A stretch of 64,000 bases of DNA from Sphingopyxis witflariensis (GTDB taxonomy: Bacteria; Pseudomonadota; Alphaproteobacteria; Sphingomonadales; Sphingomonadaceae): the NCBI RefSeq assembly GCF_002205635.1, contig NZ_NISJ01000011.1:62001-126000 (forward strand). Direction: 5' to 3'. Positions 1 to 64,000 of the stretch are shown here, piece after piece. Position 1 is the stretch's first letter, and every line of letters starts with the position of its first letter. The notes beneath the pieces were generated by a model. It searched no databases and was not told where the DNA came from. It was given only the letters and a program-made list of their open reading frames with translations. Both the position numbers and the translations under genes were made by a program.

Positions 1-720
1 GTAGAAGATTTCGCCGTTGAGCAGTTCATCGCGCAGCGATCCGTTGAAGCTTTCGCAATAGCCATTCTCCCAGGGCGATCCGGGCGTGATGTAGAGCGTC
101 TTCACACCGACCTTCGCCAGCCATTCCTGCACTGCCGTGGCAATAAACTCCGGCCCATTGTCAGACCTGATATGCGCTGGTGGCCCGCGCGTGACGAACA
201 GTTCGGCCAGCGCCGCCAGCACGTCGTCGCTCTTGAGTTTACGCGCCACGGGCAACGCCATGCACTCCCGGCTCGCCTCGTCGATGATCGACAGGATACG
301 ATATTTGCGACCATCGTGGGTGCGGCCCTCGACGAAGTCGTAGGACCAGACATGGCCGGGATACTCTGGCCGAAGCCGGATGCACGATCCGTCATTCAGC
401 CAGAGCCGCCCGCGTTTCGGTTGTCTTTGCGGCACCTTCAGCCCCTCGCGTCGCCAGATGCGCTCGACTCGCTTGCGGTTCACATGCCACCCCGCATCGC
501 GCAGCAACGCCGTCACCCGGCGATAGCCATAACGACCATATTGCCGCGCCAGCGCAATGATATCCTCGGTAAGAGCCGCTTCGTCATCTGCCCCGCGGGG
601 CGCCTTGCGCTGTGTCGATCGGTGCTGCCCGAGTACGCGGCAGAGCCGCCGCTCGGACACCGGAATCATCGTTCTGATGTGGTCGATACAGCGCCTTCGG
701 CGCGCGGGGCTCAGAAGTTT
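1..720 (-). CDS. IS3-family transposase OrfB, DDE integrase core (partial)
   Basis: This is the catalytic part of the IS3 transposase, which cuts and joins the element ends. The frame opens without an ATG near 720, overlapping the end of orfA in the -1 frame, as expected when OrfAB is made by ribosomal frameshifting at the GGGGAAAC stretch. The N-terminal HTH_21-like segment contains RYGYRRVTALL. The rve integrase core shows the triad: D in WSYDFVEG, D in RSDNGPEF, and E in PWENGYCESFN. The reading frame is open to base 1, about 240 codons, so only the last few tens of residues are missing. Confidence 0.88.
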
Positions 721-989
721 CCCCGGGCAGCTTCCTGCAATATCAGCTTGTCCAAAGTGAGGTCGGATATCGCACGCCGAAGCCGAAGATTCTCCTTCTC
801 CAGGTCCTTCATCCGACGCGCCTGGTCGGTTTTCAGGCCGCCATATTCCTTGCGCCACCGATAATAGGTCTGCTCGCTGACCGCGATCCGGCGACACGCT
901 TCAGCCGTCGTGGCGCCCTGCGCCAGCACAACCTCCGCTTCACGCAGCTTGCCAATAATCTCTTCCGGGCGATGCTTCTTGCTCGGCAT
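711..989 (-). CDS. IS3-family transposase OrfA, HTH protein
   Basis: A 92-residue DNA-binding subunit of the IS3 transposase. The N-terminus MPSKKHRPEEIIGKLREAE and the HTH segment around AEACRRIAVSEQTYYRWRKEYGG are typical of the HTH_Tnp_1 family. They are followed by a leucine-zipper-like stretch, MKDLEKENLRLRRAISDL, used for multimerisation. The start codon is preceded by GAAGGAGATT, a good Shine-Dalgarno. The gene ends ten bases inside the orfB frame, consistent with programmed frameshifting to give the OrfAB fusion. Confidence 0.9.
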   Translation of the reverse strand: MPSKKHRPEEIIGKLREAEVVLAQGATTAEACRRIAVSEQTYYRWRKEYGGLKTDQARRMKDLEKENLRLRRAISDLTLDKLILQEAARGNF

Positions 990-1052
990 TCATAATCTCC
1001 TTCGTAATCCAAAATATCATCAATTTTGGACCACTCAGAAGGGGGCAGATCA

Positions 1053-2646
1053 TCATGATGTCGTCAGTCCATTGATAGCTGATATTGGCGAGCCAGTTCA
1101 GGCGCGTGAATTTGCGCGTCAGTTCGCGCGGCGCGGGCGGTGTCGGCGATGTCTGGATCAGATGCTTCTTGTCCTCAGTATAGCGGATGCCGCCGGTGAC
1201 GCTCAGCCGGTTGTCGAGCCCGCCGGGTTTCCAGGTCAGCTGGCTGAACGCCGCGGCCGAGCGCGAGACGTGGCGATAAGCCAGGAGCGTTTCGAGGTTG
1301 AGCCCGATGCTGTTCAGCGTGATCCCCGGCCCGATCGGCAGTGTCGTGGCTCCGGGGATGACGGCGCCCACCGGCAGGATCGCCGTGAAGCCCTGCGGAT
1401 TGACTTCGGTCGCGCGCTCGCGGAAATAATAGGCGCCGACGACATATTCAAATTCATCGCCGATCGAGCCGATCAGGTTGAGCTCCTGCGAGAATTGCTT
1501 TTGATGGCGTTCGTTGCTGGTGTGGAACAGGTCGATCGGCGCAACGCCAAAGGTCGGGACGGCGACGACGCCAAGCAAGCCGCCATTGCCGTCGAGATCG
1601 GACCCGTCGATCTTGTTGTCCCACTGGCGAAAGCCGGTGATCGAGCGCAAGGTCGCGTCGCCGATTTCAAGGTTGAGGGTCAGCGCATGTCCCTTCACCC
1701 TGTCGCTCACATTGCCGTCGCGATCGAGCCGGACCTCCGACAATCTCTCGGACGAGACCTGCGGCGCGGTGCCGCCGAAGGCCGGCGAGAAGCTGATATA
1801 GTCGAGAATGTCAGGGCGGATAGCGCGCAACTGAAAGGCGTTCGCCCGGCCGTTGCGGTCGCTATAATCATAGACATAGTCGGCGGTAAAACCCGTGCCG
1901 CGATCGAAGCGGATCGCGGCGCGAACCGCGTCGGTGTTGCGGGCCCCCGGATCGCGCTTGTTGGATGGCTCGAGCAGATTGTCGACCGTGCCGTCGCGTT
2001 GGCTATGGAAATAGCCGAGCTTCAGCGCCAGCCCGGTATCGCCCAGCACGCCGGTGTCGAGCAGCGCCTTCACCGTCATTTCGTCGAAGCTGCCATAGCC
2101 GACCTGCAGGCGCGCGCCGAAATCCTTCGCGGGCTTGGCCGAGATCAAATTGACCGCGCCGCCCGTCGTGTTGCGGCCATAGAGCGTGCCCTGCGGCCCG
2201 CGCAGAACCTCGACGCGCTCGAGGTCCATCATGTCGAACAGCGCGCCCGCCGAACGCCCGACGATCACGCCGTCGACATAGAGCCCCACGGCCGGATCGG
2301 CGGTCAGAATCGGGTCGTTGTCGACGATGCCGCGGATCGAAATCGAAGGATTGGCCGTCGCCGCCGGGGTTTCGGCGATAACAAGGTTGGGCGCCGCGCC
2401 ACTGAGCGACGCCACGCTGGTGATGCCACGCTGTTCGATCGCCTGTGCGTCGATCGCGGTGATCGCGAGCGGGGTGTCCTGAACATTCTCCGCACGTTTT
2501 TGCGCCGTGACGATGATTTCACGAAGCCCTTCGGACGCGGTGCCCTCGGCCTGCTCGGCCTGCTGCGCCTGTGCGGCGCCGGTCATCCAGGGTGCGATCA
2601 ACGCAACGGCTGCGATTTGCGCGCGATGATAGGTGCGTAGCTTCAT
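1053..2646 (-). pseudogene. TonB-dependent outer membrane receptor, interrupted by IS3
   Basis: This is the N-terminal part (about 530 residues) of a TonB-dependent receptor for energised uptake across the outer membrane. I chose the ATG at 2646 because GGAGGG lies 8-9 bases upstream; the ATG at 2670 has no such site. It has a signal peptide ending near AAQAQQ, a TonB-box-like EIIVTAQKR, a plug domain with the sphingomonad-type motif VEVLRGPQGTLYGRNTTGG, and the start of the beta-barrel. The homologous sequence ends at ISYQWTDDIM, after which the frame runs into the IS3 end. The missing barrel C-terminus is presumably left of the window. Its place beside the P450/SDR genes suggests it once imported the cluster's substrate. 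Confidence 0.88.
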
Positions 2647-2674
2647 TAGTCCATCCCTCCACTTTGCCATTTTC

Positions 2675-2744
2675 TGCGTATTATGTGATATTTTTTGTCA
2701 AAAAATCACATCATGCGTATTTATTGCAACAAATAACTACGCAA
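2675..2744. promoter_or_regulatory. AT-rich operator-like region upstream of the TonB receptor
   Basis: An AT-rich patch lies between the receptor start and the ferredoxin stop. It contains TGCGTATTA at 2675, TGCGTATTTATT at 2714-2725 and an inverted TTGCGTAGTTATT-type copy ending at 2744. Between them is the imperfect inverted repeat TGTGA...TCACA (2684-2710) with A/T-rich arms. The 12-base TGCGTATTTATT recurs exactly at 14356-14367, upstream of an SDR gene of the same cluster. A shared transcription factor site is inferred; the factor is not known. Confidence 0.45.
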
Positions 2745-2834
2745 TCAGCCAATAAGGCGCAGGCGGCCGTCAGGAGGGACGGCAATCAGCAAGAGGGGAC
2801 GGCAACGCCATCCCCTTCCATTTCCGTAACCGCT

Positions 2835-3170
2835 TCAAATCCCCGGCTGTTCTTTGGGAATATGGACGCGCAGCCCGTCGAGCTCCTCGGTGATATGAAT
2901 CTGGCAGCTCAGGCGACTGGTCGGCTTGACCTCGATAAAATCGGCGAGCGCGTCGAGCATCTCTCCCTCTTCCGGTCCCGGCGGTCCGACCCGTGCGCTC
3001 CAGGCATCGTCGACGAAGACGTGGCAGGTCGCGCATTGGCGGACGCCGCCGCACAGCGCGTCGATTCCGTCGACAAGATTGGCGATGGCGAGGTGCATCA
3101 CAGCCATCCCCTCGAAATTGGTGCAGGTCCGCTCGCTGCCGTCAGGCTGAACATAGGTGACGCGCGCCAT
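2835..3170 (-). CDS. 2Fe-2S ferredoxin, adrenodoxin/putidaredoxin type
   Basis: A 111-residue electron carrier that most likely delivers electrons to the P450 encoded immediately upstream. The cluster ligands are visible as C-x5-C-x2-C in ALCGGVRQCATCHVF, plus a fourth cysteine in RLSCQIHI, the pattern of vertebrate-type [2Fe-2S] ferredoxins. The ATG at 3170 overlaps the P450 stop codon by one base (TGATG), so the two genes are probably translationally coupled. An in-frame start at 3200 would lie inside the P450 gene and is less likely. No ferredoxin reductase gene is visible in the window. Confidence 0.93.
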   Translation of the reverse strand: MARVTYVQPDGSERTCTNFEGMAVMHLAIANLVDGIDALCGGVRQCATCHVFVDDAWSARVGPPGPEEGEMLDALADFIEVKPTSRLSCQIHITEELDGLRVHIPKEQPGI

Positions 3171-4588
3171 CAGTTCTGGCCCTTCGCATGCGCCGGGCAT
3201 CCCGCCGCCTCCGCGAGCGCGCCCACATCGGCCGGCGCGCGCGCCGCGATCGTACGGCGCTTGTAACGCACCCGGCAGGGTTGTTCGGGCCAGTAAGTTC
3301 CCGCCCCAGCGATCGGCCGCGGGGTATCGATCAATTCCATGTCATAGCGCTGGAGCAGGATGGCGATCAGCACCTTCATTTCCATCCGCGCGAAATTGAC
3401 CCCGGCGCAGCGGTGCATGCCGCCGCCAAAGCCAATCAGGCTGTTCGATTCGACTTTGACGTCGGCCCGTTCGGTGTTGAACCGCTCGGGATCATAGTCA
3501 TCGGGCCGGTCGAAAATCTCGCTCATCCGGTGGGTGACCGACGGGGCGAGCAGGATCCAGTCGCCTTCGCGGACCTGATAGCCATCGCGCTCGAAGTCGG
3601 CGGCTGCCTTGCGGATCATCGTGAAGGCCACCGGGTGCAACCTTTCGGTCTCGCGCAGCGCCAGATCCATCTTCTGCATCGCGATCGCCTGTTCCCAGCT
3701 GAGATCGGCGCCCGACGCCGAGCCCAACAGATTCTCGATCTCGCTGCGCAACACGTCCTGATAGTCGCGGTTCTGGAGGATATCGATCATCGCCCAGCTG
3801 ACCTGCCCGGCGGTGGTTTCATGCCCCGCCCAGACGAGGAGCAGGATCATATGGATGATCAGTTCGTCGGGGATCGGTCGGCCGTCGGGATAGGTTGAGG
3901 CGACCATGTCCTGAAAGAAATCGGCGGGTTCCACCGGATTGGCGCGGCGCTGCTGGATCCAGTCGCCGAGGATGCGGTGGAGCTTTTTCTTCGCGGCCTG
4001 GCTGCGGCGCATCTTCCTGGTCGGAAGCCACAGCGGCAGGACGAATTCCATGCCGCCCGAAAAATCGCGGAACAGCTCGAAAAATTCATGGCCCAGCTTT
4101 TGCTTGAAATCGCGGCCCATGAAGCTGTGCGCGGCGATGTCCATGACCACCGGGCCCAGCGTCGAAATGAGATCAAATTCACCGCTGTCGCCGAGCCGAT
4201 GAACAAGCGCCATCGCCTCCTCGGCCATCAAAGGCACATATTGCTTCATCGCCGAAGCCTTGAAGCGCGGCATGATCACCGCGCGCTGGTTCAGATATTC
4301 CTCCATCTCGGCGAAGGAGTAGAAGTTCGGCGAGAACATCTTGTGGAAGAAGGGCATCGATTCGCGGATCGACAGCAATTTGTCGGTTTCCTGGAAGACG
4401 AAGCGGTTGTTGTCCGGCCCCAGCATCACAACCATATTCCGTCCGGCCATGCGGAAGGAATAGATCGAGCCATGATCCTCATAACCCTTGCGCAGCAATC
4501 CGACGGGGTCTTTGAAAAAGTTCGTCAGATGGCCAAGGAACGGAATGCCGCCGCTCATCGCTGGCGGCTTCATCGCGATTGCCATCAT
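3170..4588 (-). CDS. cytochrome P450 monooxygenase
   Basis: A 472-residue soluble bacterial P450. The I-helix oxygen-activation motif AGHETT is at residues 254-259, the K-helix ExxR at 313-316 (RETERLHP), and the heme-binding loop FGGGMHRCAG at 387-396 with Cys394 as axial ligand. The I-helix and heme-loop wording is closer to the CYP51-like branch than to the classical CAM-type bacterial P450s, but family assignment needs alignment. AGGAGA lies upstream of two adjacent ATG codons. It is coupled to the ferredoxin gene downstream. The neighbouring dehydrogenases, Baeyer-Villiger-type monooxygenase and hydrolase suggest it hydroxylates a hydrophobic, perhaps cyclic, growth substrate. Confidence 0.93.
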   Translation of the reverse strand: MMAIAMKPPAMSGGIPFLGHLTNFFKDPVGLLRKGYEDHGSIYSFRMAGRNMVVMLGPDNNRFVFQETDKLLSIRESMPFFHKMFSPNFYSFAEMEEYLNQRAVIMPRFKASAMKQYVPLMAEEAMALVHRLGDSGEFDLISTLGPVVMDIAAHSFMGRDFKQKLGHEFFELFRDFSGGMEFVLPLWLPTRKMRRSQAAKKKLHRILGDWIQQRRANPVEPADFFQDMVASTYPDGRPIPDELIIHMILLLVWAGHETTAGQVSWAMIDILQNRDYQDVLRSEIENLLGSASGADLSWEQAIAMQKMDLALRETERLHPVAFTMIRKAAADFERDGYQVREGDWILLAPSVTHRMSEIFDRPDDYDPERFNTERADVKVESNSLIGFGGGMHRCAGVNFARMEMKVLIAILLQRYDMELIDTPRPIAGAGTYWPEQPCRVRYKRRTIAARAPADVGALAEAAGCPAHAKGQN

Positions 4589-4684
4589 CCTATATCTCCT
4601 CTCGTATCGGCTTCAGGACCGATTGCGACGGATATTGCGCGATCGTGTCGCGGCGCCGAGGGGATCGCACGGCTGTAGCGAATT

Positions 4685-5488
4685 TTAATCCTTAAAGGAT
4701 CGCCTAGAACGACTATCGGTACCAAGCGAACCCGATCCGACATCGCGGGCGACCATCGGTAGCGGGATCGGGGTCGATGCGATCAACAGCCCGACGTTGG
4801 TCTTGACGCTGGGTGGCAGCAGCGCGTCGCGCGCGATCAGATCGCGTACTTCGCGGAACAGGCTGGTCAGCCGCCGCTCGAGCAGGACGCGCGAGGCGTC
4901 GGACAGCTCGCCAATCTCAAACTCCCAGATCGAACCCGCGGTCGAAAAATCATATTGGAGGAACTCCTCCTTCACGCGCCGGTCAAAGAAACGCCGCATC
5001 GGCCCGCCGCGCCGCCAGCTGATGCTGCGCGCGGTCAACAGGCGGATGACGTTGCCGGGAAGCAGCTGGATCAGCCCGATGCGTTCGAGCTTGAGCAGCG
5101 CGGGGACCAGCATCGTCTGGTCGATCCCGTAATCGGCCTCGATCCGGTCAACGGTCCAGCCGCCGAGCGCGAGGTGGAAACAGAAAAGCGCCAGCGGCTC
5201 ATCAACCAGCGCCTGTTCCTGCGCGTCGGTCAGCATATCGGGCATCGCGGGCTGCGCCGCGTCGGCAAGCCGCGCGAGCTCCAGAAAATTGATGCCAACC
5301 AGCTCGCAAATCTCGTCGATCCGCGCGAGCGTGAAGCTGCGCTGCGCAAAGGTACGCCGAACGCTGGCGTGGCTTATGCCCAGCGCCGCCGCGACGTCGG
5401 CATAGGTCAGCCCGCGCTCCTTGAGCACGCGCTTCAGCGCCTCGACCAGATAGATGCTCTGCGTGTGCAATCGCTCCGCCGCCGTCAT
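4685..5488 (-). CDS. XRE-family HTH transcriptional regulator
   Basis: A 267-residue protein with a Cro/C1-type helix-turn-helix at its N-terminus (roughly residues 15-70, including LTYADVAAALGISHASVRR). The long C-terminal region has no signature I recognise; a winged-helix-like segment may sit near LLKLERIGLIQLLPGNVIRL. The ATG at 5488 has AAAGG eight bases upstream, so I prefer it to the GTG at 5497. The gene lies about 100 bases upstream of the P450 gene on the same strand and is a good candidate for local control of the P450-ferredoxin pair. Confidence 0.82.
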   Translation of the reverse strand: MTAAERLHTQSIYLVEALKRVLKERGLTYADVAAALGISHASVRRTFAQRSFTLARIDEICELVGINFLELARLADAAQPAMPDMLTDAQEQALVDEPLALFCFHLALGGWTVDRIEADYGIDQTMLVPALLKLERIGLIQLLPGNVIRLLTARSISWRRGGPMRRFFDRRVKEEFLQYDFSTAGSIWEFEIGELSDASRVLLERRLTSLFREVRDLIARDALLPPSVKTNVGLLIASTPIPLPMVARDVGSGSLGTDSRSRRSFKD

Positions 5489-5545
5489 TTGGGCCACCTT
5501 TCGTCACCACCACCATGCCTGCGGATCGATGTCGGCGCCATGCGA

Positions 5546-6178
5546 TTATAGGACGGATGCCTGCATCGCGCAGAAACTGTGGCAGAGCCGCGCATCGACA
5601 ATATGGTCAGGACATTCAGGGTCGAACCAGCGGTCGATCCGCGCCCAATGATAGGGATGCATCATATAGGGGCCCATCAACCCGGCGGCGTCGGCATATT
5701 CCTGTTCCCAGACATGCGTCCAGCGGCGCGCGCCCGTCGCCGTGTCGAAGCGGCTGAGCTGCCAGTTGCGAATGGCGGGAATATAATGCGGCATCATCCG
5801 CGTCTCGGCTTCGAAGCGCTCGACCAGCGCGGGATCGGTGCCTTCGTCGACGCTGAGCAGCAACACGCGGTAAACGCCGTTGGCAAGCCCGGGGTCAGAC
5901 CGCCCGCCCGCCCCGCTCTGATAGGCGACACCATCGACCGATACGACCGTCGGAACCGCGAGCAGCGGCGCAAGCGCTGTGTCGAAAGCGGCACATTGCG
6001 CCGCATCGTCAAACGCGAAATGCGCGATCAGATCGCCACCAAAATGGCTGCCGGGAAGCGTGGGCGCGACGAGCTGGCGAGAAACGGAATACGCCGCGGC
6101 CAGCGCACGGATATCGTCGGCCAACGCCGGTGCGCTTGCGGGATCGGCCAAAGTGACAAGCCGGGTCAGCTTATACAT
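5546..6178 (-). CDS. Dabb (stress-responsive A/B barrel) domain protein
   Basis: A 210-residue protein. The C-terminal half, from GVYRVLLLSVDEGTDPALVE, matches the dimeric alpha/beta-barrel Dabb pattern, with MMPHYIPAIRNWQLSR, a THVWEQEYAD strand and the late MMHPYHWARIDRWF. The N-terminal half looks like a more divergent copy of the same fold. The start at 6178 overlaps the end of the upstream gene by eight bases, and the adjacent quinone oxidoreductase overlaps that one in turn, so three genes form a tight minus-strand operon. Dabb-fold proteins in catabolic clusters are often small enzymes such as cyclases or decarboxylases, but the reaction here cannot be named. Confidence 0.7.
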   Translation of the reverse strand: MYKLTRLVTLADPASAPALADDIRALAAAYSVSRQLVAPTLPGSHFGGDLIAHFAFDDAAQCAAFDTALAPLLAVPTVVSVDGVAYQSGAGGRSDPGLANGVYRVLLLSVDEGTDPALVERFEAETRMMPHYIPAIRNWQLSRFDTATGARRWTHVWEQEYADAAGLMGPYMMHPYHWARIDRWFDPECPDHIVDARLCHSFCAMQASVL

Positions 6179-6536
6179 CGCACAGCCCTTCGATATCGGC
6201 AGGTTCGGACGCGAAGAAACGGCGGCGGCTGACCGCCCGCACATCGACCTCCGCCCACCAGGCGGCGACATCGGGGTCATTGCCGCCGACAAAGCGCATC
6301 TGCCACCAGGCTCCGGCACCAGCGAGCGACCAGCGAAAGGTCAGCGTGTTAGACTGATCATCGAGCCACATCGGCGGGCTGACCAATATCTGTTCGAGCT
6401 TCATCCCTCGCGCCCGCGCGCCAAGGGCGTAGTGCGCCAGATAATCGTCGAGCAGCGCCTTGCCCTCTCCCGGCTGTGCCACAATTTCGTCGATCGCATG
6501 GACCATAGGCGTTACCGCCGTGTCACCAGTCGTCAT
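6171..6536 (-). CDS. hypothetical protein in the quinone oxidoreductase/Dabb operon
   Basis: A 121-residue protein I do not recognise. It is acidic and tryptophan-rich (WWQMRFVGG, AAWWAEVDV), lacks a signal peptide or membrane segment, and its size and alternating strand-helix character would fit a small alpha/beta-barrel protein such as the ABM or NIPSNAP groups. It overlaps the gene upstream by 14 bases and the Dabb gene downstream by eight, so it is almost certainly co-translated with both. GAGGTAG precedes the ATG. Its conserved overlap suggests a partner or subunit role for the Dabb protein. Confidence 0.62.
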   Translation of the reverse strand: MTTGDTAVTPMVHAIDEIVAQPGEGKALLDDYLAHYALGARARGMKLEQILVSPPMWLDDQSNTLTFRWSLAGAGAWWQMRFVGGNDPDVAAWWAEVDVRAVSRRRFFASEPADIEGLCDV

Positions 6537-7521
6537 GGGACGCTACCTCCAGGATGATTTTGCCGCGGACATGCTGGCCTTCGATGCGGCGATGCGCCTC
6601 GCCGGCTTCGGCGAGCGGCATGATCTCGATTGCGGGCGGTTTCACCCCGCCGGCGGCACAAAGCGCGGCCAGTCCGCCGAGATGCTGCGGAAGGCGCATG
6701 ACCGCGTCCATGTTGGACAGGATGCTCACCCCGTTCGCCGCCGCGTGCGCGACGTCCTCGACGCTCGCTTGCGATATCAGCGTCGCGATCTCGACATAGC
6801 GGCCGCCCGGCGCGACGATGTCGAGCGCCGACGGCAGCAAGCTATCGAGCCCGACCGCGTCGAGGACAAGATCGACCCCGTCGGGCGCCCATTTACGCAC
6901 CGCCTGCGCAACATCGCCAGCGCGATAGTCGATCGCATGGTCGGCCCCGAAACCCCGGACATAAGACATATTGTCCGGGCCGCAGGTCGCGGCAACGCGC
7001 GCGCCGAGCGCATGCGCGACCTGAATGGCGATGCTGCCGACGCCGCCCGCCCCGCCGTTGACGAGAACGCTCTGCCCGACCTGCAAATCGCCGACGTCGA
7101 CCATACCGCCATAAGCCGTCGTCCCCGCAACCGGCAGCGCCGCCGCCTGTGCGAAACTCCATCCGGTTGGCAGGGGAGTGAGAAAAGCCGCGTCGGCGAT
7201 GCAATATTCGGCATAGGAACCATCGCGGCCCTGCCCCTGTTTGGACATGCCGAAAACGCGGTCGCCGGGTGCTAAGGCGTCGAGGCCCTTCCCCACCGCC
7301 TCGACAATGCCGGACAGGTCGAAACCGAGCACGAACGGAAAATGATAATCGATATAGGCCGACAATTTGCCGACGCGCGTTTTCCAGTCGGCGGGATTGA
7401 CCCCCGCGCAGGCGACCCGGACCAGCACTTCGCCGGCACCGGGTTCGGGCATAGGCAGATCGCCCCAGACAAGCTGTTCGGGGCCACCGAACGCATTGAT
7501 CACCATCGCGCGCATCGTCAT
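6523..7521 (-). CDS. zinc-independent alcohol dehydrogenase / NADPH:quinone oxidoreductase
   Basis: A 332-residue medium-chain dehydrogenase/reductase. The N-terminal GroES-like domain carries CAGVNPADWKTRVG and PFVLGFDLSGIVEAVG. The Rossmann domain has the nucleotide-binding turn VNGGAGGVGSIAIQVA near residue 150. The structural zinc cysteines of classical alcohol dehydrogenases are absent, so it belongs with the quinone oxidoreductase/enoyl reductase branch. It probably reduces an activated double bond of a pathway intermediate using NADPH. It is the first gene of a three-gene overlapping operon and is transcribed divergently from the SDR at 7658, so the 136-base gap between them should hold both promoters. 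Confidence 0.9.
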   Translation of the reverse strand: MTMRAMVINAFGGPEQLVWGDLPMPEPGAGEVLVRVACAGVNPADWKTRVGKLSAYIDYHFPFVLGFDLSGIVEAVGKGLDALAPGDRVFGMSKQGQGRDGSYAEYCIADAAFLTPLPTGWSFAQAAALPVAGTTAYGGMVDVGDLQVGQSVLVNGGAGGVGSIAIQVAHALGARVAATCGPDNMSYVRGFGADHAIDYRAGDVAQAVRKWAPDGVDLVLDAVGLDSLLPSALDIVAPGGRYVEIATLISQASVEDVAHAAANGVSILSNMDAVMRLPQHLGGLAALCAAGGVKPPAIEIMPLAEAGEAHRRIEGQHVRGKIILEVASHDDW

Positions 7522-7657
7522 TTTTCCCTCTCCGCCATTGCGGTTCGTGCGCGAGCTTAGGACGCGCGCTCATCCTCCCACCTCCTCCAATTGGATCAAT
7601 TCGCCCGTTGCCGCCGGTGCTACCGAGGTCCCAACAAAAGATAGGGAGAGGATCGAC

Positions 7658-8422
7658 ATGGGTATGTTCGCAGGCAAGGTCGCGCTGGTAACCGGCGGCG
7701 CATCGGGAATCGGCGTCGCGGCAGCGCTGCGCTTTGCTGAAGAGGGCGCGGCAGTGGTTATCGCCGACCTCAACGAAGTCGGCGCCGAAACGATCGCCGC
7801 GGAGATTCGCGCCAAGGGCGGCCGCGCGTGCGCTGTCCGATGCGACGTCGCGAGCGAGGCCGACAATGCGGCGATGGTCGCGCTGGCCAAGAGCGAGTAT
7901 GGGCGGATCGATGCGGCATTCCTGAATGCCGGAGCCTATGCCCAAACCGGCTTTGCCGAAGCCGACGCCGCGACCTTTGACACGATGGTCGCGATCAACC
8001 TGAAGGGCGCATGGATGGGGCTGCAGGCGGTGCTGCCCGCGCTCGAACCCGGCGGCGCGGCGGTGGTGACCGCCTCGACCTCGGGCGTCACCGGCCTCGC
8101 GGTCGCCGCCGCCTATAGCGCCGCCAAGCATGGCGTAATCGGGCTCGTGAGGTCAAGTTCGCAGGCCTTTGCCGCGCGCGGACTGCGCGTCAACGCCATC
8201 TGTCCCGGTCCGGTCGCCACCGCGATTCTCGGCGTGACCGAACAGCCGCCGCTGCAGGTCCCCGATGCACTTGAGGTCCCGGGCTATGCGGGGACGATGC
8301 AGCCGCAGCATATCGCCGAAATCGCGCTGTTTCTGGCGAGCCCCCGGTCGGGCGCGATCAATGGGCAGGAAATTATCGCCGACGCCGGCTTCCTCGCCTC
8401 CTATCCGCCGATGCCGCAGTGA
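7658..8422 (+). CDS. short-chain dehydrogenase/reductase (SDR), classical
   Basis: A 254-residue NAD(P)-dependent oxidoreductase. The cofactor glycine motif is TGGASGIG near residue 12, the NAG motif is LNAGAYAQ, and the active-site triad is Ser in ASTSGVTG with YSAAKHG. I set the start at 7658 because AGGGAGAGG lies 6-7 bases upstream; the open frame extends further left but without a ribosome site. An alcohol/ketone interconversion in the cluster's pathway is likely. The gene is divergent from the quinone oxidoreductase operon and stands convergent to the LuxR gene. Confidence 0.92.
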   Translation: MGMFAGKVALVTGGASGIGVAAALRFAEEGAAVVIADLNEVGAETIAAEIRAKGGRACAVRCDVASEADNAAMVALAKSEYGRIDAAFLNAGAYAQTGFAEADAATFDTMVAINLKGAWMGLQAVLPALEPGGAAVVTASTSGVTGLAVAAAYSAAKHGVIGLVRSSSQAFAARGLRVNAICPGPVATAILGVTEQPPLQVPDALEVPGYAGTMQPQHIAEIALFLASPRSGAINGQEIIADAGFLASYPPMPQ

Positions 8423-8463
8423 TCCCGGCGCCGTTCCTCAAGGGCGGCGATGGCGATGCCGGG

Positions 8464-9621
8464 CTAGGCGCCCGAACCGCTAAGCTCGGTCATTCCGGCA
8501 TGGATCAGGTGCACAAGTTGCGACTGCCGGCGCGCGCCGGTCTTGGCGAAGATCGACCGCAAATGCGTGCGCGCGGTGTTGTGCGCGATGCCCAGCCGGT
8601 CGGCGGCCTCGACCAGCGAGCCACCGCCGGCCAGCGCCGCCGCCAGTATCGCCTCCATCCGCGTCAGCTGGAACAGGTCGCGGATCGCCGCGGGATCGGG
8701 CGCGGCATCCTGTCCAGGGTCGCTGATGAACAAGGCCAGCGCGGCGCCCTTGCCACCGCGCATGAACGCCGGGGTCGTCACCGCCTTGGCGACGACGCCC
8801 AGATCGCGCTCGCCCGAGGGCCGCTCGATACGAAAGCGCTGCGGCGGCGACGCAGCAGGATCGGCCTGCCCCTTGAGCAATTTGAGCAATTTTTCGAGCG
8901 TACGGTGCGCGTCACCCGCCGCGAGGCGCAGCCGTCCGCCCGCGAGCGTCAGGCCATCGGCCGCGGCGAGCAGCCTTTCGGCGACCGCATTGGCGCGCAT
9001 CACCTTGCCGTCATGGTCGAGGATGATCGCCGCGACCCCCATTTGCTCGACGACGCCGCGATAGACGCCATCCTCTGCGCCCGAGGCTTGCAGCCGTTCG
9101 AACAGGCGGATCGCATCGCGCAGATGCGGGACGATTTCCTGCAAGGCATCGCGTTCGGCACTGCCGAAATCGCTACGACTATTGTCGCGCATCACGCGCA
9201 GCCGCGCCTCGAACCCGCTGTCGAAACGCAGATCGACGCCAAGTATCTGGTCGCCGCCCGCGGCTTCGAGGAAATCGCGCCAGAAATCGCTCACACGCGC
9301 CGCGCCCTGGACGAAATCGGTGAAGGACGTCACCTGACCTTCGGGCAGTCCCTGAAAGGGATCGCTGGCGAAGTAGCTTTCGGCATAATCTTCGCTGGTT
9401 TGCGGATCGGCGTCGGGGGTCACGATGGTTCCGGGCTTGCCGGTACCCGGCATCGTCAGGATCAGCGTCGCATAGCTGCCGTCGAGATAGAGCGCGAGGC
9501 GGCGCAGGAAGTCTTCCCACGGCACGTCGGCGAGCAAACCGCCGAACAGGTCGGTCAGCAGCTTCGAAAATTCTGCGGTTGTGCCGCTTTGTCTCACCAC
9601 CGCCCTCTCATTTCCGCGCAT
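8464..9621 (-). CDS. LuxR-family transcriptional regulator with PAS-like domain
   Basis: A 385-residue regulator. The C-terminal GerE/LuxR helix-turn-helix is clear: FQLTRMEAILAAALAGG, then EAADRLGIAHNTARTHLRS and FAKTGARRQSQLV. A central PAS-like segment (GVAAIILDHDGKVMRANAVA) could bind a small ligand. The N-terminal 170 residues are unassigned. It is transcribed divergently from the alpha/beta hydrolase gene with only 28 bases between the start codons, so it probably regulates that hydrolase and itself. There is no receiver domain, so phosphorelay control is unlikely. Confidence 0.87.
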   Translation of the reverse strand: MRGNERAVVRQSGTTAEFSKLLTDLFGGLLADVPWEDFLRRLALYLDGSYATLILTMPGTGKPGTIVTPDADPQTSEDYAESYFASDPFQGLPEGQVTSFTDFVQGAARVSDFWRDFLEAAGGDQILGVDLRFDSGFEARLRVMRDNSRSDFGSAERDALQEIVPHLRDAIRLFERLQASGAEDGVYRGVVEQMGVAAIILDHDGKVMRANAVAERLLAAADGLTLAGGRLRLAAGDAHRTLEKLLKLLKGQADPAASPPQRFRIERPSGERDLGVVAKAVTTPAFMRGGKGAALALFISDPGQDAAPDPAAIRDLFQLTRMEAILAAALAGGGSLVEAADRLGIAHNTARTHLRSIFAKTGARRQSQLVHLIHAGMTELSGSGA

Positions 9622-9649
9622 CCCATCTCACAAACAGAAAGGCTTTGCC

Positions 9650-10579
9650 ATGCCCATTGATCCCGCACTCGCACCGTTGCTCGATATGATGAGCGCGCTG
9701 CCGCACATGAACCCGCCGTTCGACGTCACCGCGCTGCGGCTGGGCGACGAACAGCCGATGCCGGTGCCCAAGGCCGAGGTCGCCGAGGTCCGCGACGTGA
9801 CGCTCGACACCAGCGCAGGGCCGGTCGCCGCACGCCTCTATCATCCCCAGCCCGGCACGATGTTGCCGCTGCTGGTTTTCCTCCACGGCGGCGGCTGGGT
9901 GTTCGGGACGATCGAGACGCATGATCCGCTGTGCCGCGCGATCGCTGCGGCGGCCGAGATTGCGGTGCTCTCGATCGACTATCCGCGCTCGCCCGAACAT
10001 CGCTATCCGACCGCCCTCGACACCGTCCGCGCCGCCATCGTCGCGGCGGCCGCCCAGGCCGACACGCTCGGCATCGACGCCAACCGGATCGCGGTCGGCG
10101 GCGACAGCGCGGGCGGCAATTTGTCCGCCGCGCTGTGCCTTGCAACGCGCGATGCGGGCGGTCCCCCGATTGCCCATCAACTGCTCCTCTACCCCGTCAT
10201 CGACAATGATTTCACCCGCGCCTCCTATGCCGAAAACGCGACCGGCTATATGCTGAGCAGCGAGATGATGCAGTGGTTCTGGGCTCAGTATCTGGGAGAT
10301 CAGGCGGTCGATGCACTCTCGGCACCGATCCGCGCCGACAGCCTCGCGGGCCTGCCATCGGCGACCGTCATCACCGCCGAATTTGATCCGCTGCGCGACG
10401 AAGGCGCCGCCTATGCCGCGCGGCTGAAGGCCGATGGTGTCGCGGTGACGCACGATCATGTTCCCGGCGTGATCCACGGCTTTGCCAGCATGCTCGGCAT
10501 GTTGCCGCAGGCCGACGTCGCGGTGGGCACCGCTGCGCGGAACCTGCGCGCCGCCTTCGGGATGACCCCAGCCGCGTAG
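9650..10579 (+). CDS. alpha/beta hydrolase, HSL-type esterase/lipase
   Basis: A 309-residue carboxylesterase of the hormone-sensitive-lipase family (Abhydrolase_3). The oxyanion-hole motif HGGGW is followed by the nucleophile elbow GGDSAGGNLSAAL (Ser in GDSAG). The acid residue is Asp in FDPLRDEG and the base is His in PGVIHGF. The first ATG of the family-like sequence is at 9650. It would hydrolyse an ester or lactone, fitting a step after the Baeyer-Villiger-type monooxygenase at 15307. It ends at a strong hairpin shared with the convergent SDR gene. Confidence 0.92.
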   Translation: MPIDPALAPLLDMMSALPHMNPPFDVTALRLGDEQPMPVPKAEVAEVRDVTLDTSAGPVAARLYHPQPGTMLPLLVFLHGGGWVFGTIETHDPLCRAIAAAAEIAVLSIDYPRSPEHRYPTALDTVRAAIVAAAAQADTLGIDANRIAVGGDSAGGNLSAALCLATRDAGGPPIAHQLLLYPVIDNDFTRASYAENATGYMLSSEMMQWFWAQYLGDQAVDALSAPIRADSLAGLPSATVITAEFDPLRDEGAAYAARLKADGVAVTHDHVPGVIHGFASMLGMLPQADVAVGTAARNLRAAFGMTPAA

Positions 10580-10588
10580 TCGGGTGAC

Positions 10589-10617
10589 CGGGGTCTGAGC
10601 GCTGGCGTCAGACCCCG
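10589..10617. terminator. bidirectional hairpin terminator between convergent genes
   Basis: A perfect 10-bp stem (CGGGGTCTGA at 10589-10598 and TCAGACCCCG at 10608-10617) encloses a nine-base loop. It sits exactly between the hydrolase stop and the convergent SDR, whose stop codon is part of the right arm. There is no clear U-tract on either strand, so it may act as a transcript end-stabiliser as well as a terminator. Confidence 0.6.
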
Positions 10618-11384
10618 TAACCGCCCGCAACCGCAATCTGCTGCCCGGTGATATAGGCGGCTTTCGATGAGGCAAGAAAGACAGCGGCATGACCAATTTC
10701 CTCGGGACGACCCCACCGCTTGAGCGCAAGATTCTTGTGAACCTCGGTCGTCCAGGCGTCGTCGAACACGCCCTGTTTCGACAGCTCAAGAAACATGCCC
10801 GCCTCGATCACCCCGACGAGGATGGAGTTGGCGCGGATGCCATGCTTGCCCTCTTCGCGCGCAAGCCCCTTCACCAGCGCTTCGTTCGCCGCCTTGGGCG
10901 CGACCGACAGGCCATCCTTGTCGGGCCAGCGCAGCGCGCCCGCCGACCCCAGATGGACGAACGAGCCGCCGCCCTGTTCCCGCATATGCGGGACGAGGTG
11001 CCGCGTGGCGTTGAAAAAGCCATGAACCTCGACGTCGATCGCGCGGCGCCATTGTTCGGGCGTCGTATCGGCGAGATGAACCTGCGCGACGAGCGGCCCG
11101 GCGCCCCACAGCATCGTGTGGATGCGCCCATGCGCAGCAATGGCGTCGGCGATCGCACTGGCCAGCGCCATATCATCGGCAACGTCACACTGGTGCAGGC
11201 TCGCCTTGCGCCCCTTCGCCTCGATGGCCTTGGCCAGCACCTCGGCCTCCGCCTGTTTCGAGCGCCACATGATCGCAACATCGCTCCCCGCCGCAGCAAA
11301 TTCGCCCGCGACCGCCGCGCCAATGCCGCCCGTTGCGCCGAAAATCAGCGTCGCGCCTTCGGGAAATTGTGCTTGATCGGTCAT
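10608..11384 (-). CDS. SDR-family protein with substituted catalytic tyrosine
   Basis: A 258-residue SDR-fold protein. The glycine motif is present as FGATGGIGAAV, and the C-terminal KRWGRPEEIGHAAVFLAS and YITGQQIAVAGG are typical of classical SDRs. The usual YxxxK motif reads SVAPK (in DGLSVAPKAANEA), so the catalytic tyrosine position is serine while the lysine is kept. The usual NNAG motif is also altered to LWGAGPLV. It may be a non-canonical reductase or a binding/pseudoenzyme member. The ATG at 11384 has AGGAG eight bases upstream; the GTG at 11390 is less likely. Confidence 0.88.
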   Translation of the reverse strand: MTDQAQFPEGATLIFGATGGIGAAVAGEFAAAGSDVAIMWRSKQAEAEVLAKAIEAKGRKASLHQCDVADDMALASAIADAIAAHGRIHTMLWGAGPLVAQVHLADTTPEQWRRAIDVEVHGFFNATRHLVPHMREQGGGSFVHLGSAGALRWPDKDGLSVAPKAANEALVKGLAREEGKHGIRANSILVGVIEAGMFLELSKQGVFDDAWTTEVHKNLALKRWGRPEEIGHAAVFLASSKAAYITGQQIAVAGGYGV

Positions 11385-11429
11385 GGCCACTCTCCTGGAT
11401 CTGGAAATTCTTGTATGACGTTATCATTT

Positions 11430-11490
11430 TTGCAATAAAATATGCAAATGCGTTTTAATTTACACATTATTCAACGCAAAACATATATTT
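11430..11490. promoter_or_regulatory. divergent AT-rich promoter region between two SDR genes
   Basis: The 155 bases between the SDR genes at 11384 (minus) and 11540 (plus) contain a strongly AT-rich core. It includes TGCGTTTTAATT at 11449-11460, related by two mismatches to the TGCGTATTTATT sites at 2714 and 14356, and an opposite-facing copy (TTTTGCGTTGAA on the minus strand) near 11472-11483. The layout fits a palindromic operator controlling both genes. This is inference from shared sequence. Confidence 0.4.
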
Positions 11491-11539
11491 CTTAACGCCG
11501 ATCATCGGCGACACCACAGACTGAAAGTAAGGAAATCCC

Positions 11540-12334
11540 ATGAATAGACTGGCAGACAAGGTCGCAATCATCACTGGCGCAGCACAGGGTATGGGCGCGG
11601 CAACCGCGCGGCTGTTCGCCGCCGAAGGCGCCAAGGTCGTGCTGTGTGACGTGATCGAAGACAAGGGCCAGGCACTCGCGGCCGAGATCGGCGATGCCGC
11701 CATCTTCCACAAACTCGACGTGCGATCGGACGGTGAATGGGAAGCCGCAGTCGCCGCCGCGATCCAGCGCTTCGGCAAGCTCGACATATTGGTCAACAAT
11801 GCCGCAGTCGTCCATTTCAGCCCGATCGAGGCGATGCCCGCCGAGGATATCGAGCGGGTACTGGCGATCAATGTGATGGGAACGATGCTCGGCGCCAAAT
11901 ATGCGGCGCGTGAGATGATGAAGGTCGGCCGCGGTGTCATCGTCAACATCTCGTCGGTCGACGGGCTGCGCGGTTGCAACGGCCTGTCGGCTTACACCCC
12001 CAGCAAATGGGCGGTGCGCGGGCTGTCGAAGTCGCTCGCGCTCGAACTCGGCCCGCGCGGCATCCGCGTCTGCACCGTCCACCCCGGCGGCGTGAACACG
12101 CAAATGGGCAACCCCGGCGGCCTGACCGGCGACGCACTCAACGTCGGCTATGAGCGCGTGCCCTTGCAGCGCATCGGCGAACCCGAGGAAATTGCGCGCG
12201 CGACCCTGTTCATCGCGTCGGACGAGGCCAGCTATATCAGCGGTGCCGAACTCGCGGTCGATGGCGGCTGGTCGGCGGGCTATTATCAGACCATGCTGCC
12301 GGGGTCGCCCGACAGCCTGACCGGATCGCTGTAA
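11540..12334 (+). CDS. short-chain dehydrogenase, hydroxysteroid-dehydrogenase-like
   Basis: A 264-residue classical SDR. The cofactor motif is TGAAQGMG, NAG is seen as LVNNAAVVHF, and the catalytic residues are Ser in NISSVDG and Tyr/Lys in YTPSKWAVRG. The overall wording (DKVAIITGAAQGMG, LDVRSDGEW) resembles 3-alpha/20-beta-hydroxysteroid dehydrogenases, but substrate cannot be assigned from sequence alone. TAAGGAAATCCC precedes the ATG. The next gene starts two bases after its stop, so the two are one operon. Confidence 0.92.
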   Translation: MNRLADKVAIITGAAQGMGAATARLFAAEGAKVVLCDVIEDKGQALAAEIGDAAIFHKLDVRSDGEWEAAVAAAIQRFGKLDILVNNAAVVHFSPIEAMPAEDIERVLAINVMGTMLGAKYAAREMMKVGRGVIVNISSVDGLRGCNGLSAYTPSKWAVRGLSKSLALELGPRGIRVCTVHPGGVNTQMGNPGGLTGDALNVGYERVPLQRIGEPEEIARATLFIASDEASYISGAELAVDGGWSAGYYQTMLPGSPDSLTGSL

Positions 12335-12336
12335 AG

Positions 12337-12804
12337 ATGGTCGACATCGAATCCCGCATCGCGCGGCTGGAGGCCGAAAGCGACATCCGCCGCCTGAAGG
12401 CGCGCTATCTGAACGCCTGCGACGCCAAGGATGTCGCCGCAATCCGCGCCTGCTTCACGGCGGACGCGGTGATCGACTTCCCGCCGATCGGCGAATTCGA
12501 TGTCGACGGGCTGATCGGCGTGTTCACGCAAATGGCCGTGAGCACGCCGATTACCGACGTCCACCAGGGGCATAATGGCGAGATCGAGGTCGACGGCGAT
12601 GACGCGACGGCGCGGTGGAACCTGGGCTTTGCGACCTATGACCCACGCGAGCGGAGCTTTCGTCTGCTCGCGAGCTTCTATCACGACCGCTATCGCCGCA
12701 CCGCCGAAGGTTGGCGGATCTGCTACACCCGGTCGGAACCGCGCGCGGTCGTCGATGGCAAATTGGCGGAGGATGGGATCAAGGCCGATTGGATCGCGGG
12801 ATAG
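12337..12804 (+). CDS. SnoaL-like / NTF2-fold polyketide-cyclase-type protein
   Basis: A 155-residue cone-shaped NTF2-fold protein (SnoaL_4-like). The N-terminal helix IARLEAESDIRRLKARYLNACDAKD and the following CFTADAVIDFPPIG are typical, as is the end with ASFYHDRYRRTAEGWRICYTRSE. Such proteins act as isomerases, dehydratases or cyclases on small hydrophobic molecules. It begins two bases after the SDR stop and is surely co-expressed. A second NTF2-fold gene lies at 13880. Confidence 0.85.
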   Translation: MVDIESRIARLEAESDIRRLKARYLNACDAKDVAAIRACFTADAVIDFPPIGEFDVDGLIGVFTQMAVSTPITDVHQGHNGEIEVDGDDATARWNLGFATYDPRERSFRLLASFYHDRYRRTAEGWRICYTRSEPRAVVDGKLAEDGIKADWIAG

Positions 12805-12813
12805 CGCGCCAGA

Positions 12814-13284
12814 TCAATCGATCAGCGCGCACCAGCGATAGTCGTGCTTGATGAAATTCTGACCCAGGCTGTAATTGACCCGTCGGACCCCGGGGATCTT
12901 GTCGATCGTCTGGTGGAGGAAATCGGTCAGCTGATTGCCATTTTCCACCAGCGTCATCGCCAGCACATCGGCGCGTCCCAGCGTCGTGGCGACAAAACCG
13001 ATTTCGGGCAGGCGCGCGAGGCTTTCCGCGACATTTTCGATATCCGCCGCAGTATCGGCCTCGACCCAGAGATAGGCGAGGATCGGGTTGCGGAGACGAT
13101 TGGCGTTGGTCACCGCCGCGACGCGGATCACCTTATTGTCGAGGAGGCGCTTCAGTCGCGACCGGATCGTCCCTTCGGTCAGGTCGAATTCGCGGCCGAT
13201 CTCGCGGTTCGACACCCGCGCGTCATGCCCCAGTCGCTCGATGATCTTGTGGTCGAGCTCATCGAGGTTGATCTTGCCGGTCAT
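12814..13284 (-). CDS. Lrp/AsnC-family transcriptional regulator (second of tandem pair)
   Basis: A 156-residue Lrp/AsnC regulator. The AsnC-type helix-turn-helix is LDHKIIERLGHDARVSNREI to LTEGTIRSRLKRLLD, followed by the ligand-binding RAM/ferredoxin-like domain (VAESLARLPEIGFVATTLG). The ATG at 13284 overlaps the stop of the upstream Lrp gene in an ATGA arrangement, which decides the start against the one at 13296. A tandem, coupled pair could form heteromers. Confidence 0.9.
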   Translation of the reverse strand: MTGKINLDELDHKIIERLGHDARVSNREIGREFDLTEGTIRSRLKRLLDNKVIRVAAVTNANRLRNPILAYLWVEADTAADIENVAESLARLPEIGFVATTLGRADVLAMTLVENGNQLTDFLHQTIDKIPGVRRVNYSLGQNFIKHDYRWCALID

Positions 13285-13802
13285 AGCGGGGCCCATTCGG
13301 GATTATATTTGAGGACTTTGAGCGCGAGGCTGGGAAAGATGCGTTCAACCCCGTCGATCTTGGCGATCACACCGGTCAAAAGATGCTGCATCTCTTCCAG
13401 CGTTTCGGCGACGACCTGGATTTCCAGATCATGGGTGCCAATCGCGACATTGACCGTGATGACACGCTCTAGTTCAGCAATGTCGGCCCCGACGTCGCCC
13501 GCGGGCCGCCCCTTCACCTGCACCCCGACGGGCGCCAGATAGCCAAAACCCATCGCCGACAGGTCGCGCATCGCGACAACACGCACCATCCGCGCATCCT
13601 CCAGCCGGCGCAGCCGTGTCCGCACCGTGGCTTCGTTGAGCCCCATCTCGCGTGCGATATCGCGGTTGGCGATCCGGCCGTTCTTGCGCAGTTCGGCGAT
13701 GATCTGCTCATCGACGTCATCGAGCGTCGGCAGGTCTTCGCCCTGATCGGCATTTGCCGCCTTGCCGCGCGTTCGTTTCCCGGCCTTGGTCGCGGTTCGC
13801 AA
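13281..13802 (-). CDS. Lrp/AsnC-family transcriptional regulator (first of tandem pair)
   Basis: A 173-residue Lrp/AsnC regulator with a basic, probably disordered N-terminal extension (KAGKRTRGKAANADQGED). The helix-turn-helix covers LDDVDEQIIAELRKNGRIAN and LNEATVRTRLRRLED. The C-terminal effector domain includes VAIGTHDLEIQVVAETLEEM. The open frame begins with a TTG at 13802 behind GAGAAAAGG; later starts would cut into the extension only. It overlaps the second Lrp gene by four bases. It may control the catabolic genes on either side. Confidence 0.87.
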   Translation of the reverse strand: MRTATKAGKRTRGKAANADQGEDLPTLDDVDEQIIAELRKNGRIANRDIAREMGLNEATVRTRLRRLEDARMVRVVAMRDLSAMGFGYLAPVGVQVKGRPAGDVGADIAELERVITVNVAIGTHDLEIQVVAETLEEMQHLLTGVIAKIDGVERIFPSLALKVLKYNPEWAPL

Positions 13803-13879
13803 CGCCTTTTCTCCCCAATTCGCCTCAGGCTTCTCTCGCGAAGCACAGACCGCATCAATGCGGCGCTGTCAACGCCGCG

Positions 13880-14260
13880 TCATGCCGCTGCGGTATCGCG
13901 CATATTGGCTGGATTCCAGTAAGCCCGCATCTCCATCACCTTCCCCTCGGCGTCGAATTTGAAGGTGTCGATCACCTCGATCTCCTTGGGCCCGCCGAAA
14001 TCGACAAGGACCGTGAAGGCAAAGGCCGCGTAGTCGCCGCCGGTGCGCACGGGTCCGTCGAGGCGAAGCTTGGCATTCGCCTGCATCGATGCCGCATAAA
14101 AAGCATGGATCGCATCGCGGCCGCGGTGAATCGGAGTGCCGATCGGATCCTCGACCGTCGCATCGGTGGCATAAAGATCGGCTGCCATCGCGGCGTCATT
14201 CTTGTCGAACGCCTCGACATAGCGTTCGACGGTGCGGACCATTTCGTCATGGCTGGGCAT
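13880..14260 (-). CDS. NTF2-fold protein, steroid delta-isomerase/SnoaL type
   Basis: A 126-residue protein of the SnoaL/ketosteroid-isomerase superfamily. MVRTVERYVEAFDKNDAAMA followed by LYATDATVEDPIGTPIHRG is the family's usual opening, and FDAEGKVMEMRAYW its close. I placed the start at 14260 where GGAGAG lies eight bases upstream; the longer frame to 14305 lacks a ribosome site. It may isomerise or dehydrate an intermediate, in keeping with the neighbouring SDRs, but catalytic residues were not verified. Confidence 0.85.
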   Translation of the reverse strand: MPSHDEMVRTVERYVEAFDKNDAAMAADLYATDATVEDPIGTPIHRGRDAIHAFYAASMQANAKLRLDGPVRTGGDYAAFAFTVLVDFGGPKEIEVIDTFKFDAEGKVMEMRAYWNPANMRDTAAA

Positions 14261-14340
14261 AAGATATCTCTCCAGGGATGCGGAAAATGACGAGGTGGAA
14301 AACACGCCGGATGGCCATTGCAGAACTCGCCATTTTCTTC

Positions 14341-14371
14341 TTCATATTACGTGTTTGCGTATTTATTTTTT
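14341..14371. promoter_or_regulatory. AT-rich promoter/operator upstream of SDR
   Basis: This AT-rich segment lies between the divergent NTF2-fold gene and the SDR at 14505. It holds TGCGTATTTATT at 14356-14367, an exact 12-base match to 2714-2725 upstream of the TonB receptor. A second AT-rich patch follows to about 14400. I infer a common operator for the cluster. Confidence 0.42.
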
Positions 14372-14504
14372 CAAATTGATACGATATTGATGATAAAAGT
14401 CCATCGAAAATCGAAATATGCATGAGCGCGATGAAATCAACGCAAAGTATCGTCGAGGAAGCCCTTATGGCGAACCACCCTTTCCTGTCCCGGAGAATAT
14501 TAGC

Positions 14505-15287
14505 ATGACCGACAATCTATCCCCTTCGCTCGGCGCGCCCGGAACCGCTGTGATCGTCACGGGCGGCGCATCGGGGATCGGTCTCGCCTCGGCGCAGGCG
14601 CTGGCGGCGGTCGGGCGCGGCGTCGCGCTTTGGGATATCGACGCCGCCAAGGCGGAAGCCGAAGCGCGCACAATTGCGGAGCGGTTTGACGTGACGGCAC
14701 TGGCAGTCGGGGTCGACCTGTCCGACCTCACGGCCTATCCCGCCGCGATCGCGACGAGCCGGACGGCGCTGGGCCCGATCGGCGGCCTCGTCCACGCTGC
14801 AGGCATCGTCGACATGGGTTCGCTTGAGGGGATTACGGCGGAAAGCTGGGACGCCGGGATCAACACCCACCTGCGCCCGCTCGCACTGCTGACACAGCAG
14901 CTGTACGATGATTTTGCGACGAACCCCGGATCGGCGGTGGTCGCCATCGCGTCGATCAATGCGACGCTCGGCAATGCGATCAACCCGATCTATAGCGCGG
15001 CGAAGGGCGGCATGTTGTCGCTCGTGCGCTCGCTCGCCGATCGGCTGGCCCGCGATAATATCCGCATCAATGCGGTATCGCCGGGCCAGATCCTGACCGC
15101 GATGACCAAGCCCGCGGTCGACAATCTTCCCGAGGGCTGGTTCGAACGACGCATCCTGCTCGAACGGCTGGGCGCCGCCGACGAAGTCGGGCGCGTCGTG
15201 CGCTTTCTGCTGTCCAATGAAGCCAGCTATATCACCGCCGCCGAGATCGTCGTCGACGGCGGCAACATCTCGTCGCAGCGACAATAA
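14505..15287 (+). CDS. short-chain dehydrogenase/reductase (SDR), classical
   Basis: A 260-residue classical SDR with TGGASGIG as cofactor motif, HAAGIVDMG in place of NNAG, and the active-site SINATLGNAINPIYSAAKGG (Tyr and Lys in YSAAK). The C-terminal NEASYITAAEIVVDGG is canonical. The ATG at 14505 is preceded by CGGAGAATATTAGC; the open frame continues upstream to 14418 with no better start. The gene is convergent with the flavin monooxygenase gene, 19 bases away. A role in oxidising an alcohol to the ketone used by that monooxygenase is plausible. Confidence 0.9.
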   Translation: MTDNLSPSLGAPGTAVIVTGGASGIGLASAQALAAVGRGVALWDIDAAKAEAEARTIAERFDVTALAVGVDLSDLTAYPAAIATSRTALGPIGGLVHAAGIVDMGSLEGITAESWDAGINTHLRPLALLTQQLYDDFATNPGSAVVAIASINATLGNAINPIYSAAKGGMLSLVRSLADRLARDNIRINAVSPGQILTAMTKPAVDNLPEGWFERRILLERLGAADEVGRVVRFLLSNEASYITAAEIVVDGGNISSQRQ

Positions 15288-15306
15288 GCGGCGCCGCGGC
15301 GCACCC

Positions 15307-16815
15307 TCAGGCGGCGACCTCGGCCGTCACCATGTCGAAATCGCCGAAATCGGGGGCGGCCATCACCTCGGCGAAGCGGCCATAGCTCCACGGCCAGGTC
15401 ATCGGCACGCCGTCCTTGCCGAGATACCAGCTCGAACAGCCCGAAGCGAAGATCGTGCCCTTCGCCGCCGCGATGCGCGCTTCTTCATAACGCGCCATCG
15501 CGTCGCCGCTGACCGAAATCTCGGCACATTCGCCTGTTGTCACCTTGTCGAGCAACTGCTCGATATAACCCCATTGGCGTTCCGCGACGTCGATCAGCGA
15601 GAAGTTGCCGACCGGCCCGGTTGGCCCGTTGAGGAAGAAGAAGTTCGGGAAATCAGGCAGCGAGATCGCGTTGTAAGCGGTCGCATGCTTGCGCCAGACA
15701 TCGTCGAGCGCGACCCCGCCGCGCCCGGTGACGACCGCCGGACGAATGAATCGGTCGCTGTGGAAACCCGTGGCGAGGATGATAAGGTCGAGCTCGTGCA
15801 GTACGCCGTCCCTAGTGCGGATGCCCTCGGCCTCAATCCGGTCGATCCCCTCGATGACGACGTCGACGTCGTGCTGCTGGACCACCTGATAATAGTCGGG
15901 CGAGAAGATCAGCCGCTTGCACGCAGCGCGGTAATCAGGACGAAGCTTCTCGCGCAGCACCGGGTCGACGACACCTTGTTCCAGATAGCCCAACACCATC
16001 GTCTCGATGAACTGCATTTCGTCTGAATCGGGCCGGATGATGCCTTCGGTAAAACGCAGAACATTGGCGAGATATTCTTCGTCATAGCGGATCGCGTCGA
16101 TCAGTGCCGGGTCGCGGCGAAAGGCGTCGCGCTGCGCCTCGTCATAAGGCTCGTTGATCACTGGCATGATCCATTGCGGCGAACGCTGGAAATGGCTGAG
16201 CTTGTCCGCACGACTGCCGAGGGCGGAGACGAGTTGCACCCCCGTCGAACCATTGCCGACCACGCCGATGCGCTGCCCGTCGACCGGGGTCGCCTCGTCC
16301 CAGCGCGCGCTGTGAGCGATGGTTCCTGCAAAATCGTCCAGCCCAGCAATGTCGGGCATGCGCGGATGGTGGAGCACGCCGGTCGCGGTAATGACGACAT
16401 CGGCCTCGCAATTCATCCCCGCTTTGGTCGTGATCCGCCAGACGCCGCTTTCATAAGCGCAGCTGTCGACCTCCTGCCCGAAGTGCGCGATTTCATGCAG
16501 CCGGTAATCGGCGGTTACCTTTTCGAAATAGTCCTGAATCTCGGGCCCGGGGGCGAGATAGCTGCTCCATTCGGCATTGGGCGCAAAGCTGTAGGTATAG
16601 GCGTGGGCGGGAACGTCGCAGTTGAGGCCCGGATAGCGGTTCTCGCGCCATGTGCCACCAACGGTCTTTGCCTTTTCGAGCAGTATGACGTTGCGACAGC
16701 CCTTTTCGCGCAGGCTGATCGCGGCCAATATGCCCGACATACCGGCGCCGATGACGACATATCGCAGGTCCAAATTGCGTTGCATGGGCGATCCACTCCA
16801 TTTCCTGTTTTGCAT
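15307..16815 (-). CDS. class B flavin monooxygenase, Baeyer-Villiger type
   Basis: A 502-residue FAD- and NADPH-binding monooxygenase. The FAD motif is VVIGAGMSGILAAISL near the N-terminus, followed by EKAKTVGGTWRENRYPG. The fingerprint FxGxxxHxxxW is present as FAGTIAHSARWDEA, and the NADPH Rossmann motif is GVVGNGSTGVQLV. These mark a Baeyer-Villiger or closely related (CzcO-like) enzyme that would turn a ketone into an ester or lactone. AGGGAGGGGG sits just upstream of the ATG at 16815. The esterase at 9650 could open the product. Confidence 0.92.
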   Translation of the reverse strand: MQNRKWSGSPMQRNLDLRYVVIGAGMSGILAAISLREKGCRNVILLEKAKTVGGTWRENRYPGLNCDVPAHAYTYSFAPNAEWSSYLAPGPEIQDYFEKVTADYRLHEIAHFGQEVDSCAYESGVWRITTKAGMNCEADVVITATGVLHHPRMPDIAGLDDFAGTIAHSARWDEATPVDGQRIGVVGNGSTGVQLVSALGSRADKLSHFQRSPQWIMPVINEPYDEAQRDAFRRDPALIDAIRYDEEYLANVLRFTEGIIRPDSDEMQFIETMVLGYLEQGVVDPVLREKLRPDYRAACKRLIFSPDYYQVVQQHDVDVVIEGIDRIEAEGIRTRDGVLHELDLIILATGFHSDRFIRPAVVTGRGGVALDDVWRKHATAYNAISLPDFPNFFFLNGPTGPVGNFSLIDVAERQWGYIEQLLDKVTTGECAEISVSGDAMARYEEARIAAAKGTIFASGCSSWYLGKDGVPMTWPWSYGRFAEVMAAPDFGDFDMVTAEVAA

Positions 16816-16999
16816 TGCCCCCTCCCTAAAGTCGCGGTCGGATGCCCACATCACTCAAATGGATGAATTCGGAAGGGGGCCGAAAGTGCGATCACCCGGT
16901 TCGAGATACTGGACCTTTGGTCGAAAATTGGCATTGGATTAATGCCTTCCCCCGCCTTCTGCGGGCGACGACGTCGACTTTCTCCTGCAAGGAACGGTA

Positions 17000-17306
17000 T
17001 TGGCCCATAGTTCATCGCCCGAAGCACCCACCTTGCCCGCCGCGGTGTTTGTCCAAGAAGATAATGTGTGGCATCCCAGCATCCTGGCGCGTGGCCCGTG
17101 GGACCCGCATGCGCAACATGGCGGCGCCCCCGGCGCCCTCTTCGCGCATCTTGCCGAAGCCGCCGTACCGGACCCCGAATGGCAGTTGTCGCGCCTGAGC
17201 ATCGAATTGATCAAGCCAGTGCCTGTCGCGCCTGTATGACATGCACGGCCCGATCGGCGTCGCGACGCAGACACTGGTGCTGCGCGAGCGCGCGCCGGCG
17301 CGATAG
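17000..17306 (+). pseudogene. acyl-CoA thioesterase-like (4HBT_3) gene with internal deletion
   Basis: The first 79 codons, from a TTG behind AAGGAACGG, encode a TesB/4HBT_3-like N-terminus (RGPWDPHAQHGGAPGALFAH, LSRLSIELIKPVPVAP). The frame then stops at 17239. In another frame from about 17226, LYDMHGPIGVATQTLVLRE runs to a TAG at 17306 and matches the C-terminal end of the same family. The roughly 170 central residues of a normal ~260-residue protein are missing. The gene is therefore a remnant fused from its two ends. Confidence 0.72.
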
Positions 17307-17347
17307 CCCGGGAACAGAGGCTTCAGAGAGAGAGGATTGTTGGGAAA

Positions 17348-17968
17348 ATGAGCGCGCCACCAACGACACGGCTCGACGTGACCGCGCAGGAGGCAGCGAC
17401 CATATGCGCCGCCGTTCGCAGCGCCGACCTTTCACTCCTCAGCCCTATGCATCGCATCGCCGGCCCCGAACATGTTGCGGGTCTGATCGTCCTGCTGTCC
17501 GACCCCGCGGTCTCCGACCCCATTTATGACCTGCCCCGGCCGTTCACCCCTGATGTAATCGCAGGCTGGATTTCGGATGCGCGCAACAAGCAGACGCGCG
17601 GCGAAGCGATATTGGCGGTAACGGTCGACGATCAGGAATCCGTGGCGGGCTATTCCTATTTCACCATCTGGCCCGAACGTTCGGCGGCCGAACTCGCTGG
17701 CGCGCAGCGCGCCGATGCACAAGGTCAGGGCCGAGGAAAAATGGGCGCCGCGCGCAGTTTTGGATGGATATTCGAACATCTGGGGGTTCGGCTGATCGGC
17801 CTCACCGCCGCGAGGGACAACGCCCGATCGGCCCGCGTTATCGAGGCCGCCGGCTTCATAGCCAGAGGCGAACGGCAAAGCGTCAGGGCCGACGGATCGA
17901 CGCGACTGTCACTCTATTGGGAGCTCACCCGTGACCAGTGGCGAAACGCGTCGCAAGCCATGACGTGA
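17348..17968 (+). CDS. GNAT-family N-acetyltransferase
   Basis: A 206-residue acetyltransferase-type protein. The acetyl-CoA-binding loop appears as AQGQGRGKMGAARSFGW and the conserved motif B as TAARDNARSARVIEAAGF, close to RimJ/RimL-type members. The substrate is unknown. It follows the decayed thioesterase by about 40 bases. It stands alone and seems unrelated to the adhesion operon that follows. Confidence 0.82.
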   Translation: MSAPPTTRLDVTAQEAATICAAVRSADLSLLSPMHRIAGPEHVAGLIVLLSDPAVSDPIYDLPRPFTPDVIAGWISDARNKQTRGEAILAVTVDDQESVAGYSYFTIWPERSAAELAGAQRADAQGQGRGKMGAARSFGWIFEHLGVRLIGLTAARDNARSARVIEAAGFIARGERQSVRADGSTRLSLYWELTRDQWRNASQAMT

Positions 17969-18110
17969 GCCAGGACATTATCATTTTTTGAGAAGAGCGT
18001 GGCTAAGCGCCGATTTTGAGCCGCCTGTTTCCAATATGTTAACATACTGAAGACGGTGTTTACTATCGTCATGAAACGAATCCTCATCCCGCCGCGGCAA
18101 ATTCGGCAGC

Positions 18111-19166
18111 ATGAGAAAGAACGCCCATCTTGTCGCTGGCGAATCGCGATGGCTTCCCGTCTCGATCGCACTGGTCGCCACCCTGCTCGTGCCGTCGGCC
18201 GCGCTGGCCTCGCCAACGCTTCTCGACGCTGAATCCGAGGTTCAATGCACGGCCGCATCCAGCAACGCGGTATGGAACCGGCCCGATGTTTCGCGCATCA
18301 TTTTGGGTGGCGCTCCTAGCGCGCTCGATCGCATTCGCGAAACCCAGCAGGATGGCCCCATCGCCGCACCGGCATCGCGCCGTATGCCCGTGCCTGTCAC
18401 CGCCGGCCTGGGCAATTTCCCGGTCCGCATGACGCTGGAGCCCGCAAGCCGCGCACCAATCGCCCTCACGCCGCCCGGCGCCGGGAACTGTTCGTCGGAG
18501 GGATTATTCCCGAACGGCAATACGCCGTCGATCTTCGACAATGCCTCGGACAGCGGCGGCGCCTATGACCCGGAAGCAGAACTGGGCACCCGGGCGATCC
18601 CCGTCAAGCGGACCCGCTTTGACGATCGCTGGGATCGGGTTCGTCGCGCTGCACCCGCGGGGCTGATGCAGACGCAGTTGCGCCGCGCCAATGCGACGTC
18701 AAGCCTGAGCGAGCGCGACCTGCTGGCGCGCGTCAATCAATGGGTCAATCAGCAGATCGCCTATGTCAACGACGACCGCAATTATCGCCAGAGCGATTTC
18801 TGGGCGACGGCCGAACAGACGATCGCACGCGGCAGCGGCGACTGCGAGGATTATGCGATCCTGAAAATGCAATTGCTCCGCGCCGCCGGCGTCGATGCCA
18901 GCCGGATGAAGCTCGTCCTGCTACGCGATCTCGCGGCGAACAGCGACCATGCCTTCCTGCTCGTACAAACGGCAGAGGGGAAAGTCGTCCTCGATAATAT
19001 GACCGACCGCGTCTATGATGGCAGCCACCATAATTCGGTACGCCCCGTCCTGTCGTTCAGCGAGAATCGGCGCTGGGTGCATGCCTATCGCGGGTTGCAG
19101 CCGTCGCCGAATCTGGCTTCGCTACCAGCGTCCGGGAAAGGCGTCGCGCTGGCGCTGAACGATTAG
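18111..19166 (+). CDS. LapG-like periplasmic transglutaminase-like cysteine protease
   Basis: A 351-residue bacterial transglutaminase-like cysteine proteinase (BTLCP, formerly DUF920). A signal peptide ends near PSAALASP. The catalytic residues are Cys in GSGDCEDYAILK, His in NSDHAFLLV and Asp in VVLDNMTDR. In Pseudomonas, LapG cleaves the N-terminus of the adhesin LapA and releases it from the cell when LapD does not hold it back. Here it converges on the end of the adhesin/exporter operon, overlapping the HlyD gene by four bases. No LapD-like gene is in the window. The N-terminal 130 residues are longer than in LapG and unassigned. Confidence 0.88.
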   Translation: MRKNAHLVAGESRWLPVSIALVATLLVPSAALASPTLLDAESEVQCTAASSNAVWNRPDVSRIILGGAPSALDRIRETQQDGPIAAPASRRMPVPVTAGLGNFPVRMTLEPASRAPIALTPPGAGNCSSEGLFPNGNTPSIFDNASDSGGAYDPEAELGTRAIPVKRTRFDDRWDRVRRAAPAGLMQTQLRRANATSSLSERDLLARVNQWVNQQIAYVNDDRNYRQSDFWATAEQTIARGSGDCEDYAILKMQLLRAAGVDASRMKLVLLRDLAANSDHAFLLVQTAEGKVVLDNMTDRVYDGSHHNSVRPVLSFSENRRWVHAYRGLQPSPNLASLPASGKGVALALND

Positions 19167-20413
19167 CGTTCGGTCAATGCCGACCCGCTGACCTTCAAGA
19201 CCGGCTTCAGCAAATAGCTGAGCACCGATTTTTTCCCGGTCACGATTTCAACATCGCACATCATCCCCGGCGTGATCGGCAGGCGCCGACCATTGGACGT
19301 GAGATAGGCGTTGCTCGTCTCGACCACGACGGTGAAATAGGCCTGTCGTTCGACTTCGTCATAAATGCTGTCGGCCGAGACACGGACAACCCGCCCCTTC
19401 AACCCGCCATAGATGGAGAAGTCATAGGCTGTGACCTTGACGTTGGCGGGGTCGCCTACCTTGATGAAAGCAATGTCGCGCGGGGTCACGCGGGTTTCGA
19501 TGAGCAATTTATCGCCCAGCGGCACGACCTGCATGATCTTCTCACCGGCGTTCACATATCCGCCGACGGTGTTGACGAGCAGGTCGTTGATGACACCGCG
19601 CGTTGGCGAACGAATTTCAGATCGCGCGAGCCGGCCTTCGGCGCCACGGATCGTTTCCTGATTTACCGCCATCTTGGTCGTCAGCTGGCTACGCTCATTC
19701 AGCGCCTCCTGCTGGAAGTCGAACCGCGCGCGCGACACTTCGGCGCCCGCTTCGCGTACCGCGGCCTGCGATCGCGAAATCGCCTGACGCGCCGCGGCGA
19801 GCCGCCCCTGAATATCGACGACCTCGCGCTGCGCGGAGAGAAGTTCGGTCTGGGGGACGACGCCCTTTGCAGCGAGCGGTTCGAGCATATCGACCTGCTG
19901 GCGTGCCAGACGCAGACTGCTCTCGAGCGAGGAGGCGGTGGCCTGCGCTTCCCCCATATCGCGGCGGCGCTGTTCGACCCCGGCGGACAGCGCCGCCAGC
20001 TGGCTTTGCAGCGACGAGCGGCGGACCTGGGCAAGCCGCATTTCGTCACCACAGCTTTCGCCGGTGCATCCGGCCCCGCCGCCTTCGCTGGCGAGGCGCG
20101 CTGCGCGCTGGCCCAGTCGCTCATTCTCGGTTTCAAGCTGGCCAAGCTCCGACTGCGACGACGTATTGTCGAGCCGAACGAGCAACTGCCCCTTCTTCAC
20201 CGTCTGCCCCGAGCGGACGAGGATTTCGCGGATCGTCGACGGTTCGGCCGACTGGATGATCTGGACCTTTGACGACGGAATAACGCGCCCCTGCCCACGC
20301 GTCACCTCGTCGACGCGGGCGATGCTCGCCCACAACAGGAACAGGACGAAACCGGCAGCGGCTGCCACCATAATCTGTTCACTGCCGCGCAAGCGCTGCC
20401 AGAATTTCAACAT
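19163..20413 (-). CDS. type I secretion membrane-fusion protein, HlyD/LapC-like
   Basis: A 416-residue periplasmic adaptor linking the inner-membrane ABC exporter to the TolC-like channel. A short cytoplasmic N-terminus precedes one membrane segment (QIMVAAAAGFVLFLLW). The family motif GQGRVIPSSKVQIIQS follows, then long coiled-coil arms (residues about 95-260) and a C-terminal beta-barrel with KVTAYDFSIYGGLKGRVVRV. It begins 12 bases after the cell-wall hydrolase gene ends and is the last gene of the adhesin operon. Confidence 0.93.
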   Translation of the reverse strand: MLKFWQRLRGSEQIMVAAAAGFVLFLLWASIARVDEVTRGQGRVIPSSKVQIIQSAEPSTIREILVRSGQTVKKGQLLVRLDNTSSQSELGQLETENERLGQRAARLASEGGGAGCTGESCGDEMRLAQVRRSSLQSQLAALSAGVEQRRRDMGEAQATASSLESSLRLARQQVDMLEPLAAKGVVPQTELLSAQREVVDIQGRLAAARQAISRSQAAVREAGAEVSRARFDFQQEALNERSQLTTKMAVNQETIRGAEGRLARSEIRSPTRGVINDLLVNTVGGYVNAGEKIMQVVPLGDKLLIETRVTPRDIAFIKVGDPANVKVTAYDFSIYGGLKGRVVRVSADSIYDEVERQAYFTVVVETSNAYLTSNGRRLPITPGMMCDVEIVTGKKSVLSYLLKPVLKVSGSALTER

Positions 20414-20425
20414 GAAAACGCGCCT

Positions 20426-21523
20426 CTATTTATCACTCTGGGGCTCGGATACCGCCTGCGTCCCTTGCTGGGTCGTCAGGCTGTCGAACCGCGATTTGCT
20501 CTGCGTCGGATCGGGAATATTGGGAATCCAGCCCTTGCTCACATCGACGCGGCCGCCGACGTCGATGTCGGTGCGGCGGTCGGTCGGGTCGCGAACCGGG
20601 GCAATCGCATCGATCGGGACGATTTCGCCCGGCAAACCTTCGATCGCTGGGCCGCCGTGATAGAGCTGGCTGAACGCCGGAATCCATTCCGCGCCCGCAT
20701 ACGCATCAGAAAAGGCGCGGGGCTTTCCCCACGAACCCGGCCAGCGATAGAAGATATGCGCGCCAATCTGTTCAATCTTGGTCAATTTGGGCGCCCAGCG
20801 CGGCAGGACATAATTGGCGTGATAATGCGTTGCCATGCCAACGCTCGTTTCGACATGTCCGCTTAGCGCGGCGCGCGCAATCTCCGCGGCACGACGCCAG
20901 AGCGCGGGCACGGGCGGACGGCTCATCGCGCCGTCGCAGGCAAAGCTGAACTGGCAGCCGGGGCGCGAACTGCCCTGATAGATCACGCCGCAGACGGTAT
21001 TGGGATAGGCCGGGTGCCGCATACGGTTGAGGATCACCTGCGCGACAGCGGCCTTGCCGGCATCGGGTTCGGTCGCGGCTTCATAATAGATAGCCTGAGT
21101 CAGGCAGCGCTGAGCGTTCGTCGCCTGGACCTGCGAGATCGTCGGCATCAGGAACGGTCGTGCCGCCTCCACCGGCAGGGTCGAAATCGGAAGCAAGGCA
21201 TTGCCGGCGACGGCATCGGCGCCCTCGGCCGTCGGGACCACCGACCCCGTCTCGGTCTCGGTAATCAGTTTCGCGATCGCCTTTTGCTTGGCGGCCTTGG
21301 CCTTCACGGCCGGATCGGCGGTCCAGCTGGCGACCAGATTTTCGAAAACGCGCGCAAGCCGGTCGTTGGTCGAGGCGAAAAGGAGCATCGCTGCCGCCAA
21401 TGCAAGGACGAGCAGAACCAGCATCACCTTCTTCGAAGACTGCGGCGGCAGGACGTCCGGATCCACCCAAGGCGCTTCGGTCGCGGTGGCGCCGTCCCCT
21501 GCGATGTTGAGCTCCACTCTCAT
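20426..21523 (-). CDS. SleB-family cell-wall hydrolase, membrane-anchored
   Basis: A 365-residue protein with one membrane segment (VMLVLLVLALAAAMLLFA, about residues 33-50) and a Hydrolase_2/SleB catalytic domain: CLTQAIYYEAATEPDAGKAA, VILNRMRHPAYPNTVC and CQFSFACDG. Such enzymes cut peptidoglycan glycan strands. The ATG at 21523 overlaps the ABC transporter stop (ATGA), which fixes the start and shows coupling. Its position between the exporter ATPase and the adaptor protein suggests it opens the wall locally for assembly of the secretion channel or passage of the giant adhesin; this is inference. Confidence 0.87.
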   Translation of the reverse strand: MRVELNIAGDGATATEAPWVDPDVLPPQSSKKVMLVLLVLALAAAMLLFASTNDRLARVFENLVASWTADPAVKAKAAKQKAIAKLITETETGSVVPTAEGADAVAGNALLPISTLPVEAARPFLMPTISQVQATNAQRCLTQAIYYEAATEPDAGKAAVAQVILNRMRHPAYPNTVCGVIYQGSSRPGCQFSFACDGAMSRPPVPALWRRAAEIARAALSGHVETSVGMATHYHANYVLPRWAPKLTKIEQIGAHIFYRWPGSWGKPRAFSDAYAGAEWIPAFSQLYHGGPAIEGLPGEIVPIDAIAPVRDPTDRRTDIDVGGRVDVSKGWIPNIPDPTQSKSRFDSLTTQQGTQAVSEPQSDK

Positions 21524-23625
21524 GACACCGGTTCCTTGGTCGTCGACCGCGCCAGGATTTCGGCGCGCGGGCCATCGGCCATGATCCGTCCGCCGTCGAT
21601 GACGATGATGCGATCGCACATCTGCAGGATGGCCTCGCGATGGGTCGCGATCACCACGGTTTGCGACGCCGGTACGGCATCCTTAAGCGCGTTGATGAAA
21701 AGCCGTTCGCTTTGCGAATCCATCGCGCCCGTCGGCTCGTCGAGAAACAGCAGGCGCGAAGGCGACGCCAGCGCGCGGGCGATGGCGAGAAAACCACGCT
21801 GGCCACCCGAAAGCTGGCTTCCGCGTTCGCCGGTGCCGCGGTCAAGCCCCGTCTCGTCCCGGCCCATAAACCGGTCGGCGCCGATCGACTGCAGCGTCGC
21901 CATCAGATCGGCGTCAGATGCCGACGGCGCACAATATTGCATATTCTGCTTGATCGAACCGCTGAACAGGACTGCGTCCTGCCCGACGAAGCGAAATTGC
22001 GACCGCAAATAGATGGGCGAATATTGGCGGCTGTCGAGGCCGTCGATAAAGATATTGCCGGCTTCGGGGGCGTAAAGCCCGCACAAAAGCCGCCCCAGCG
22101 TCGACTTGCCCGACGCGACCCGGCCGACGATCGCAATCCGCTCTCCGGCATCTATCGTCAGATTAATGTCCGAAAGCGATGGCGCCGACGCGCCGGGATA
22201 AGTGAAAGAGACGCCTTCGACGACAGTATGCCCCTTGTCGATCGTCAGGTTCAGCGTGCTGCTGCCCATCCGGCGTTCGTCGTCGGCCTCGATCATCTGC
22301 TGGATGCTGGCCATTGTCGTCCATGCCTGACGCCCGCGCGTCATCAGGAAGGCCAGTTGTCCGATCGGCGCCATCGAACGTCCCGCCAGCATGACGATGG
22401 CGATGATTGCGCCCATCGAAATCTTGCCGGAATCGAACAGATAGAAACCGCCCACAACAAGGGCGAGGCTCGAAAACTGCTGCGCCCATGTCGCAAGGTT
22501 GATCGCGGCGGCGCCGGTCCGGCGCAGGCTCGCCTGCGTCCGTGCGCTTGTGTCGACCATCCGGCGCCACTGGCCCAGAATCTGTCCTTCGGCCGCGCAA
22601 CTCTTGATCGTTTCGGTTCCCCCGATCGCTTCGACCAGCATCGAATGCTGGATGCTCGAATCGGCCTGATTGTCGAGCGAGGCCTGCACCATCTGCCGTT
22701 GCAGGAAATAGCCTGCGACGCCCATCACCACGATGATCGACAGCGGAATCAGCGCCAGCCAACCCGCGAGGACGGAAATCATGATCAGGAACAGAAAGAG
22801 GAAGGCGACATCGACCAGAAGGACGATCGTTGTCGAGGCAAAGAAATCGCGCACCGATTCAAATTCGGACACCCGTCGCGCGAGCATCCCGGTGCTGCCG
22901 CGGCGATCCGCGAGCGGCATGTTCAGCACCTTCGAGAAGATTTTTTCCGACAATTTGACGTCGAGTTCGCGGCCCAGATCATCGAGCAGCGTCGCACGCG
23001 CAAGGCGCAGCGCAAATTCGATGGCAAAGGCGAGCAACGCCCCGACGGCAAGAACCCAAAGGCTGGAAACCGCCTTGTTGGGGATCACGCGATCATAGAC
23101 GTTCATCGTGAACAACGGCAGGGCGAAGCCGAGCAGGTTGATCATCAGCGCTGCGCCGAGAACGGGATAGAAAGAGCGGCGTACCCGCCGAATTTCGCTC
23201 CAGAACCAGTGGCGCTTCGAGGTTTCATCCCACGGCCGCTCTTCAGCGCGGATGGCAGTAGGGTCGGCGGTTACGGCGATCGCCTGCCCCGCATAATTTT
23301 CTTCCAGCGCGTCTTCGTCGGCCCAGACGGGCGCGTCGGCGCCTGGTTCCCAGACGAGATATTGATCGCCCTGCGTCTCGAGCAGAACCGCGCAGCGTTT
23401 GTCCTTCTGCCGGATGATCACCGGCAGGTCGCGCGACAGATTGCTTATCTTGCGCGCGCGCAGCCGTTCATTGTTGATGAAGCACAGGTCCAGCGCCGCT
23501 TCGGCCTGGTGAAAGGGCAGAAAGCCCCTCTCGTCACGGGCCAGTGCAGATAGCGCCCCACGCTGAAAATTCTGGCCGAAATGTTGCGCGACAAAGAGAA
23601 TACAGACGATCAGTGGATCGTCCAT
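21520..23625 (-). CDS. type I secretion ABC transporter/ATPase, LapB-like
   Basis: A 701-residue exporter that powers secretion of the adhesin. The N-terminal C39-like domain (residues 1-120) lacks the protease cysteine motif, as in HlyB and LapB types that secrete uncleaved proteins. Six membrane segments follow. The ATPase has Walker A GRVASGKSTLGRL, signature LSGGQRGFLAIARA, Walker B RLLFLDEPTGAMD and the switch histidine in IATHRE. I prefer the ATG at 23625 because MDDPLI matches the family's N-terminus; a start at 23670 is possible. It overlaps the SleB gene by four bases. Confidence 0.94.
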   Translation of the reverse strand: MDDPLIVCILFVAQHFGQNFQRGALSALARDERGFLPFHQAEAALDLCFINNERLRARKISNLSRDLPVIIRQKDKRCAVLLETQGDQYLVWEPGADAPVWADEDALEENYAGQAIAVTADPTAIRAEERPWDETSKRHWFWSEIRRVRRSFYPVLGAALMINLLGFALPLFTMNVYDRVIPNKAVSSLWVLAVGALLAFAIEFALRLARATLLDDLGRELDVKLSEKIFSKVLNMPLADRRGSTGMLARRVSEFESVRDFFASTTIVLLVDVAFLFLFLIMISVLAGWLALIPLSIIVVMGVAGYFLQRQMVQASLDNQADSSIQHSMLVEAIGGTETIKSCAAEGQILGQWRRMVDTSARTQASLRRTGAAAINLATWAQQFSSLALVVGGFYLFDSGKISMGAIIAIVMLAGRSMAPIGQLAFLMTRGRQAWTTMASIQQMIEADDERRMGSSTLNLTIDKGHTVVEGVSFTYPGASAPSLSDINLTIDAGERIAIVGRVASGKSTLGRLLCGLYAPEAGNIFIDGLDSRQYSPIYLRSQFRFVGQDAVLFSGSIKQNMQYCAPSASDADLMATLQSIGADRFMGRDETGLDRGTGERGSQLSGGQRGFLAIARALASPSRLLFLDEPTGAMDSQSERLFINALKDAVPASQTVVIATHREAILQMCDRIIVIDGGRIMADGPRAEILARSTTKEPVS

Positions 23626-23708
23626 ACTCTCTTTGCCTATACGTGCCACCGAGGATTGATTCCGTGTCATCTTGATATTTTCTTTTTAGAATCAAACCTG
23701 TGAATAAA

Positions 23709-25103
23709 TTATTGAGGGTAGCGGCGACGCTGTAGTTCTGCCGGAGCCGGCGGACCATAATTGACCTTCTCGCGCGCATAGACGCGGCGCGATTCCGGGG
23801 CGGTCAAGTTGAACGCCTCAAGAAAGCTGTTGGTCGAAGCCAGCACCTGATAGGTTGCGAACAGCTCCGAGAAACGCGCCGTTTCTGCCCGCACCTGAAC
23901 GTTGAAGCGCGTATTCTGTGCATCGAGCACGTCGAGCAACGAGCGGCGGCCTACCGAAAATTGCTGACGATAGGAAACGAGCAGATCGTCGGTCGCCTTG
24001 CTTTGATCAACCAGGTCGCGGAACACTGCGGTCTGGGTTTCGCGGCTGTTCCATGCGCGGCGGGTGTCGGCTTCGGCATCGCGCTCGGTTGCATGGAGGC
24101 GGAACCGGCTTTCGCTCGCCCGACGAACCATCTCCTGATATTTCGCGCGATTGATCCCACCATCGAAAAGGTCCCAGCGCATCACAACGCGCCCGAGCAG
24201 ATCGTTGGTCTCACCGCGGAAGGCATCGATATCGTCACCGACCCGACCCGACAGTTCGAGGCCGATGGTCGGGAAAAAATCACCCTTCGCCTTCTTGGCC
24301 TCCGCGTTGGACGCATCGACATCGGCCTGCGCCTCCAGGACTTTCGGATGCTTCGTCCTGGTCAGGCCTACGGCTTCGCTGAGGCTGCTCGGAAGCTTTT
24401 CCGCCATCGCCGGCGGCATTTGCACTTCCTCGACTTCCAACCCGCTGAGCGCGAGCAGTTCGATCTTCGCGTTGGCCAGCGCTTCCCTGGCTTCCGTCAC
24501 ACGCACGCTTGCCGCCTTGGCGCGCTCCTGGGACTGCTGCAGATCAGCGACGCTGATCGAACCCGCCGTCACACCGCTCGACAAGTCGGACACCAGGCTG
24601 TTGTGGAAGGTCAAATTATCTTCGGCGGCCGCGACGACCCGCTGTTGCAGCAGGACATCAAGATATTGCCGCGCAGTTTGCAGGGCAATGAATTCGGACC
24701 GTTCGAGGACGCGCAACGCCGCACCATCGACCCGCGCAGCCTGGCGCATCTTTTCGCCACGCCGCCGACCGAAATCGATCAGCGTCTGTTCGGCTCGCAT
24801 CGACATTTCAAGCGGATAAAGCTCGTCATCGGCAATGCCGAGGCTGCGACGGGTCGCATTTTCAAGCCGCCGGATCCCGGCCGACATTTCGAGCGTGACC
24901 CGCGGCAGATACAGGCCCTTCGCCTGCTCGAGTTCAAACTCGATCGCCTGCTTGTTCATTTCGGCCTGGTTGATCTGCGGATTGGAATCAATCGCGACCG
25001 CCATGGCGTTCTGCATGGTGACGGGCTCGGCAAAGGCCGAGCTTGCGAAAAGGGATATGGCGATGGCCGAAGCAAAGCCGGTCCACTTGAGCTGCGGTTT
25101 CAT
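23709..25103 (-). CDS. TolC-family outer membrane channel, LapE-like
   Basis: A 464-residue outer-membrane efflux protein forming the exit duct for the type I system. It has a signal peptide ending AIAISLFASSAFAEPV. Two OEP repeats contain long helices, for example LQTARQYLDVLLQQRVVAAA and RQQFSVGRRSLLDVLDAQN, the latter a classic TolC-family motif. The ATG at 25103 overlaps the OmpA stop by one base (TGATG), so translation is coupled. The upstream TTG at 25106 is unlikely to be used. Confidence 0.93.
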   Translation of the reverse strand: MKPQLKWTGFASAIAISLFASSAFAEPVTMQNAMAVAIDSNPQINQAEMNKQAIEFELEQAKGLYLPRVTLEMSAGIRRLENATRRSLGIADDELYPLEMSMRAEQTLIDFGRRRGEKMRQAARVDGAALRVLERSEFIALQTARQYLDVLLQQRVVAAAEDNLTFHNSLVSDLSSGVTAGSISVADLQQSQERAKAASVRVTEAREALANAKIELLALSGLEVEEVQMPPAMAEKLPSSLSEAVGLTRTKHPKVLEAQADVDASNAEAKKAKGDFFPTIGLELSGRVGDDIDAFRGETNDLLGRVVMRWDLFDGGINRAKYQEMVRRASESRFRLHATERDAEADTRRAWNSRETQTAVFRDLVDQSKATDDLLVSYRQQFSVGRRSLLDVLDAQNTRFNVQVRAETARFSELFATYQVLASTNSFLEAFNLTAPESRRVYAREKVNYGPPAPAELQRRRYPQ

Positions 25104-25825
25104 CAACGTTCCCCCATTCCATTCACTCTGACTTCGACACGCCGGTTCGCTGGCGTTCGTTCACCATCCAATGTTTCGACCCGAAGATCCTTCTCGCCGC
25201 GTCCCGACACGGCAATCGTATCGGCCGGGATACCCGCAGCACCCATCATGTCGGCAATCACCCGCGCACGCGCGACGGACAGCTTGTCATTATAGGCGTC
25301 GGACCCCGACCGGTCGGTGTGCCCGACGACGGTGAATGCCGTCCAGCCGCAGCGGGCGCGGTTGTCGGACATGAAAGCAACCGACTGACCGGCATCGGCC
25401 GGCGCAACGATCGAATCCCAGTCGAAGAAGAAGGTTGATGCCACCTCCGGCGGACAATTGTCGGCGGGTGGCAGCGGCGGCGCAATCGGCACGTCGGGCG
25501 TCGGCGACGGGCGGCGGGTCATCATGCCATAAGCAAAATCGCAACGCCGCAGGCTCTCGCCATCCTTGATACCCGACTTCAAAAAGCCGAGCGCGATACC
25601 GCACTGGACCTTTGCTTCGGATGCCCAGGTATAGACATTGCTATTCGCCGAAACGACCGACGTATCGGTCGCGGCCGCGAGCGCCGCGTCATACCGTTTT
25701 TGCACTTCACCGCGCAGCTCGCGGACCGGAAGGTCGGCAAGCGCCTGGGCAAAGACGTTTCCAGGCTGGACACACGCCAGCGCAACAACCGCCCCCGCCA
25801 TCCATTTTGCCTTTTGGTGTCCCAT
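25103..25825 (-). CDS. OmpA-family peptidoglycan-binding protein
   Basis: A 240-residue envelope protein. It has a signal peptide (MAGAVVALACVQPGNVFAQA) and a C-terminal OmpA domain with FFFDWDSIVAPADAG, VVGHTDRSGSDAYNDKLS, ARARVIADMM and TPANRRVEVRV, the standard peptidoglycan-binding pattern. It lies 51 bases after the adhesin gene and overlaps the TolC gene. It probably anchors the secretion machinery or the outer membrane to the cell wall, next to the SleB hydrolase. Confidence 0.92.
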   Translation of the reverse strand: MGHQKAKWMAGAVVALACVQPGNVFAQALADLPVRELRGEVQKRYDAALAAATDTSVVSANSNVYTWASEAKVQCGIALGFLKSGIKDGESLRRCDFAYGMMTRRPSPTPDVPIAPPLPPADNCPPEVASTFFFDWDSIVAPADAGQSVAFMSDNRARCGWTAFTVVGHTDRSGSDAYNDKLSVARARVIADMMGAAGIPADTIAVSGRGEKDLRVETLDGERTPANRRVEVRVNGMGER

Positions 25826-25876
25826 GCTCCTATAGCCCCTACTTTATTGATCCACTGGTTTTTTATCGTAATGCGA

Positions 25877-28800
25877 TCAGACGTGCGGCGCGGCCTGATG
25901 CAGATCATGTTCGACCGATTGATGGGCGAAAGCACCCATGTCGGCCGGAACCTTCACGTTCAGCAACTGCGCCAGATCGACATTCGCCGCGTCATCGTTC
26001 GCGGCATGCTGGCTTTCGCCACCGACAACCGCATCAATCAGATGGTCGACACTGCCGCCCTTGAGTACTTCGGCGAGCACCGCTTCTGCGGCCGCCCCCT
26101 TAACCGTCGCGTCGGCCGTCTCAGCGGCAGCTTGCCCCGCCGCAATAAGGCCGAGCGTCAACAGCCCGTCCATCGGCGAGTCCGCGTGCACCGACACCAT
26201 ATCGAACAATGCGTCCGATGCGTTCGTGTCGGCGGCCCCCTGATCGTCGCTGGCAATGTTGCCCTGCCCGTCCTCGATCGAAGCCGGAGCAGCACTCGCA
26301 TCATCGGAATGCGATGAAGTGCTGGTGCTGGCCGGGGCCGCGTCCTTCGTGGCCGACAGATCTTCGCCGCCAATCGGCGCCGTTTCGGCCGGTACCACCG
26401 AAGCGCTGTGCGCCGCAGCGTCATCGACCGGCAGCGGCGTCGGCAGATCGTGGGCGACGGGCTTGTCTTCCGTCTCGGTCTGGGCCTGCGCGCCCTGCGC
26501 CATGGCAACCAGCGACGCCGCGACCAGCGAAGCGGTCAGCGCCTGATTACCCGCCGAGCGCTGGGCATCTTCCGCCTCGCGGTCGGCACCGCGCGCGCCA
26601 AGCTGGGTGTCGAGTTGAACCTCGATATAGTCGCCCTTGCTGCCGTCGGCGCGGGTAAAGCTGCCGTGAGCTGTCACGGCCTGGCCGTCGATGAACTCTT
26701 CGGTCGCGACCGCACCCGTGGAAATCGAAGTGATGCCCTGATCGGTAAGGCTCGAAAGCTCGCCCGCATCGCTTACGCCGTCGGCATTGGCATCCCGCCA
26801 CACCAGCAGCTTGGCAAAGGCCGCATCATTTGCGTCGACGACGCCGTCGCCATTGTCGTCGAGCGAAGCAAGCGCCGCGACGCCATTAGCGAAATTGCCG
26901 CCGCCAAAGCCCGGAGTGAAGATCTCCGTCCCGCTGTCGATCTTACCATTGCCGTCGAGGTCGACGGCGAGAATGCCGTCGTTCGAGGAATTCCACGTCA
27001 CGCGATCGGCCGCGCCATCGGCGTTGATGTCGAACGCCGCAGTCGGGCCAAAGGAATAGCCGTCGCCATTCAGATCAAGGATGATCGGGTCGGCGGCACC
27101 GACGAAGTTGGCGGCAGTAAGGTTGCCATAACCAACGCCATTGATGGTCATGATATGCTCGACGGTCATGCCGCTGTTGCCGGGATTGGTATTGTCATTG
27201 ATCGTCACCGAATAAATACCGGCATTGGCGGTGCCTGACGTGTTCGAATAGACGATAAAGGTATAGGTGCCGTTCGGGATATCGTCCGTTGCGGCCTGAA
27301 TAAACCCTTCGATCGTCGAACCGTCACCATCATTGCCAAGCGAGGTGGTGACCCAAGCATTGTTGACCAATTCGATGATTTCAACACCGGCACCAATATC
27401 CGTCTGACCAGCGGTGACTGTAAGGAAGCTGCCGTCGGTTTCGCTGGTTCCGCTAACCGCAATCGCAATCTTGTCCTGAACGACGTTGAAGCTGGAAACG
27501 GTCACCAACGTATTATTCGCAGGGTTTACCGCGTCATGCTTGAAGACAATAGTGTCGGCAGCGCCGTCGCCATTGCCCAGATCGACCGTCCAATTGCGCG
27601 CAGTCAATGCGGCAACTTTGATGGTGACCGTGTCAGCACCCGTGCCGGCGTTGACGATGCTGCCGTCGCCCGTGCTTGCGATGATGGCATCGTTACCGGT
27701 GCCGCCAGTGATTGTACCGTTGCCCGAACCGCCATTGATAAAATCGTCGCCGTCGCCGCCGTCGATCGTGTCATTGCCTTCCTGGCCGTAGATGATGTCG
27801 TTACCGGCGCCACCATTGATGACATCATTACCGGCAGTCCGGCCGCTTTCCTGGCCCAATATGGCATGGTTGGCGCGGATATAGGCAATCGTGTCCTGAC
27901 GGTTCCAGTTCGCGCCATTTCCCGCCGGGTCGAGCGATTCTGCATTAGGCCGGCCTTCGAGGGTCTGGAAAACCGCCCAGCCCGATCCGGCCGGGAGGCT
28001 CACGCCAAGCTCGGTCGCCAGCGCATCGGTGAACAGAACGTCGCCAAAAATGACGTCGGCACCGTCGCCGCCATTGACGACATCATTGCCTGCCGCCGCG
28101 AGGTCGGTCGATCCGCCCAGATTTTGGAGGATGCTGGCGAGTTGTTCGGCCGAGGTCGCGTTGCTCGCGCTACCGGTTCCGCCCGAAGCATTGCCATCCT
28201 CGACATTACCCAACCGGGTCAGCAGCGTCCCGTTGACGTTGACGCCGATCGCATCGATTGAATAGCCGGTCGCGAGTATCTGCTGCGGTTCATTCGACCC
28301 GTCGGTTCCGAGGATCTGGTTCATCGCATCCTGCACATTGTCCGAATCCTCGGAGCCGTCGCCGCCGTTGTTCCACAAGGTCGGATTGCCGTCGGAGACG
28401 AAGACCACCTTGTTGACATCAGCGCCGGGGATGCCGAGGCCCCCGTTGATCCACGTCAGTGCGTCCTGAAGACCGTCTTCATAATTGGTACCGCCCGACG
28501 CCGTCATGCCATTGACCGCCGCCTTCGCCAATGTGATCTGGCTCGCCTGCACAACGCCGTTCACGATCAGATTGAATGTCCCGAGATTCGTGCCAGCGGC
28601 GTCGAAATCGATCACCGTGATCCGGACGTCCTGCGCGCCCGATTGCGACAGGCTGTCGATCAGCGCGTTGACGCCATTCTTCAGCGCCTGCATCCGCGAA
28701 ATACTGCCGCCGCCAAATGTGATCTGATCGGTCATGCTACCCGAACTGTCGAGCACGAGCACCACGTTTGCCTGTTGTCCTTCGGTAATCGTTACCGAAC

Positions 28801-31800
28801 CCGGATCGCCGACGAGCGTATCGTCGAAATTTCCGCCCTGAATCACGCCATCGATCGAACCTTGCGGATTGGCGACGACATGATCCGTGGTCTGGCCGGT
28901 CGCGTCACCGGTCGCCGAGCCGATGACCAGCAGCGGGGCTGCCGTCGTGATCGCCAGAGATCCCTGCGCCGTATCACCGTCGCCATCGACGATGGTGACC
29001 GGAACATTGAAATTCACCGGATTTTCGGTCTGCACAGCCGCGCCGAAATCGCCGATCTTGAAGGTATCGCCGCCAGCATGGTGGAATTCGATGCTGTTAT
29101 ATCCGTCGGCAGTGAAGCCCGCGAGACGAGTATCGGCCGTCACCCCGGTGACGGTCGCTTGGCCGCCACTGAAGCTGACGGTATAGCTCTGCCCGCCCAC
29201 ACTATACGTACCGTTGGCAGTCACAAAGACCGTCACGCCGTTGAAGCTGATCGCGACCTTGTTAATCGTATCCTGGACGCCATCGCCGACGTCATTGTCG
29301 GTGTCGATGTCATCGCGCGCAACGAGCCGGACGCTGGAACTGGTTTGGATATTAGAGAACAGCGCCGACGCCCCGTTCGCGGTGTAGTGCGAATCAAAGG
29401 CGTGGTTTTGATTGGCCAGCGGCCCATAGTCATTGTTGCCGGGCGATCCAGTGAGATCCACGACGAAATCGAGGCGCACCGCTTCGTTCGTTCCGACGCT
29501 ATTGCCACTGGAAACACCGGTGTTGGTGGCATTTGCGTTCATCGTGCCGCCGTCGGCCCCATTGGTCATCGGCGTGATCAGGACGTCTTGGCTGTCGTTG
29601 TCGCCCGGCTTCACAAAGCCGATCCATGCGGTGTTGCCGCCGACGAAATCATAGCCGCCATCGTTGAAATCGACCGTTACTGTCGAATCGAGCTTTTGGA
29701 CCATCTGAACCTGATACTGGTCGGCATGGCCGGCAGGCTGCAGGCGGATGATGAACACATCGTCGCCATTGGGCTTTTCGGCGGTCAGGACGGTGCCATT
29801 CGCCGAAATCGTATAGGTCAGCGCCTGGCTGCCCGACGTCAGATTCTGCGCCTGGAGCGCCGCGACCGTCGCCGCCGTAAAGATCACACTGCCCGGACCG
29901 TCGCCGCCATAATTATTGTCGACGTCACCATCGGTGTCGAGCGACTGATAGACCGACGAGCCAGGTGCGTTCAGCAGCTGCGCATTGAGCGGTGCGATGG
30001 CGATCGGCGAGTCATCTTCGAGCCCGATGGTCAGCGCGGATGCATTGGTGACGGTCGTCGTGCCGTCGTTGACATTGACCGGTACCACCAGCGACAGCGC
30101 GTCTTCGAGCGTCGTGTTGGGATGATCGATCGGACCCAGCAACGACACGGTGAAGTTACCGCCATTGTCGATCGCCACGCTGATGATCGTGTCGGCGCCG
30201 ACCTTGCCCAGCAGAAGCTGCGGGTTGGTCGTATCCCAGACGATCGGCTGGCCACCCGACGACAATGCAGTCGCGGGCGCGCCAAGGGAGAAGGTCAGCG
30301 GATCGCCATCGGGATCGGTCGCCACGATCGTTCCGGTACGGACCGTGAGGTTGGTCGTATCCACGGTTCCAGTCGCATCGGGGAAGCCGCCGGCCAGTCC
30401 TTCGTCCGATACGGCGGTCGTTGCCGTTCCTATCGTCGGCAGGTCGTTAGAGCCGTTGATCGTAATCGTCAGCGTCGTCGTCGTCCGGTCGCCGTCGCCA
30501 TCGGTAAGCGTATAGGTGAAGGTCTCGGTCAGCGATTCGCTCGCTCCGAGCGCCTGCACCGTCGCATTGCCGTTGTTCAGCGTATAGGTGTAGCCGCCAC
30601 TGGCGTTCAGCGTGAGCGAGCCATAGGATCCTGCGACCGCCGCGCCGACATTGCCCGTTACATCACCCGCCGGCGTACCGGCAGCAACGCCTGACACGGC
30701 CGCGCCATCAGCACCCGCCGTGTCGGCGCTTCCCGGCGCGTTGGTCGTGCCAACGCCGGTCACGACATTGCCGGTTGCAACACTTGCCGTGTCTTCGATC
30801 ACGCTGTCCGTGTCGGCACGCGCCGTCGGGACATCGTCGATGATATTGATCGTGACCGTGCCGCCGACGCTGTTCCCGTTAGCGTCGGTCGCGGTGTAGT
30901 TGAACACACGCACACCATTTTCGGTGGTGATGTCATTGTCGAGCGTCGCACCGTCGAACGCCGATTTCAGCGTGTAGGTGTATGTGCCATTAGCGTTGAG
31001 CACAAACTTGCCGAGCGCATCTTCGACGGTTTGCGGCGCGTAAGTGATGCCGGGGCCCGTCACGGCCAGCGCGCCCGTCACCGTTTCCGTGGTGGCGGCA
31101 GGATTGCTGCCAACAACGGTGCCCGCCGCGACGTCATTGCCGTCCGCGACCAGATCGAGTCCGGCCTCGTCCACCGTCTTCGTCTGGTTGTCGGGTGCCA
31201 GCGTTACCGGCTGGATTGTGATCGTCAGCGTCGTGGTCGACGTGTCTCCGTCAGCGTCGCGGATCGTGTAGACAAAGGTGTCGGTGACAACAGTCGACGT
31301 CGTGTTCGGCTTGGCATCATAGCTGTAGGTGCCGTCGGCATTGAGCGTCAGATCGCCACGCGCGGTCGAGATCACCGAGCCGGTGCCAGTGGTGACCGGC
31401 GTCGTCGTATCGCCGCCGGCAACCCGTACGCCAACAACCCCGCCAGCAGGCGACGTCGTCGCCGCACCATCGGCGCCGAACACATCGTCATTGTCGGTCA
31501 GCACATTGCCGGTCGCGACTGCACCTTCGATGACCGAGTTCGTATCAGCATTCGCCGACGGACCATCATCGAGGAAGCTGATCTGGTCGCCGATCTCGGT
31601 CTTCGCCGTCGCCGTATCGTCGTCGCCGTCCTTGATCGTCACCGTCGCGCTGATCAGCCCATTGAGCGTCAGCGCGTCATTGTGAAGCGCCACCCCGCCG
31701 TCCTGAAGATGCTCGAGCGCAACAAGCTGCTGCACCGTCAGCGTGCCATCGGCGTTGATCGTCACCGTGAAGGCATCGCGAACCACGCCGCCGCCATCGG

Positions 31801-34800
31801 TGTAGCGACCAACAATCGTCGTCGACGAGGTTTCGAACAGCGTGATCGCAAAGTCGCCCACCGCCGTCACGATGCCGCTCGCGACACTCGTGCCGCCACC
31901 GCTCAGTTCGATACCGTAAACCGCCGCACCCGTCGCCGCCGCGCCATCGGCGCCATAAGCCAGAGACGCCGCAATAACCGCCGTCGCCGACGTCACCGTG
32001 TCGAAGCCGCTCGTTTCGTCAAGCGTCACGCTGCCCCCGCCGGCAACATTGCTGATCGTCGGACCGTCATCGTCGAAGCGGATCTGCGCCGATATATCAA
32101 TCGTGCCCGAAGTCGCGGTGTCGCCATCACTGTCGGTCGCGGTGACCACCACGCCCAGCGTGTTCGCCAGCAACTGAACCATATCGTCGGGGTTCGCCGC
32201 ATTGGGATGGTCGAGCGACAGATATTGCTCGACCGTAACCACACCCGTCGTCGGGTTGATCGCAATCGCGAAGGCGGCCTGCCCGGCAAACGCGCCGCCA
32301 CTGACCTGACCCACAATCACATTGCCGTCCAGAACGAGGTTGATCGCCGACCCGTCGGTAACCGTGAGGCCCGACGTCGCATTGGTGACCGCCAGCGCAT
32401 AGGTCAGCGCGTTGCTCGCAGCCGCGCCGTCAGCGCCATAAACCGGGGTCGCCGTGACAACCGCCGTACCCGACGTCGCGGTGCTGATCGCACCCGTGCC
32501 GCCGACATTCGGATCATCGCCCTTGACGATCGCACCGGTGTTGATGGTCGCAGCCACGCTGCTCGTCGCGCTCTCGTCGTTCAGGACAAGTGCGGCGCCC
32601 GATGCGCTCGCGGTAACCGACGGACCATCATCGAGGAAGCTGATCTGGTCGCCGATCTCGGTCTTCGCCGTCGCCGTATCGTCGTCGCCGTCCTTGATCG
32701 TCACCGTCGCGCTGATCAGCCCATTGAGCGTCAGCGCGTCATTGTGAAGCGCCACCCCGCCGTCCTGAAGATGCTCGAGCGCAACAAGCTGCTGCACCGT
32801 CAGCGTGCCATCGGCGTTGATCGTCACCGTGAAGGCATCGCGAACCACGCCGCCGCCATCGGTGTAGCGACCAACAATCGTCGTCGACGAGGTTTCGAAC
32901 AGCGTGATCGCAAAGTCGCCCACCGCCGTCACGATGCCGCTCGCGACACTCGTGCCGCCACCGCTCAGTTCGATACCGTAAACCGCCGCACCCGTCGCCG
33001 CCGCGCCATCGGCGCCATAAGCCAGAGACGCCGCAATAACCGCCGTCGCCGACGTCACCGTGTCGAAGCCGCTCGTTTCGTCAAGCGTCACGCTGCCCCC
33101 GCCGGCAACATTGCTGATCGTCGGGATGTCGTCGACGATCGTGACGCCGAACGAGCCCGGCGCCGCAGTGCCGTCGCTGTCGGTCACGGTGAAGCCGATA
33201 CCCGACAAAATGTCAGTGTCTTCACTGCCCGCGACGGCCTGATCGATCGCCTGCGACAGCGTAACCGTATAGCCATAGGTAACCTGGGTCGCGCCGGGGC
33301 CGGCGGTCGGAGTGGTCAGCGCGACGCGGATCACCTCATTGCCTGCAACCGAACCGACGAGATCATCGCCAACCTTCTCAAAGGTCACCGCGACGCCATT
33401 GACGGTCAACTGCGTATCAAGCCCAGCACCGTAGTTGAGGACGAGCGAACCCGCCAGCGTTCCCGGCACGTCGCTACCGAAATCGACGGTGAGCGAACCA
33501 TTGGCGGTCGCGAGGCCGGTGGAAGTGACTTCGCCGGCCAAGCCATTGTCGGCATTGGCACCCGGCAGGCCGTCTTCATCGACGACGACATTGGCGGGGT
33601 TGCGGAATTGCGGCGCAGAATCGGCAACCAGCGTGATCGTCGCGGTGGCGACCGACGTGTCGCCGTCGCCATCGGTGATCTGATATTGGAAGCTGACTTC
33701 GCCGGTCTCTTGCGCCGTCGGCGTGTAAGTGAAGCTGCCGTCATCATTATAAACAAGCGTCCCGGCGCCCGTGAGCGAATCCGCGACCAGTTCCACTGCC
33801 GAAGGCTGGACACTGTCCGCGCCCTGCACGTCGTTGGCGAGCACGTTGATCGTCACCGGCTGGTTTTCTAGCGACTGAGTCACGCCGTCATCGGCGGCCG
33901 CCGGAACATCGTCCGTGATGCGAATGTCGATATTGGCGCTGGCGGTGCTGCCGTCGATGTCGGTGACGGTGACGCCGACACTATCCGTGAGACCATCCTG
34001 GCCCTGCGCCGGATGGTCGGTGCGGTTGTCGGTCAGGGTGTAGGTGTAGGTAAAGGTGCCGCCGATCACCGATCCGTCTTGGCCCGTCACCGGGGTGAAG
34101 CCGGTGATGTCGAGCTTGCCATAAGCAGTCGTCACCGATTGCGGCGTAAATGTGCCATTGCCGACGACGAGTGTCAGCGGGGCGCCGAGCGGTACGCCGT
34201 TGAAGCTGTCGAGCACAACCGTACCCATGCCGTCAGGGGTGGCGACCGAGAAGCTGTCACTGTCGGCCACGCCGTCGGGCGTCGTGTCCGACCCGGCGGC
34301 TTCGCCGACGCGCGCGGCCAGATCGTCTTCATCGACGCGGAGTTCCGAGCCCTCGGCATCAAGCCCACGGATCGTCACGCCGTCGTTGGCGCCGTTGATC
34401 GTGATCGTCAGCGTCGCGGGCGAAGTATCGCCATCGCCGTCGGTGATCGTATAAGTGAAAGTTTCGGTCAGCGTCTCGCCTGCCGACAGCCCCTGCACCG
34501 GCTGCGCCTGATTGTTCAGCACATAAGTGTAGCTGCCGTCGCTGTTGAGCGTCAGCGTGCCATAGGTGGTCGGGAAACCTTCGCCGATCGTGCCCCCCGT
34601 CACAGCGGTGACAGTCGCGCCATCGGCGCCCTGAACATCCTTCGCGCCGTCGGTGGCATTGGTGTCCGTGCCGCCTGCGCCGGTCAGTACATTGCCATCG
34701 GCGGTCGGCGGATTGTCGCCGTTGCCGTCGTCTTCGGTTACGCTGTCGGCATCATTCGCCGCCGCCGGAACGTCGTCGATGATGCGGACGTCGAGGCTCG

Positions 34801-37300
34801 CATTACCGGTCGATCCATCGCTGTCGGTGACGACCACCGCAAAGCTGTCGGTGACATTGTCCTCACCCTGCGCAGGGTGCGTCAGCGTGTTGTCCGAAAG
34901 GACATATTCATAGGTGAAGGTTCCGCCAATCACCGATCCGTCGGTACCGACAACCGGCGTAAAGCCGGTGATGTTGACGACCCCGAGTGGGCTATTGGCA
35001 GTGCCTGCCGTGAAGACGCCATTCGTCACGACCTGCGTGCCGCCGATCGTCACATTGCCGAGCCCGTCGGGGGTCGACACGGTGAAGGTTCCCGGCTGGG
35101 TCAGCGCCGCCGCATCGGGCGACGAACCATCGATCAGATTATCCTCGTCGACGGTGACCTCGCCGCCTTCGACGTTCAGACCGTTGATCGCCACCCCGTC
35201 GTTGGCGCCGTTGATTGTGATCGTCAGCGTCGCCGTGCTGGTGTCGCCGTCGCCGTCGGTGATCGTGTAGGTGAAGGTCTCGGTCAGCGTTTCGCCGACC
35301 GACAGGCCCTGCACCGGCTGCGCGTCATTGTTCAGCACATAGGCATAACTGCCGTCAGCGTTCAGCGTCAGCGTGCCATAAGCGGCGGCAAAAGCCTGCC
35401 CAACCGTGCCGCCGGTCACCGCAGTAACGGTCGCACCGTCGGCGCCTTGAACGTCGGCAGCCCCGTCGGTGCCGTTGGCGTCGCTTCCACCCACGCCGGT
35501 CAGTACATTGCCGTCGGCGGTCGGCGGATTTTCTCCGCTTCCGCCATCTTCGGTCACGCTATCGACGTCGTTTACCGCCGTCGGGGCGTCGTCGATGATC
35601 CGGATGGTGAGATCGCCCTCGGCCGCGTCGCCGTCGAGGTCGGTCACGACGACGTCGAAGGTGACATTGGTGCCGCTGTTGTTCAGCGTATTGTCGTTCA
35701 GCGTGTAGGTATAATTGATCGCGCCCTGGCCGGTCGCGGGGTCATAACTATAGCTGTTGATTACCAGCGTGCCCGTTGCGTCGGCGAAAATCTGTTGCGG
35801 CAGCGCTCCGGGGTTGACCGCAACGCCGTTGATCGAGACGCTACCGACGCCGTCGGGCGAGACGAAGGTGAGCGTGTCGGTCGCGGTTTCGGAACCGCCA
35901 TCGAACGCCGAGCCGGCGGGTTCGCCTGCGCGCGGCGCAAGTCCCGATTCCGCCACATCGGAGGTCGGTCCGTCGGTGCGAATAAAGGAGATGACGCTGG
36001 GGCTGTCGCCGATCGAGATCGTCAGCGTCGCCGTCGACGTGTCACCATCGCCGTCGGTCAACCGATAGGTAAAGACGTCGCTGACGCCGCCCGGGGTGTT
36101 GACGTTGCGGACATAGCTGTAGTTGCCCTGCGCATCGATCGTCAGCGTGCCATATTGGCCCTGGACCACGCCGCCCGGTGCCGCAAACTCCGTCCCGGTC
36201 GTACCCGCACGGATTCCGGTAAGCGAGGCGCCATCTGCGCCCGGCGTATCCGCACCGGCAGCCCCGCTGGTGGTGCCCGTGCCCACAGGTACATTGCCCG
36301 TTTCGGGAGCGAAGGTACCGGCAGCGACCGTATCGGTGTCGGGACGAGCGATCGGCGCGTCGTCGATGATCGAGATGGTCAGGTCGGCGGTCGCGGCGTC
36401 GCCGTCGCGGTCGGTAACCACCACCGCGAATACATCGGTTACATTGTTGTTCGCATTGGTGTTGTCAGTCAGCGTGTAGCTATAACCGATATTGCCCGCT
36501 GCAATGCTGGTGATGGTCAGCTGACCGATCGGGGTCGTGATGACCTGCCCGACTGCGGTGATCGCGACGCCGTTCAGCGTAACCGACCCCGCCCCATCGG
36601 GCGTGTTGAACAGGATCGATCCCGTCACCGTTTCGCTGTTGGCCGCGCTGTTGCTGCCCGCCGACTCATTGCCGCGCGCCGGAAGCCCGGCTTCATTGAC
36701 GTTTGCAGTGGCGTTGACCGATCCCGCCGGTTGGTCGGGTGTCACGATAACGACTGTCGGATCCTCTTCCTCCGGAATCGCCGGGAGGAGTTCCCTGTCT
36801 TCGGGCTGCGGGAAAGCAAGCTCGGTGTAGGGCAACAGATCACCGAGCGCATAGGGATCCTGAATCGCGCCTTCGGGGTCGGCAAAATTGCCGCCCGAAC
36901 TGCGGACGCCGGCTTCGGGATTGAGGTCGCCCAGATTTTCCAGCAGCTGCGCGACCGTGCTCGCGGGCACCGTGTCGCCATCGACGACGATCGAGGGAAT
37001 GTCGATCGCGCCATTGGGAATGATCATGACCTGACCATTCGGCAAGGTGATGATCAGATCTGTCCCGGAAACCGTAATGTCGTCGATCGACACGCCGGCG
37101 GGCAGGACGATGCGCCCACTCGCGTCGGGAACAAGAATTGCCTGGATCGCCAGCGTTATGGCCGATGCCGTCGCTGTAACGCTCGCCGATGCGGCGAGCA
37201 ATTCGCTCCCCCCGACCGCCTGGTTCGCCTGTTCAGTTGACACGCCATCGCGCTGCGGGCCAGCCATTCCATCGCGGGCCGGGTTGTCAAAAGCGTCCAT
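25877..37300 (-). CDS. giant LapA-like adhesin: VCBS/cadherin-like repeats, VWA and RTX
   Basis: A 3807-residue surface adhesin secreted by the adjoining type I system. Residues 1-210 form an N-terminal domain with ITLAIQAILVPDASGRIVLP and an acidic linker, in the position of the LapA retention module. About 2600 residues of VCBS/Ig-like repeats follow, with recurring TLTITINGANDG and TYTLTDGDGDTST motifs. A von Willebrand A domain with MIDAS VLVLDSSGSMTD starts near 2845, and calcium-binding RTX nonapeptides (GGAGNDIIYGQEGNDTIDGG) lie near 3080-3200. An EF-hand-like block (LDLNGDGYSF, DLDGNGKIDSG) is near 3410. The C-terminal ~250 residues hold the presumed secretion signal. I found no clear TAAG-type LapG site. 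GAGGG precedes the ATG. It is the first gene of the six-gene operon. Confidence 0.93.
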   Translation of the reverse strand: MDAFDNPARDGMAGPQRDGVSTEQANQAVGGSELLAASASVTATASAITLAIQAILVPDASGRIVLPAGVSIDDITVSGTDLIITLPNGQVMIIPNGAIDIPSIVVDGDTVPASTVAQLLENLGDLNPEAGVRSSGGNFADPEGAIQDPYALGDLLPYTELAFPQPEDRELLPAIPEEEDPTVVIVTPDQPAGSVNATANVNEAGLPARGNESAGSNSAANSETVTGSILFNTPDGAGSVTLNGVAITAVGQVITTPIGQLTITSIAAGNIGYSYTLTDNTNANNNVTDVFAVVVTDRDGDAATADLTISIIDDAPIARPDTDTVAAGTFAPETGNVPVGTGTTSGAAGADTPGADGASLTGIRAGTTGTEFAAPGGVVQGQYGTLTIDAQGNYSYVRNVNTPGGVSDVFTYRLTDGDGDTSTATLTISIGDSPSVISFIRTDGPTSDVAESGLAPRAGEPAGSAFDGGSETATDTLTFVSPDGVGSVSINGVAVNPGALPQQIFADATGTLVINSYSYDPATGQGAINYTYTLNDNTLNNSGTNVTFDVVVTDLDGDAAEGDLTIRIIDDAPTAVNDVDSVTEDGGSGENPPTADGNVLTGVGGSDANGTDGAADVQGADGATVTAVTGGTVGQAFAAAYGTLTLNADGSYAYVLNNDAQPVQGLSVGETLTETFTYTITDGDGDTSTATLTITINGANDGVAINGLNVEGGEVTVDEDNLIDGSSPDAAALTQPGTFTVSTPDGLGNVTIGGTQVVTNGVFTAGTANSPLGVVNITGFTPVVGTDGSVIGGTFTYEYVLSDNTLTHPAQGEDNVTDSFAVVVTDSDGSTGNASLDVRIIDDVPAAANDADSVTEDDGNGDNPPTADGNVLTGAGGTDTNATDGAKDVQGADGATVTAVTGGTIGEGFPTTYGTLTLNSDGSYTYVLNNQAQPVQGLSAGETLTETFTYTITDGDGDTSPATLTITINGANDGVTIRGLDAEGSELRVDEDDLAARVGEAAGSDTTPDGVADSDSFSVATPDGMGTVVLDSFNGVPLGAPLTLVVGNGTFTPQSVTTAYGKLDITGFTPVTGQDGSVIGGTFTYTYTLTDNRTDHPAQGQDGLTDSVGVTVTDIDGSTASANIDIRITDDVPAAADDGVTQSLENQPVTINVLANDVQGADSVQPSAVELVADSLTGAGTLVYNDDGSFTYTPTAQETGEVSFQYQITDGDGDTSVATATITLVADSAPQFRNPANVVVDEDGLPGANADNGLAGEVTSTGLATANGSLTVDFGSDVPGTLAGSLVLNYGAGLDTQLTVNGVAVTFEKVGDDLVGSVAGNEVIRVALTTPTAGPGATQVTYGYTVTLSQAIDQAVAGSEDTDILSGIGFTVTDSDGTAAPGSFGVTIVDDIPTISNVAGGGSVTLDETSGFDTVTSATAVIAASLAYGADGAAATGAAVYGIELSGGGTSVASGIVTAVGDFAITLFETSSTTIVGRYTDGGGVVRDAFTVTINADGTLTVQQLVALEHLQDGGVALHNDALTLNGLISATVTIKDGDDDTATAKTEIGDQISFLDDGPSVTASASGAALVLNDESATSSVAATINTGAIVKGDDPNVGGTGAISTATSGTAVVTATPVYGADGAAASNALTYALAVTNATSGLTVTDGSAINLVLDGNVIVGQVSGGAFAGQAAFAIAINPTTGVVTVEQYLSLDHPNAANPDDMVQLLANTLGVVVTATDSDGDTATSGTIDISAQIRFDDDGPTISNVAGGGSVTLDETSGFDTVTSATAVIAASLAYGADGAAATGAAVYGIELSGGGTSVASGIVTAVGDFAITLFETSSTTIVGRYTDGGGVVRDAFTVTINADGTLTVQQLVALEHLQDGGVALHNDALTLNGLISATVTIKDGDDDTATAKTEIGDQISFLDDGPSANADTNSVIEGAVATGNVLTDNDDVFGADGAATTSPAGGVVGVRVAGGDTTTPVTTGTGSVISTARGDLTLNADGTYSYDAKPNTTSTVVTDTFVYTIRDADGDTSTTTLTITIQPVTLAPDNQTKTVDEAGLDLVADGNDVAAGTVVGSNPAATTETVTGALAVTGPGITYAPQTVEDALGKFVLNANGTYTYTLKSAFDGATLDNDITTENGVRVFNYTATDANGNSVGGTVTINIIDDVPTARADTDSVIEDTASVATGNVVTGVGTTNAPGSADTAGADGAAVSGVAAGTPAGDVTGNVGAAVAGSYGSLTLNASGGYTYTLNNGNATVQALGASESLTETFTYTLTDGDGDRTTTTLTITINGSNDLPTIGTATTAVSDEGLAGGFPDATGTVDTTNLTVRTGTIVATDPDGDPLTFSLGAPATALSSGGQPIVWDTTNPQLLLGKVGADTIISVAIDNGGNFTVSLLGPIDHPNTTLEDALSLVVPVNVNDGTTTVTNASALTIGLEDDSPIAIAPLNAQLLNAPGSSVYQSLDTDGDVDNNYGGDGPGSVIFTAATVAALQAQNLTSGSQALTYTISANGTVLTAEKPNGDDVFIIRLQPAGHADQYQVQMVQKLDSTVTVDFNDGGYDFVGGNTAWIGFVKPGDNDSQDVLITPMTNGADGGTMNANATNTGVSSGNSVGTNEAVRLDFVVDLTGSPGNNDYGPLANQNHAFDSHYTANGASALFSNIQTSSSVRLVARDDIDTDNDVGDGVQDTINKVAISFNGVTVFVTANGTYSVGGQSYTVSFSGGQATVTGVTADTRLAGFTADGYNSIEFHHAGGDTFKIGDFGAAVQTENPVNFNVPVTIVDGDGDTAQGSLAITTAAPLLVIGSATGDATGQTTDHVVANPQGSIDGVIQGGNFDDTLVGDPGSVTITEGQQANVVLVLDSSGSMTDQITFGGGSISRMQALKNGVNALIDSLSQSGAQDVRITVIDFDAAGTNLGTFNLIVNGVVQASQITLAKAAVNGMTASGGTNYEDGLQDALTWINGGLGIPGADVNKVVFVSDGNPTLWNNGGDGSEDSDNVQDAMNQILGTDGSNEPQQILATGYSIDAIGVNVNGTLLTRLGNVEDGNASGGTGSASNATSAEQLASILQNLGGSTDLAAAGNDVVNGGDGADVIFGDVLFTDALATELGVSLPAGSGWAVFQTLEGRPNAESLDPAGNGANWNRQDTIAYIRANHAILGQESGRTAGNDVINGGAGNDIIYGQEGNDTIDGGDGDDFINGGSGNGTITGGTGNDAIIASTGDGSIVNAGTGADTVTIKVAALTARNWTVDLGNGDGAADTIVFKHDAVNPANNTLVTVSSFNVVQDKIAIAVSGTSETDGSFLTVTAGQTDIGAGVEIIELVNNAWVTTSLGNDGDGSTIEGFIQAATDDIPNGTYTFIVYSNTSGTANAGIYSVTINDNTNPGNSGMTVEHIMTINGVGYGNLTAANFVGAADPIILDLNGDGYSFGPTAAFDINADGAADRVTWNSSNDGILAVDLDGNGKIDSGTEIFTPGFGGGNFANGVAALASLDDNGDGVVDANDAAFAKLLVWRDANADGVSDAGELSSLTDQGITSISTGAVATEEFIDGQAVTAHGSFTRADGSKGDYIEVQLDTQLGARGADREAEDAQRSAGNQALTASLVAASLVAMAQGAQAQTETEDKPVAHDLPTPLPVDDAAAHSASVVPAETAPIGGEDLSATKDAAPASTSTSSHSDDASAAPASIEDGQGNIASDDQGAADTNASDALFDMVSVHADSPMDGLLTLGLIAAGQAAAETADATVKGAAAEAVLAEVLKGGSVDHLIDAVVGGESQHAANDDAANVDLAQLLNVKVPADMGAFAHQSVEHDLHQAAPHV
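31555..32062. repeat. 508-bp exact direct repeat in the adhesin gene, copy B
   Basis: Every base from 31555 to 32062 matches 32617 to 33124 at a constant offset of 1062 bases. The offset equals 354 codons, so recombination between the copies would delete or duplicate 354 residues in frame. The repeat encodes residues of about 1747-1915, including ISNVAGGGSVTLDETSG. Confidence 0.95.
32617..33124. repeat. 508-bp exact direct repeat in the adhesin gene, copy A
   Basis: Partner of the copy at 31555-32062, encoding about residues 1393-1561. The flanking repeats of the protein are diverged at DNA level, so perfect identity here points to a recent duplication or active gene conversion. Confidence 0.95.
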
Positions 37301-37922
37301 GTCTGTTTCCCTCGCATACGTCGCAACTTGCGCCCAAACGGCACAGTAAAATCCATAACAATTCGGTGCGACCCATCAGTCCGACGACTCGGACTATCCC
37401 CATCCACTAGAAAAACATGCTTTTCCCGGACTCCGCAAGCACGTTAACACATTTTTACGGGCGCGAAACTTACTCTGAATGCAAGTCCCACACCCTCGTT
37501 CAGCCAAAGAAAATATTTATAATATTCAGATAGTTGAGTTAATAAAAATCGAATGCCGGGGCCGCGCAGATGACGCAAAACTGTCCCGATCCGAGCCATA
37601 AAATGTTACGGTTTGCCGCATTTTCTTGCCCTCAAAAAGCGGGCGCAGACGCGAATCTTAATGTCGCGCGACAGAATCGCCATGAGGCCTGGTAGTAATA
37701 ATCGCACTTCATACTGTAATAATATTACGAACCCTGGAGAAAAATTCCCCGGCGCAATACCGGCCAAAGGCACTTTTTCGGGTCCGCCATATATATATGC
37801 TGGACCTCTGGCAGAGAGCGTCGTGCCACCTCAACCCGACGGCACGCTGTTAACCGCGACGGTCGCAGCGGCAATGCAATATTAACATTGTTAAGCGATG
37901 ACGGTTCGCAAAGGAGATGGTT
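37301..37922. other. AT-rich regulatory gap between adhesin and PilZ genes
   Basis: About 620 bases separate the divergent adhesin and PilZ genes. No convincing gene is present; a 90-codon plus-strand frame at 37613 has no family resemblance and no ribosome site. The middle (37500-37560) is very AT-rich for this genome and should contain the adhesin promoter on the minus strand. Confidence 0.5.
37378..37395. promoter_or_regulatory. palindrome in the adhesin leader
   Basis: AGTCCGA (37378-37384) and TCGGACT (37389-37395) form a perfect seven-base inverted repeat around CGAC. It lies about 80 bases upstream of the adhesin start codon. It could be an operator or a leader hairpin. Confidence 0.35.
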
Positions 37923-38411
37923 GTGAGGTCATTGCTGGCACATATTGCCGACCCGGTCGAAGCGACCGATCGCAGAAGGACGGAGCGGCGCACCCTCCGG
38001 CTCGACGTCGCCGCGCAGTCCTCGACCGAGGAATCGGCTGTGATCATCCGCGATTTGTCGCGGACAGGCCTGTTGATCGAAACCGACACCAGTTTTGCTG
38101 TCGGCGAGACCTTTCTGCTGGTCCTCCCCGAACTCGGCGCCACTCCGGCACGGATTATTCGCGCCGATGGCAAGCGTTTCGGGTGCGAGTTTCTGTCGCC
38201 TGTCCCTGCGGGCGCGATCAGCGCAGCGCTGCTTAAGGCGCCTCCCAGCGGAGAAGTAGGCGAGATTGCCGAACCCGCGATTCAGATCCAGGATGATGAG
38301 GAAGATTTCAGGCGACCAACAAGCGCCCTCCTGTTCACCGTACTGACGACCTTGTTTACCGCTGCAGCCATTCTCTTCGTTTTCGCTCTCGTCTCGCTGA
38401 ACTTTTCATAA
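37923..38411 (+). CDS. PilZ-domain protein with C-terminal membrane anchor
   Basis: A 162-residue putative cyclic di-GMP receptor. The PilZ signature is complete: RRRTERR gives RxxxR and IRDLSRTGLLIET gives DxSxxG about 35 residues later. A single hydrophobic segment closes the protein (LLFTVLTTLFTAAAILFVFA). AAGGAG touches the ATG at 37917 with no spacing but lies six bases from the GTG at 37923, so I take the GTG as the start. It is divergent from the adhesin operon and is a candidate local sensor for adhesion control. Confidence 0.87.
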   Translation: MRSLLAHIADPVEATDRRRTERRTLRLDVAAQSSTEESAVIIRDLSRTGLLIETDTSFAVGETFLLVLPELGATPARIIRADGKRFGCEFLSPVPAGAISAALLKAPPSGEVGEIAEPAIQIQDDEEDFRRPTSALLFTVLTTLFTAAAILFVFALVSLNFS

Positions 38412-38433
38412 GTCACCCCACAAGACGGGCGCG

Positions 38434-39072
38434 TTACATGTCGATCGTAATCCGGACGTTATGGACGTTGGCGCCCGCCGCCCTAGCAATCTCCTCCTTG
38501 GCCTTATCAACCAGCTTGCGCAGCGTTTCGGCGTCATCATAGCCCAGCAGTTCGGGCATGGGGACGCCCAGGATGACTGCCAACATCTGCATCCGCCCGG
38601 CCTTTGGCCGCGACTTATCCGTCTCCCAGTGCGAGATTGACGGCTCGCTGACCTTGAGCTGCCGGGCCAGTTGGGATTGTGTCAGTCCTTTCGCCAGCCG
38701 GAATTGATGAAGGCGAAGACCAAAGCTTTCACTCCCCCGCTCGCAATTGGCCTGGTTCGTCGCGACCGCGTTGTGCAGCATCGCAGCGTCAAGCGTCGCA
38801 TCCGAGACTGGGATCCTGAACATGCACCCCCGCAACCGCTGACTGACCCAGTTCACCGTCGCAACCACAGTTTCGCCGTGCGGAAACGCAACCTCGAAAT
38901 CATCGTTCAGCGCAAGCCGAATATCGCCTTCGAGTAGGAGTCCGGTCGTAGAGATATTGTGCACAAGCACCTCTGCGTCAGACGTGGTGGCCGCCGCGCG
39001 CAACCCCAGTTTGACGCGACCACCTTGCTCCGGTTCGCCCGGGTGGCTCTCAATATGCGCGGCGACGACCAT
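38434..39072 (-). CDS. PilZ-like domain fused to XRE helix-turn-helix
   Basis: A 212-residue two-domain protein. The N-terminal part (about 1-105) has the PilZ half-motif NISTTGLLLEGD but the preceding RxxxR is not intact (GGRVKLGLRA), so cyclic di-GMP binding is uncertain. The C-terminal part has a Cro/C1-type HTH: LRLHQFRLAKGLTQSQLARQ with VSEPSISHWETDKSRP. The fusion suggests direct coupling of a second-messenger or PilZ-type interaction to transcription. It converges with the membrane PilZ gene, 22 bases away. GGGAGC lies ahead of the ATG. Confidence 0.85.
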   Translation of the reverse strand: MVVAAHIESHPGEPEQGGRVKLGLRAAATTSDAEVLVHNISTTGLLLEGDIRLALNDDFEVAFPHGETVVATVNWVSQRLRGCMFRIPVSDATLDAAMLHNAVATNQANCERGSESFGLRLHQFRLAKGLTQSQLARQLKVSEPSISHWETDKSRPKAGRMQMLAVILGVPMPELLGYDDAETLRKLVDKAKEEIARAAGANVHNVRITIDM

Positions 39073-39308
39073 CAGGCGCTCCCCACTAATTCACCATCAG
39101 TCCGGCGATGATTCCGGCCTGAACCGCCGGCTCGACCATCGGCATCAACGGCGCTGGCCACGACAGGCCCGATCAAGCGCGTCACAACCCGTGCGAGCGG
39201 GCGTAATATCCAGAAAATAGGGTACAAAAGACCGGAATATCGAAAGCACGAATAGAAGCTTAATGCCAAGTAGTCTTGGCAACGTCGCATCGTCTCTACC
39301 ACTTCCAC
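39072..39308 (-). CDS. possible small membrane protein upstream of PilZ-HTH gene
   Basis: A 78-codon frame whose TGA overlaps the PilZ-HTH ATG by one base. It has a hydrophobic stretch (YPIFWILRPLARVVTRLIGPVVASAV), but the C-terminal third looks like random GC-rich translation and no family is recognised. The overlap hints at coupling; the gene may not be real. Confidence 0.25.
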   Translation of the reverse strand: MEVVETMRRCQDYLALSFYSCFRYSGLLYPIFWILRPLARVVTRLIGPVVASAVDADGRAGGSGRNHRRTDGELVGSA

Positions 39309-39863
39309 ATCCGGTCTCTCATTCCATTTTCGTGAATGATATACCTATTCATTAGCTATCTGCGACTCGACTATAAGTTCATTAAGCCATAATTTTCTGA
39401 ACTTCGAAAGCCCCTGCTGGAAGCGGCGCCTATCCTGACGAAATAAAACCCACCATTGGCCCCAGACCTCCAATTCCCGGGCAAGCTTCATCGCGGGCCG
39501 AGAGAATCTGTTCACCTGGTCGGAACAATATTCCGCAAAGGCTCAGTGCCACAATATTGCTTGAATATCATAGCCAGACCGCACTCCAAAAAAATCCGGC
39601 ATCCCCCGCAAACTGCTGAACGATATGCCGATCTGGCGATGCACGCTGCCGTCGCTGCCGTCGCTGCCGCCTGCTATTAAGCCTGCCGGCCTGACCACTC
39701 GCCGCCGATGCTGTCGGGACAAGACGTCGCGGCTGACGAACTCACAGTCCTGAGCGCAGTCGATGATCTGCGCAAACCGGACAGGTGTCGCTGTCATTAG
39801 GGGCGCGCTTGTCGCGCCACATTGAGACTCCGGCCGACACACAGGCACCGGCCGGCCCCTGGA
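39309..39863. other. intergenic region without a recognisable gene
   Basis: Lower GC than its surroundings. Short frames on both strands show no family features. The left half should hold the promoter for the PilZ-HTH gene; the right half follows the gdhA stop. Confidence 0.5.
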
Positions 39864-41261
<1,398 letters not shown>

Positions 41262-41307
41262 CTATGCTTCGCAAGCTAAATGATGAGCGCGCGGCTTGTG
41301 CGCATAG

Positions 41308-42012
41308 CTATCTTTTATGAATCCGCTCCGCGGCGTGAACTTCGGCCCGTGCCAGCAACAGCGCTAAATCTTCGCGGCTGATATCAAAGGTTTCGCCAAG
41401 GTCGGCGAGCGCACTGTCTATATCTTCCATCAGCAGGCCGGAAACCGAGTCCGGCGGCAGCACCCTGCCTTCGACCGGCGCGGGACGGTGCGGATAGGAA
41501 TGGCCCGAATAGCGGTGAAACAGCCAGCCGACGGAGGTAAGCAACAGCGAGTTGACGACAACCGGGATCAGGAATGCGCCAGGGCCGCCTGCCTCGATCA
41601 GCGACGAAGCCAGCACCGCGCTGAGCGCCGCCGCGCCGCCGGGAGGATGGAGACAGCGCAGCAACGACATCACCAGGATCGCCGCCGCCACCGCCAACGT
41701 CGCCGCAGTCACCGGATCGTGGACATAATGCACCACCAGCACGCCGACGACGGCGGAAATGCTGTTGCCGCCAACGATTGACCAGGGCTGCGCCAACGGA
41801 CTGGCTGGAACAGCGAAGAGCAGCACGGTCGATGCGCCGATCGGCGCGACGATCCACGGGATCGATGCCGGGAACAAGGCGAGACCCGCCACGCCGACAA
41901 CCGAGACGCCGATCAGCGCACCGAGGCAGGCCAGCACCCGATCGCGCAGACTGGCGCCCGCCAGCAACGGCACAAACAAAAGGCGCGCAGCCGCTTTCGA
42001 TCGAAACAACAT
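41308..42012 (-). CDS. HPP-family integral membrane protein
   Basis: A 234-residue membrane protein of the HPP family. Four hydrophobic segments lie between residues 25 and 160, and the family signature is RCLHPPGGAAALSAVLA. The soluble C-terminal tail (about 170-234) has no known domain. HPP proteins have been linked to nitrite transport in plastids and cyanobacteria, but the function here is not established. GGAGGG precedes the ATG closely. It lies upstream of gdhA on the same strand, separated by 95 bases. Confidence 0.87.
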   Translation of the reverse strand: MLFRSKAAARLLFVPLLAGASLRDRVLACLGALIGVSVVGVAGLALFPASIPWIVAPIGASTVLLFAVPASPLAQPWSIVGGNSISAVVGVLVVHYVHDPVTAATLAVAAAILVMSLLRCLHPPGGAAALSAVLASSLIEAGGPGAFLIPVVVNSLLLTSVGWLFHRYSGHSYPHRPAPVEGRVLPPDSVSGLLMEDIDSALADLGETFDISREDLALLLARAEVHAAERIHKR

Positions 42013-42101
42013 AATCCCTCCGGTATCGGGTGGCTCCGATGCGACGTTCGAAGCGGTTCGGCCAGAGAGGTTTGATTGATGCCTGACAAGCCCATTTATT
42101 G

Positions 42102-42173
42102 GCGAAGACGCCGAAACACCCGCAACCGGCCCATTTCATTATGTGCCGGTCGCGGGTGTTTCGGCGTCTTCGC
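42102..42173. repeat. large near-perfect inverted repeat
   Basis: Arms of 29 bases at 42102-42130 and 42145-42173 pair at 28 positions around a 14-base loop. The right arm lies over the C-terminal codons of a decayed minus-strand gene and the left arm just after its stop codon. No U-tract follows on either strand. It may be a factor-type terminator, a cruciform site or the remnant of a mobile element. Confidence 0.8.
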
Positions 42174-42714
42174 ATGAGCGGGCATTGGAGAACTCGCCGG
42201 TTGCGTTCACCGTAGGCTCGGTGAAGCGCCCCTTCTTGTCCTGAGAGAAGTAGCCATCGTGCGCGCAAGACGCGTCGGCGGGCACGTCGACGAATAGCGA
42301 GCGGAATTCGTCCAGTGCAGCGAACTTGGCATACTCCTACTCGAAAATGGACACCAGCGCCCCCGGCTACGGATTCCCGTCATCGTCGTGACGACGGAAG
42401 TAAGCCACGAATGCGACGCAAAACAGGCTGAGCGTCTTGATACCAAGCGGCCGGTTCCGCATCCTTGCGGCAATGATGCTCGGTCGTCTGGCGCTCCATT
42501 GCGCGGGAAAGCCATGCGGTATCGATATCGCCCAACCGTCACGCACCTCCTGCATTTTGAAGCCGTCGCCCGCGAAGATCAGCTGCATCGATCGGGACCC
42601 GCGCATTTTCTGGATGGCACCGATGCGATAGCTACACCCGCCTGAGATTCGGCCGCCTTCCAGCATGTCATTATCACCGACCCTGACGGACTGGCGCGAT
42701 ACGCCACCCCTCAT
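42139..42714 (-). pseudogene. decayed gene of unknown function
   Basis: One minus-strand frame reads from about 42714 to a TAA at 42139 with two internal stop codons, near 42367 and 42343. The last stretch (EYAKFAALDEFRSLFVDVPA, then AHDGYFSQDKKGRFTEPTVN) has the composition of real protein. I do not recognise the family. Two stops in one otherwise consistent frame suggest an inactivated gene; alternatively only the last part was ever coding. Confidence 0.35.
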
Positions 42715-42857
42715 CTGCCTGGCGATCTCAATGCGCGCACATCGTGCCGGGAGCCATACACCCCATTTTTACAAAGCCCACGGCTAGGTGCCACAGGGGC
42801 TCGGCCTCCGCATTCATACGCAAAGATTCGTTTTTGGTCTCAGATAGTGGAAAATCC

Positions 42858-42881
42858 GCACCGGCTGGCTGGGGCGGCAGG
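42858..42881. repeat. left attachment-site-like direct repeat
   Basis: This 24-base sequence recurs exactly at 53592-53615. Its reverse complement contains CCTGCCGCCCCAGCCA, which fits the 3' T-stem, acceptor strand and CCA of a tRNA starting TGGGGCG, the pattern of tRNA-Gln. The rest of the tRNA is absent next to it. Confidence 0.72.
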
Positions 42882-43244
42882 TTGAATATAAAACTACCAC
42901 CACATTGAAATAACGTATTTTTATTCCAATATTTTTGCAATTTACCACCGAGTCGCCCGCTTTTTTGGAGCGCTGCAGTGAGCCATTTTGAGATGCGGGT
43001 GACAAAATCGGCAGACCGTTCATCTACCGAGACAAACGGCATTCTAGATCAGCTCGCGTGCCCAATGATGTGTGAATAGGCGTGCAGAATGGAACCCCAC
43101 CCAATTTGAATTATCGCATTGAGATTGCTCCGGAACGACGGCTTGCGCGATACTGAGATCGGCGTGCATCGGGCCCCCTAAGGTGAGAAAAAAAGGACAC
43201 ATTCTCAGCGACCTGTTTGAAAAAACGGCGGGGTCCCGGTTTGC

Positions 43245-44333
43245 ATGCCTATCGACAGCGATGAGTGCAATATCAAGCAGTGCATGCCGATCTGGCGGGC
43301 ATTGGCGTCGCGGAATCCGGAAGAGGCACTTGCCGAACTACACCGGCCCAGACCGTTCGGCAGCGTGCTGGGCGAAATGATGGCCGAGCATGTCGCGATG
43401 ATGCGGCGCAGAGGGTACAAATACACATCGCAGCCCCAGTTGCTTCTTCGGTTCGACCGCTTCCTCCAGTTGCATCCAGGACCGGAAGCCGAGCCGCTAA
43501 GCGCCATGATCGATCGCTGGGCCGCAACGAATGCGACCCGTCATCACGCCGATGAATGCGAACAACTCACGCGCGTCTTTGCGAAAATCCTTCGTCACGG
43601 TGACCCGTCGATACCTATGCGACGACCGGACCCGAGACCGAAGAAGGAGGCCTCGAAGCAATGGCGAAAGCCTCATATCTACTCGCCTGCCGACGTGCGG
43701 CGGATGCTCGAGATCGCGCGTAACTACCCGTCGCCGCGGGCGCCACTTCGCCCGCCGAGCATGTACACCATGCTGCTCCTCGCCTATTGCGCGGGCTTGC
43801 GGCGCGGTGAGCTTGCTCGTCTCGATCTTGGTGATGTTGACCTGCACGCGGGTACCATCATCATCCGGCAGACCAAGTTCTTCAAGACCCGCATTTTGCC
43901 GCTACCGGACAGCGTTGTAGTCGAGCTTCGGGCCTACATCGATGCGCGGCGGCGTGCCGGTGGAGCACAGGATGCGCGCTCCGGCCTGTTCTGGCACGAG
44001 CGAGGCGATGGCCATTACACCCCGGAAATGATCACCTGGCTGCTCTCCGACGTCATACGCCGCGCCGGGTTGAAACCATCGCGAGGAAAAGCAGGCCCGC
44101 GCGTGCACGACCTGCGTCACTCGATGGTCGTGAACAGAATCCTCGAATGGTACCGGACGGGCATCAATCCGCAGGATCGCCTGCCGTTCCTCGCGACCTA
44201 TCTCGGCCATCGGGATATCAACTCTACCCTGGTCTACATCACCGTGACGCAGGAGCTGCTGCATTACGCAAATGAGCGGTTCCGGGCAATCGGCGCACCA
44301 TGCCTCAATCTGGGGCAGGAGGTGCTGTCATGA
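43245..44333 (+). CDS. tyrosine recombinase, first of a coupled pair
   Basis: A 362-residue site-specific recombinase. The catalytic pattern is visible: Arg in AGLRRGELARLDLG, HxxR in VHDLRHSMV, LGHRDINSTLVYI and a tyrosine close after it. The N-terminal half is the SAM-like core-binding domain. It overlaps the next recombinase gene by four bases (ATGA). Tandem, overlapping tyrosine recombinases are typical of recombinase-in-trio (RIT) elements; here only two of three are present. No good ribosome site precedes the ATG at 43245, so the start may be displaced by a truncation. Confidence 0.87.
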   Translation: MPIDSDECNIKQCMPIWRALASRNPEEALAELHRPRPFGSVLGEMMAEHVAMMRRRGYKYTSQPQLLLRFDRFLQLHPGPEAEPLSAMIDRWAATNATRHHADECEQLTRVFAKILRHGDPSIPMRRPDPRPKKEASKQWRKPHIYSPADVRRMLEIARNYPSPRAPLRPPSMYTMLLLAYCAGLRRGELARLDLGDVDLHAGTIIIRQTKFFKTRILPLPDSVVVELRAYIDARRRAGGAQDARSGLFWHERGDGHYTPEMITWLLSDVIRRAGLKPSRGKAGPRVHDLRHSMVVNRILEWYRTGINPQDRLPFLATYLGHRDINSTLVYITVTQELLHYANERFRAIGAPCLNLGQEVLS

Positions 44334-45334
44334 GAAGGGTTGATCGGCTCCCAGACCTGATGCGCGCGTTCTTCTACGAATGGCTGGTCGAGCAGCGCAA
44401 CGCATCCATCCATACAGTCCGGTCCTACCGCGACACCTGGCGGCTGTTGCTGCGGTTCGTCGAGCAGCGCGCTGGGAAGAAGGTAGCGATGATCACGCTG
44501 ACCGACCTTACCGCCAGCGAGGTTGCCGCGTTCCTCAGTCACGCCGAACATGAACGCGGCGGTACGATCGGCACGCGCAACTGCCGGCTTGCCGCGATCC
44601 GCAGCTTCTTCCACTTCGTGGCCACCAAGGATCCCGCGTCGATCGCGCAATGCGTCGAAATCCTCCATATCCCGATCAAGCGTGCTCCCGTGTCGGAACC
44701 GAGCTATCTGGATCCGGCGGAAGTGACGGCGATCCTCAGTCAGCCAGACCGTTCGACCGTTGAGGGCATGCGCGATCATGCGCTGCTCTCGTTCCTCTAC
44801 AACAGCGGCGCACGAATACAGGAAGCGCTCGACCTGTGCCCCGAAGCAATCCGGTTCAAAAGCCCGAACTGCGTGCGTCTGATCGGCAAGGGTCGAAAGG
44901 AACGCATCTGCCCGCTCTGGCCGGAAACGGTCCTGCTGCTGTGCAAGCTGCTCGAGCGGCAGCCACGGGCACCGGACCAGCGGCTGTTTGTCAACCGCTA
45001 TGGCGAACCGCTCAGTGCCTCGGGGGTCCGGTTCAAGCTTGCTGCCTACGTGAGGGCAGCGGCCGAAACCATGCCAACGCTGCGTGCCAAGCATGTGACG
45101 CCACATGCCTTCCGACACGCCACAGCCGTGCATCTCATCTCGGCGGGCGTCGACGTTACGGTCATCCGAAGCTGGCTCGGCCATGTGAGCCTCGACACGA
45201 CCAACCACTATGCCAGGGCCAATCTGGAAACGAAGCGGAAAGCCCTGGAAAAGGTCGCCGTTCCGACCACACCCCGCGGCAAGCCATCCTGGAAACGCGA
45301 TGCAAGCGTACTCGCCTGGCTCGATACGCTCTGA
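44330..45334 (+). CDS. tyrosine recombinase, second of a coupled pair
   Basis: A 334-residue site-specific recombinase with the N-terminal core-binding domain (FFYEWLVEQRNASIHTVRSY) and catalytic domain: Arg in YNSGARIQEALDL, Lys in IGKGRKERICPL, HxxR in HAFRHATAVHL and LGHVSLDTTNHYAR with the nucleophilic tyrosine. GGAGG and the ATGA overlap fix the start at 44330. It probably acts with the recombinase encoded upstream. A 14-bp inverted repeat follows immediately. Confidence 0.9.
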   Translation: MRRVDRLPDLMRAFFYEWLVEQRNASIHTVRSYRDTWRLLLRFVEQRAGKKVAMITLTDLTASEVAAFLSHAEHERGGTIGTRNCRLAAIRSFFHFVATKDPASIAQCVEILHIPIKRAPVSEPSYLDPAEVTAILSQPDRSTVEGMRDHALLSFLYNSGARIQEALDLCPEAIRFKSPNCVRLIGKGRKERICPLWPETVLLLCKLLERQPRAPDQRLFVNRYGEPLSASGVRFKLAAYVRAAAETMPTLRAKHVTPHAFRHATAVHLISAGVDVTVIRSWLGHVSLDTTNHYARANLETKRKALEKVAVPTTPRGKPSWKRDASVLAWLDTL

Positions 45335-45335
45335 A

Positions 45336-45402
45336 ATAATGCGGAGGAATACGGGCAAAAACGGCGAAAATCCGCCAATCAGGCCGCGTTCCTCCGCATT
45401 AT
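45336..45402. repeat. inverted repeat after the recombinase pair
   Basis: ATAATGCGGAGGAA (45336-45349) and its exact reverse complement (45389-45402) surround 39 bases. It starts two bases after the recombinase stop and abuts the truncated IS110. It fits the right terminus of a RIT-like element; no matching left terminus was found upstream of 43245. Confidence 0.65.
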
Positions 45403-45418
45403 GGCGACCTCGTGATTA

Positions 45419-46207
45419 GTGAAACGCGGAAAGACCGACGCTGCAGACGCAGAGGCGATTTGCGAGGCGGTTTCCCGCCCGACGATGCGCTTCGTTCCAA
45501 TCAAATCGAAAGAGCAGCAGGCGCTACTCTCTATGCACCGCGCACGCGATCTTTTCGTGAAGCAGCGAACCCAGCTCATTAACATGATGCGCGGGATGCT
45601 GGCAGAGTTTGGTATCACCATACCTGAAGGTATCGGGCGCGCGCTGATAAAGGCGCGTCAGATCGTAGAAGGGGAAGCCCTCGATACGCCAGCTGAGGCT
45701 TCGCAAATGGCGGCCGTGCTCGGCGAGCAAGCCTTGAACATCCATTTAAGGTTGCGAGAGATCGATCGCGCTCTCGCGGCTTGCCAGCGTGAGAACGCTG
45801 CTGCTTTACGTGTCGCGACCGTTCCTGGAGTCGGCCCGATCACCGCAACGGCAATCGTCGCTTCGGTGCCTACCCCGGAATTGTTCGCCTCAGGTCGCCA
45901 ATTTGCAGCCTAGCTGGGACTGACGCCGCTACAGAAATCGAGCGGCGGCAAAGAGCGGCTTGGGCGCATCAGCAAAATGGGCGACAAGTATATCCGGCGG
46001 CTCCTGATTACAGGCGCGACCTCAATGGTGCGGCGTGCGAAGGAAAGACCAGAAACCGTAGATCCGCGCTTGGTCGACCTCTTGGCACGCAAACCTACTC
46101 GCGTGGCGACGGTCGCGATGGCGAATAAAATGGCTCGCATGATATGGGCGATCATGCTGCGAGGCGAAACCTACCGCCCACACCATACTCCAGCACTAGA
46201 AGGCTGA
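45419..46207 (+). pseudogene. IS110-family transposase, truncated and with internal stop
   Basis: The frame starts abruptly at KRGKTDAADAEAICEAVSR, a motif about 90-100 residues into IS110 transposases, so the DEDD catalytic N-terminus is gone. It continues through VATVPGVGPITATAIVA, a helix-hairpin-helix segment of the transposase_20 domain. A TAG at 45911-45913 splits QFAA from LGLTPLQKSSGGKERLGRIS, where a tryptophan is usual. The rest reads on to 46207. The element cannot make active transposase. Confidence 0.85.
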
Positions 46208-46435
46208 TATCCTGTAGCTATCTGACAGGAGGAAAGATTTACGAGGTTGTAAGCGCGATGTGAAATGATGGCGATACCGGTCAAGCCGGGAGCAGAGACA
46301 ACCCGCTATAAGTCAGAGGCATAAAAGCCTGTTAGTCCGATTGGGACTTTGCTCACGGACCCCATCATGGCCAGCAGTTATCATTGGCTGCACAAACAGG
46401 CCGAACAGACGACTGCACTTGACTATCGCAAACAT

Positions 46436-46681
46436 TTATATTGAACTTGCAACGCGGGGGCCATCCACAGAAGACTGATAGCCATTCTCGGGGGCATCGA
46501 CCCAATCGCCGCGCGCATAGCTGCCATAAAGCACGATCTTGAAGATGCGGCTCTGCTTCTTCCATTTGGAAGTGCCCATCGCATGCGCTGCCTCGAACTC
46601 CTCAAAGAGGACGCGCACGACATGCGCCAGTTCGCGCTGCTTGGATTGCGGAAGATGATCGAGGGTCGTTCGCATCGGCAC
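46436..46681 (-). pseudogene. MNT nucleotidyltransferase (HEPN-MNT fusion type), 3' truncated
   Basis: The 81-codon frame begins TTLDHLPQSKQRELAHVVRV and includes the nucleotidyltransferase motif KIVLYGSYARGDWVDAP. Full-length relatives continue with a DYDLL-type metal-binding strand and a HEPN domain to about 300 residues. Here homology ends at GYQS and the following codons derive from a sequence resembling the end of the neighbouring IS110. The element probably inserted into this toxin/antitoxin-type gene. It lies in the same direction as the HTH and ArdC-like genes. Confidence 0.6.
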
Positions 46682-46735
46682 AACCTTAGAAAGCCGTTCG
46701 ACCGGATGGCAAGCACCATCCGGTCGAACCCGATA

Positions 46736-46990
46736 TTATAGCCAGGGCCAGACCGCTCGTGGAAAACGCGCATGGAGGCAGCGTGACCACATCCCCAGTG
46801 CGCGAGCAAAGTCCTGTATCACCTGCTCGACGGTGATCCCATGACGGGCAGCAAGCTCTTCATAGCTCGCATCGTCGAACCGGACCGACAGAAAGATATC
46901 ACCCTGCCGCTTGGTCATCTTGGCAATGGCGATGGCCAAGCGGCGCTCGCCATCCGCCTTGGTAACGGTGGACAGATCGCGGCGTCTCAT
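46736..46990 (-). CDS. sigma-70 region 4-like helix-turn-helix protein
   Basis: An 84-residue protein with RQGDIFLSVRFDDASYEELA followed by ARHGITVEQVIQDFARALG, the arrangement of a sigma factor region 4 HTH. No sigma region 2 is present, so it is more likely a small regulator of mobile-element genes. Its ATG overlaps the ArdC-like stop by four bases (ATGA). Confidence 0.75.
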   Translation of the reverse strand: MRRRDLSTVTKADGERRLAIAIAKMTKRQGDIFLSVRFDDASYEELAARHGITVEQVIQDFARALGMWSRCLHARFPRAVWPWL

Positions 46991-47880
46991 TTCCCTTCCC
47001 CTACTAAGGCCAGCAGATAATCTGCGGCCTTGCTGGCCTGGGACGCTGCGCGGAAGATCGCCTTCTCGTCGCCGCGCAGTACCGACAGCCAGGACGCGAT
47101 ATAGTCGCTATGCCGCACCGTCGGGGCGATCCCGAGCGAAGCGCAGGTAAATGCTGCCGCCATCTCGGCGACAAGTTCTTCTTTCGCATAGGCTTCGGAA
47201 CCGAACCTGCCCGTCTGGTCGCGATCCAGCCTGCTACTGTGGCCAACCCAATGGCCAAGCTCATGAAGCGCCGTCCGAAACCAGTTGATCGGTTCGTGAA
47301 AGGCCATCTGCGGCGGCACCTGCACGAAGTCATGGCTCGGACTGTAAAAGGCTTCGCCGCCGCCAATGTTGAACCGCGCGCCGCTTGCAGCAATCAGCGC
47401 GTCGACCTCGACGATGGCAAGCACCGGATCGGCAGATGCAACCGCTGCGGTAAAATCTTCGGGCAACCCGTCGCACTGATCGACGTTGAACACGGTGAAG
47501 CGCTTCAGGAAAGCCACCTGCCGCGCTTCGCGATCCTCTCCCCGCGCAGTTTCCGCTTCGGCTTTCGGCGTGAAGCGGTCGGCGTAACAGATAATCGTGC
47601 CCTTCTCGCCGCGCCGGACATGTCCGCCCGCCGCCTCGGCCTGCCGGTAGGTGAGCCAGCGCTGCGACGCAAAGCCCCGCCCGATAACCTCTGCCCACAG
47701 GATCAAGACATTGATCCCTGAATAGCGCCGAGCAGTTCCGGCGTTGTGCGGCATGGTGCATCCGCACGCCGCGCTATCCCAAGGCTGCACCCAAGGCAGC
47801 CGCCCTTCTTCCAGTTCGGCGCTGATCCGGCTGGTGACCTCGGAATAGAGGCTCTGCCGCTCGACATTATGCTTGGCCAT
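46987..47880 (-). CDS. ArdC-like antirestriction protein with zincin domain
   Basis: A 297-residue protein common on conjugative elements. The N-terminal ArdC_N (DUF1738) ssDNA-binding domain has LYSEVTSRISAELEEGRLPW and YSGINVLILW with the conserved PHN-type segment. The C-terminal metallopeptidase domain has HELGHWVGHSSRLDR and a later acidic KEELVAEMAAAF. Such proteins protect incoming DNA from host restriction. It opens a minus-strand operon with the sigma-like gene and the truncated nucleotidyltransferase. Confidence 0.9.
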   Translation of the reverse strand: MAKHNVERQSLYSEVTSRISAELEEGRLPWVQPWDSAACGCTMPHNAGTARRYSGINVLILWAEVIGRGFASQRWLTYRQAEAAGGHVRRGEKGTIICYADRFTPKAEAETARGEDREARQVAFLKRFTVFNVDQCDGLPEDFTAAVASADPVLAIVEVDALIAASGARFNIGGGEAFYSPSHDFVQVPPQMAFHEPINWFRTALHELGHWVGHSSRLDRDQTGRFGSEAYAKEELVAEMAAAFTCASLGIAPTVRHSDYIASWLSVLRGDEKAIFRAASQASKAADYLLALVGEGK

Positions 47881-48429
47881 TTCCCTTCTCCTTCAAAACC
47901 ACCGCAGCCCGGCCCGGAAGGGGCGCAGGGGGGCGGCAGGAAGGAGTCGGCAGGCCCGCGACATCGGGCGGGCTGCACCCGAAGGACCGGAACGAAGAGG
48001 AGGACCCGCGAAGCGGGTTGCGGCCCGACCGGGCGGGGCTAGAGGCGAGTGACGCCCTCCTGTGCTCCTGCCGTGCCCGGTTCAATAACGCCGCCGCGAA
48101 GCGGTGTCCGCATGCGCGCCAGCGGCGCCCTACAAACAAACGACTCGAACAACGATCGCGCCGGTCATGGCGCGTCATTTGCGAACGCGGCCGTCGCCGA
48201 CGGCCTCATTTACCGGATGAGCACGTCCGCGAGACACTATGAGAGAAAATAATTCAATCTACGCCGCAGCCGCACGGAACCGCCCATAGATGCCGGTGGA
48301 CGCACGCAGCCCTATGCCAGAGCACGAAGCCAAAAAGCGCAGTTTTCTAGGGTGTTGACGATGGCGTTCGTGATCCCCTTCTCTGTCCCCCGTCGACGCA
48401 AGTTCCTTCAACAGATGGAGAAGCAAGTC
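47881..48429. other. GC-rich intergenic region
   Basis: No convincing gene is seen between the ArdC-like start and AlpA. It should contain divergent promoters for the two. Short frames on both strands lack family features. Confidence 0.5.
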
Positions 48430-48651
48430 ATGGTATCTCAGTCCCCCCTCCGCTTGATGCGCTTGAATGAAGTCCTCGACCTGACCGGGCTCAGCCGGGC
48501 AACCCTCTACCGGAAAATCCAGGCCGGAACTTTCCCGGCGCAGCATAAAATTGCAGAGCGCTGTTGCGGCTGGCGCGCGGGCGAGGTCGATGTGTGGCTG
48601 CGCAATCCCGTCAGCTTCACCGTCGACTATCTCCAGCGCGAGCCCGCATGA
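48430..48651 (+). CDS. AlpA-family excisionase-like regulator
   Basis: A 73-residue DNA-binding protein of the AlpA/MerR-like winged-helix group: LRLMRLNEVLDLTGLSRATL, YRKIQAGTFP and WRAGEVDVWL. AlpA proteins activate integrase or excision genes of P4-type islands. GGAG lies nine bases before the ATG at 48430; the open frame extends left with no better start. It fits the P4-type integrase at 52143. Confidence 0.88.
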   Translation: MVSQSPLRLMRLNEVLDLTGLSRATLYRKIQAGTFPAQHKIAERCCGWRAGEVDVWLRNPVSFTVDYLQREPA

Positions 48652-48706
48652 CCGACCATAAGCGTAGCCCCGCGCCGCCGCAGCGGCGCGGGGTCGAACA
48701 TTCGGC

Positions 48707-49030
48707 TCAGTCGGCCGGGTTCCAGATGAGCGCGTAGCCGTCTTCGCCGTCCTGACCGGCGGCGCGGCCGAGGTTGGCATAAATCCGGCGCGGCCCGAAC
48801 TCGGGTGCGGCGAGCGTCAGCGACACATAGGGTTTGCCCGATGCTTCGCCGGTGCGGACCCAGCCGGCGCCAATTTCGACGCCTTCGGAATAAACGCGAT
48901 AGTCGGGCTGGACGTCGCCGCTCTTCGAGCGGTTGGTGCGGATCTCGATGCTCGCGCGGATCGAGAGGGTCTTGAGCTGGCCCACGAAACCTTCTTCGAT
49001 GGTGCCGTTTACAAAGCCGATGGATGCCAT
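48707..49030 (-). CDS. DUF736 family protein
   Basis: A 107-residue protein of the DUF736 family, which is found on plasmids and ICEs of alphaproteobacteria. MASIGFVNGTIEEGFVGQLK and LAAPEFGPRRIYANLG are typical. The function is unknown. The start codon at 49030 no longer has its ribosome site: a group II intron begins ten bases upstream, on the opposite strand, and has moved the original AAG half of AAGGAG to beyond 51292. The gene is probably silent. Confidence 0.85.
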   Translation of the reverse strand: MASIGFVNGTIEEGFVGQLKTLSIRASIEIRTNRSKSGDVQPDYRVYSEGVEIGAGWVRTGEASGKPYVSLTLAAPEFGPRRIYANLGRAAGQDGEDGYALIWNPAD

Positions 49031-49598
49031 TGGTCGTCTCGTGCGCCAAGAGTGGTGGGTAGGATCCACCACGCGCGATTATTGTCTCTGCGGGGTGAAA
49101 GGCCCCGTCCTCCACGTGCCGCAACACGGGGAGCGAAGTGGATGGGTGAGGTGAACCGGGTGCCTCCGGCGAGCCGTAAATGAGCAGAACCCGTCAAAGC
49201 CGGACGACCGGAGGACTTCCGCCCGAGGTTGGTCCGGCGAGCGTATCTGCAATGGAAAGGGTAACCGAACCGATGGCTGAAGCCCCGGGACAAAATGGAA
49301 TCCGCCAAGCCGGAAGTGGGCGGATCGGTCGCAAGACCGGCGGAGTGCCGATGCCCGCTGAGATAACGGGCGTCAGGGGCGCGCGGATAGCCGCGCGTCA
49401 GTTGCAGGGCCAGCTTGCGGTGCCCTGCAACCGGAATCCGAACGGGGTAGAGTCGGTTCCTAAAGCAGATGAGGGGACGATAGTTGAACTTGGGAACCTT
49501 GCTGCGGCATCTCCTAACGAGATGATCGAGGCGACCGATGATCGCCGCAGCAAGGGGCGGAGCCTCCGTAGTAGTCCGCGAACGGGAAAGCCGTTCAC

Positions 49599-51167
49599 AT
49601 GGCGAAGGGAGGCAGTGGGTTGAGCAGGCCAGCAGGAGGTGGGCGCAGGCCCGGCGCGGTGAATACCGCGTTCGTCCTCGACATGCAGCGCAAGCTCCAC
49701 CGGTGGAGTACCGCGAAAGCCGATCGGGTCTTCGCGGATCTGTTTAATATCGTATGCGACCGCAGAACGCTGGACGAAGCATGGCGAAGGCTGGCCCGCA
49801 ATCGGGGCAGCCAGACACCCGGTACAGATGGCGTTACGCGGAAAAGGGTCGAAGAGCGGCCCGGCGGAGCGGCGGGGTTCCTCGAGGACATCCGAGAGGA
49901 GCTACGCGGCGGCATCTATCGCCCGGAACCTGTACGGCAACGGCTTATCCCGAAGCCAGGCAGACCGGAGAAGATGCGCCCGCTGGGCATTCCGACGCTC
50001 AAAGACCGACTGGTGCAAATGGCTTTGAAGCTCGTGCTGGAGCCAATCTTCGAGGCGGACTTCTACCCGACCTCGTATGGCTTCCGGCCCGGTCGAAGCA
50101 CTCATGATGCATTAGGTGCCATCCAGCGCAGAATGCACCCAACGGCACACGGTCCATCACTGTACCGATATGTGATCGAAGGGGATATCAAGGGCTGCTT
50201 CGACGCCATCGATCACCATGTCCTGATGAATCGGGTGCGCAAGCGGATCGGGGACCGAAAAATCCTCCGGATCGTGCGTGCGTTCCTCACTGCAGGCATC
50301 ATGGTCGAAGGCACCGTCCGCCACCCGGTAACGGGAACACCGCAGGGTGGCATCATATCGCCATTGCTGGCCAATATATATCTGACGGCCATCGATGAAC
50401 GATACGGGCGGTGGTCGCTTCGCCCCCGTGAACGACCACAGAACGCGGCCGACCGCCGTCACTATGACCGGCAACGAGGAAAGCCGACGTTTTATATGGT
50501 CCGGTATGCAGACGACTTTGTCGTATGCGCCGACGGGACTCGCGAAGAGGCCGAAGCGGAAAAGCAGGCGCTGGCGGCGTTCCTGAAAGAGGAACTCTGC
50601 ATGGAGTTGTCGCTGGAGAAGACCAAGATCACGGCGGTCGAGGAGGGCTTTGACTTCCTCGGCTACAACGTGGTGCAGACCAAAGCGCGTCGAACCGGTA
50701 GACTGGTCGGCAATCTCTTCATACCGAAGAGCAAGCTGAAGGACCTGCGCCGCAAGATCAAGGTCAAGGTACGGGGAATGCCGACAGGTCGACCCCTCGC
50801 CTATCTCCTTGGCAGCCTCAATCCCATCATCACCGGGTGGCGAAATTATTATCGCTACGCCACCCACGCCACGAGGGACTTTAACAATCTCGACTGGTGG
50901 ATGTGGGGTCGCGTCTGGCGCTGGCTCAGGAAGAAGCACAAAGGCCGCAAGTTGCACGAACTGCGGCGGCGCTTCACAGACCCAGCGAAGAGCAACTGGC
51001 GATGGGCCGAAAATGGCGTGTCGATCAGGACGTTCCTTGAAGGAGGATCGTTCCGCTACCCGTACCGGGGCATACGAATACCGAATGGATGGAACGAACC
51101 CAGCGAGCAGTTCCGAAAGGGCAATGTTCACTTCTGGTCTTCGATCAACACCCTCGCCAAACTGTGA
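49599..51167 (+). CDS. ltrA: group II intron reverse transcriptase/maturase
   Basis: A 522-residue intron-encoded protein that helps splice the intron RNA and copies it into target DNA. Reverse transcriptase blocks include TPGTDGVTRKRVEER, RQRLIPKPGRPEKMRPLGIP, YGFRPGRSTHDAL, GTPQGGIISPLLANIYL and the catalytic VRYADDFVVCA near 303. The C-terminal maturase (GIIM, group II intron maturase-specific) domain covers roughly 380-470 (LNPIITGWRNYYRYA). No HNH endonuclease domain is seen. Confidence 0.95.
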   Translation: MAKGGSGLSRPAGGGRRPGAVNTAFVLDMQRKLHRWSTAKADRVFADLFNIVCDRRTLDEAWRRLARNRGSQTPGTDGVTRKRVEERPGGAAGFLEDIREELRGGIYRPEPVRQRLIPKPGRPEKMRPLGIPTLKDRLVQMALKLVLEPIFEADFYPTSYGFRPGRSTHDALGAIQRRMHPTAHGPSLYRYVIEGDIKGCFDAIDHHVLMNRVRKRIGDRKILRIVRAFLTAGIMVEGTVRHPVTGTPQGGIISPLLANIYLTAIDERYGRWSLRPRERPQNAADRRHYDRQRGKPTFYMVRYADDFVVCADGTREEAEAEKQALAAFLKEELCMELSLEKTKITAVEEGFDFLGYNVVQTKARRTGRLVGNLFIPKSKLKDLRRKIKVKVRGMPTGRPLAYLLGSLNPIITGWRNYYRYATHATRDFNNLDWWMWGRVWRWLRKKHKGRKLHELRRRFTDPAKSNWRWAENGVSIRTFLEGGSFRYPYRGIRIPNGWNEPSEQFRKGNVHFWSSINTLAKL

Positions 51168-51197
51168 GGGCCACCCACGGCCTCGGCCGTGCATGGA

Positions 51198-51231
51198 GAG
51201 CCGGATGCAGGGAAACTCGCACGTCCGGTTC
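51198..51231 (+). ncRNA. group II intron domain V
   Basis: The 34-base hairpin begins GAGCCGGATGCAGGG, has the AAAC-type loop and closes with TCCGGTTC. This is the conserved catalytic domain V. It lies 30 bases after the maturase stop and 61 bases before the proposed 3' splice site. Confidence 0.88.
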
Positions 51232-51292
51232 GGCGAGAGGCGCGAAGAAACCGGCCACCGCGAGGTGGCACGGCGCTTCGCGCCTACTCTAC

Positions 51293-52142
51293 CTTGAAAT
51301 TGCCGCAAGGACCATCCCTGCGACATGGGCGGACCTAAGACCGGCGCATGAGGCGTCCCGCGTACCCGCAGGGCCGCAGCGTCAGCGGAGGACTTGAGGC
51401 GGTCGATTATTTGAAAGCGAAGCGGCGGCGAGGAGACGGCGCAGCCGGCGGGGAAATAATCGCACCGCAGATGGTTACGTCGGGCGCCGTGCCGGTCCAG
51501 GTCAACTCGCCCGTCGCCGGGGATGGTCTTCGGCTGAATGGGAGGAAACACTGCAGGATCGGATCAGAGGCAAGATCGGAGGAAAGTGGGGAAATGAGAC
51601 GCACGAACTGCGGCGCCGCGAATGCCCACACGCTGACGGCCCGACGTCTGCATCCTACTGGTCGCTTTGCCGCCAGGACATCCAGAATCGCGACGGCGCA
51701 CCGACATTTCGAAAATGCGATGAGTTGCCCATCGCTCCCGTCGATTTGGCGCGTTTGTACAATCCGGCCCCACCGGCAGCGGCCATAGGCGGTGCAACAC
51801 GATCTTTCATCGGTCGGTCTCTGATTGCGACCCAGGGGCCGTTCGGTGATGGAGGCGATATTCTGCAATGCAGATATCGTTTAGGGCGGCGCGAGTTTTC
51901 GCTCCGCCTTTTCACCTTTCCTCTTCCCCGCTTCGTGTCGCGGGAGCGGCGCGGCGCCATCATCGAACCGTGCTTAGAAAAACGCACCCTTCTCACGGCC
52001 GCAGGCGCAGCGGTGCGTGCCCGAGCCTGCGGGCTAGCCGTCGTAGCGCCAAGAAGCGAGACAAGAGTGGGCGCGAGACCGCTGGCGGCCCCCAGCGCCG
52101 TCAGTGTGCGCTCATTTGAGGCTGCGCTCGATTGGTGGACTT
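51293..52142. other. region without a recognisable gene between intron and integrase
   Basis: Both strands have only arginine-rich frames of GC-rich DNA. The first part should be the displaced upstream region of the DUF736 gene (reads AATTTCAAG on the minus strand up to 51293). I see no family. Confidence 0.5.
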
Positions 52143-53384
52143 TCACGCCGCTTTGGCGCGTATGCCCTTTGCCTCGGCTTCATCAAGATAGTCGGCCCAC
52201 CACTGCATCATCGGCCGGCGATGTGCGAGATAGCGCGCTGAGTTATATGCCGCGCGCACGCCCCTTGGCTGATGGGCAAGCTGATTTTCGATCCAGTCGG
52301 GCTCGAACAAACCGCTCTCATTAAGCACGGTGCTGGCAAGTCCCCGAAACCCATGGACGGTTGCTTTCCCGCGCAAGCCCAGACGATACATGATGTCGAG
52401 CATCCTGTTGTCACTGATGACTCGCGACTTCGAATGCGCGACCGGAAACAGGTATCGGCCCAACCTATAGTTCCCAGCCTTGCGATAGACGTTAAGCTCC
52501 TGAATTTCGTCGAGCAGGGCGAGGGCCTGTCGCGGCAACGGCACGAGATGCTCGGATCGCATCTTCATCCGATCTGGCGAAATCCGCCACAGCGGCTCAG
52601 GACTATCGAGGTTCTCGAACTCGTCCCACTCGGCGAAACGGGTCTCCTGGGTGCGCACCATCGTGAGAATCGTCCAGCGCAGGGCAAGGTGGCTCATGCG
52701 CTCGGCGCCATCCGCGTTCAACTTCATGAAGAACGCCGGCAAATCCTTCGCCGCAACCTTCGGACGGTGCTTCACCGGCCGCGCCCTCGCCATCGCAGGC
52801 GTGAGGTCGCGGCACGGATCGCTTTCGCAGCGACCGTCCGGGATCGCATAGCGAAATATTTCGCTGCAGTGGTTCTTCACACGATGCGCCATCTCGATTG
52901 CACCGCGCGATTCGATTTTGCGAACTGCCTCGAGCATCTGGCGCGGCGTGATCGTGCCGATGTCGAATTTGCCAATGAAAGGGAAGATGTCGGCCTCAAG
53001 CCGCCCGGACACAAGCGCCGCGTAACGCGGTGTCCATGACAGAGTGCGCGTATCGAGCCATTCGCCCGCTACATGTTCAAACGTGTTGAGAGACTCGACT
53101 GGGTTGCCCGCCGCCTTGGCTTTCGCATTCTTGCGCTCTTGGGATGGGTCTAGACCCAGCGCGAGCTGGTGCTTCATCATCTCGCGCCACGAGCGTGCGG
53201 CCAAGAGCGTGGTCTCGGGAAAGTTGCCCCCAGAGAGCAGCTTCTGCTTTCCTTCAAATCGATATGCGAAGCGCCATGCTTTCGAACCGTTGGGCTGCAC
53301 GAATATGAAAAGACCGCCCCCATCGGACTTCTTATAGGGCTTACTCGCGGGCTTGAGCGCCTTGATTGCGATGTTGGTAAGCAT
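52143..53384 (-). CDS. P4-type tyrosine integrase (DUF4102 arm-binding domain)
   Basis: A 413-residue phage/island integrase. The N-terminal arm-binding domain shows LTNIAIKALKPASKPYKKSD and GGGLFIFVQPNGSKAWRFAY. The catalytic domain has Arg in MVRTQETRFAEW, HxxR in VHGFRGLAST and a tyrosine in RAAYNSARYL. The ATG at 53384 follows GGAAAGGG; longer frames to 53492 lack a site. The gene starts about 210 bases inside the right 24-bp repeat, the usual position for a tRNA-targeting integrase, so it probably integrated the 10.7-kb element. Confidence 0.92.
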   Translation of the reverse strand: MLTNIAIKALKPASKPYKKSDGGGLFIFVQPNGSKAWRFAYRFEGKQKLLSGGNFPETTLLAARSWREMMKHQLALGLDPSQERKNAKAKAAGNPVESLNTFEHVAGEWLDTRTLSWTPRYAALVSGRLEADIFPFIGKFDIGTITPRQMLEAVRKIESRGAIEMAHRVKNHCSEIFRYAIPDGRCESDPCRDLTPAMARARPVKHRPKVAAKDLPAFFMKLNADGAERMSHLALRWTILTMVRTQETRFAEWDEFENLDSPEPLWRISPDRMKMRSEHLVPLPRQALALLDEIQELNVYRKAGNYRLGRYLFPVAHSKSRVISDNRMLDIMYRLGLRGKATVHGFRGLASTVLNESGLFEPDWIENQLAHQPRGVRAAYNSARYLAHRRPMMQWWADYLDEAEAKGIRAKAA

Positions 53385-53591
53385 GTTGGTACCCTTTCCC
53401 TGCGCGAACGGGTTTGGATCCCGAACGCTAAAATTTGTTGGTAGGAGCGAATTTGCTACCAACAATCTGGGCAAAAAGAGGGTGAGCTGCAAGGGACCGA
53501 CCTGAGCGGAAGTGCGATCCCGTCTCAGGATAACCCATTGTTTTCATTTACTTCGTGGAGACGTTCTGAGCATCTCTGGAACGCTCTGACA

Positions 53592-53615
53592 GCACCGGCT
53601 GGCTGGGGCGGCAGG
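53592..53615. repeat. right attachment-site-like direct repeat
   Basis: Identical to 42858-42881 over 24 bases, with flanks different on both sides. The sequence to its right (from 53616) does not continue as a tRNA, so the intact tRNA must be elsewhere, for example beyond a second element to the right. Confidence 0.72.
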
Positions 53616-53717
53616 ATACTCAGCCGGTTCAGTCATAACTATTTGAAATAAAAGAATTTCTGCCCTCACCTTCTCCGGTGTCGCCACGCCGGGGTGCTTC
53701 CAAGGGGGCCACGGCCA

Positions 53718-55700
53718 ATGACGCGCATCCAGAACAGCATCCGCAAGGACGGAACCTATTATTTCCGCCGCATCATCCGTTTAGGCAACGATAAGCCTTT
53801 CCGGATACGCTTGTCGCTTCGGACAACGGACCACTGCCGGGCGCGGATCATGACGCCCACGCTGGTCGTGAAAAGCGAAACGCTACGCATGAGCATGATG
53901 CAGACGATGAACCGCGATGGATTGACCGCCGATCAACGGGCCGAGATTTTTCGGCGTCAGATGCTCCGCGAGCGCGATCGCCTCGAAGCCGGACACGCGC
54001 AATTGCAACTCGCCGATCTTGGCGACCAGCTCCCGGAAGAGGCGCTCGAAACCCACCTCGACTTGAGCGAAGCTGTCAGCGGCGACCTTGCGCGCAACGG
54101 CGAGACTGGTCCGCTTCTTGTGATCCGTATCCCGCCGGAGGATCCGGAAACGGGCGAAGAACCGCCCATCGAGATATTGACCTGGGAAGACTATATCGGC
54201 GCGCTCGCCGGTGATGACGCCAACGCTTTAGCGCCGCTCCATCTCAGCGACCTGCAAATCCCGCTGTCGCCGCTCAATCTTCAGATGGCCAAGCGCATCA
54301 TCCACCAGGCCAGCGTTCAGGCGATCAGGGAATATCGCGAGATCGTCGCCAATCCCGGTGCGGTTTACCTGCCCGCCCTCATGGCCCCGCCCGCGCCGTA
54401 TGTCGCGCCCGCACCGGCGCCGATCCTGTCGGCGCCGCGGCCTCCGGCCGCCGATGCGCTTATCAACGCTACCGACGGATCCCCGTCTCCGTGGCGCACA
54501 ATGACACCGTCCGAAGCCGCAGCTGCCTTTATCGAGGCCAATCCGCGCACCGGCGGTCTTGACGGCAACGCGCGCAAGAAGGGACCGAGTTGGACCGAGA
54601 AAACCCGCGAGCAGTTCAAGCTGCCGGCGCTCCTGCTCGAGCAAATCATGGAGGGACGGCCCCTCGCCAGTGTCACGGACATCGATCTCGGCAAGCTGAA
54701 CGCGCACTTCAACCGGTTGCACGGGCCCAGTTTCCGAAAGTCCCCGAAACACCGCACCATGACCATCCAGGAGATTGGGGACCAGACCGACGCGCTTGTG
54801 CAGGCGAAGAAAATTCCGGAGGAAGAAATCGGCCTTGGCATCGGCACGACGAACCGGCATTGGGGTTTTCTGCGCCAGCTCACCGACTGGTTCGCGCGTC
54901 ATCAGACAATCGCGAGCCTCGATTATTCGGCCTTCATCATTGCCGATGACCGCGACCCCCGCACGCTTCGCGACACTTATTCGATCGAAGAGGGCAGACA
55001 GCTGTTCGGCTTGGCGCCATGGTCGGGGAGCGCGTCGATCAGCCGCAGGTTCGCGCCGGGCAAGACAATCGTCCACGACGCCTGTTACTTTGTGCCATTG
55101 ATCGCTTGGTATACCGGCCTCAGACGTGAGGAAATTTGCGGTCTTGAACTGGCCGATATCGAGCAGGAAGATGACATCTGGCATTTCAATATCCGCGACA
55201 ACACGGTTCGGAAGCTCAAGACCAAGACATCGAATCGACTGGTTCCTTTCGCGGACGAGCTCGTGCGGCTGGGCCTTCCGGACTACGTCGGGTCAATGCG
55301 CGATGCCGGGGAGACATTGCTTTTTCCCGAGCTGACCGCCGAGAGTGGCAAAGGAACGCTGGGTGATGCCTTTTACAAGCTACACTGGGGCAAAATCGCA
55401 TCGCGCCTACCATTCATCGAGCGCGGACAGGCCATGCATTCATTCCGCCACACGCTGACCGACGAGCTCAAAGCCAATATGGTTGATCAAGAGGTGCGTG
55501 CGGACCTTGTTGGCCACAAGATCAGCTCGGAAACCGGCGGCCGCTATTCCAAGGCCACACGCCTCGCACATTTGCGAGATGCGGTGGCAAAGGTGCCGAT
55601 GGTCACGGAGCATTTGAAACCGCAAACGATTTCGCTACTCCCGCCAGCGAAACGGAGACCTCGCCGAGCGCGGTCGCCCCGAGATATGTCCAGCAACTGA
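53718..55700 (+). CDS. large tyrosine integrase with DUF6538-like N-terminus
   Basis: A 660-residue integrase, longer than usual. The N-terminus RIQNSIRKDGTYYFRRIIR resembles the DUF6538 segment of atypical integrases. A proline/alanine-rich linker (PPAPYVAPAPAPILSAPRPP) lies near 230. The catalytic domain is complete: Arg in AWYTGLRREEICGLEL, Lys in LKTKTSNRLVPF, HxxR in MHSFRHTLTDEL, LVGH and a tyrosine in GGRYSKATRL. It starts about 100 bases right of the direct repeat and may mark the left end of a second element. An alternative start is at 53694. Confidence 0.88.
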   Translation: MTRIQNSIRKDGTYYFRRIIRLGNDKPFRIRLSLRTTDHCRARIMTPTLVVKSETLRMSMMQTMNRDGLTADQRAEIFRRQMLRERDRLEAGHAQLQLADLGDQLPEEALETHLDLSEAVSGDLARNGETGPLLVIRIPPEDPETGEEPPIEILTWEDYIGALAGDDANALAPLHLSDLQIPLSPLNLQMAKRIIHQASVQAIREYREIVANPGAVYLPALMAPPAPYVAPAPAPILSAPRPPAADALINATDGSPSPWRTMTPSEAAAAFIEANPRTGGLDGNARKKGPSWTEKTREQFKLPALLLEQIMEGRPLASVTDIDLGKLNAHFNRLHGPSFRKSPKHRTMTIQEIGDQTDALVQAKKIPEEEIGLGIGTTNRHWGFLRQLTDWFARHQTIASLDYSAFIIADDRDPRTLRDTYSIEEGRQLFGLAPWSGSASISRRFAPGKTIVHDACYFVPLIAWYTGLRREEICGLELADIEQEDDIWHFNIRDNTVRKLKTKTSNRLVPFADELVRLGLPDYVGSMRDAGETLLFPELTAESGKGTLGDAFYKLHWGKIASRLPFIERGQAMHSFRHTLTDELKANMVDQEVRADLVGHKISSETGGRYSKATRLAHLRDAVAKVPMVTEHLKPQTISLLPPAKRRPRRARSPRDMSSN

Positions 55701-55990
55701 AACTTCACGTCGGCACCTGGAGCCGCCAACACCCAATCCCGCGCACCGCAAACGGTGGACTATCCTACCAAGTTGCCACCCGGTCCGCGGTCCGAAAGTC
55801 TTCGCCAGTCGATCACCATCGCCCCTCTTTATGGTGAACATGGTGATGGCCTATAGGCCGCCCTGGTCGACAGTTTACATTCAGTTGTGGCCGCTGCACG
55901 AACCGCTGCGCGGATTGGCGCTATTGTCGAGGTAAAGCCGTCCAGCGAGCGCCGCACGTGATTGAACGTCGGCCGCCATAGGCAGAGCAT
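55701..55990. other. short intergenic region before the IS91-type element
   Basis: No gene is visible. The left end of the IS91-type element should be here, but I could not identify its terminus. Confidence 0.4.
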
Positions 55991-56017
55991 TTCGACTCCT
56001 TCAACTGAGGAGTCGAA
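55991..56017 (+). promoter_or_regulatory. hairpin over the Shine-Dalgarno of the IS91-linked recombinase
   Basis: TTCGACTCCT (55991-56000) pairs perfectly with AGGAGTCGAA (56008-56017) around a seven-base loop. The 3' arm contains the AGGAG that lies seven bases before the ATG at 56020. Folding would hide the ribosome site, which suggests translational control of the recombinase. Confidence 0.6.
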
Positions 56018-56019
56018 CG

Positions 56020-56928
56020 ATGAATGAGCTTATCCAGATTGGTCCGATCAGCCCGCTACGCCAGCGCCTGCTCGACGACATGGCGATGCGGAGGTTCGGG
56101 CCGGAGACGCAGCGTAATTATCTGCGCGACGTCGGACGGTTCGCGACCTGGCTCGGGCGCTCGCCGCACACCGCGAGTGCGGAGGAGGTCCGCCAGTTCC
56201 AGATCGATCAGCAGCAAGCGGGCGTTCCGGTGCCGACGATGAACAGCATCGTCAGTGCGCTCCGCTTCTTCTTCACCGAGACGCTCGACCGCCCCGATCT
56301 CGCGCGCAAGCTGATCCGCGCCAAGCAGGTTCGCAAGATCCCCGTCGTCCTGACCATGGCCGAGGTGAAGCGGCTGCTCGATGCCACGCGCTGCCTCAAG
56401 CACCAGGCTGCCCTGTCGGTTGCGTACGGCGCCGGGCTGCGCGTCGCCGAGGTCTCAGCGCTCAAGGTCAGCAATATCGACAGCAAGCGCATGCTGCTGC
56501 GTGTCGAGCGCGGTAAAGGCGGACGCGACCGCAATGCCATGCTGCCCGAAGGCTTGCTCCTGCTGCTGCGCGACTGGTGGCGCGCCGGACGACAGCAGGG
56601 CGTGCTGCTTCCTGAGGGCTGGCTCTTCCCGGGGCAGAGTGCCTCGGCCCCGATCAGCACCCGCCAGCTCCACCGCGTCGTCGTCGAGGCGGCTGAGGCG
56701 GCCGATATCGACAAGCGCGTCGGGCCGCACACCTTGCGCCACAGCTTTGCCACCCACCTGCTCGAGGACGGCGTCAACATCCGCGTCATCCAGGCGCTGC
56801 TCGGACACGCCAACCTCAATACCACCGCTTTTTACTTGCAGGTCGCAACGAAGACGACACGCAAGGTGACCAGCCCGCTCGACAGGCTCGCGCTGGCATC
56901 GCCCATCGAGGAGCCACCCGACGGCTGA
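56020..56928 (+). CDS. tyrosine recombinase associated with IS91-type transposase
   Basis: A 302-residue XerC/D-like recombinase. The core-binding domain includes MAMRRFGPETQRNYLRDVGR. The catalytic domain has Arg in GAGLRVAEVSAL, Lys in RGKGGRDRN, HxxR in PHTLRHSFATHLL and the tyrosine in NLNTTAFYLQV. Pairs of such a recombinase with an IS91-like transposase five bases downstream are common. Its role in transposition is not settled. Confidence 0.93.
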   Translation: MNELIQIGPISPLRQRLLDDMAMRRFGPETQRNYLRDVGRFATWLGRSPHTASAEEVRQFQIDQQQAGVPVPTMNSIVSALRFFFTETLDRPDLARKLIRAKQVRKIPVVLTMAEVKRLLDATRCLKHQAALSVAYGAGLRVAEVSALKVSNIDSKRMLLRVERGKGGRDRNAMLPEGLLLLLRDWWRAGRQQGVLLPEGWLFPGQSASAPISTRQLHRVVVEAAEAADIDKRVGPHTLRHSFATHLLEDGVNIRVIQALLGHANLNTTAFYLQVATKTTRKVTSPLDRLALASPIEEPPDG

Positions 56929-56933
56929 GGCTG

Positions 56934-58124
56934 ATGCGCACCTCGCTCGAGGTCGCCGACATCTTCCGTGCTGCAGGGCCCGCGTATCGCACCGCGCATG
57001 CCGGGCATCTGAGCCTGCATCAGCTCAAGATCATGTCGGCGATCGAACATTGCCGCACCGCCGCGCTCGGTGGCCACGTCGAGGCTTGCACCGACTGTGG
57101 CCACTGGCGCATCGCGTACAACAGTTGCCGCAACCGACATTGCCCCAGATGCCAGGGCGCTGCTGCACGCACCTGGCTCGAGGCCCGCGAGGCCGACCTG
57201 CTCCCGGTCGGCTATTTCCACGTCGTGTTCACCCTCCCTGCCGAGGTCGCCGCGATCGCCTTCACCAACAAGGCGCTGGTCTATGATCTGCTGTTCAAGG
57301 CGGCGGCCGATACGATGCTGACCATCGCCGCTGATCCCAAGCACCTCGGCGCCCGGATCGGCATCACCGCGGTCCTTCACACATGGGGATCCGCCCTCAC
57401 CCATCATCCCCACATCCACATGATCGTGCCGGGCGGCGGCATATCGCGCGATGGGACGCGCTGGATATCCGCACGCCCCGCCTTCCTGCTCCCCGTGCGC
57501 GTGCTCGGCGCGCTCTTCCGCCGCTTGTTCCTGTCCCGGCTGCGCGCGCTGCACGATGACGGCAAGCTCGCTTTCTTTGGCAGCCTCACGCATCTTGGCG
57601 AACGACGCGCTTTCCTGCGGCACCTCTCTCCCGTCAGGAAGAAGCGCTGGGTGGTCTATGCCAAGCCGCCGTTCGCCGGGCCCGAAGCGGTGCTCGCCTA
57701 TCTGTCGCGCTACACCCACCGGGTTGCGATATCGAACAGCCGCCTCCTCCGCTTCGATGCGGACGGCGTCACCTTCCGATATAAAAACTACCGCGAGGCC
57801 GGCACCGCGCGGCAGCAGATCATGACGCTCGCCGCCGACGAGTTCATTCGCCGCTTCCTCCTCCACGCCCTGCCCCGCGGGTTCCACCGGATACGCCACT
57901 ATGGCCTGCTCGCCAGCGCCAGGCGCAAGGACCATCTCGAACGCGCCCGCCGTTTGCTCAATGTCGCCCCCGCGCCGGCCGACGATCCGCCCGCCGAGCT
58001 CGAAGCTCCGCCGCTGTGTCCGTGCTGCGGCGGCACCATGGTGATCATCGAGGTCTTCGAACGTCGCTATCAACCCCGAGCGCCGCCACCGCCCTCACTC
58101 TCATCCGGGACACAGGCGCCGTGA
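56934..58124 (+). CDS. IS91-family transposase (HUH, rolling-circle)
   Basis: A 396-residue transposase. The N-terminal zinc-binding domain has CTDCGHWRIAYNSCRNRHCP and a further CxxC-type pair. The HUH metal-binding motif is HHPHIHMIVPGGG near residue 157, and the nucleophilic region is RYTHRVAISNSRLL with RYKNYREAG. A final CPCC pair closes the protein. Such elements move by rolling circle and can carry adjacent genes by one-ended transposition. It follows the recombinase gene by five bases. Confidence 0.93.
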   Translation: MRTSLEVADIFRAAGPAYRTAHAGHLSLHQLKIMSAIEHCRTAALGGHVEACTDCGHWRIAYNSCRNRHCPRCQGAAARTWLEAREADLLPVGYFHVVFTLPAEVAAIAFTNKALVYDLLFKAAADTMLTIAADPKHLGARIGITAVLHTWGSALTHHPHIHMIVPGGGISRDGTRWISARPAFLLPVRVLGALFRRLFLSRLRALHDDGKLAFFGSLTHLGERRAFLRHLSPVRKKRWVVYAKPPFAGPEAVLAYLSRYTHRVAISNSRLLRFDADGVTFRYKNYREAGTARQQIMTLAADEFIRRFLLHALPRGFHRIRHYGLLASARRKDHLERARRLLNVAPAPADDPPAELEAPPLCPCCGGTMVIIEVFERRYQPRAPPPPSLSSGTQAP

Positions 58125-58647
58125 CCCGGCACGGCTCATCCACTCCCATACCCGGCGCAGCCCTGCGTCCGGAAGCGGACCCGCTTGCGCTCGCCTTGCC
58201 GAATAGCAGTCGCCCCTATATCAAAATCGGACCGTCCGCTTTTCGGCGTCTGCTTTTGCGACCTCAATCCAGACGGTCCGCTCTCAGATGCGTCCGATTT
58301 TGGGCAGCATCCGTCAGCCCCAGGCCACGCTCAAAACCGCTTTCCCCATAGCTCTCAGCCTATGACCACCGCGGTTCGGGCATCGAAGACTTTCCGACGC
58401 CTGACGGCGTCCGAAACCCTAAACGGAAGCGGACAGTCAGCTTTTGGCCTGAGGATGGCGAGAGCTGCCATCTCACCCCGCTCCACGTCGTGGGCGAAGC
58501 TCACGGTTTGCGCTGGAATAGAGCCACAACTTCGGCCCGGCTCTAGCATCTGAGAAGATATCTACGCTCCGGTAAACCCAAACCGGATTTAAGCGCGGTT
58601 GCCGCGATGTCTATTCGCCCGCTAGAAGCGCGCAACAGGGGAGCGAA
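58125..58647. other. intergenic region with short GGAAGCGGAC repeats
   Basis: No gene is supported. The motif GGAAGCGGAC occurs twice (near 58171 and 58430), with related GGTCCGCT and GTCCGCTTTT words between. The right end of the IS91-type element and the promoter of the following ATPase gene should lie here. Confidence 0.45.
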
Positions 58648-60912
58648 ATGCATATCAAACGACTGAATAGCCTCCGCAAGCTTGCGGTTTTCGATGCCTA
58701 TGCGCCGGCCGCGGGCGAAGGCAATTTCTATCGCTTCAATCTCGTGTACGGCTTCAACGGCTGCGGCAAGACAACCTTATCGCGTATCTTTGCGAGCCTC
58801 GAGCAGGGCGTGCTGGTAAGCGACCTTCCCGACGGCGGCGAGTTCGAGATTCTCCTCGAGGATGCGGCGACGATCAGCCACGGCCACAATCTCGACCGCC
58901 TAAAGGGCCGCGTCGCGGTCTTCAACGAGGATTTCGTCGAGGCCAATTTCCGCTGGCGCGAGGGCAGCGCCAAGCCCGTCTTCTACCTCGGCACCGAACA
59001 GGCGGGGCTCGCCGAAACGTTGCAGAAAACTCAGACCGAACGCGAGGCTGCGCTCAAAGAGCGCGACAAGAGCGTCAGCGAACAGACGGCAGCGACGAAC
59101 CGTTTCGCGACCTTCAAACGCGATACGGCGCGCAATATCGCCGAACAATTCGGGCTCGGGCGCGGCTATGTTGCGACGCAGCTCGACCGCGATTTCGCGC
59201 GTGGTGTCCGTCTCGCCAACCTCCCCGAGGACGAGCAGGCCGCGCTCCGCGCGGTGCTTGCGCAGGTTCAGCCGAAACCCCCGATCGCCGCCATCGAGCT
59301 TCCGGCCCGGGACGGGTTCGAGGACCGGCTCACCGCCTGCCTCGATGCGAGCGTCAGCGCCGGGGCGCTGGCCGATTTCGCCGTACATCAGGAGATGCTG
59401 CGCTGGGCCAAGGAAGGCCTTGATTATCACCGCGATCATGACCTGGCGGCCTGTCTCTTCTGCGGGAATGATCTCTCGAAGGAGCGGCTCGCCGCGCTCG
59501 ATGCCGCCCTCGACGACCGCATGGGCAAGATCTCGGCCGAGGCGGAGGGCCTGCTCGATCTTGCCCGAACGCAACGCGAGAATTGGCTGTCGCTTATCGG
59601 CGCCCTGCCGTCCGAAAACGACCTCGCGGAGGACGCGGCGCAATTCCGCAACGCGGCCGCGGTGCTGGGCGCCGAGGCCGAGCGGCTCCGCGGCTGGCTC
59701 GCGGAGGCGATCGCCCAGCTCGAGGAGAAGGTCCGGCATCCAAGCAGGAGGCTCGCCCTCCCCCCTCCTCCCGGCACGGCTGACGACCGTCCGACAGCCG
59801 GAGAGATCGTGGCCTCGCTCAACCGGATTATCGCGAAGCACAATGAAGCGGTGAACCAGTTCAGCTCACGAAAGGAGCAGGCCTTCCTTCGCCTCAAGGA
59901 TCATTATCTTCAGCTTGCGGAGGAGCGGTATCGCGGCTTCGAGCGCGCGCAGCGCGACAAGACGGCTGCAGCCGAAAAGGCGAGCCAGCTCGCCGAGGCG
60001 CTCGCGGCGCGAGAAGGCGAGCTGCGCGGGAAACTCCTGCAGCATGGTCCTGCCGCCGAGGCGATCAATGCGCTGGTGAAGGCCTATCTACGCCACGGCA
60101 ACATCGAGGTGATTGTCGCCGAAGGCACCGGCGAGGGTTTTCAGATCCGACGCGACGGCCGCGGTATCGTGGGCGTGCTCAGCGAAGGTGAGAAGACCGC
60201 GATCGCGCTCTGCTATTTTCTCTCGACGCTCGCGGCTGAGGGCCGTCGGATCGCCGATCTCGTCGTGGTGATCGACGACCCGGTATCGAGCCTCGATACT
60301 AAAGCGCTTAACTATGCCTTCGCACTCCTCAAGAGCCATTTATCAGGCGCGAAGCAGCTGTTCCTGCTGACGCATAATCTTCATTTCATGCAGGAATGCC
60401 GCAAATGGCTGGCCAAGATGAGCCGGGCCGAAGTTCCGACCGCCGGCCTCTTCTTTATCGATCTGAAGCAGGACGCGGCGGGCAAGCGCTCATCGCGGAT
60501 CGAGCCGCTGCCCAAGCTGCTGCGCGACTATGAGTCTGAATATCATTATCTATTCCAGCACGTGAAGCGGCTCGCCGAGAGCGAGGGCCTCGCTTACGAT
60601 CATCTCTATCTGATGCCGAACGCGATGCGCAAAGTGCTCGACATCTTCCTCGCCTTCAAGGTGCCGGGCCCCGACGGCCTCAAGTCGAAGCTCGATACGC
60701 TTGTCCGAACGCGTCCCGATTTCGACGCCAACCGGCTGATGGCGCTCGACCGCCTAGTGCAGCTGGAATCGCACGCTGAAAGTCTCGACGATCTCGTCGC
60801 CTTTTCCTCTATGACTATCGAAGAATCGCGCGACGCCTCGCAAGCTCTGATTGCGCTAATGCAAGAGATGGACGAACCCCATCTGTTACGCCTGCAGCAG
60901 CTCTGCGCATAG
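58648..60912 (+). CDS. AAA_13 ATPase, RloC/PrrC-like putative anticodon nuclease
   Basis: A 754-residue SMC/ABC-like ATPase of the AAA_13 family, which includes wobble-nucleotide-excising tRNases. Walker A is GFNGCGKTTLSRIF (35-48), the signature is LSEGEKTAIALCYF (about 510), Walker B is VVVIDDPVSSLD (about 540) and the switch histidine is in LLTHNLHFMQE. Coiled-coil arms flank a CLFCG pair near 269 that could form a zinc hook as in RloC. The C-terminal LPKLLRDYESEYHYLF and NAMRKVLDIFLAFK segments match the AAA_13 family end, where the nuclease residues lie; the expected R-x3-E appears as R-x3-D. GGGGAG precedes the ATG. It is a candidate defence ribonuclease. Confidence 0.8.
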   Translation: MHIKRLNSLRKLAVFDAYAPAAGEGNFYRFNLVYGFNGCGKTTLSRIFASLEQGVLVSDLPDGGEFEILLEDAATISHGHNLDRLKGRVAVFNEDFVEANFRWREGSAKPVFYLGTEQAGLAETLQKTQTEREAALKERDKSVSEQTAATNRFATFKRDTARNIAEQFGLGRGYVATQLDRDFARGVRLANLPEDEQAALRAVLAQVQPKPPIAAIELPARDGFEDRLTACLDASVSAGALADFAVHQEMLRWAKEGLDYHRDHDLAACLFCGNDLSKERLAALDAALDDRMGKISAEAEGLLDLARTQRENWLSLIGALPSENDLAEDAAQFRNAAAVLGAEAERLRGWLAEAIAQLEEKVRHPSRRLALPPPPGTADDRPTAGEIVASLNRIIAKHNEAVNQFSSRKEQAFLRLKDHYLQLAEERYRGFERAQRDKTAAAEKASQLAEALAAREGELRGKLLQHGPAAEAINALVKAYLRHGNIEVIVAEGTGEGFQIRRDGRGIVGVLSEGEKTAIALCYFLSTLAAEGRRIADLVVVIDDPVSSLDTKALNYAFALLKSHLSGAKQLFLLTHNLHFMQECRKWLAKMSRAEVPTAGLFFIDLKQDAAGKRSSRIEPLPKLLRDYESEYHYLFQHVKRLAESEGLAYDHLYLMPNAMRKVLDIFLAFKVPGPDGLKSKLDTLVRTRPDFDANRLMALDRLVQLESHAESLDDLVAFSSMTIEESRDASQALIALMQEMDEPHLLRLQQLCA

Positions 60913-61094
60913 CATACGGAGGCAACGTCTCACCACCGCCGAGCAGTAGTTCACCATAATTTAAGTCAGTAGAATGGCTTATGGAGAACCGTGGCCCCGG
61001 TTAGCCTACAGGGAAAGCCGCTGTTCAATATTCGACATTTTGAACGATCGGCGAAAACGTCAGACAAGGGCGTGGAATTTTGAACTGCCTGGAG

Positions 61095-61403
61095 TCAGGC
61101 AGGCCGGACCTTTCCATATACGCAAGCGCGATGGGCGAATTTCTCGGTGCTACCGTCTGTCCTATTTATCCAGAAGCATTTCGTCCCGAAGTCGGCCGTC
61201 CGAACGCTAAAGCTCTCGACTCCGCAACCGATCTTTTCTTCCCCCTCCGGGTGGCGGCCGAGCGCCGCTACAAGGATTTTGGAGTCCTCGGAGTTCACTT
61301 TGTCCCCAACATCGTACTTGTGGAGCATCACATTCAGGTAAGCGACGGCGTCGCCCTTTTTTGGGAATTTCAATTCACCAAGATTGAATGGTTGCGCTGG
61401 CAT
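61095..61403 (-). CDS. DUF3223 (DCL-family) protein
   Basis: A 102-residue protein matching DUF3223, known from plant DCL proteins that affect rRNA processing in chloroplasts and from scattered bacteria. Visible features are KFPKKGDAVAYLNVMLHKYD, GRHPEGEEKIGCGVESF and KCFWINRTDGSTEKFAHRAC. GAGGGG lies nine bases before the ATG at 61403, and the helicase stop is 21 bases upstream, so both genes form one operon. The bacterial role is unknown; an RNA-related function is possible by analogy. Confidence 0.8.
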   Translation of the reverse strand: MPAQPFNLGELKFPKKGDAVAYLNVMLHKYDVGDKVNSEDSKILVAALGRHPEGEEKIGCGVESFSVRTADFGTKCFWINRTDGSTEKFAHRACVYGKVRPA

Positions 61404-61424
61404 AGGCGTCTTCCCCTCTTCCAC

Positions 61425-64000
61425 TCACTGCGACGGCGACGAAGCCTCGTCTCCCTCTGCCAACGGCAGCAGTTTCTCACGAATTTCGCGAACGATGATG
61501 GCGGGAATATCCATACCCTCAAATTGGGCATTACGTTCAGCAACCCAGGCGCGGCAGGATTCCTTGGTCAAATCGTCGCGGGCGATCTTCTCATAGAGCG
61601 TGACAGCAGTCATACGGGATAGGCCCAACTCCATCAATGACAATAGCGTTACGCTAGACACACCAAACTCCAATTGCGTGCCTATGTCGAGGTCGTCTTC
61701 AATAAGATCCTCTCGCCCGATCTCCCGCAAATGCAAATACAGAATATCCATATATGCCGAGAGATATTTCGGTGCGCGAAACCGCGCGATCTGCTCTACA
61801 AGCTCCATTGTGTCTCGGATGAGCTGGGGCAGCTTGTAGGGCTTGTTGTATTTTTTGTGATAGTCGATGTTCTTCCGGATCATTGCGGCTAGCGAGTAGC
61901 CCTGAAGCCACTGGACGACGATGAGCGCGTGAAGTGGGATTATTCCATCCGGCTGAAACGCTGGAAAAAGGTTCTCGTTGATCCGGCGCATGATCGTGAC
62001 AAACCGGTCGTAGCTGTCTTGGCTCTCGACCTTTGCGGGCATCAGATTTTCGATGTCCTTCTCGTAGGCACGTAGAGCGTCAAGCAACTGCTGAAGCCCC
62101 AAGGCGCTCACCCCGGGATGCCTCTCCGCGATGTCGGGCCCGATTTCGATTTGACCTGCGATCGCTCCCAGACGGCCGTCCAGCTCCGCAATCGTCTGGG
62201 GACTATGCCTTTTTGCAAAGCTCGCATGAGAAATAGAGCCTAGCCGTAAGTATGTGGCGAGAAGATAAGCCCCTACTTGCTCATATTTTCCGGTGTCGGC
62301 GATTTCCACTAGGGGAGTGTCCAACCTTTGGCCGAGGTAACCAATTATTCCGTCGCGAGACTCCAGCACGGCGTCGCTTTCGCGCTGGATCGGATAGCGT
62401 GATCGGACCGGAACCCCAGTCGGCCAAGCATTCGCATCGTCCGGATCGATACAAATGATGTTGCCCTGAAACTCATCACCCCACCGACCAGCGCGGCCTG
62501 CCAAGTTCCAAAAGTCGTGAGGTTCCATTGGATGGCCTACGCCCTTTCTCGGGCCGCGCACGACAATCGTCCGGCAAGACAAGTTTACACCTTCGATGAG
62601 GGTGGATGTGCAGACTAGGAAGCGGATTTTTCCGCTTCGGAAAAGGCGCTCAACCTCGAGCCGGATCAAAGAGGGCATATTGCCGTAGTGAAAGGCCACG
62701 CCCTTCTCGACTAGAGAAGCCAAGGCGAAGTTTGGGTGAACTCCCTTTCGAGCGAGGTCGGCAAGCTCGCTCAGTTCCTCGTCTTGGCCGCCCATTGGCG
62801 GAATCAACTGGCTGATCAGAGCAGCGATCTCCTCCGCCTGACCGGCTTTATTCGCGTAAACGAGAGTTCCGCCGCGTTCGCCCACTGCGGCTGCGATAAA
62901 GGCGATCTTTTTCGAAACACCGCCAGGGGTGCTCGCTAAACTCAGCCTTCCGATCGGTAGAAGTGCTTCGCCGTGCCGAAGTGAGAGATCCCACAATTGT
63001 GGTTTGCGCGGCGCCTGCTGGGCGATGATAAGATTCTGGATAACCGTCGGAGAGTCACTATCGACGGCAGCGACCTTCGCATCAACAGGGGCGTCCGCTA
63101 ATAATTCCTCAGGATTCTGCGTTGCCGGGCTAATGAACACGACCTTCAGAGCAGAATTGGCCCGCTCCACTCTTTCGATCGCGTCTTGAAGGATTACTCC
63201 TCGCTGATTGTCTCCGATCTTATGCGCCTCATCCACGATGAGCAGATCAACGTTTACATCTTTTCCGAGCACGTTCGCCAAGAGATGCAGGCGCTCCTGC
63301 GTAAACACCAGAATCAGCTTCTTTCCACCGGCGGTGGCTGCGCCATACTTTTCCCGGAGAGGGAGCGAAGAGACCTCCATATCGCCAGCTTTTCCCAGCA
63401 GCGCCGCCAAGTTGCTCTCGATCTCCGAAACCAAAGCTCGCGTGGGTGCCAGATAAACCGCGACCTTGGTGCTTTCTGATCGCATGTGATCGATGAGCCA
63501 CTGCAACACGAGGAACGTCTTACCTGACGCCGTCGGCGCGGAGGCGGAGAGCCAAGAATGGCTGTTGGCGTTCTCCCAAAATCTTTGCTGGAAATCGTTG
63601 ACCTGAATCCAGCGGCCACTCGATTCAACTAGGACCGATTGCTCGATCTGGCGGCGCTGCACCTCCATGCGAAGGGCCAAGCCAAGCCGACCCTCCAAAT
63701 CGTACTCCAGAAGGTTGCGATCATTCGCAAGCGCAACTGCGCGAAAATTCGAAAGCTTGCCCAAGAGAACAGCGCCAGCATCATTGACCGGTTGGCTGTT
63801 GCCCAAAGTCACGGCGCCGGTCGCGATGCGAAGAGCCGCCTCCTGATGCGCGCGCTCTTTGGATCGCGCCAAAATACTTCCTGCGAAAAGGAGGCGGCTC
63901 CAATCGATCGGCGCAGCGTCACCTTCAGGATCTTCGACAAGGTTGTCGAGTTCCGTTCTCACGGTGCGCCGTGTCAGAGCATCAACTTCCACATTGATGC
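61425..64000 (-). CDS. DEAD/DEAH-box helicase, Hachiman HamB-like (5' end outside window)
   Basis: A superfamily 2 helicase of at least 855 residues. Motif I is SASAPTASGKTFLVLQWL, Ia is YLAPTRALVSE, II is LLIVDEAHKIGDNQRG, III is VFISPATQNPEELL, and the second RecA domain has VCTSTLIEGVNL and HDFWNLAGRAGRWG. These motifs and the TQERLHLL segment resemble HamB of the Hachiman defence system. The frame is open to the right edge; a GTG at 63992 could be a start but has no ribosome site, so the protein probably continues. HamA (DUF1837) would be expected just beyond base 64000. A DUF3223 gene follows in the operon. Confidence 0.8.
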   Translation of the reverse strand, partial: INVEVDALTRRTVRTELDNLVEDPEGDAAPIDWSRLLFAGSILARSKERAHQEAALRIATGAVTLGNSQPVNDAGAVLLGKLSNFRAVALANDRNLLEYDLEGRLGLALRMEVQRRQIEQSVLVESSGRWIQVNDFQQRFWENANSHSWLSASAPTASGKTFLVLQWLIDHMRSESTKVAVYLAPTRALVSEIESNLAALLGKAGDMEVSSLPLREKYGAATAGGKKLILVFTQERLHLLANVLGKDVNVDLLIVDEAHKIGDNQRGVILQDAIERVERANSALKVVFISPATQNPEELLADAPVDAKVAAVDSDSPTVIQNLIIAQQAPRKPQLWDLSLRHGEALLPIGRLSLASTPGGVSKKIAFIAAAVGERGGTLVYANKAGQAEEIAALISQLIPPMGGQDEELSELADLARKGVHPNFALASLVEKGVAFHYGNMPSLIRLEVERLFRSGKIRFLVCTSTLIEGVNLSCRTIVVRGPRKGVGHPMEPHDFWNLAGRAGRWGDEFQGNIICIDPDDANAWPTGVPVRSRYPIQRESDAVLESRDGIIGYLGQRLDTPLVEIADTGKYEQVGAYLLATYLRLGSISHASFAKRHSPQTIAELDGRLGAIAGQIEIGPDIAERHPGVSALGLQQLLDALRAYEKDIENLMPAKVESQDSYDRFVTIMRRINENLFPAFQPDGIIPLHALIVVQWLQGYSLAAMIRKNIDYHKKYNKPYKLPQLIRDTMELVEQIARFRAPKYLSAYMDILYLHLREIGREDLIEDDLDIGTQLEFGVSSVTLLSLMELGLSRMTAVTLYEKIARDDLTKESCRAWVAERNAQFEGMDIPAIIVREIREKLLPLAEGDEASSPSQ

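Follow-up and report, generated by a model that had tools for sequence, protein, structure and literature searches.

An integrative element bounded by tRNA-Gln-derived repeats, probably in an accretion array displaced from its tRNA gene, in Sphingopyxis witflariensis

Introduction

Prophage satellites and islands of the P4/CP4-57 type are a known kind of element. Arrays of elements have also been described, and in PMC5704250 the tandem accretion of ICEs, IMEs and CIMEs involves elements that have distant integrases and a shared att specificity, that stack by way of the resident att copy, and that include decayed members. A CIME is defined in the same source as having kept its att sites and lost its genes for integration and transfer. 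The integrative mobilizable plasmid pPDL2 of Sphingobium fuliginis uses a tRNA-Ser att site, and its integration was shown experimentally (PMC3516476). Our literature search found no report of a genomic island at tRNA-Gln in Sphingopyxis.

Here we describe element A (42858..53615, 10.7 kb) in a window of 64,000 nt, that is, the whole stretch of DNA that was analysed. The window is part of contig C2 of a draft assembly of 38 contigs, and it was compared with other contigs of the same genome (C7, C32) and with genomes of the genus (G numbers).

Results

The 24-bp repeats and their origin

Element A is bounded by two copies of the 24-mer GCACCGGCTGGCTGGGGCGGCAGG, which are exact, with zero mismatches:

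42858..42881, + strand: left att copy, whose reverse complement is the last 16 bp of tRNA-Gln and 8 bp downstream of the tRNA
53592..53615, + strand: right att copy, the identical 24-mer, which doubles as the left edge of element B

A preliminary description of this DNA had proposed two identical 24-bp repeats at these positions, derived from a tRNA-Gln 3' end whose intact gene lay outside the window, and all of this was borne out. No further match was found in the 64,000-nt window with up to 3 mismatches allowed. Searches of the 4.3-Mb genome for the 19-base core (up to 2 mismatches) identified three places, compared with one for a control in which the pattern was read backwards; the third place, outside the window, is C32:285838-285856, where an intact tRNA-Gln(TTG) has its 3' end. 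ARAGORN identified no tRNA genes in the window. The direct repeats that flank A are a tRNA 3' end, as in elements that target tRNA genes. Among the matches listed for 80 genomes of the genus, the core lies at tRNA-Gln or occurs as short displaced copies, 17 of which were examined in detail.

It is extremely improbable that the 24-mers arose by chance or as a dispersed repeat and that there is no element between them. This reading, for which no favourable evidence was found, was rejected based on the number of matches expected by chance in the window (0.00, 100 shuffles), the presence of the core at only three places in the genome, and the occurrence of relatives of the integrase of A at tRNA-Gln, as set out below. 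Neither a 24-mer dispersed widely and unrelated to tRNA-Gln nor a relative with the same genes and no repeats, both of which the preliminary description had named as grounds for abandoning the element, was seen.

The integrase of element A

A P4-type integrase had been placed 210 bases inside the right copy; Pfam agrees, and the distance is 207 bp.

52143..53384, - strand: IntA, a P4/CP4-57-like tyrosine integrase of 413 aa (Pfam Arm-DNA-bind_3, Phage_int_M and Phage_integrase; NCBIfam PRK09692 below its cut-off)

The ORF starts at the ATG at 53384 on the minus strand. Residues R244, H344, R347, H371 and Y380, which we take to be the catalytic residues of the tyrosine-recombinase active site, are invariant in 14 aligned sequences (IntA and 13 relatives). 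A tRNA 3' end or fragment adjoins the integrase gene in all 14 of the closest named relatives: an intact tRNA-Gln in eight, a tRNA-Gln 3' fragment in three, tRNA-Pro in two and tRNA-Trp in one. The IntA family is one of integrases of tRNA 3' ends, and IntA lies beside an att copy derived from the tRNA at which 11 of the 14 relatives are found. The tRNA fragment beside the integrase in three Novosphingobium/Sphingobium relatives is ~45 bp long, from the anticodon loop, and not 16 bp, so the left copy of A may come from another recombinase.

Gene content of element A

The following features were identified inside A, including the AlpA, DUF736 and ArdC-like genes that had been reported previously, all three of which were recovered by Pfam. 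PHROGs were applied to seven proteins of A.

43245..45334, + strand: overlapping tyrosine recombinase pair, 362 and 344 aa (Pfam)
45419..46204, + strand: interrupted IS110-family transposase (Pfam and others; right limit by eye)
46736..46990, - strand: small sigma-70 region-4-like protein (Pfam)
46987..47880, - strand: ArdC-like antirestriction protein with a metallopeptidase domain (Pfam ArdcN, MPTase-PolyVal; PHROG 7245)
48352..48651, + strand: AlpA-type regulator, candidate excisionase (Pfam Phage_AlpA; PHROG 2790)
48707..49072, - strand: DUF736 protein (Pfam; probable start ATG 49032, by eye)
49041..51292, + strand: group II intron, 5' of DUF736 (Rfam, Pfam, TIGR04416; last bases by eye)

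The group II intron (2252 bp) comprises an RT/maturase at 49599-51167 and a domain V/VI match at 51196-51292, and the RNA fold of its 3' end has a z of -4.22. It is missing from two relatives, which have intron-less alleles, and is a later insertion into A. The recombinase pair, a unit that also occurs in alphaproteobacterial plasmids according to the plasmid matches, is probably a nested insertion. The left third of A consists largely of foreign insertions, and none of the loci compared matched the 380 bp of A nearest the left copy; the left end of A is therefore less secure than the right.

Pfam analysis of all 46 ORFs of at least 80 aa identified in A no relaxase, as an IME would carry, and no alpha-type primase, capsid-related or helper-dependence family, as a P4-like satellite would. 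The integrase is retained at full length, as it would not be in a CIME.

The flanks of element A

The DNA outside the left copy has the following feature, X' (its counterpart downstream of tRNA-Gln is called X):

42767..42857, no strand: X', 91 bp outside A, which together with the 24-mer has ~83% identity with the DNA that immediately follows tRNA-Gln in this genome

The preliminary description was silent on the similarity of X', as it was on the group II intron, the recombinase pair and the interrupted IS110. X' probably represents either one end of a third element or a remnant of tRNA-Gln flank. The idea that X is simply the native flank of tRNA-Gln was weakened by a comparison of two species, G003 and G087, in which X is 99.7% identical over 339 bp and the surroundings are 80.5% identical over 6380 bp. 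The GDH/HPP genes left of X' were also considered as tRNA-Gln flank, but this was not supported, as they matched apart and, among the matches listed, none outside the own genome spanned both. No homology was found between the DNA left of X' and that beside X in G003, G012 or C32.

Directly beyond the right att copy lies another element, B, which has an integrase of its own, as expected of an accretion array:

53694..55700, + strand: int53694, tyrosine recombinase of B (Pfam; likely start 53721)
56020..58124, + strand: IS91-type unit (recombinase and Y2 transposase), just past int53694 (Pfam; plasmid matches)
58648..60912, + strand: AAA_13 ATPase, PADLOC candidate PDC-S06, right of the integrase of B
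61425..63992, - strand: Hachiman helicase HamB, right of the integrase of B (PADLOC)

HamA follows HamB just past the window edge (Pfam). The integrase int53694, which is distant from IntA, starts 78-105 bp right of the right 24-mer copy. It was found at at least 91% in four of 80 congener genomes, in each of which a 24-mer lies ~100 bp upstream.

Comparison with congeners

In G012, 24-mers are located at C1:883574 and 935922 and tRNA-Gln at 955560, in the order 24-int53694...X-24-tRNA, and the junction (cut) IntA-24-mer-int53694 is present near this tRNA-Gln with 91.6% nucleotide identity over 2459 bp. In G078, the 24-mer comes after a right end of the IntA type and before another kind of interior flank. 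The arrangement 24-int53694 is present without A in G003 and G079, with different left flanks, and C32, G003, G012 and G087 have X-24-tRNA, again with no A. No relative with the exact empty site X'-24-int53694 was seen. The 38 tRNA-Gln loci compared fell into 23 groups by their downstream DNA, with no match between groups.

The flank of the displaced core copies of G032 and G066 sits far from tRNA-Gln in G004, G006 and G080, and the core segments of C2 and C7 are separate in G004 and G066. Because these positions vary among genomes, we consider that the genus rearranges often.

Present location of the array

In the preliminary description, A looked like one of several tandem elements stacked at one tRNA gene. 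Its membership of an array is supported, as the right copy is immediately followed by another element and the same junction is found in G012; its placement at the tRNA at present is not, as the window has no tRNA, tRNA-Gln is on C32, and C2 joins a core that lies elsewhere in relatives. Contig C32 extends for 285 kb downstream of its tRNA-Gln, the only one found with this end, and for 143 kb in the opposite direction.

The window is part of a block, at least 118 kb long, in which collinearity with relatives is lost, at a chromosomal site other than that of tRNA-Gln. In relatives, C2:1.7-26.9 kb is core, and collinearity with the four relatives aligned along C2 is over by 26.9 kb; as four were aligned, single block genes may be core from elsewhere. 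In G015 and G019 the C7 core comes after the C2 core, and here the block would lie between the two segments. One IS is present at 100% identity at C2:28.2 kb, C2:61.8 kb, C32:250.0 kb and the end of C7 (124-125 bp seen), and a 92% copy lies at the end of C2, which ends inside an IS copy. The region C2:134.3-145.0 kb has 97-98% identity with the DNA that follows tRNA-Gln in G003 and with DNA at the displaced core of G032. No continuation of the C2 block past the IS at C2:145 kb was found, and this IS and that at the C7 end are not one copy because their orientations are opposite.

Two further accounts of the location were discarded. A simple reciprocal exchange between the IS copies at C2:28 kb and C32:250 kb is not supported, as the G015/G019 core past the C2 break had no match in C32:236-296 kb and was found on C7. 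That C2 is a plasmid was also rejected, as PLSDB searches with window positions 42858-64000 and 1-25000 gave only small pieces among the matches listed (integrases, the intron, IS91, IS3 and P450 genes) and C2:1.7-26.9 kb is core.

Discussion

Together, these data indicate that A is probably a tRNA-Gln-core integrative element of an accretion array built on a shared att core, and that the array was later displaced. A would belong to a sphingomonad family of elements whose P4-like integrases catalyse recombination between a short attP core and a tRNA 3' end, here the tRNA-Gln core. As the elements share the 24-bp core, each att copy can be the landing site of the next; B, with its own distant integrase int53694, adjoins the right copy of A. 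The array, or the piece X'-24-A-24-B, would then have lost its link to the tRNA, an order of events that we infer from the comparisons above. The copies of one IS near the block edges suggest that the relocation may have been IS-assisted, and A may still be mobile at present.

An alternative is that the core itself travelled: B would carry an intact 24-mer to sites that are not tRNA genes, and A would have integrated there, such that the array was built off the tRNA. We regard this as unlikely. If X is the other end of B, as the order in G012 suggests, then X'-24-int53694 without A is the expected circular junction of B; moreover, the 24-int53694 unit that lacks A in G003 and G079 has no tRNA-Gln next to it on its stretch of DNA, and the near identity of X between G003 and G087 shows that X moves horizontally. 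However, rearrangement or breaks between contigs may have separated B in G003 and G079 from an array at tRNA-Gln, the tRNA-Gln of G079 being 2.2 kb from a contig end, the A/B junction of G012 is near tRNA-Gln, and the DNA left of X' has no detected counterpart beside X. The model of the preliminary description, in which the array is still at tRNA-Gln and is separated from it merely by the draft assembly, is very improbable. It would accommodate the end of C2 inside an IS copy, the 38 contigs and the similarity of C2:134.3-145.0 kb to DNA that follows tRNA-Gln in G003 and to DNA at the displaced core of G032, and C32 or C2 may be misassembled in a draft of this kind. Against it, C32 extends for 285 kb on the side of tRNA-Gln where the array would belong, and the core flank of C2 continues as the C7 core in G015 and G019. 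Displacement of an array that formed at tRNA-Gln is the reading that we prefer.

These findings identify the tRNA-Gln 3' end as a hub for many different islands in the genus, with several integrases and one 24-bp core. Because the integrases share this core, stacking, joint excision and the swapping of island ends are possible. The kind of element is ordinary, and its displacement from the tRNA is the notable part: the window appears to hold an island stack severed from its tRNA. If A did land on the core of B away from the tRNA, islands could accumulate without a tRNA gene.

The closest element that we found is that of Sphingopyxis sp. JAI128 (L024), whose integrase is 91% identical (aa) to IntA, whose DUF736 protein is 92% identical over 72 aa, and whose right end, core included, is 82% identical over 232 bp. 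It differs from A in lying at an intact tRNA-Gln, in having no group II intron, and in the gap between IntA and the DUF736 block, which is 2.7 kb in JAI128 versus 0.5 kb in A. Like P4/CP4-57-type satellites, A has an Arm-DNA-bind_3 integrase beside the att core and an AlpA regulator; unlike them, it has none of the primase or capsid Pfam families among the 46 ORFs, and its cargo (ArdC, DUF736) is plasmid-like. A shares with pPDL2 (PMC3516476) a sphingomonad integrase that targets a tRNA 3' end, whereas pPDL2 uses another tRNA, has a replicon and was shown to integrate by experiment. Measured against the CIME as defined in PMC5704250, A is no CIME because it keeps its integrase, and no relaxase was found in it. 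With the accretion arrays in the same source it has in common stacking through a shared att, but here the array lies off the tRNA gene.

Origin of the att repeats

Both 24-mers lie where the preliminary description had placed them, at the two ends of the 10.7-kb integrative element (element A, 42858–53615), and the copies match without mismatch (0.00 expected). A search of the organism's own genome (4.31 Mb, 38 contigs) with the 19-base core, allowing up to two mismatches, identified three places, the two window copies and C32:285838–285856 on another contig (a control with the pattern written backwards gave one). ARAGORN identified an intact tRNA-Gln(TTG) there, and the 24-mer consists of the last 16 bp of this tRNA and 8 bp of downstream DNA. 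The suggested derivation from a tRNA-Gln 3′ end was borne out, as was the expectation of an intact gene outside the window; no tRNA genes were found within the 64 kb. Calling the C32 gene the only tRNA-Gln means that no other with this 3′ end was identified; the 46 tRNA matches may include a tRNA-Gln with another end. A different tyrosine integrase, the third, lies about 0.75 kb from this gene (C32:283.8–285.1 kb; L005 7809–9086) beside NYN-like gene remnants (labeled by eye).

Long tRNA-Gln matches (E 1.4e-23 or better) were identified in 79 of the 80 congener genomes searched; the remaining one, G017 (85% complete), had a short copy only. Among the matches listed, and counting G017, short displaced copies of the core occurred in at least 24 of the 80. 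We chose 39 tRNA-Gln loci, one of which was dropped when the motif was not found there. For the 38 compared, several genomes being represented twice, up to 1.4 kb of downstream DNA fell into 23 groups, between which blastn gave no match longer than 80 bp. The 17 displaced copies inspected in detail, three with one core mismatch, had at least nine distinct interior flanks. One flank, seen beyond the displaced core of G032 and close to tRNA-Gln in G066, is separated from tRNA-Gln by about 250 kb in G004 and by 0.9–1.5 Mb in G006 and G080, which suggests that the islands at this hub are large or that it rearranges frequently.

Element A and the target of its integrase

Features of element A:
52143–53384, minus strand, integrase IntA (Arm-DNA-bind_3, Phage_int_M, Phage_integrase)
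51196–51292, group II intron, domain V/VI (Rfam match)
49599–51167, group II intron, RT/maturase (profile match)

From right to left, element A encodes IntA, DUF736, AlpA, ArdC and a small sigma-region-4-like protein, with the intron between IntA and DUF736. The intron ends were set at 49041 and 51292 (last bases by eye) because intron-less versions of the same flanks occur in Sphingopyxis sp. JAI128 and a congener (G019). The left third holds a tyrosine recombinase pair and an interrupted IS110 transposase; among the matches listed, the same pair is on plasmids of Shinella, Agrobacterium, Aminobacter, Salipiger and others (~79–90% identity). None of the 46 ORFs of at least 80 aa overlapping the interval had a Pfam match to a relaxase. 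Residues R244, H344, R347, H371 and Y380 of IntA, which we take to be catalytic, did not vary across 14 aligned sequences, IntA included.

Among 80 loci kept, we examined the 14 closest named relatives of IntA (L024–L037), and in every one of them tRNA sequence lay no more than 600 bp upstream of the integrase: intact tRNA-Gln in eight, a roughly 45-bp fragment of the tRNA-Gln 3′ end in three, tRNA-Pro in two and tRNA-Trp in one. In Sphingobium chlorophenolicum (L037), 9.3 kb separates the intact tRNA-Gln from the displaced fragment beside the integrase, a tandem arrangement. The fragments in the three Novosphingobium/Sphingobium loci (L034, L036 and L037) run from the anticodon loop to CCA, compared with 16 bp here, which counts against a simple 24-bp core for element A; this integrase family may use different cores in different genera.

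The neighboring element B

Directly right of element A's right 24-mer is int53694, the tyrosine recombinase of a different element, B. It was identified at 91% or more in four of 80 genomes (G000, G003, G012 and G079), with 31–36% matches in nine more, and each of the four has the 24-mer some 100 bp upstream of it. Homology to the window starts at the 24-mer in G003 and G079, in which MFS-like and acyl-CoA-dehydrogenase-like genes (labels by eye) adjoin B. In G012, as in the window, the 24-mer is preceded by the start of an IntA gene, there cut by a further recombinase unit (91.6% nucleotide identity over 2459 bp), and the order runs towards the tRNA (24-mers at C1:883574 and 935922, tRNA at 955560); a NYN-like gene lies between int53694 and tRNA-Gln there. 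A block bearing a relaxase (Pfam) starts 8 kb right of the 24-mer in G079, and since it matches both C2:134325–145031 (96.8% identity) and DNA downstream of the G003 tRNA-Gln (94.7%), B is likely to be a larger, mobilizable island.

In the own genome int53694 is followed by an IS91-type unit, a PDC-S06 ATPase and the Hachiman pair HamB-HamA, the latter two constituting defense cargo. The helicase HamB (1372.9 bits) is within the defense stretch at 58648–63992, HamA (PF08878, 203.7 bits) is just beyond the window edge (L004 37–984; C2:126037–126984), and the candidate defense ATPase PDC-S06 adjoins them.

Outside the left 24-mer, 91 bp (X′, 42767–42857) together with the 24-mer show 83% identity to DNA downstream of the own tRNA-Gln and 82–84% to that of G003, G012 and G087. 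Between G003 and G087, 339 bp of the corresponding downstream DNA (X) share 99.7% identity, compared with 80.5% over the whole aligned region of 6380 bp, so X moves together with elements. On that basis, X′ is likely to be either the terminus of one more element on A's left side or, in circular order, the other end of B. A near-perfect 33-nt inverted repeat with a 6-nt loop (42102–42173, 94% complementary), perhaps a terminator, lies between an HPP gene and X′.

Chromosomal position and assembly of the array

The preliminary description had the array stacked at the tRNA gene itself, which was not supported: the window is on contig C2 (62001–126000) and tRNA-Gln on C32, which extends 285 kb on the downstream side of the gene and 143 kb on the other. 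C2 is collinear with G015, G019 and G066 at 1.7–26.9 kb only, and with G004 to 20.9 kb. This core is far from tRNA-Gln in relatives (for example, 2.39 versus 2.82 Mb in G015, 0.96 versus 3.61 Mb in G019), and the core next in line in these two genomes lies on contig C7 in the own genome. C7 ends in an IS with 100% copies at C2:28.2 kb, C2:61.8 kb and C32:250.0 kb, and a 92% copy at the C2 end. Together, the collinearity break, the continuation in C7 and the IS copies place the window within a block spanning 118 kb or more, in an interval about 5–7 kb long in G015 and G019. Relative to the core, the C2:28.2 kb copy and the one at the end of C7 point the same way, which would fit entry of the block between directly repeated copies. 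In G066 and G004 a long distance separates the C2 core from the C7 core, so the interval is also a rearrangement point.

Two other loci in the window were noted. A TonB-receptor-like gene at 1–2670 is apparently interrupted (judged by eye) by an IS3-family element ~91–92% identical to plasmid copies of Rhizorhabdus and Sphingopyxis. By eye, 18111–37300 looks like a LapA/BapA-type secretion locus, with a very large repetitive adhesin-like ORF (3807 aa) and ABC-exporter-like, HlyD-like and TolC-like neighbors.

The best supported reading is that elements would have accreted on the shared tRNA-Gln core and the stack would then have been displaced from the tRNA, probably helped by the IS copies. 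Alternatively, element A may have landed on B's core away from any tRNA, and the two histories predict identical present junctions. That elements accrete by way of a resident att site is already established (PMC5704250), so the array belongs to a known kind.
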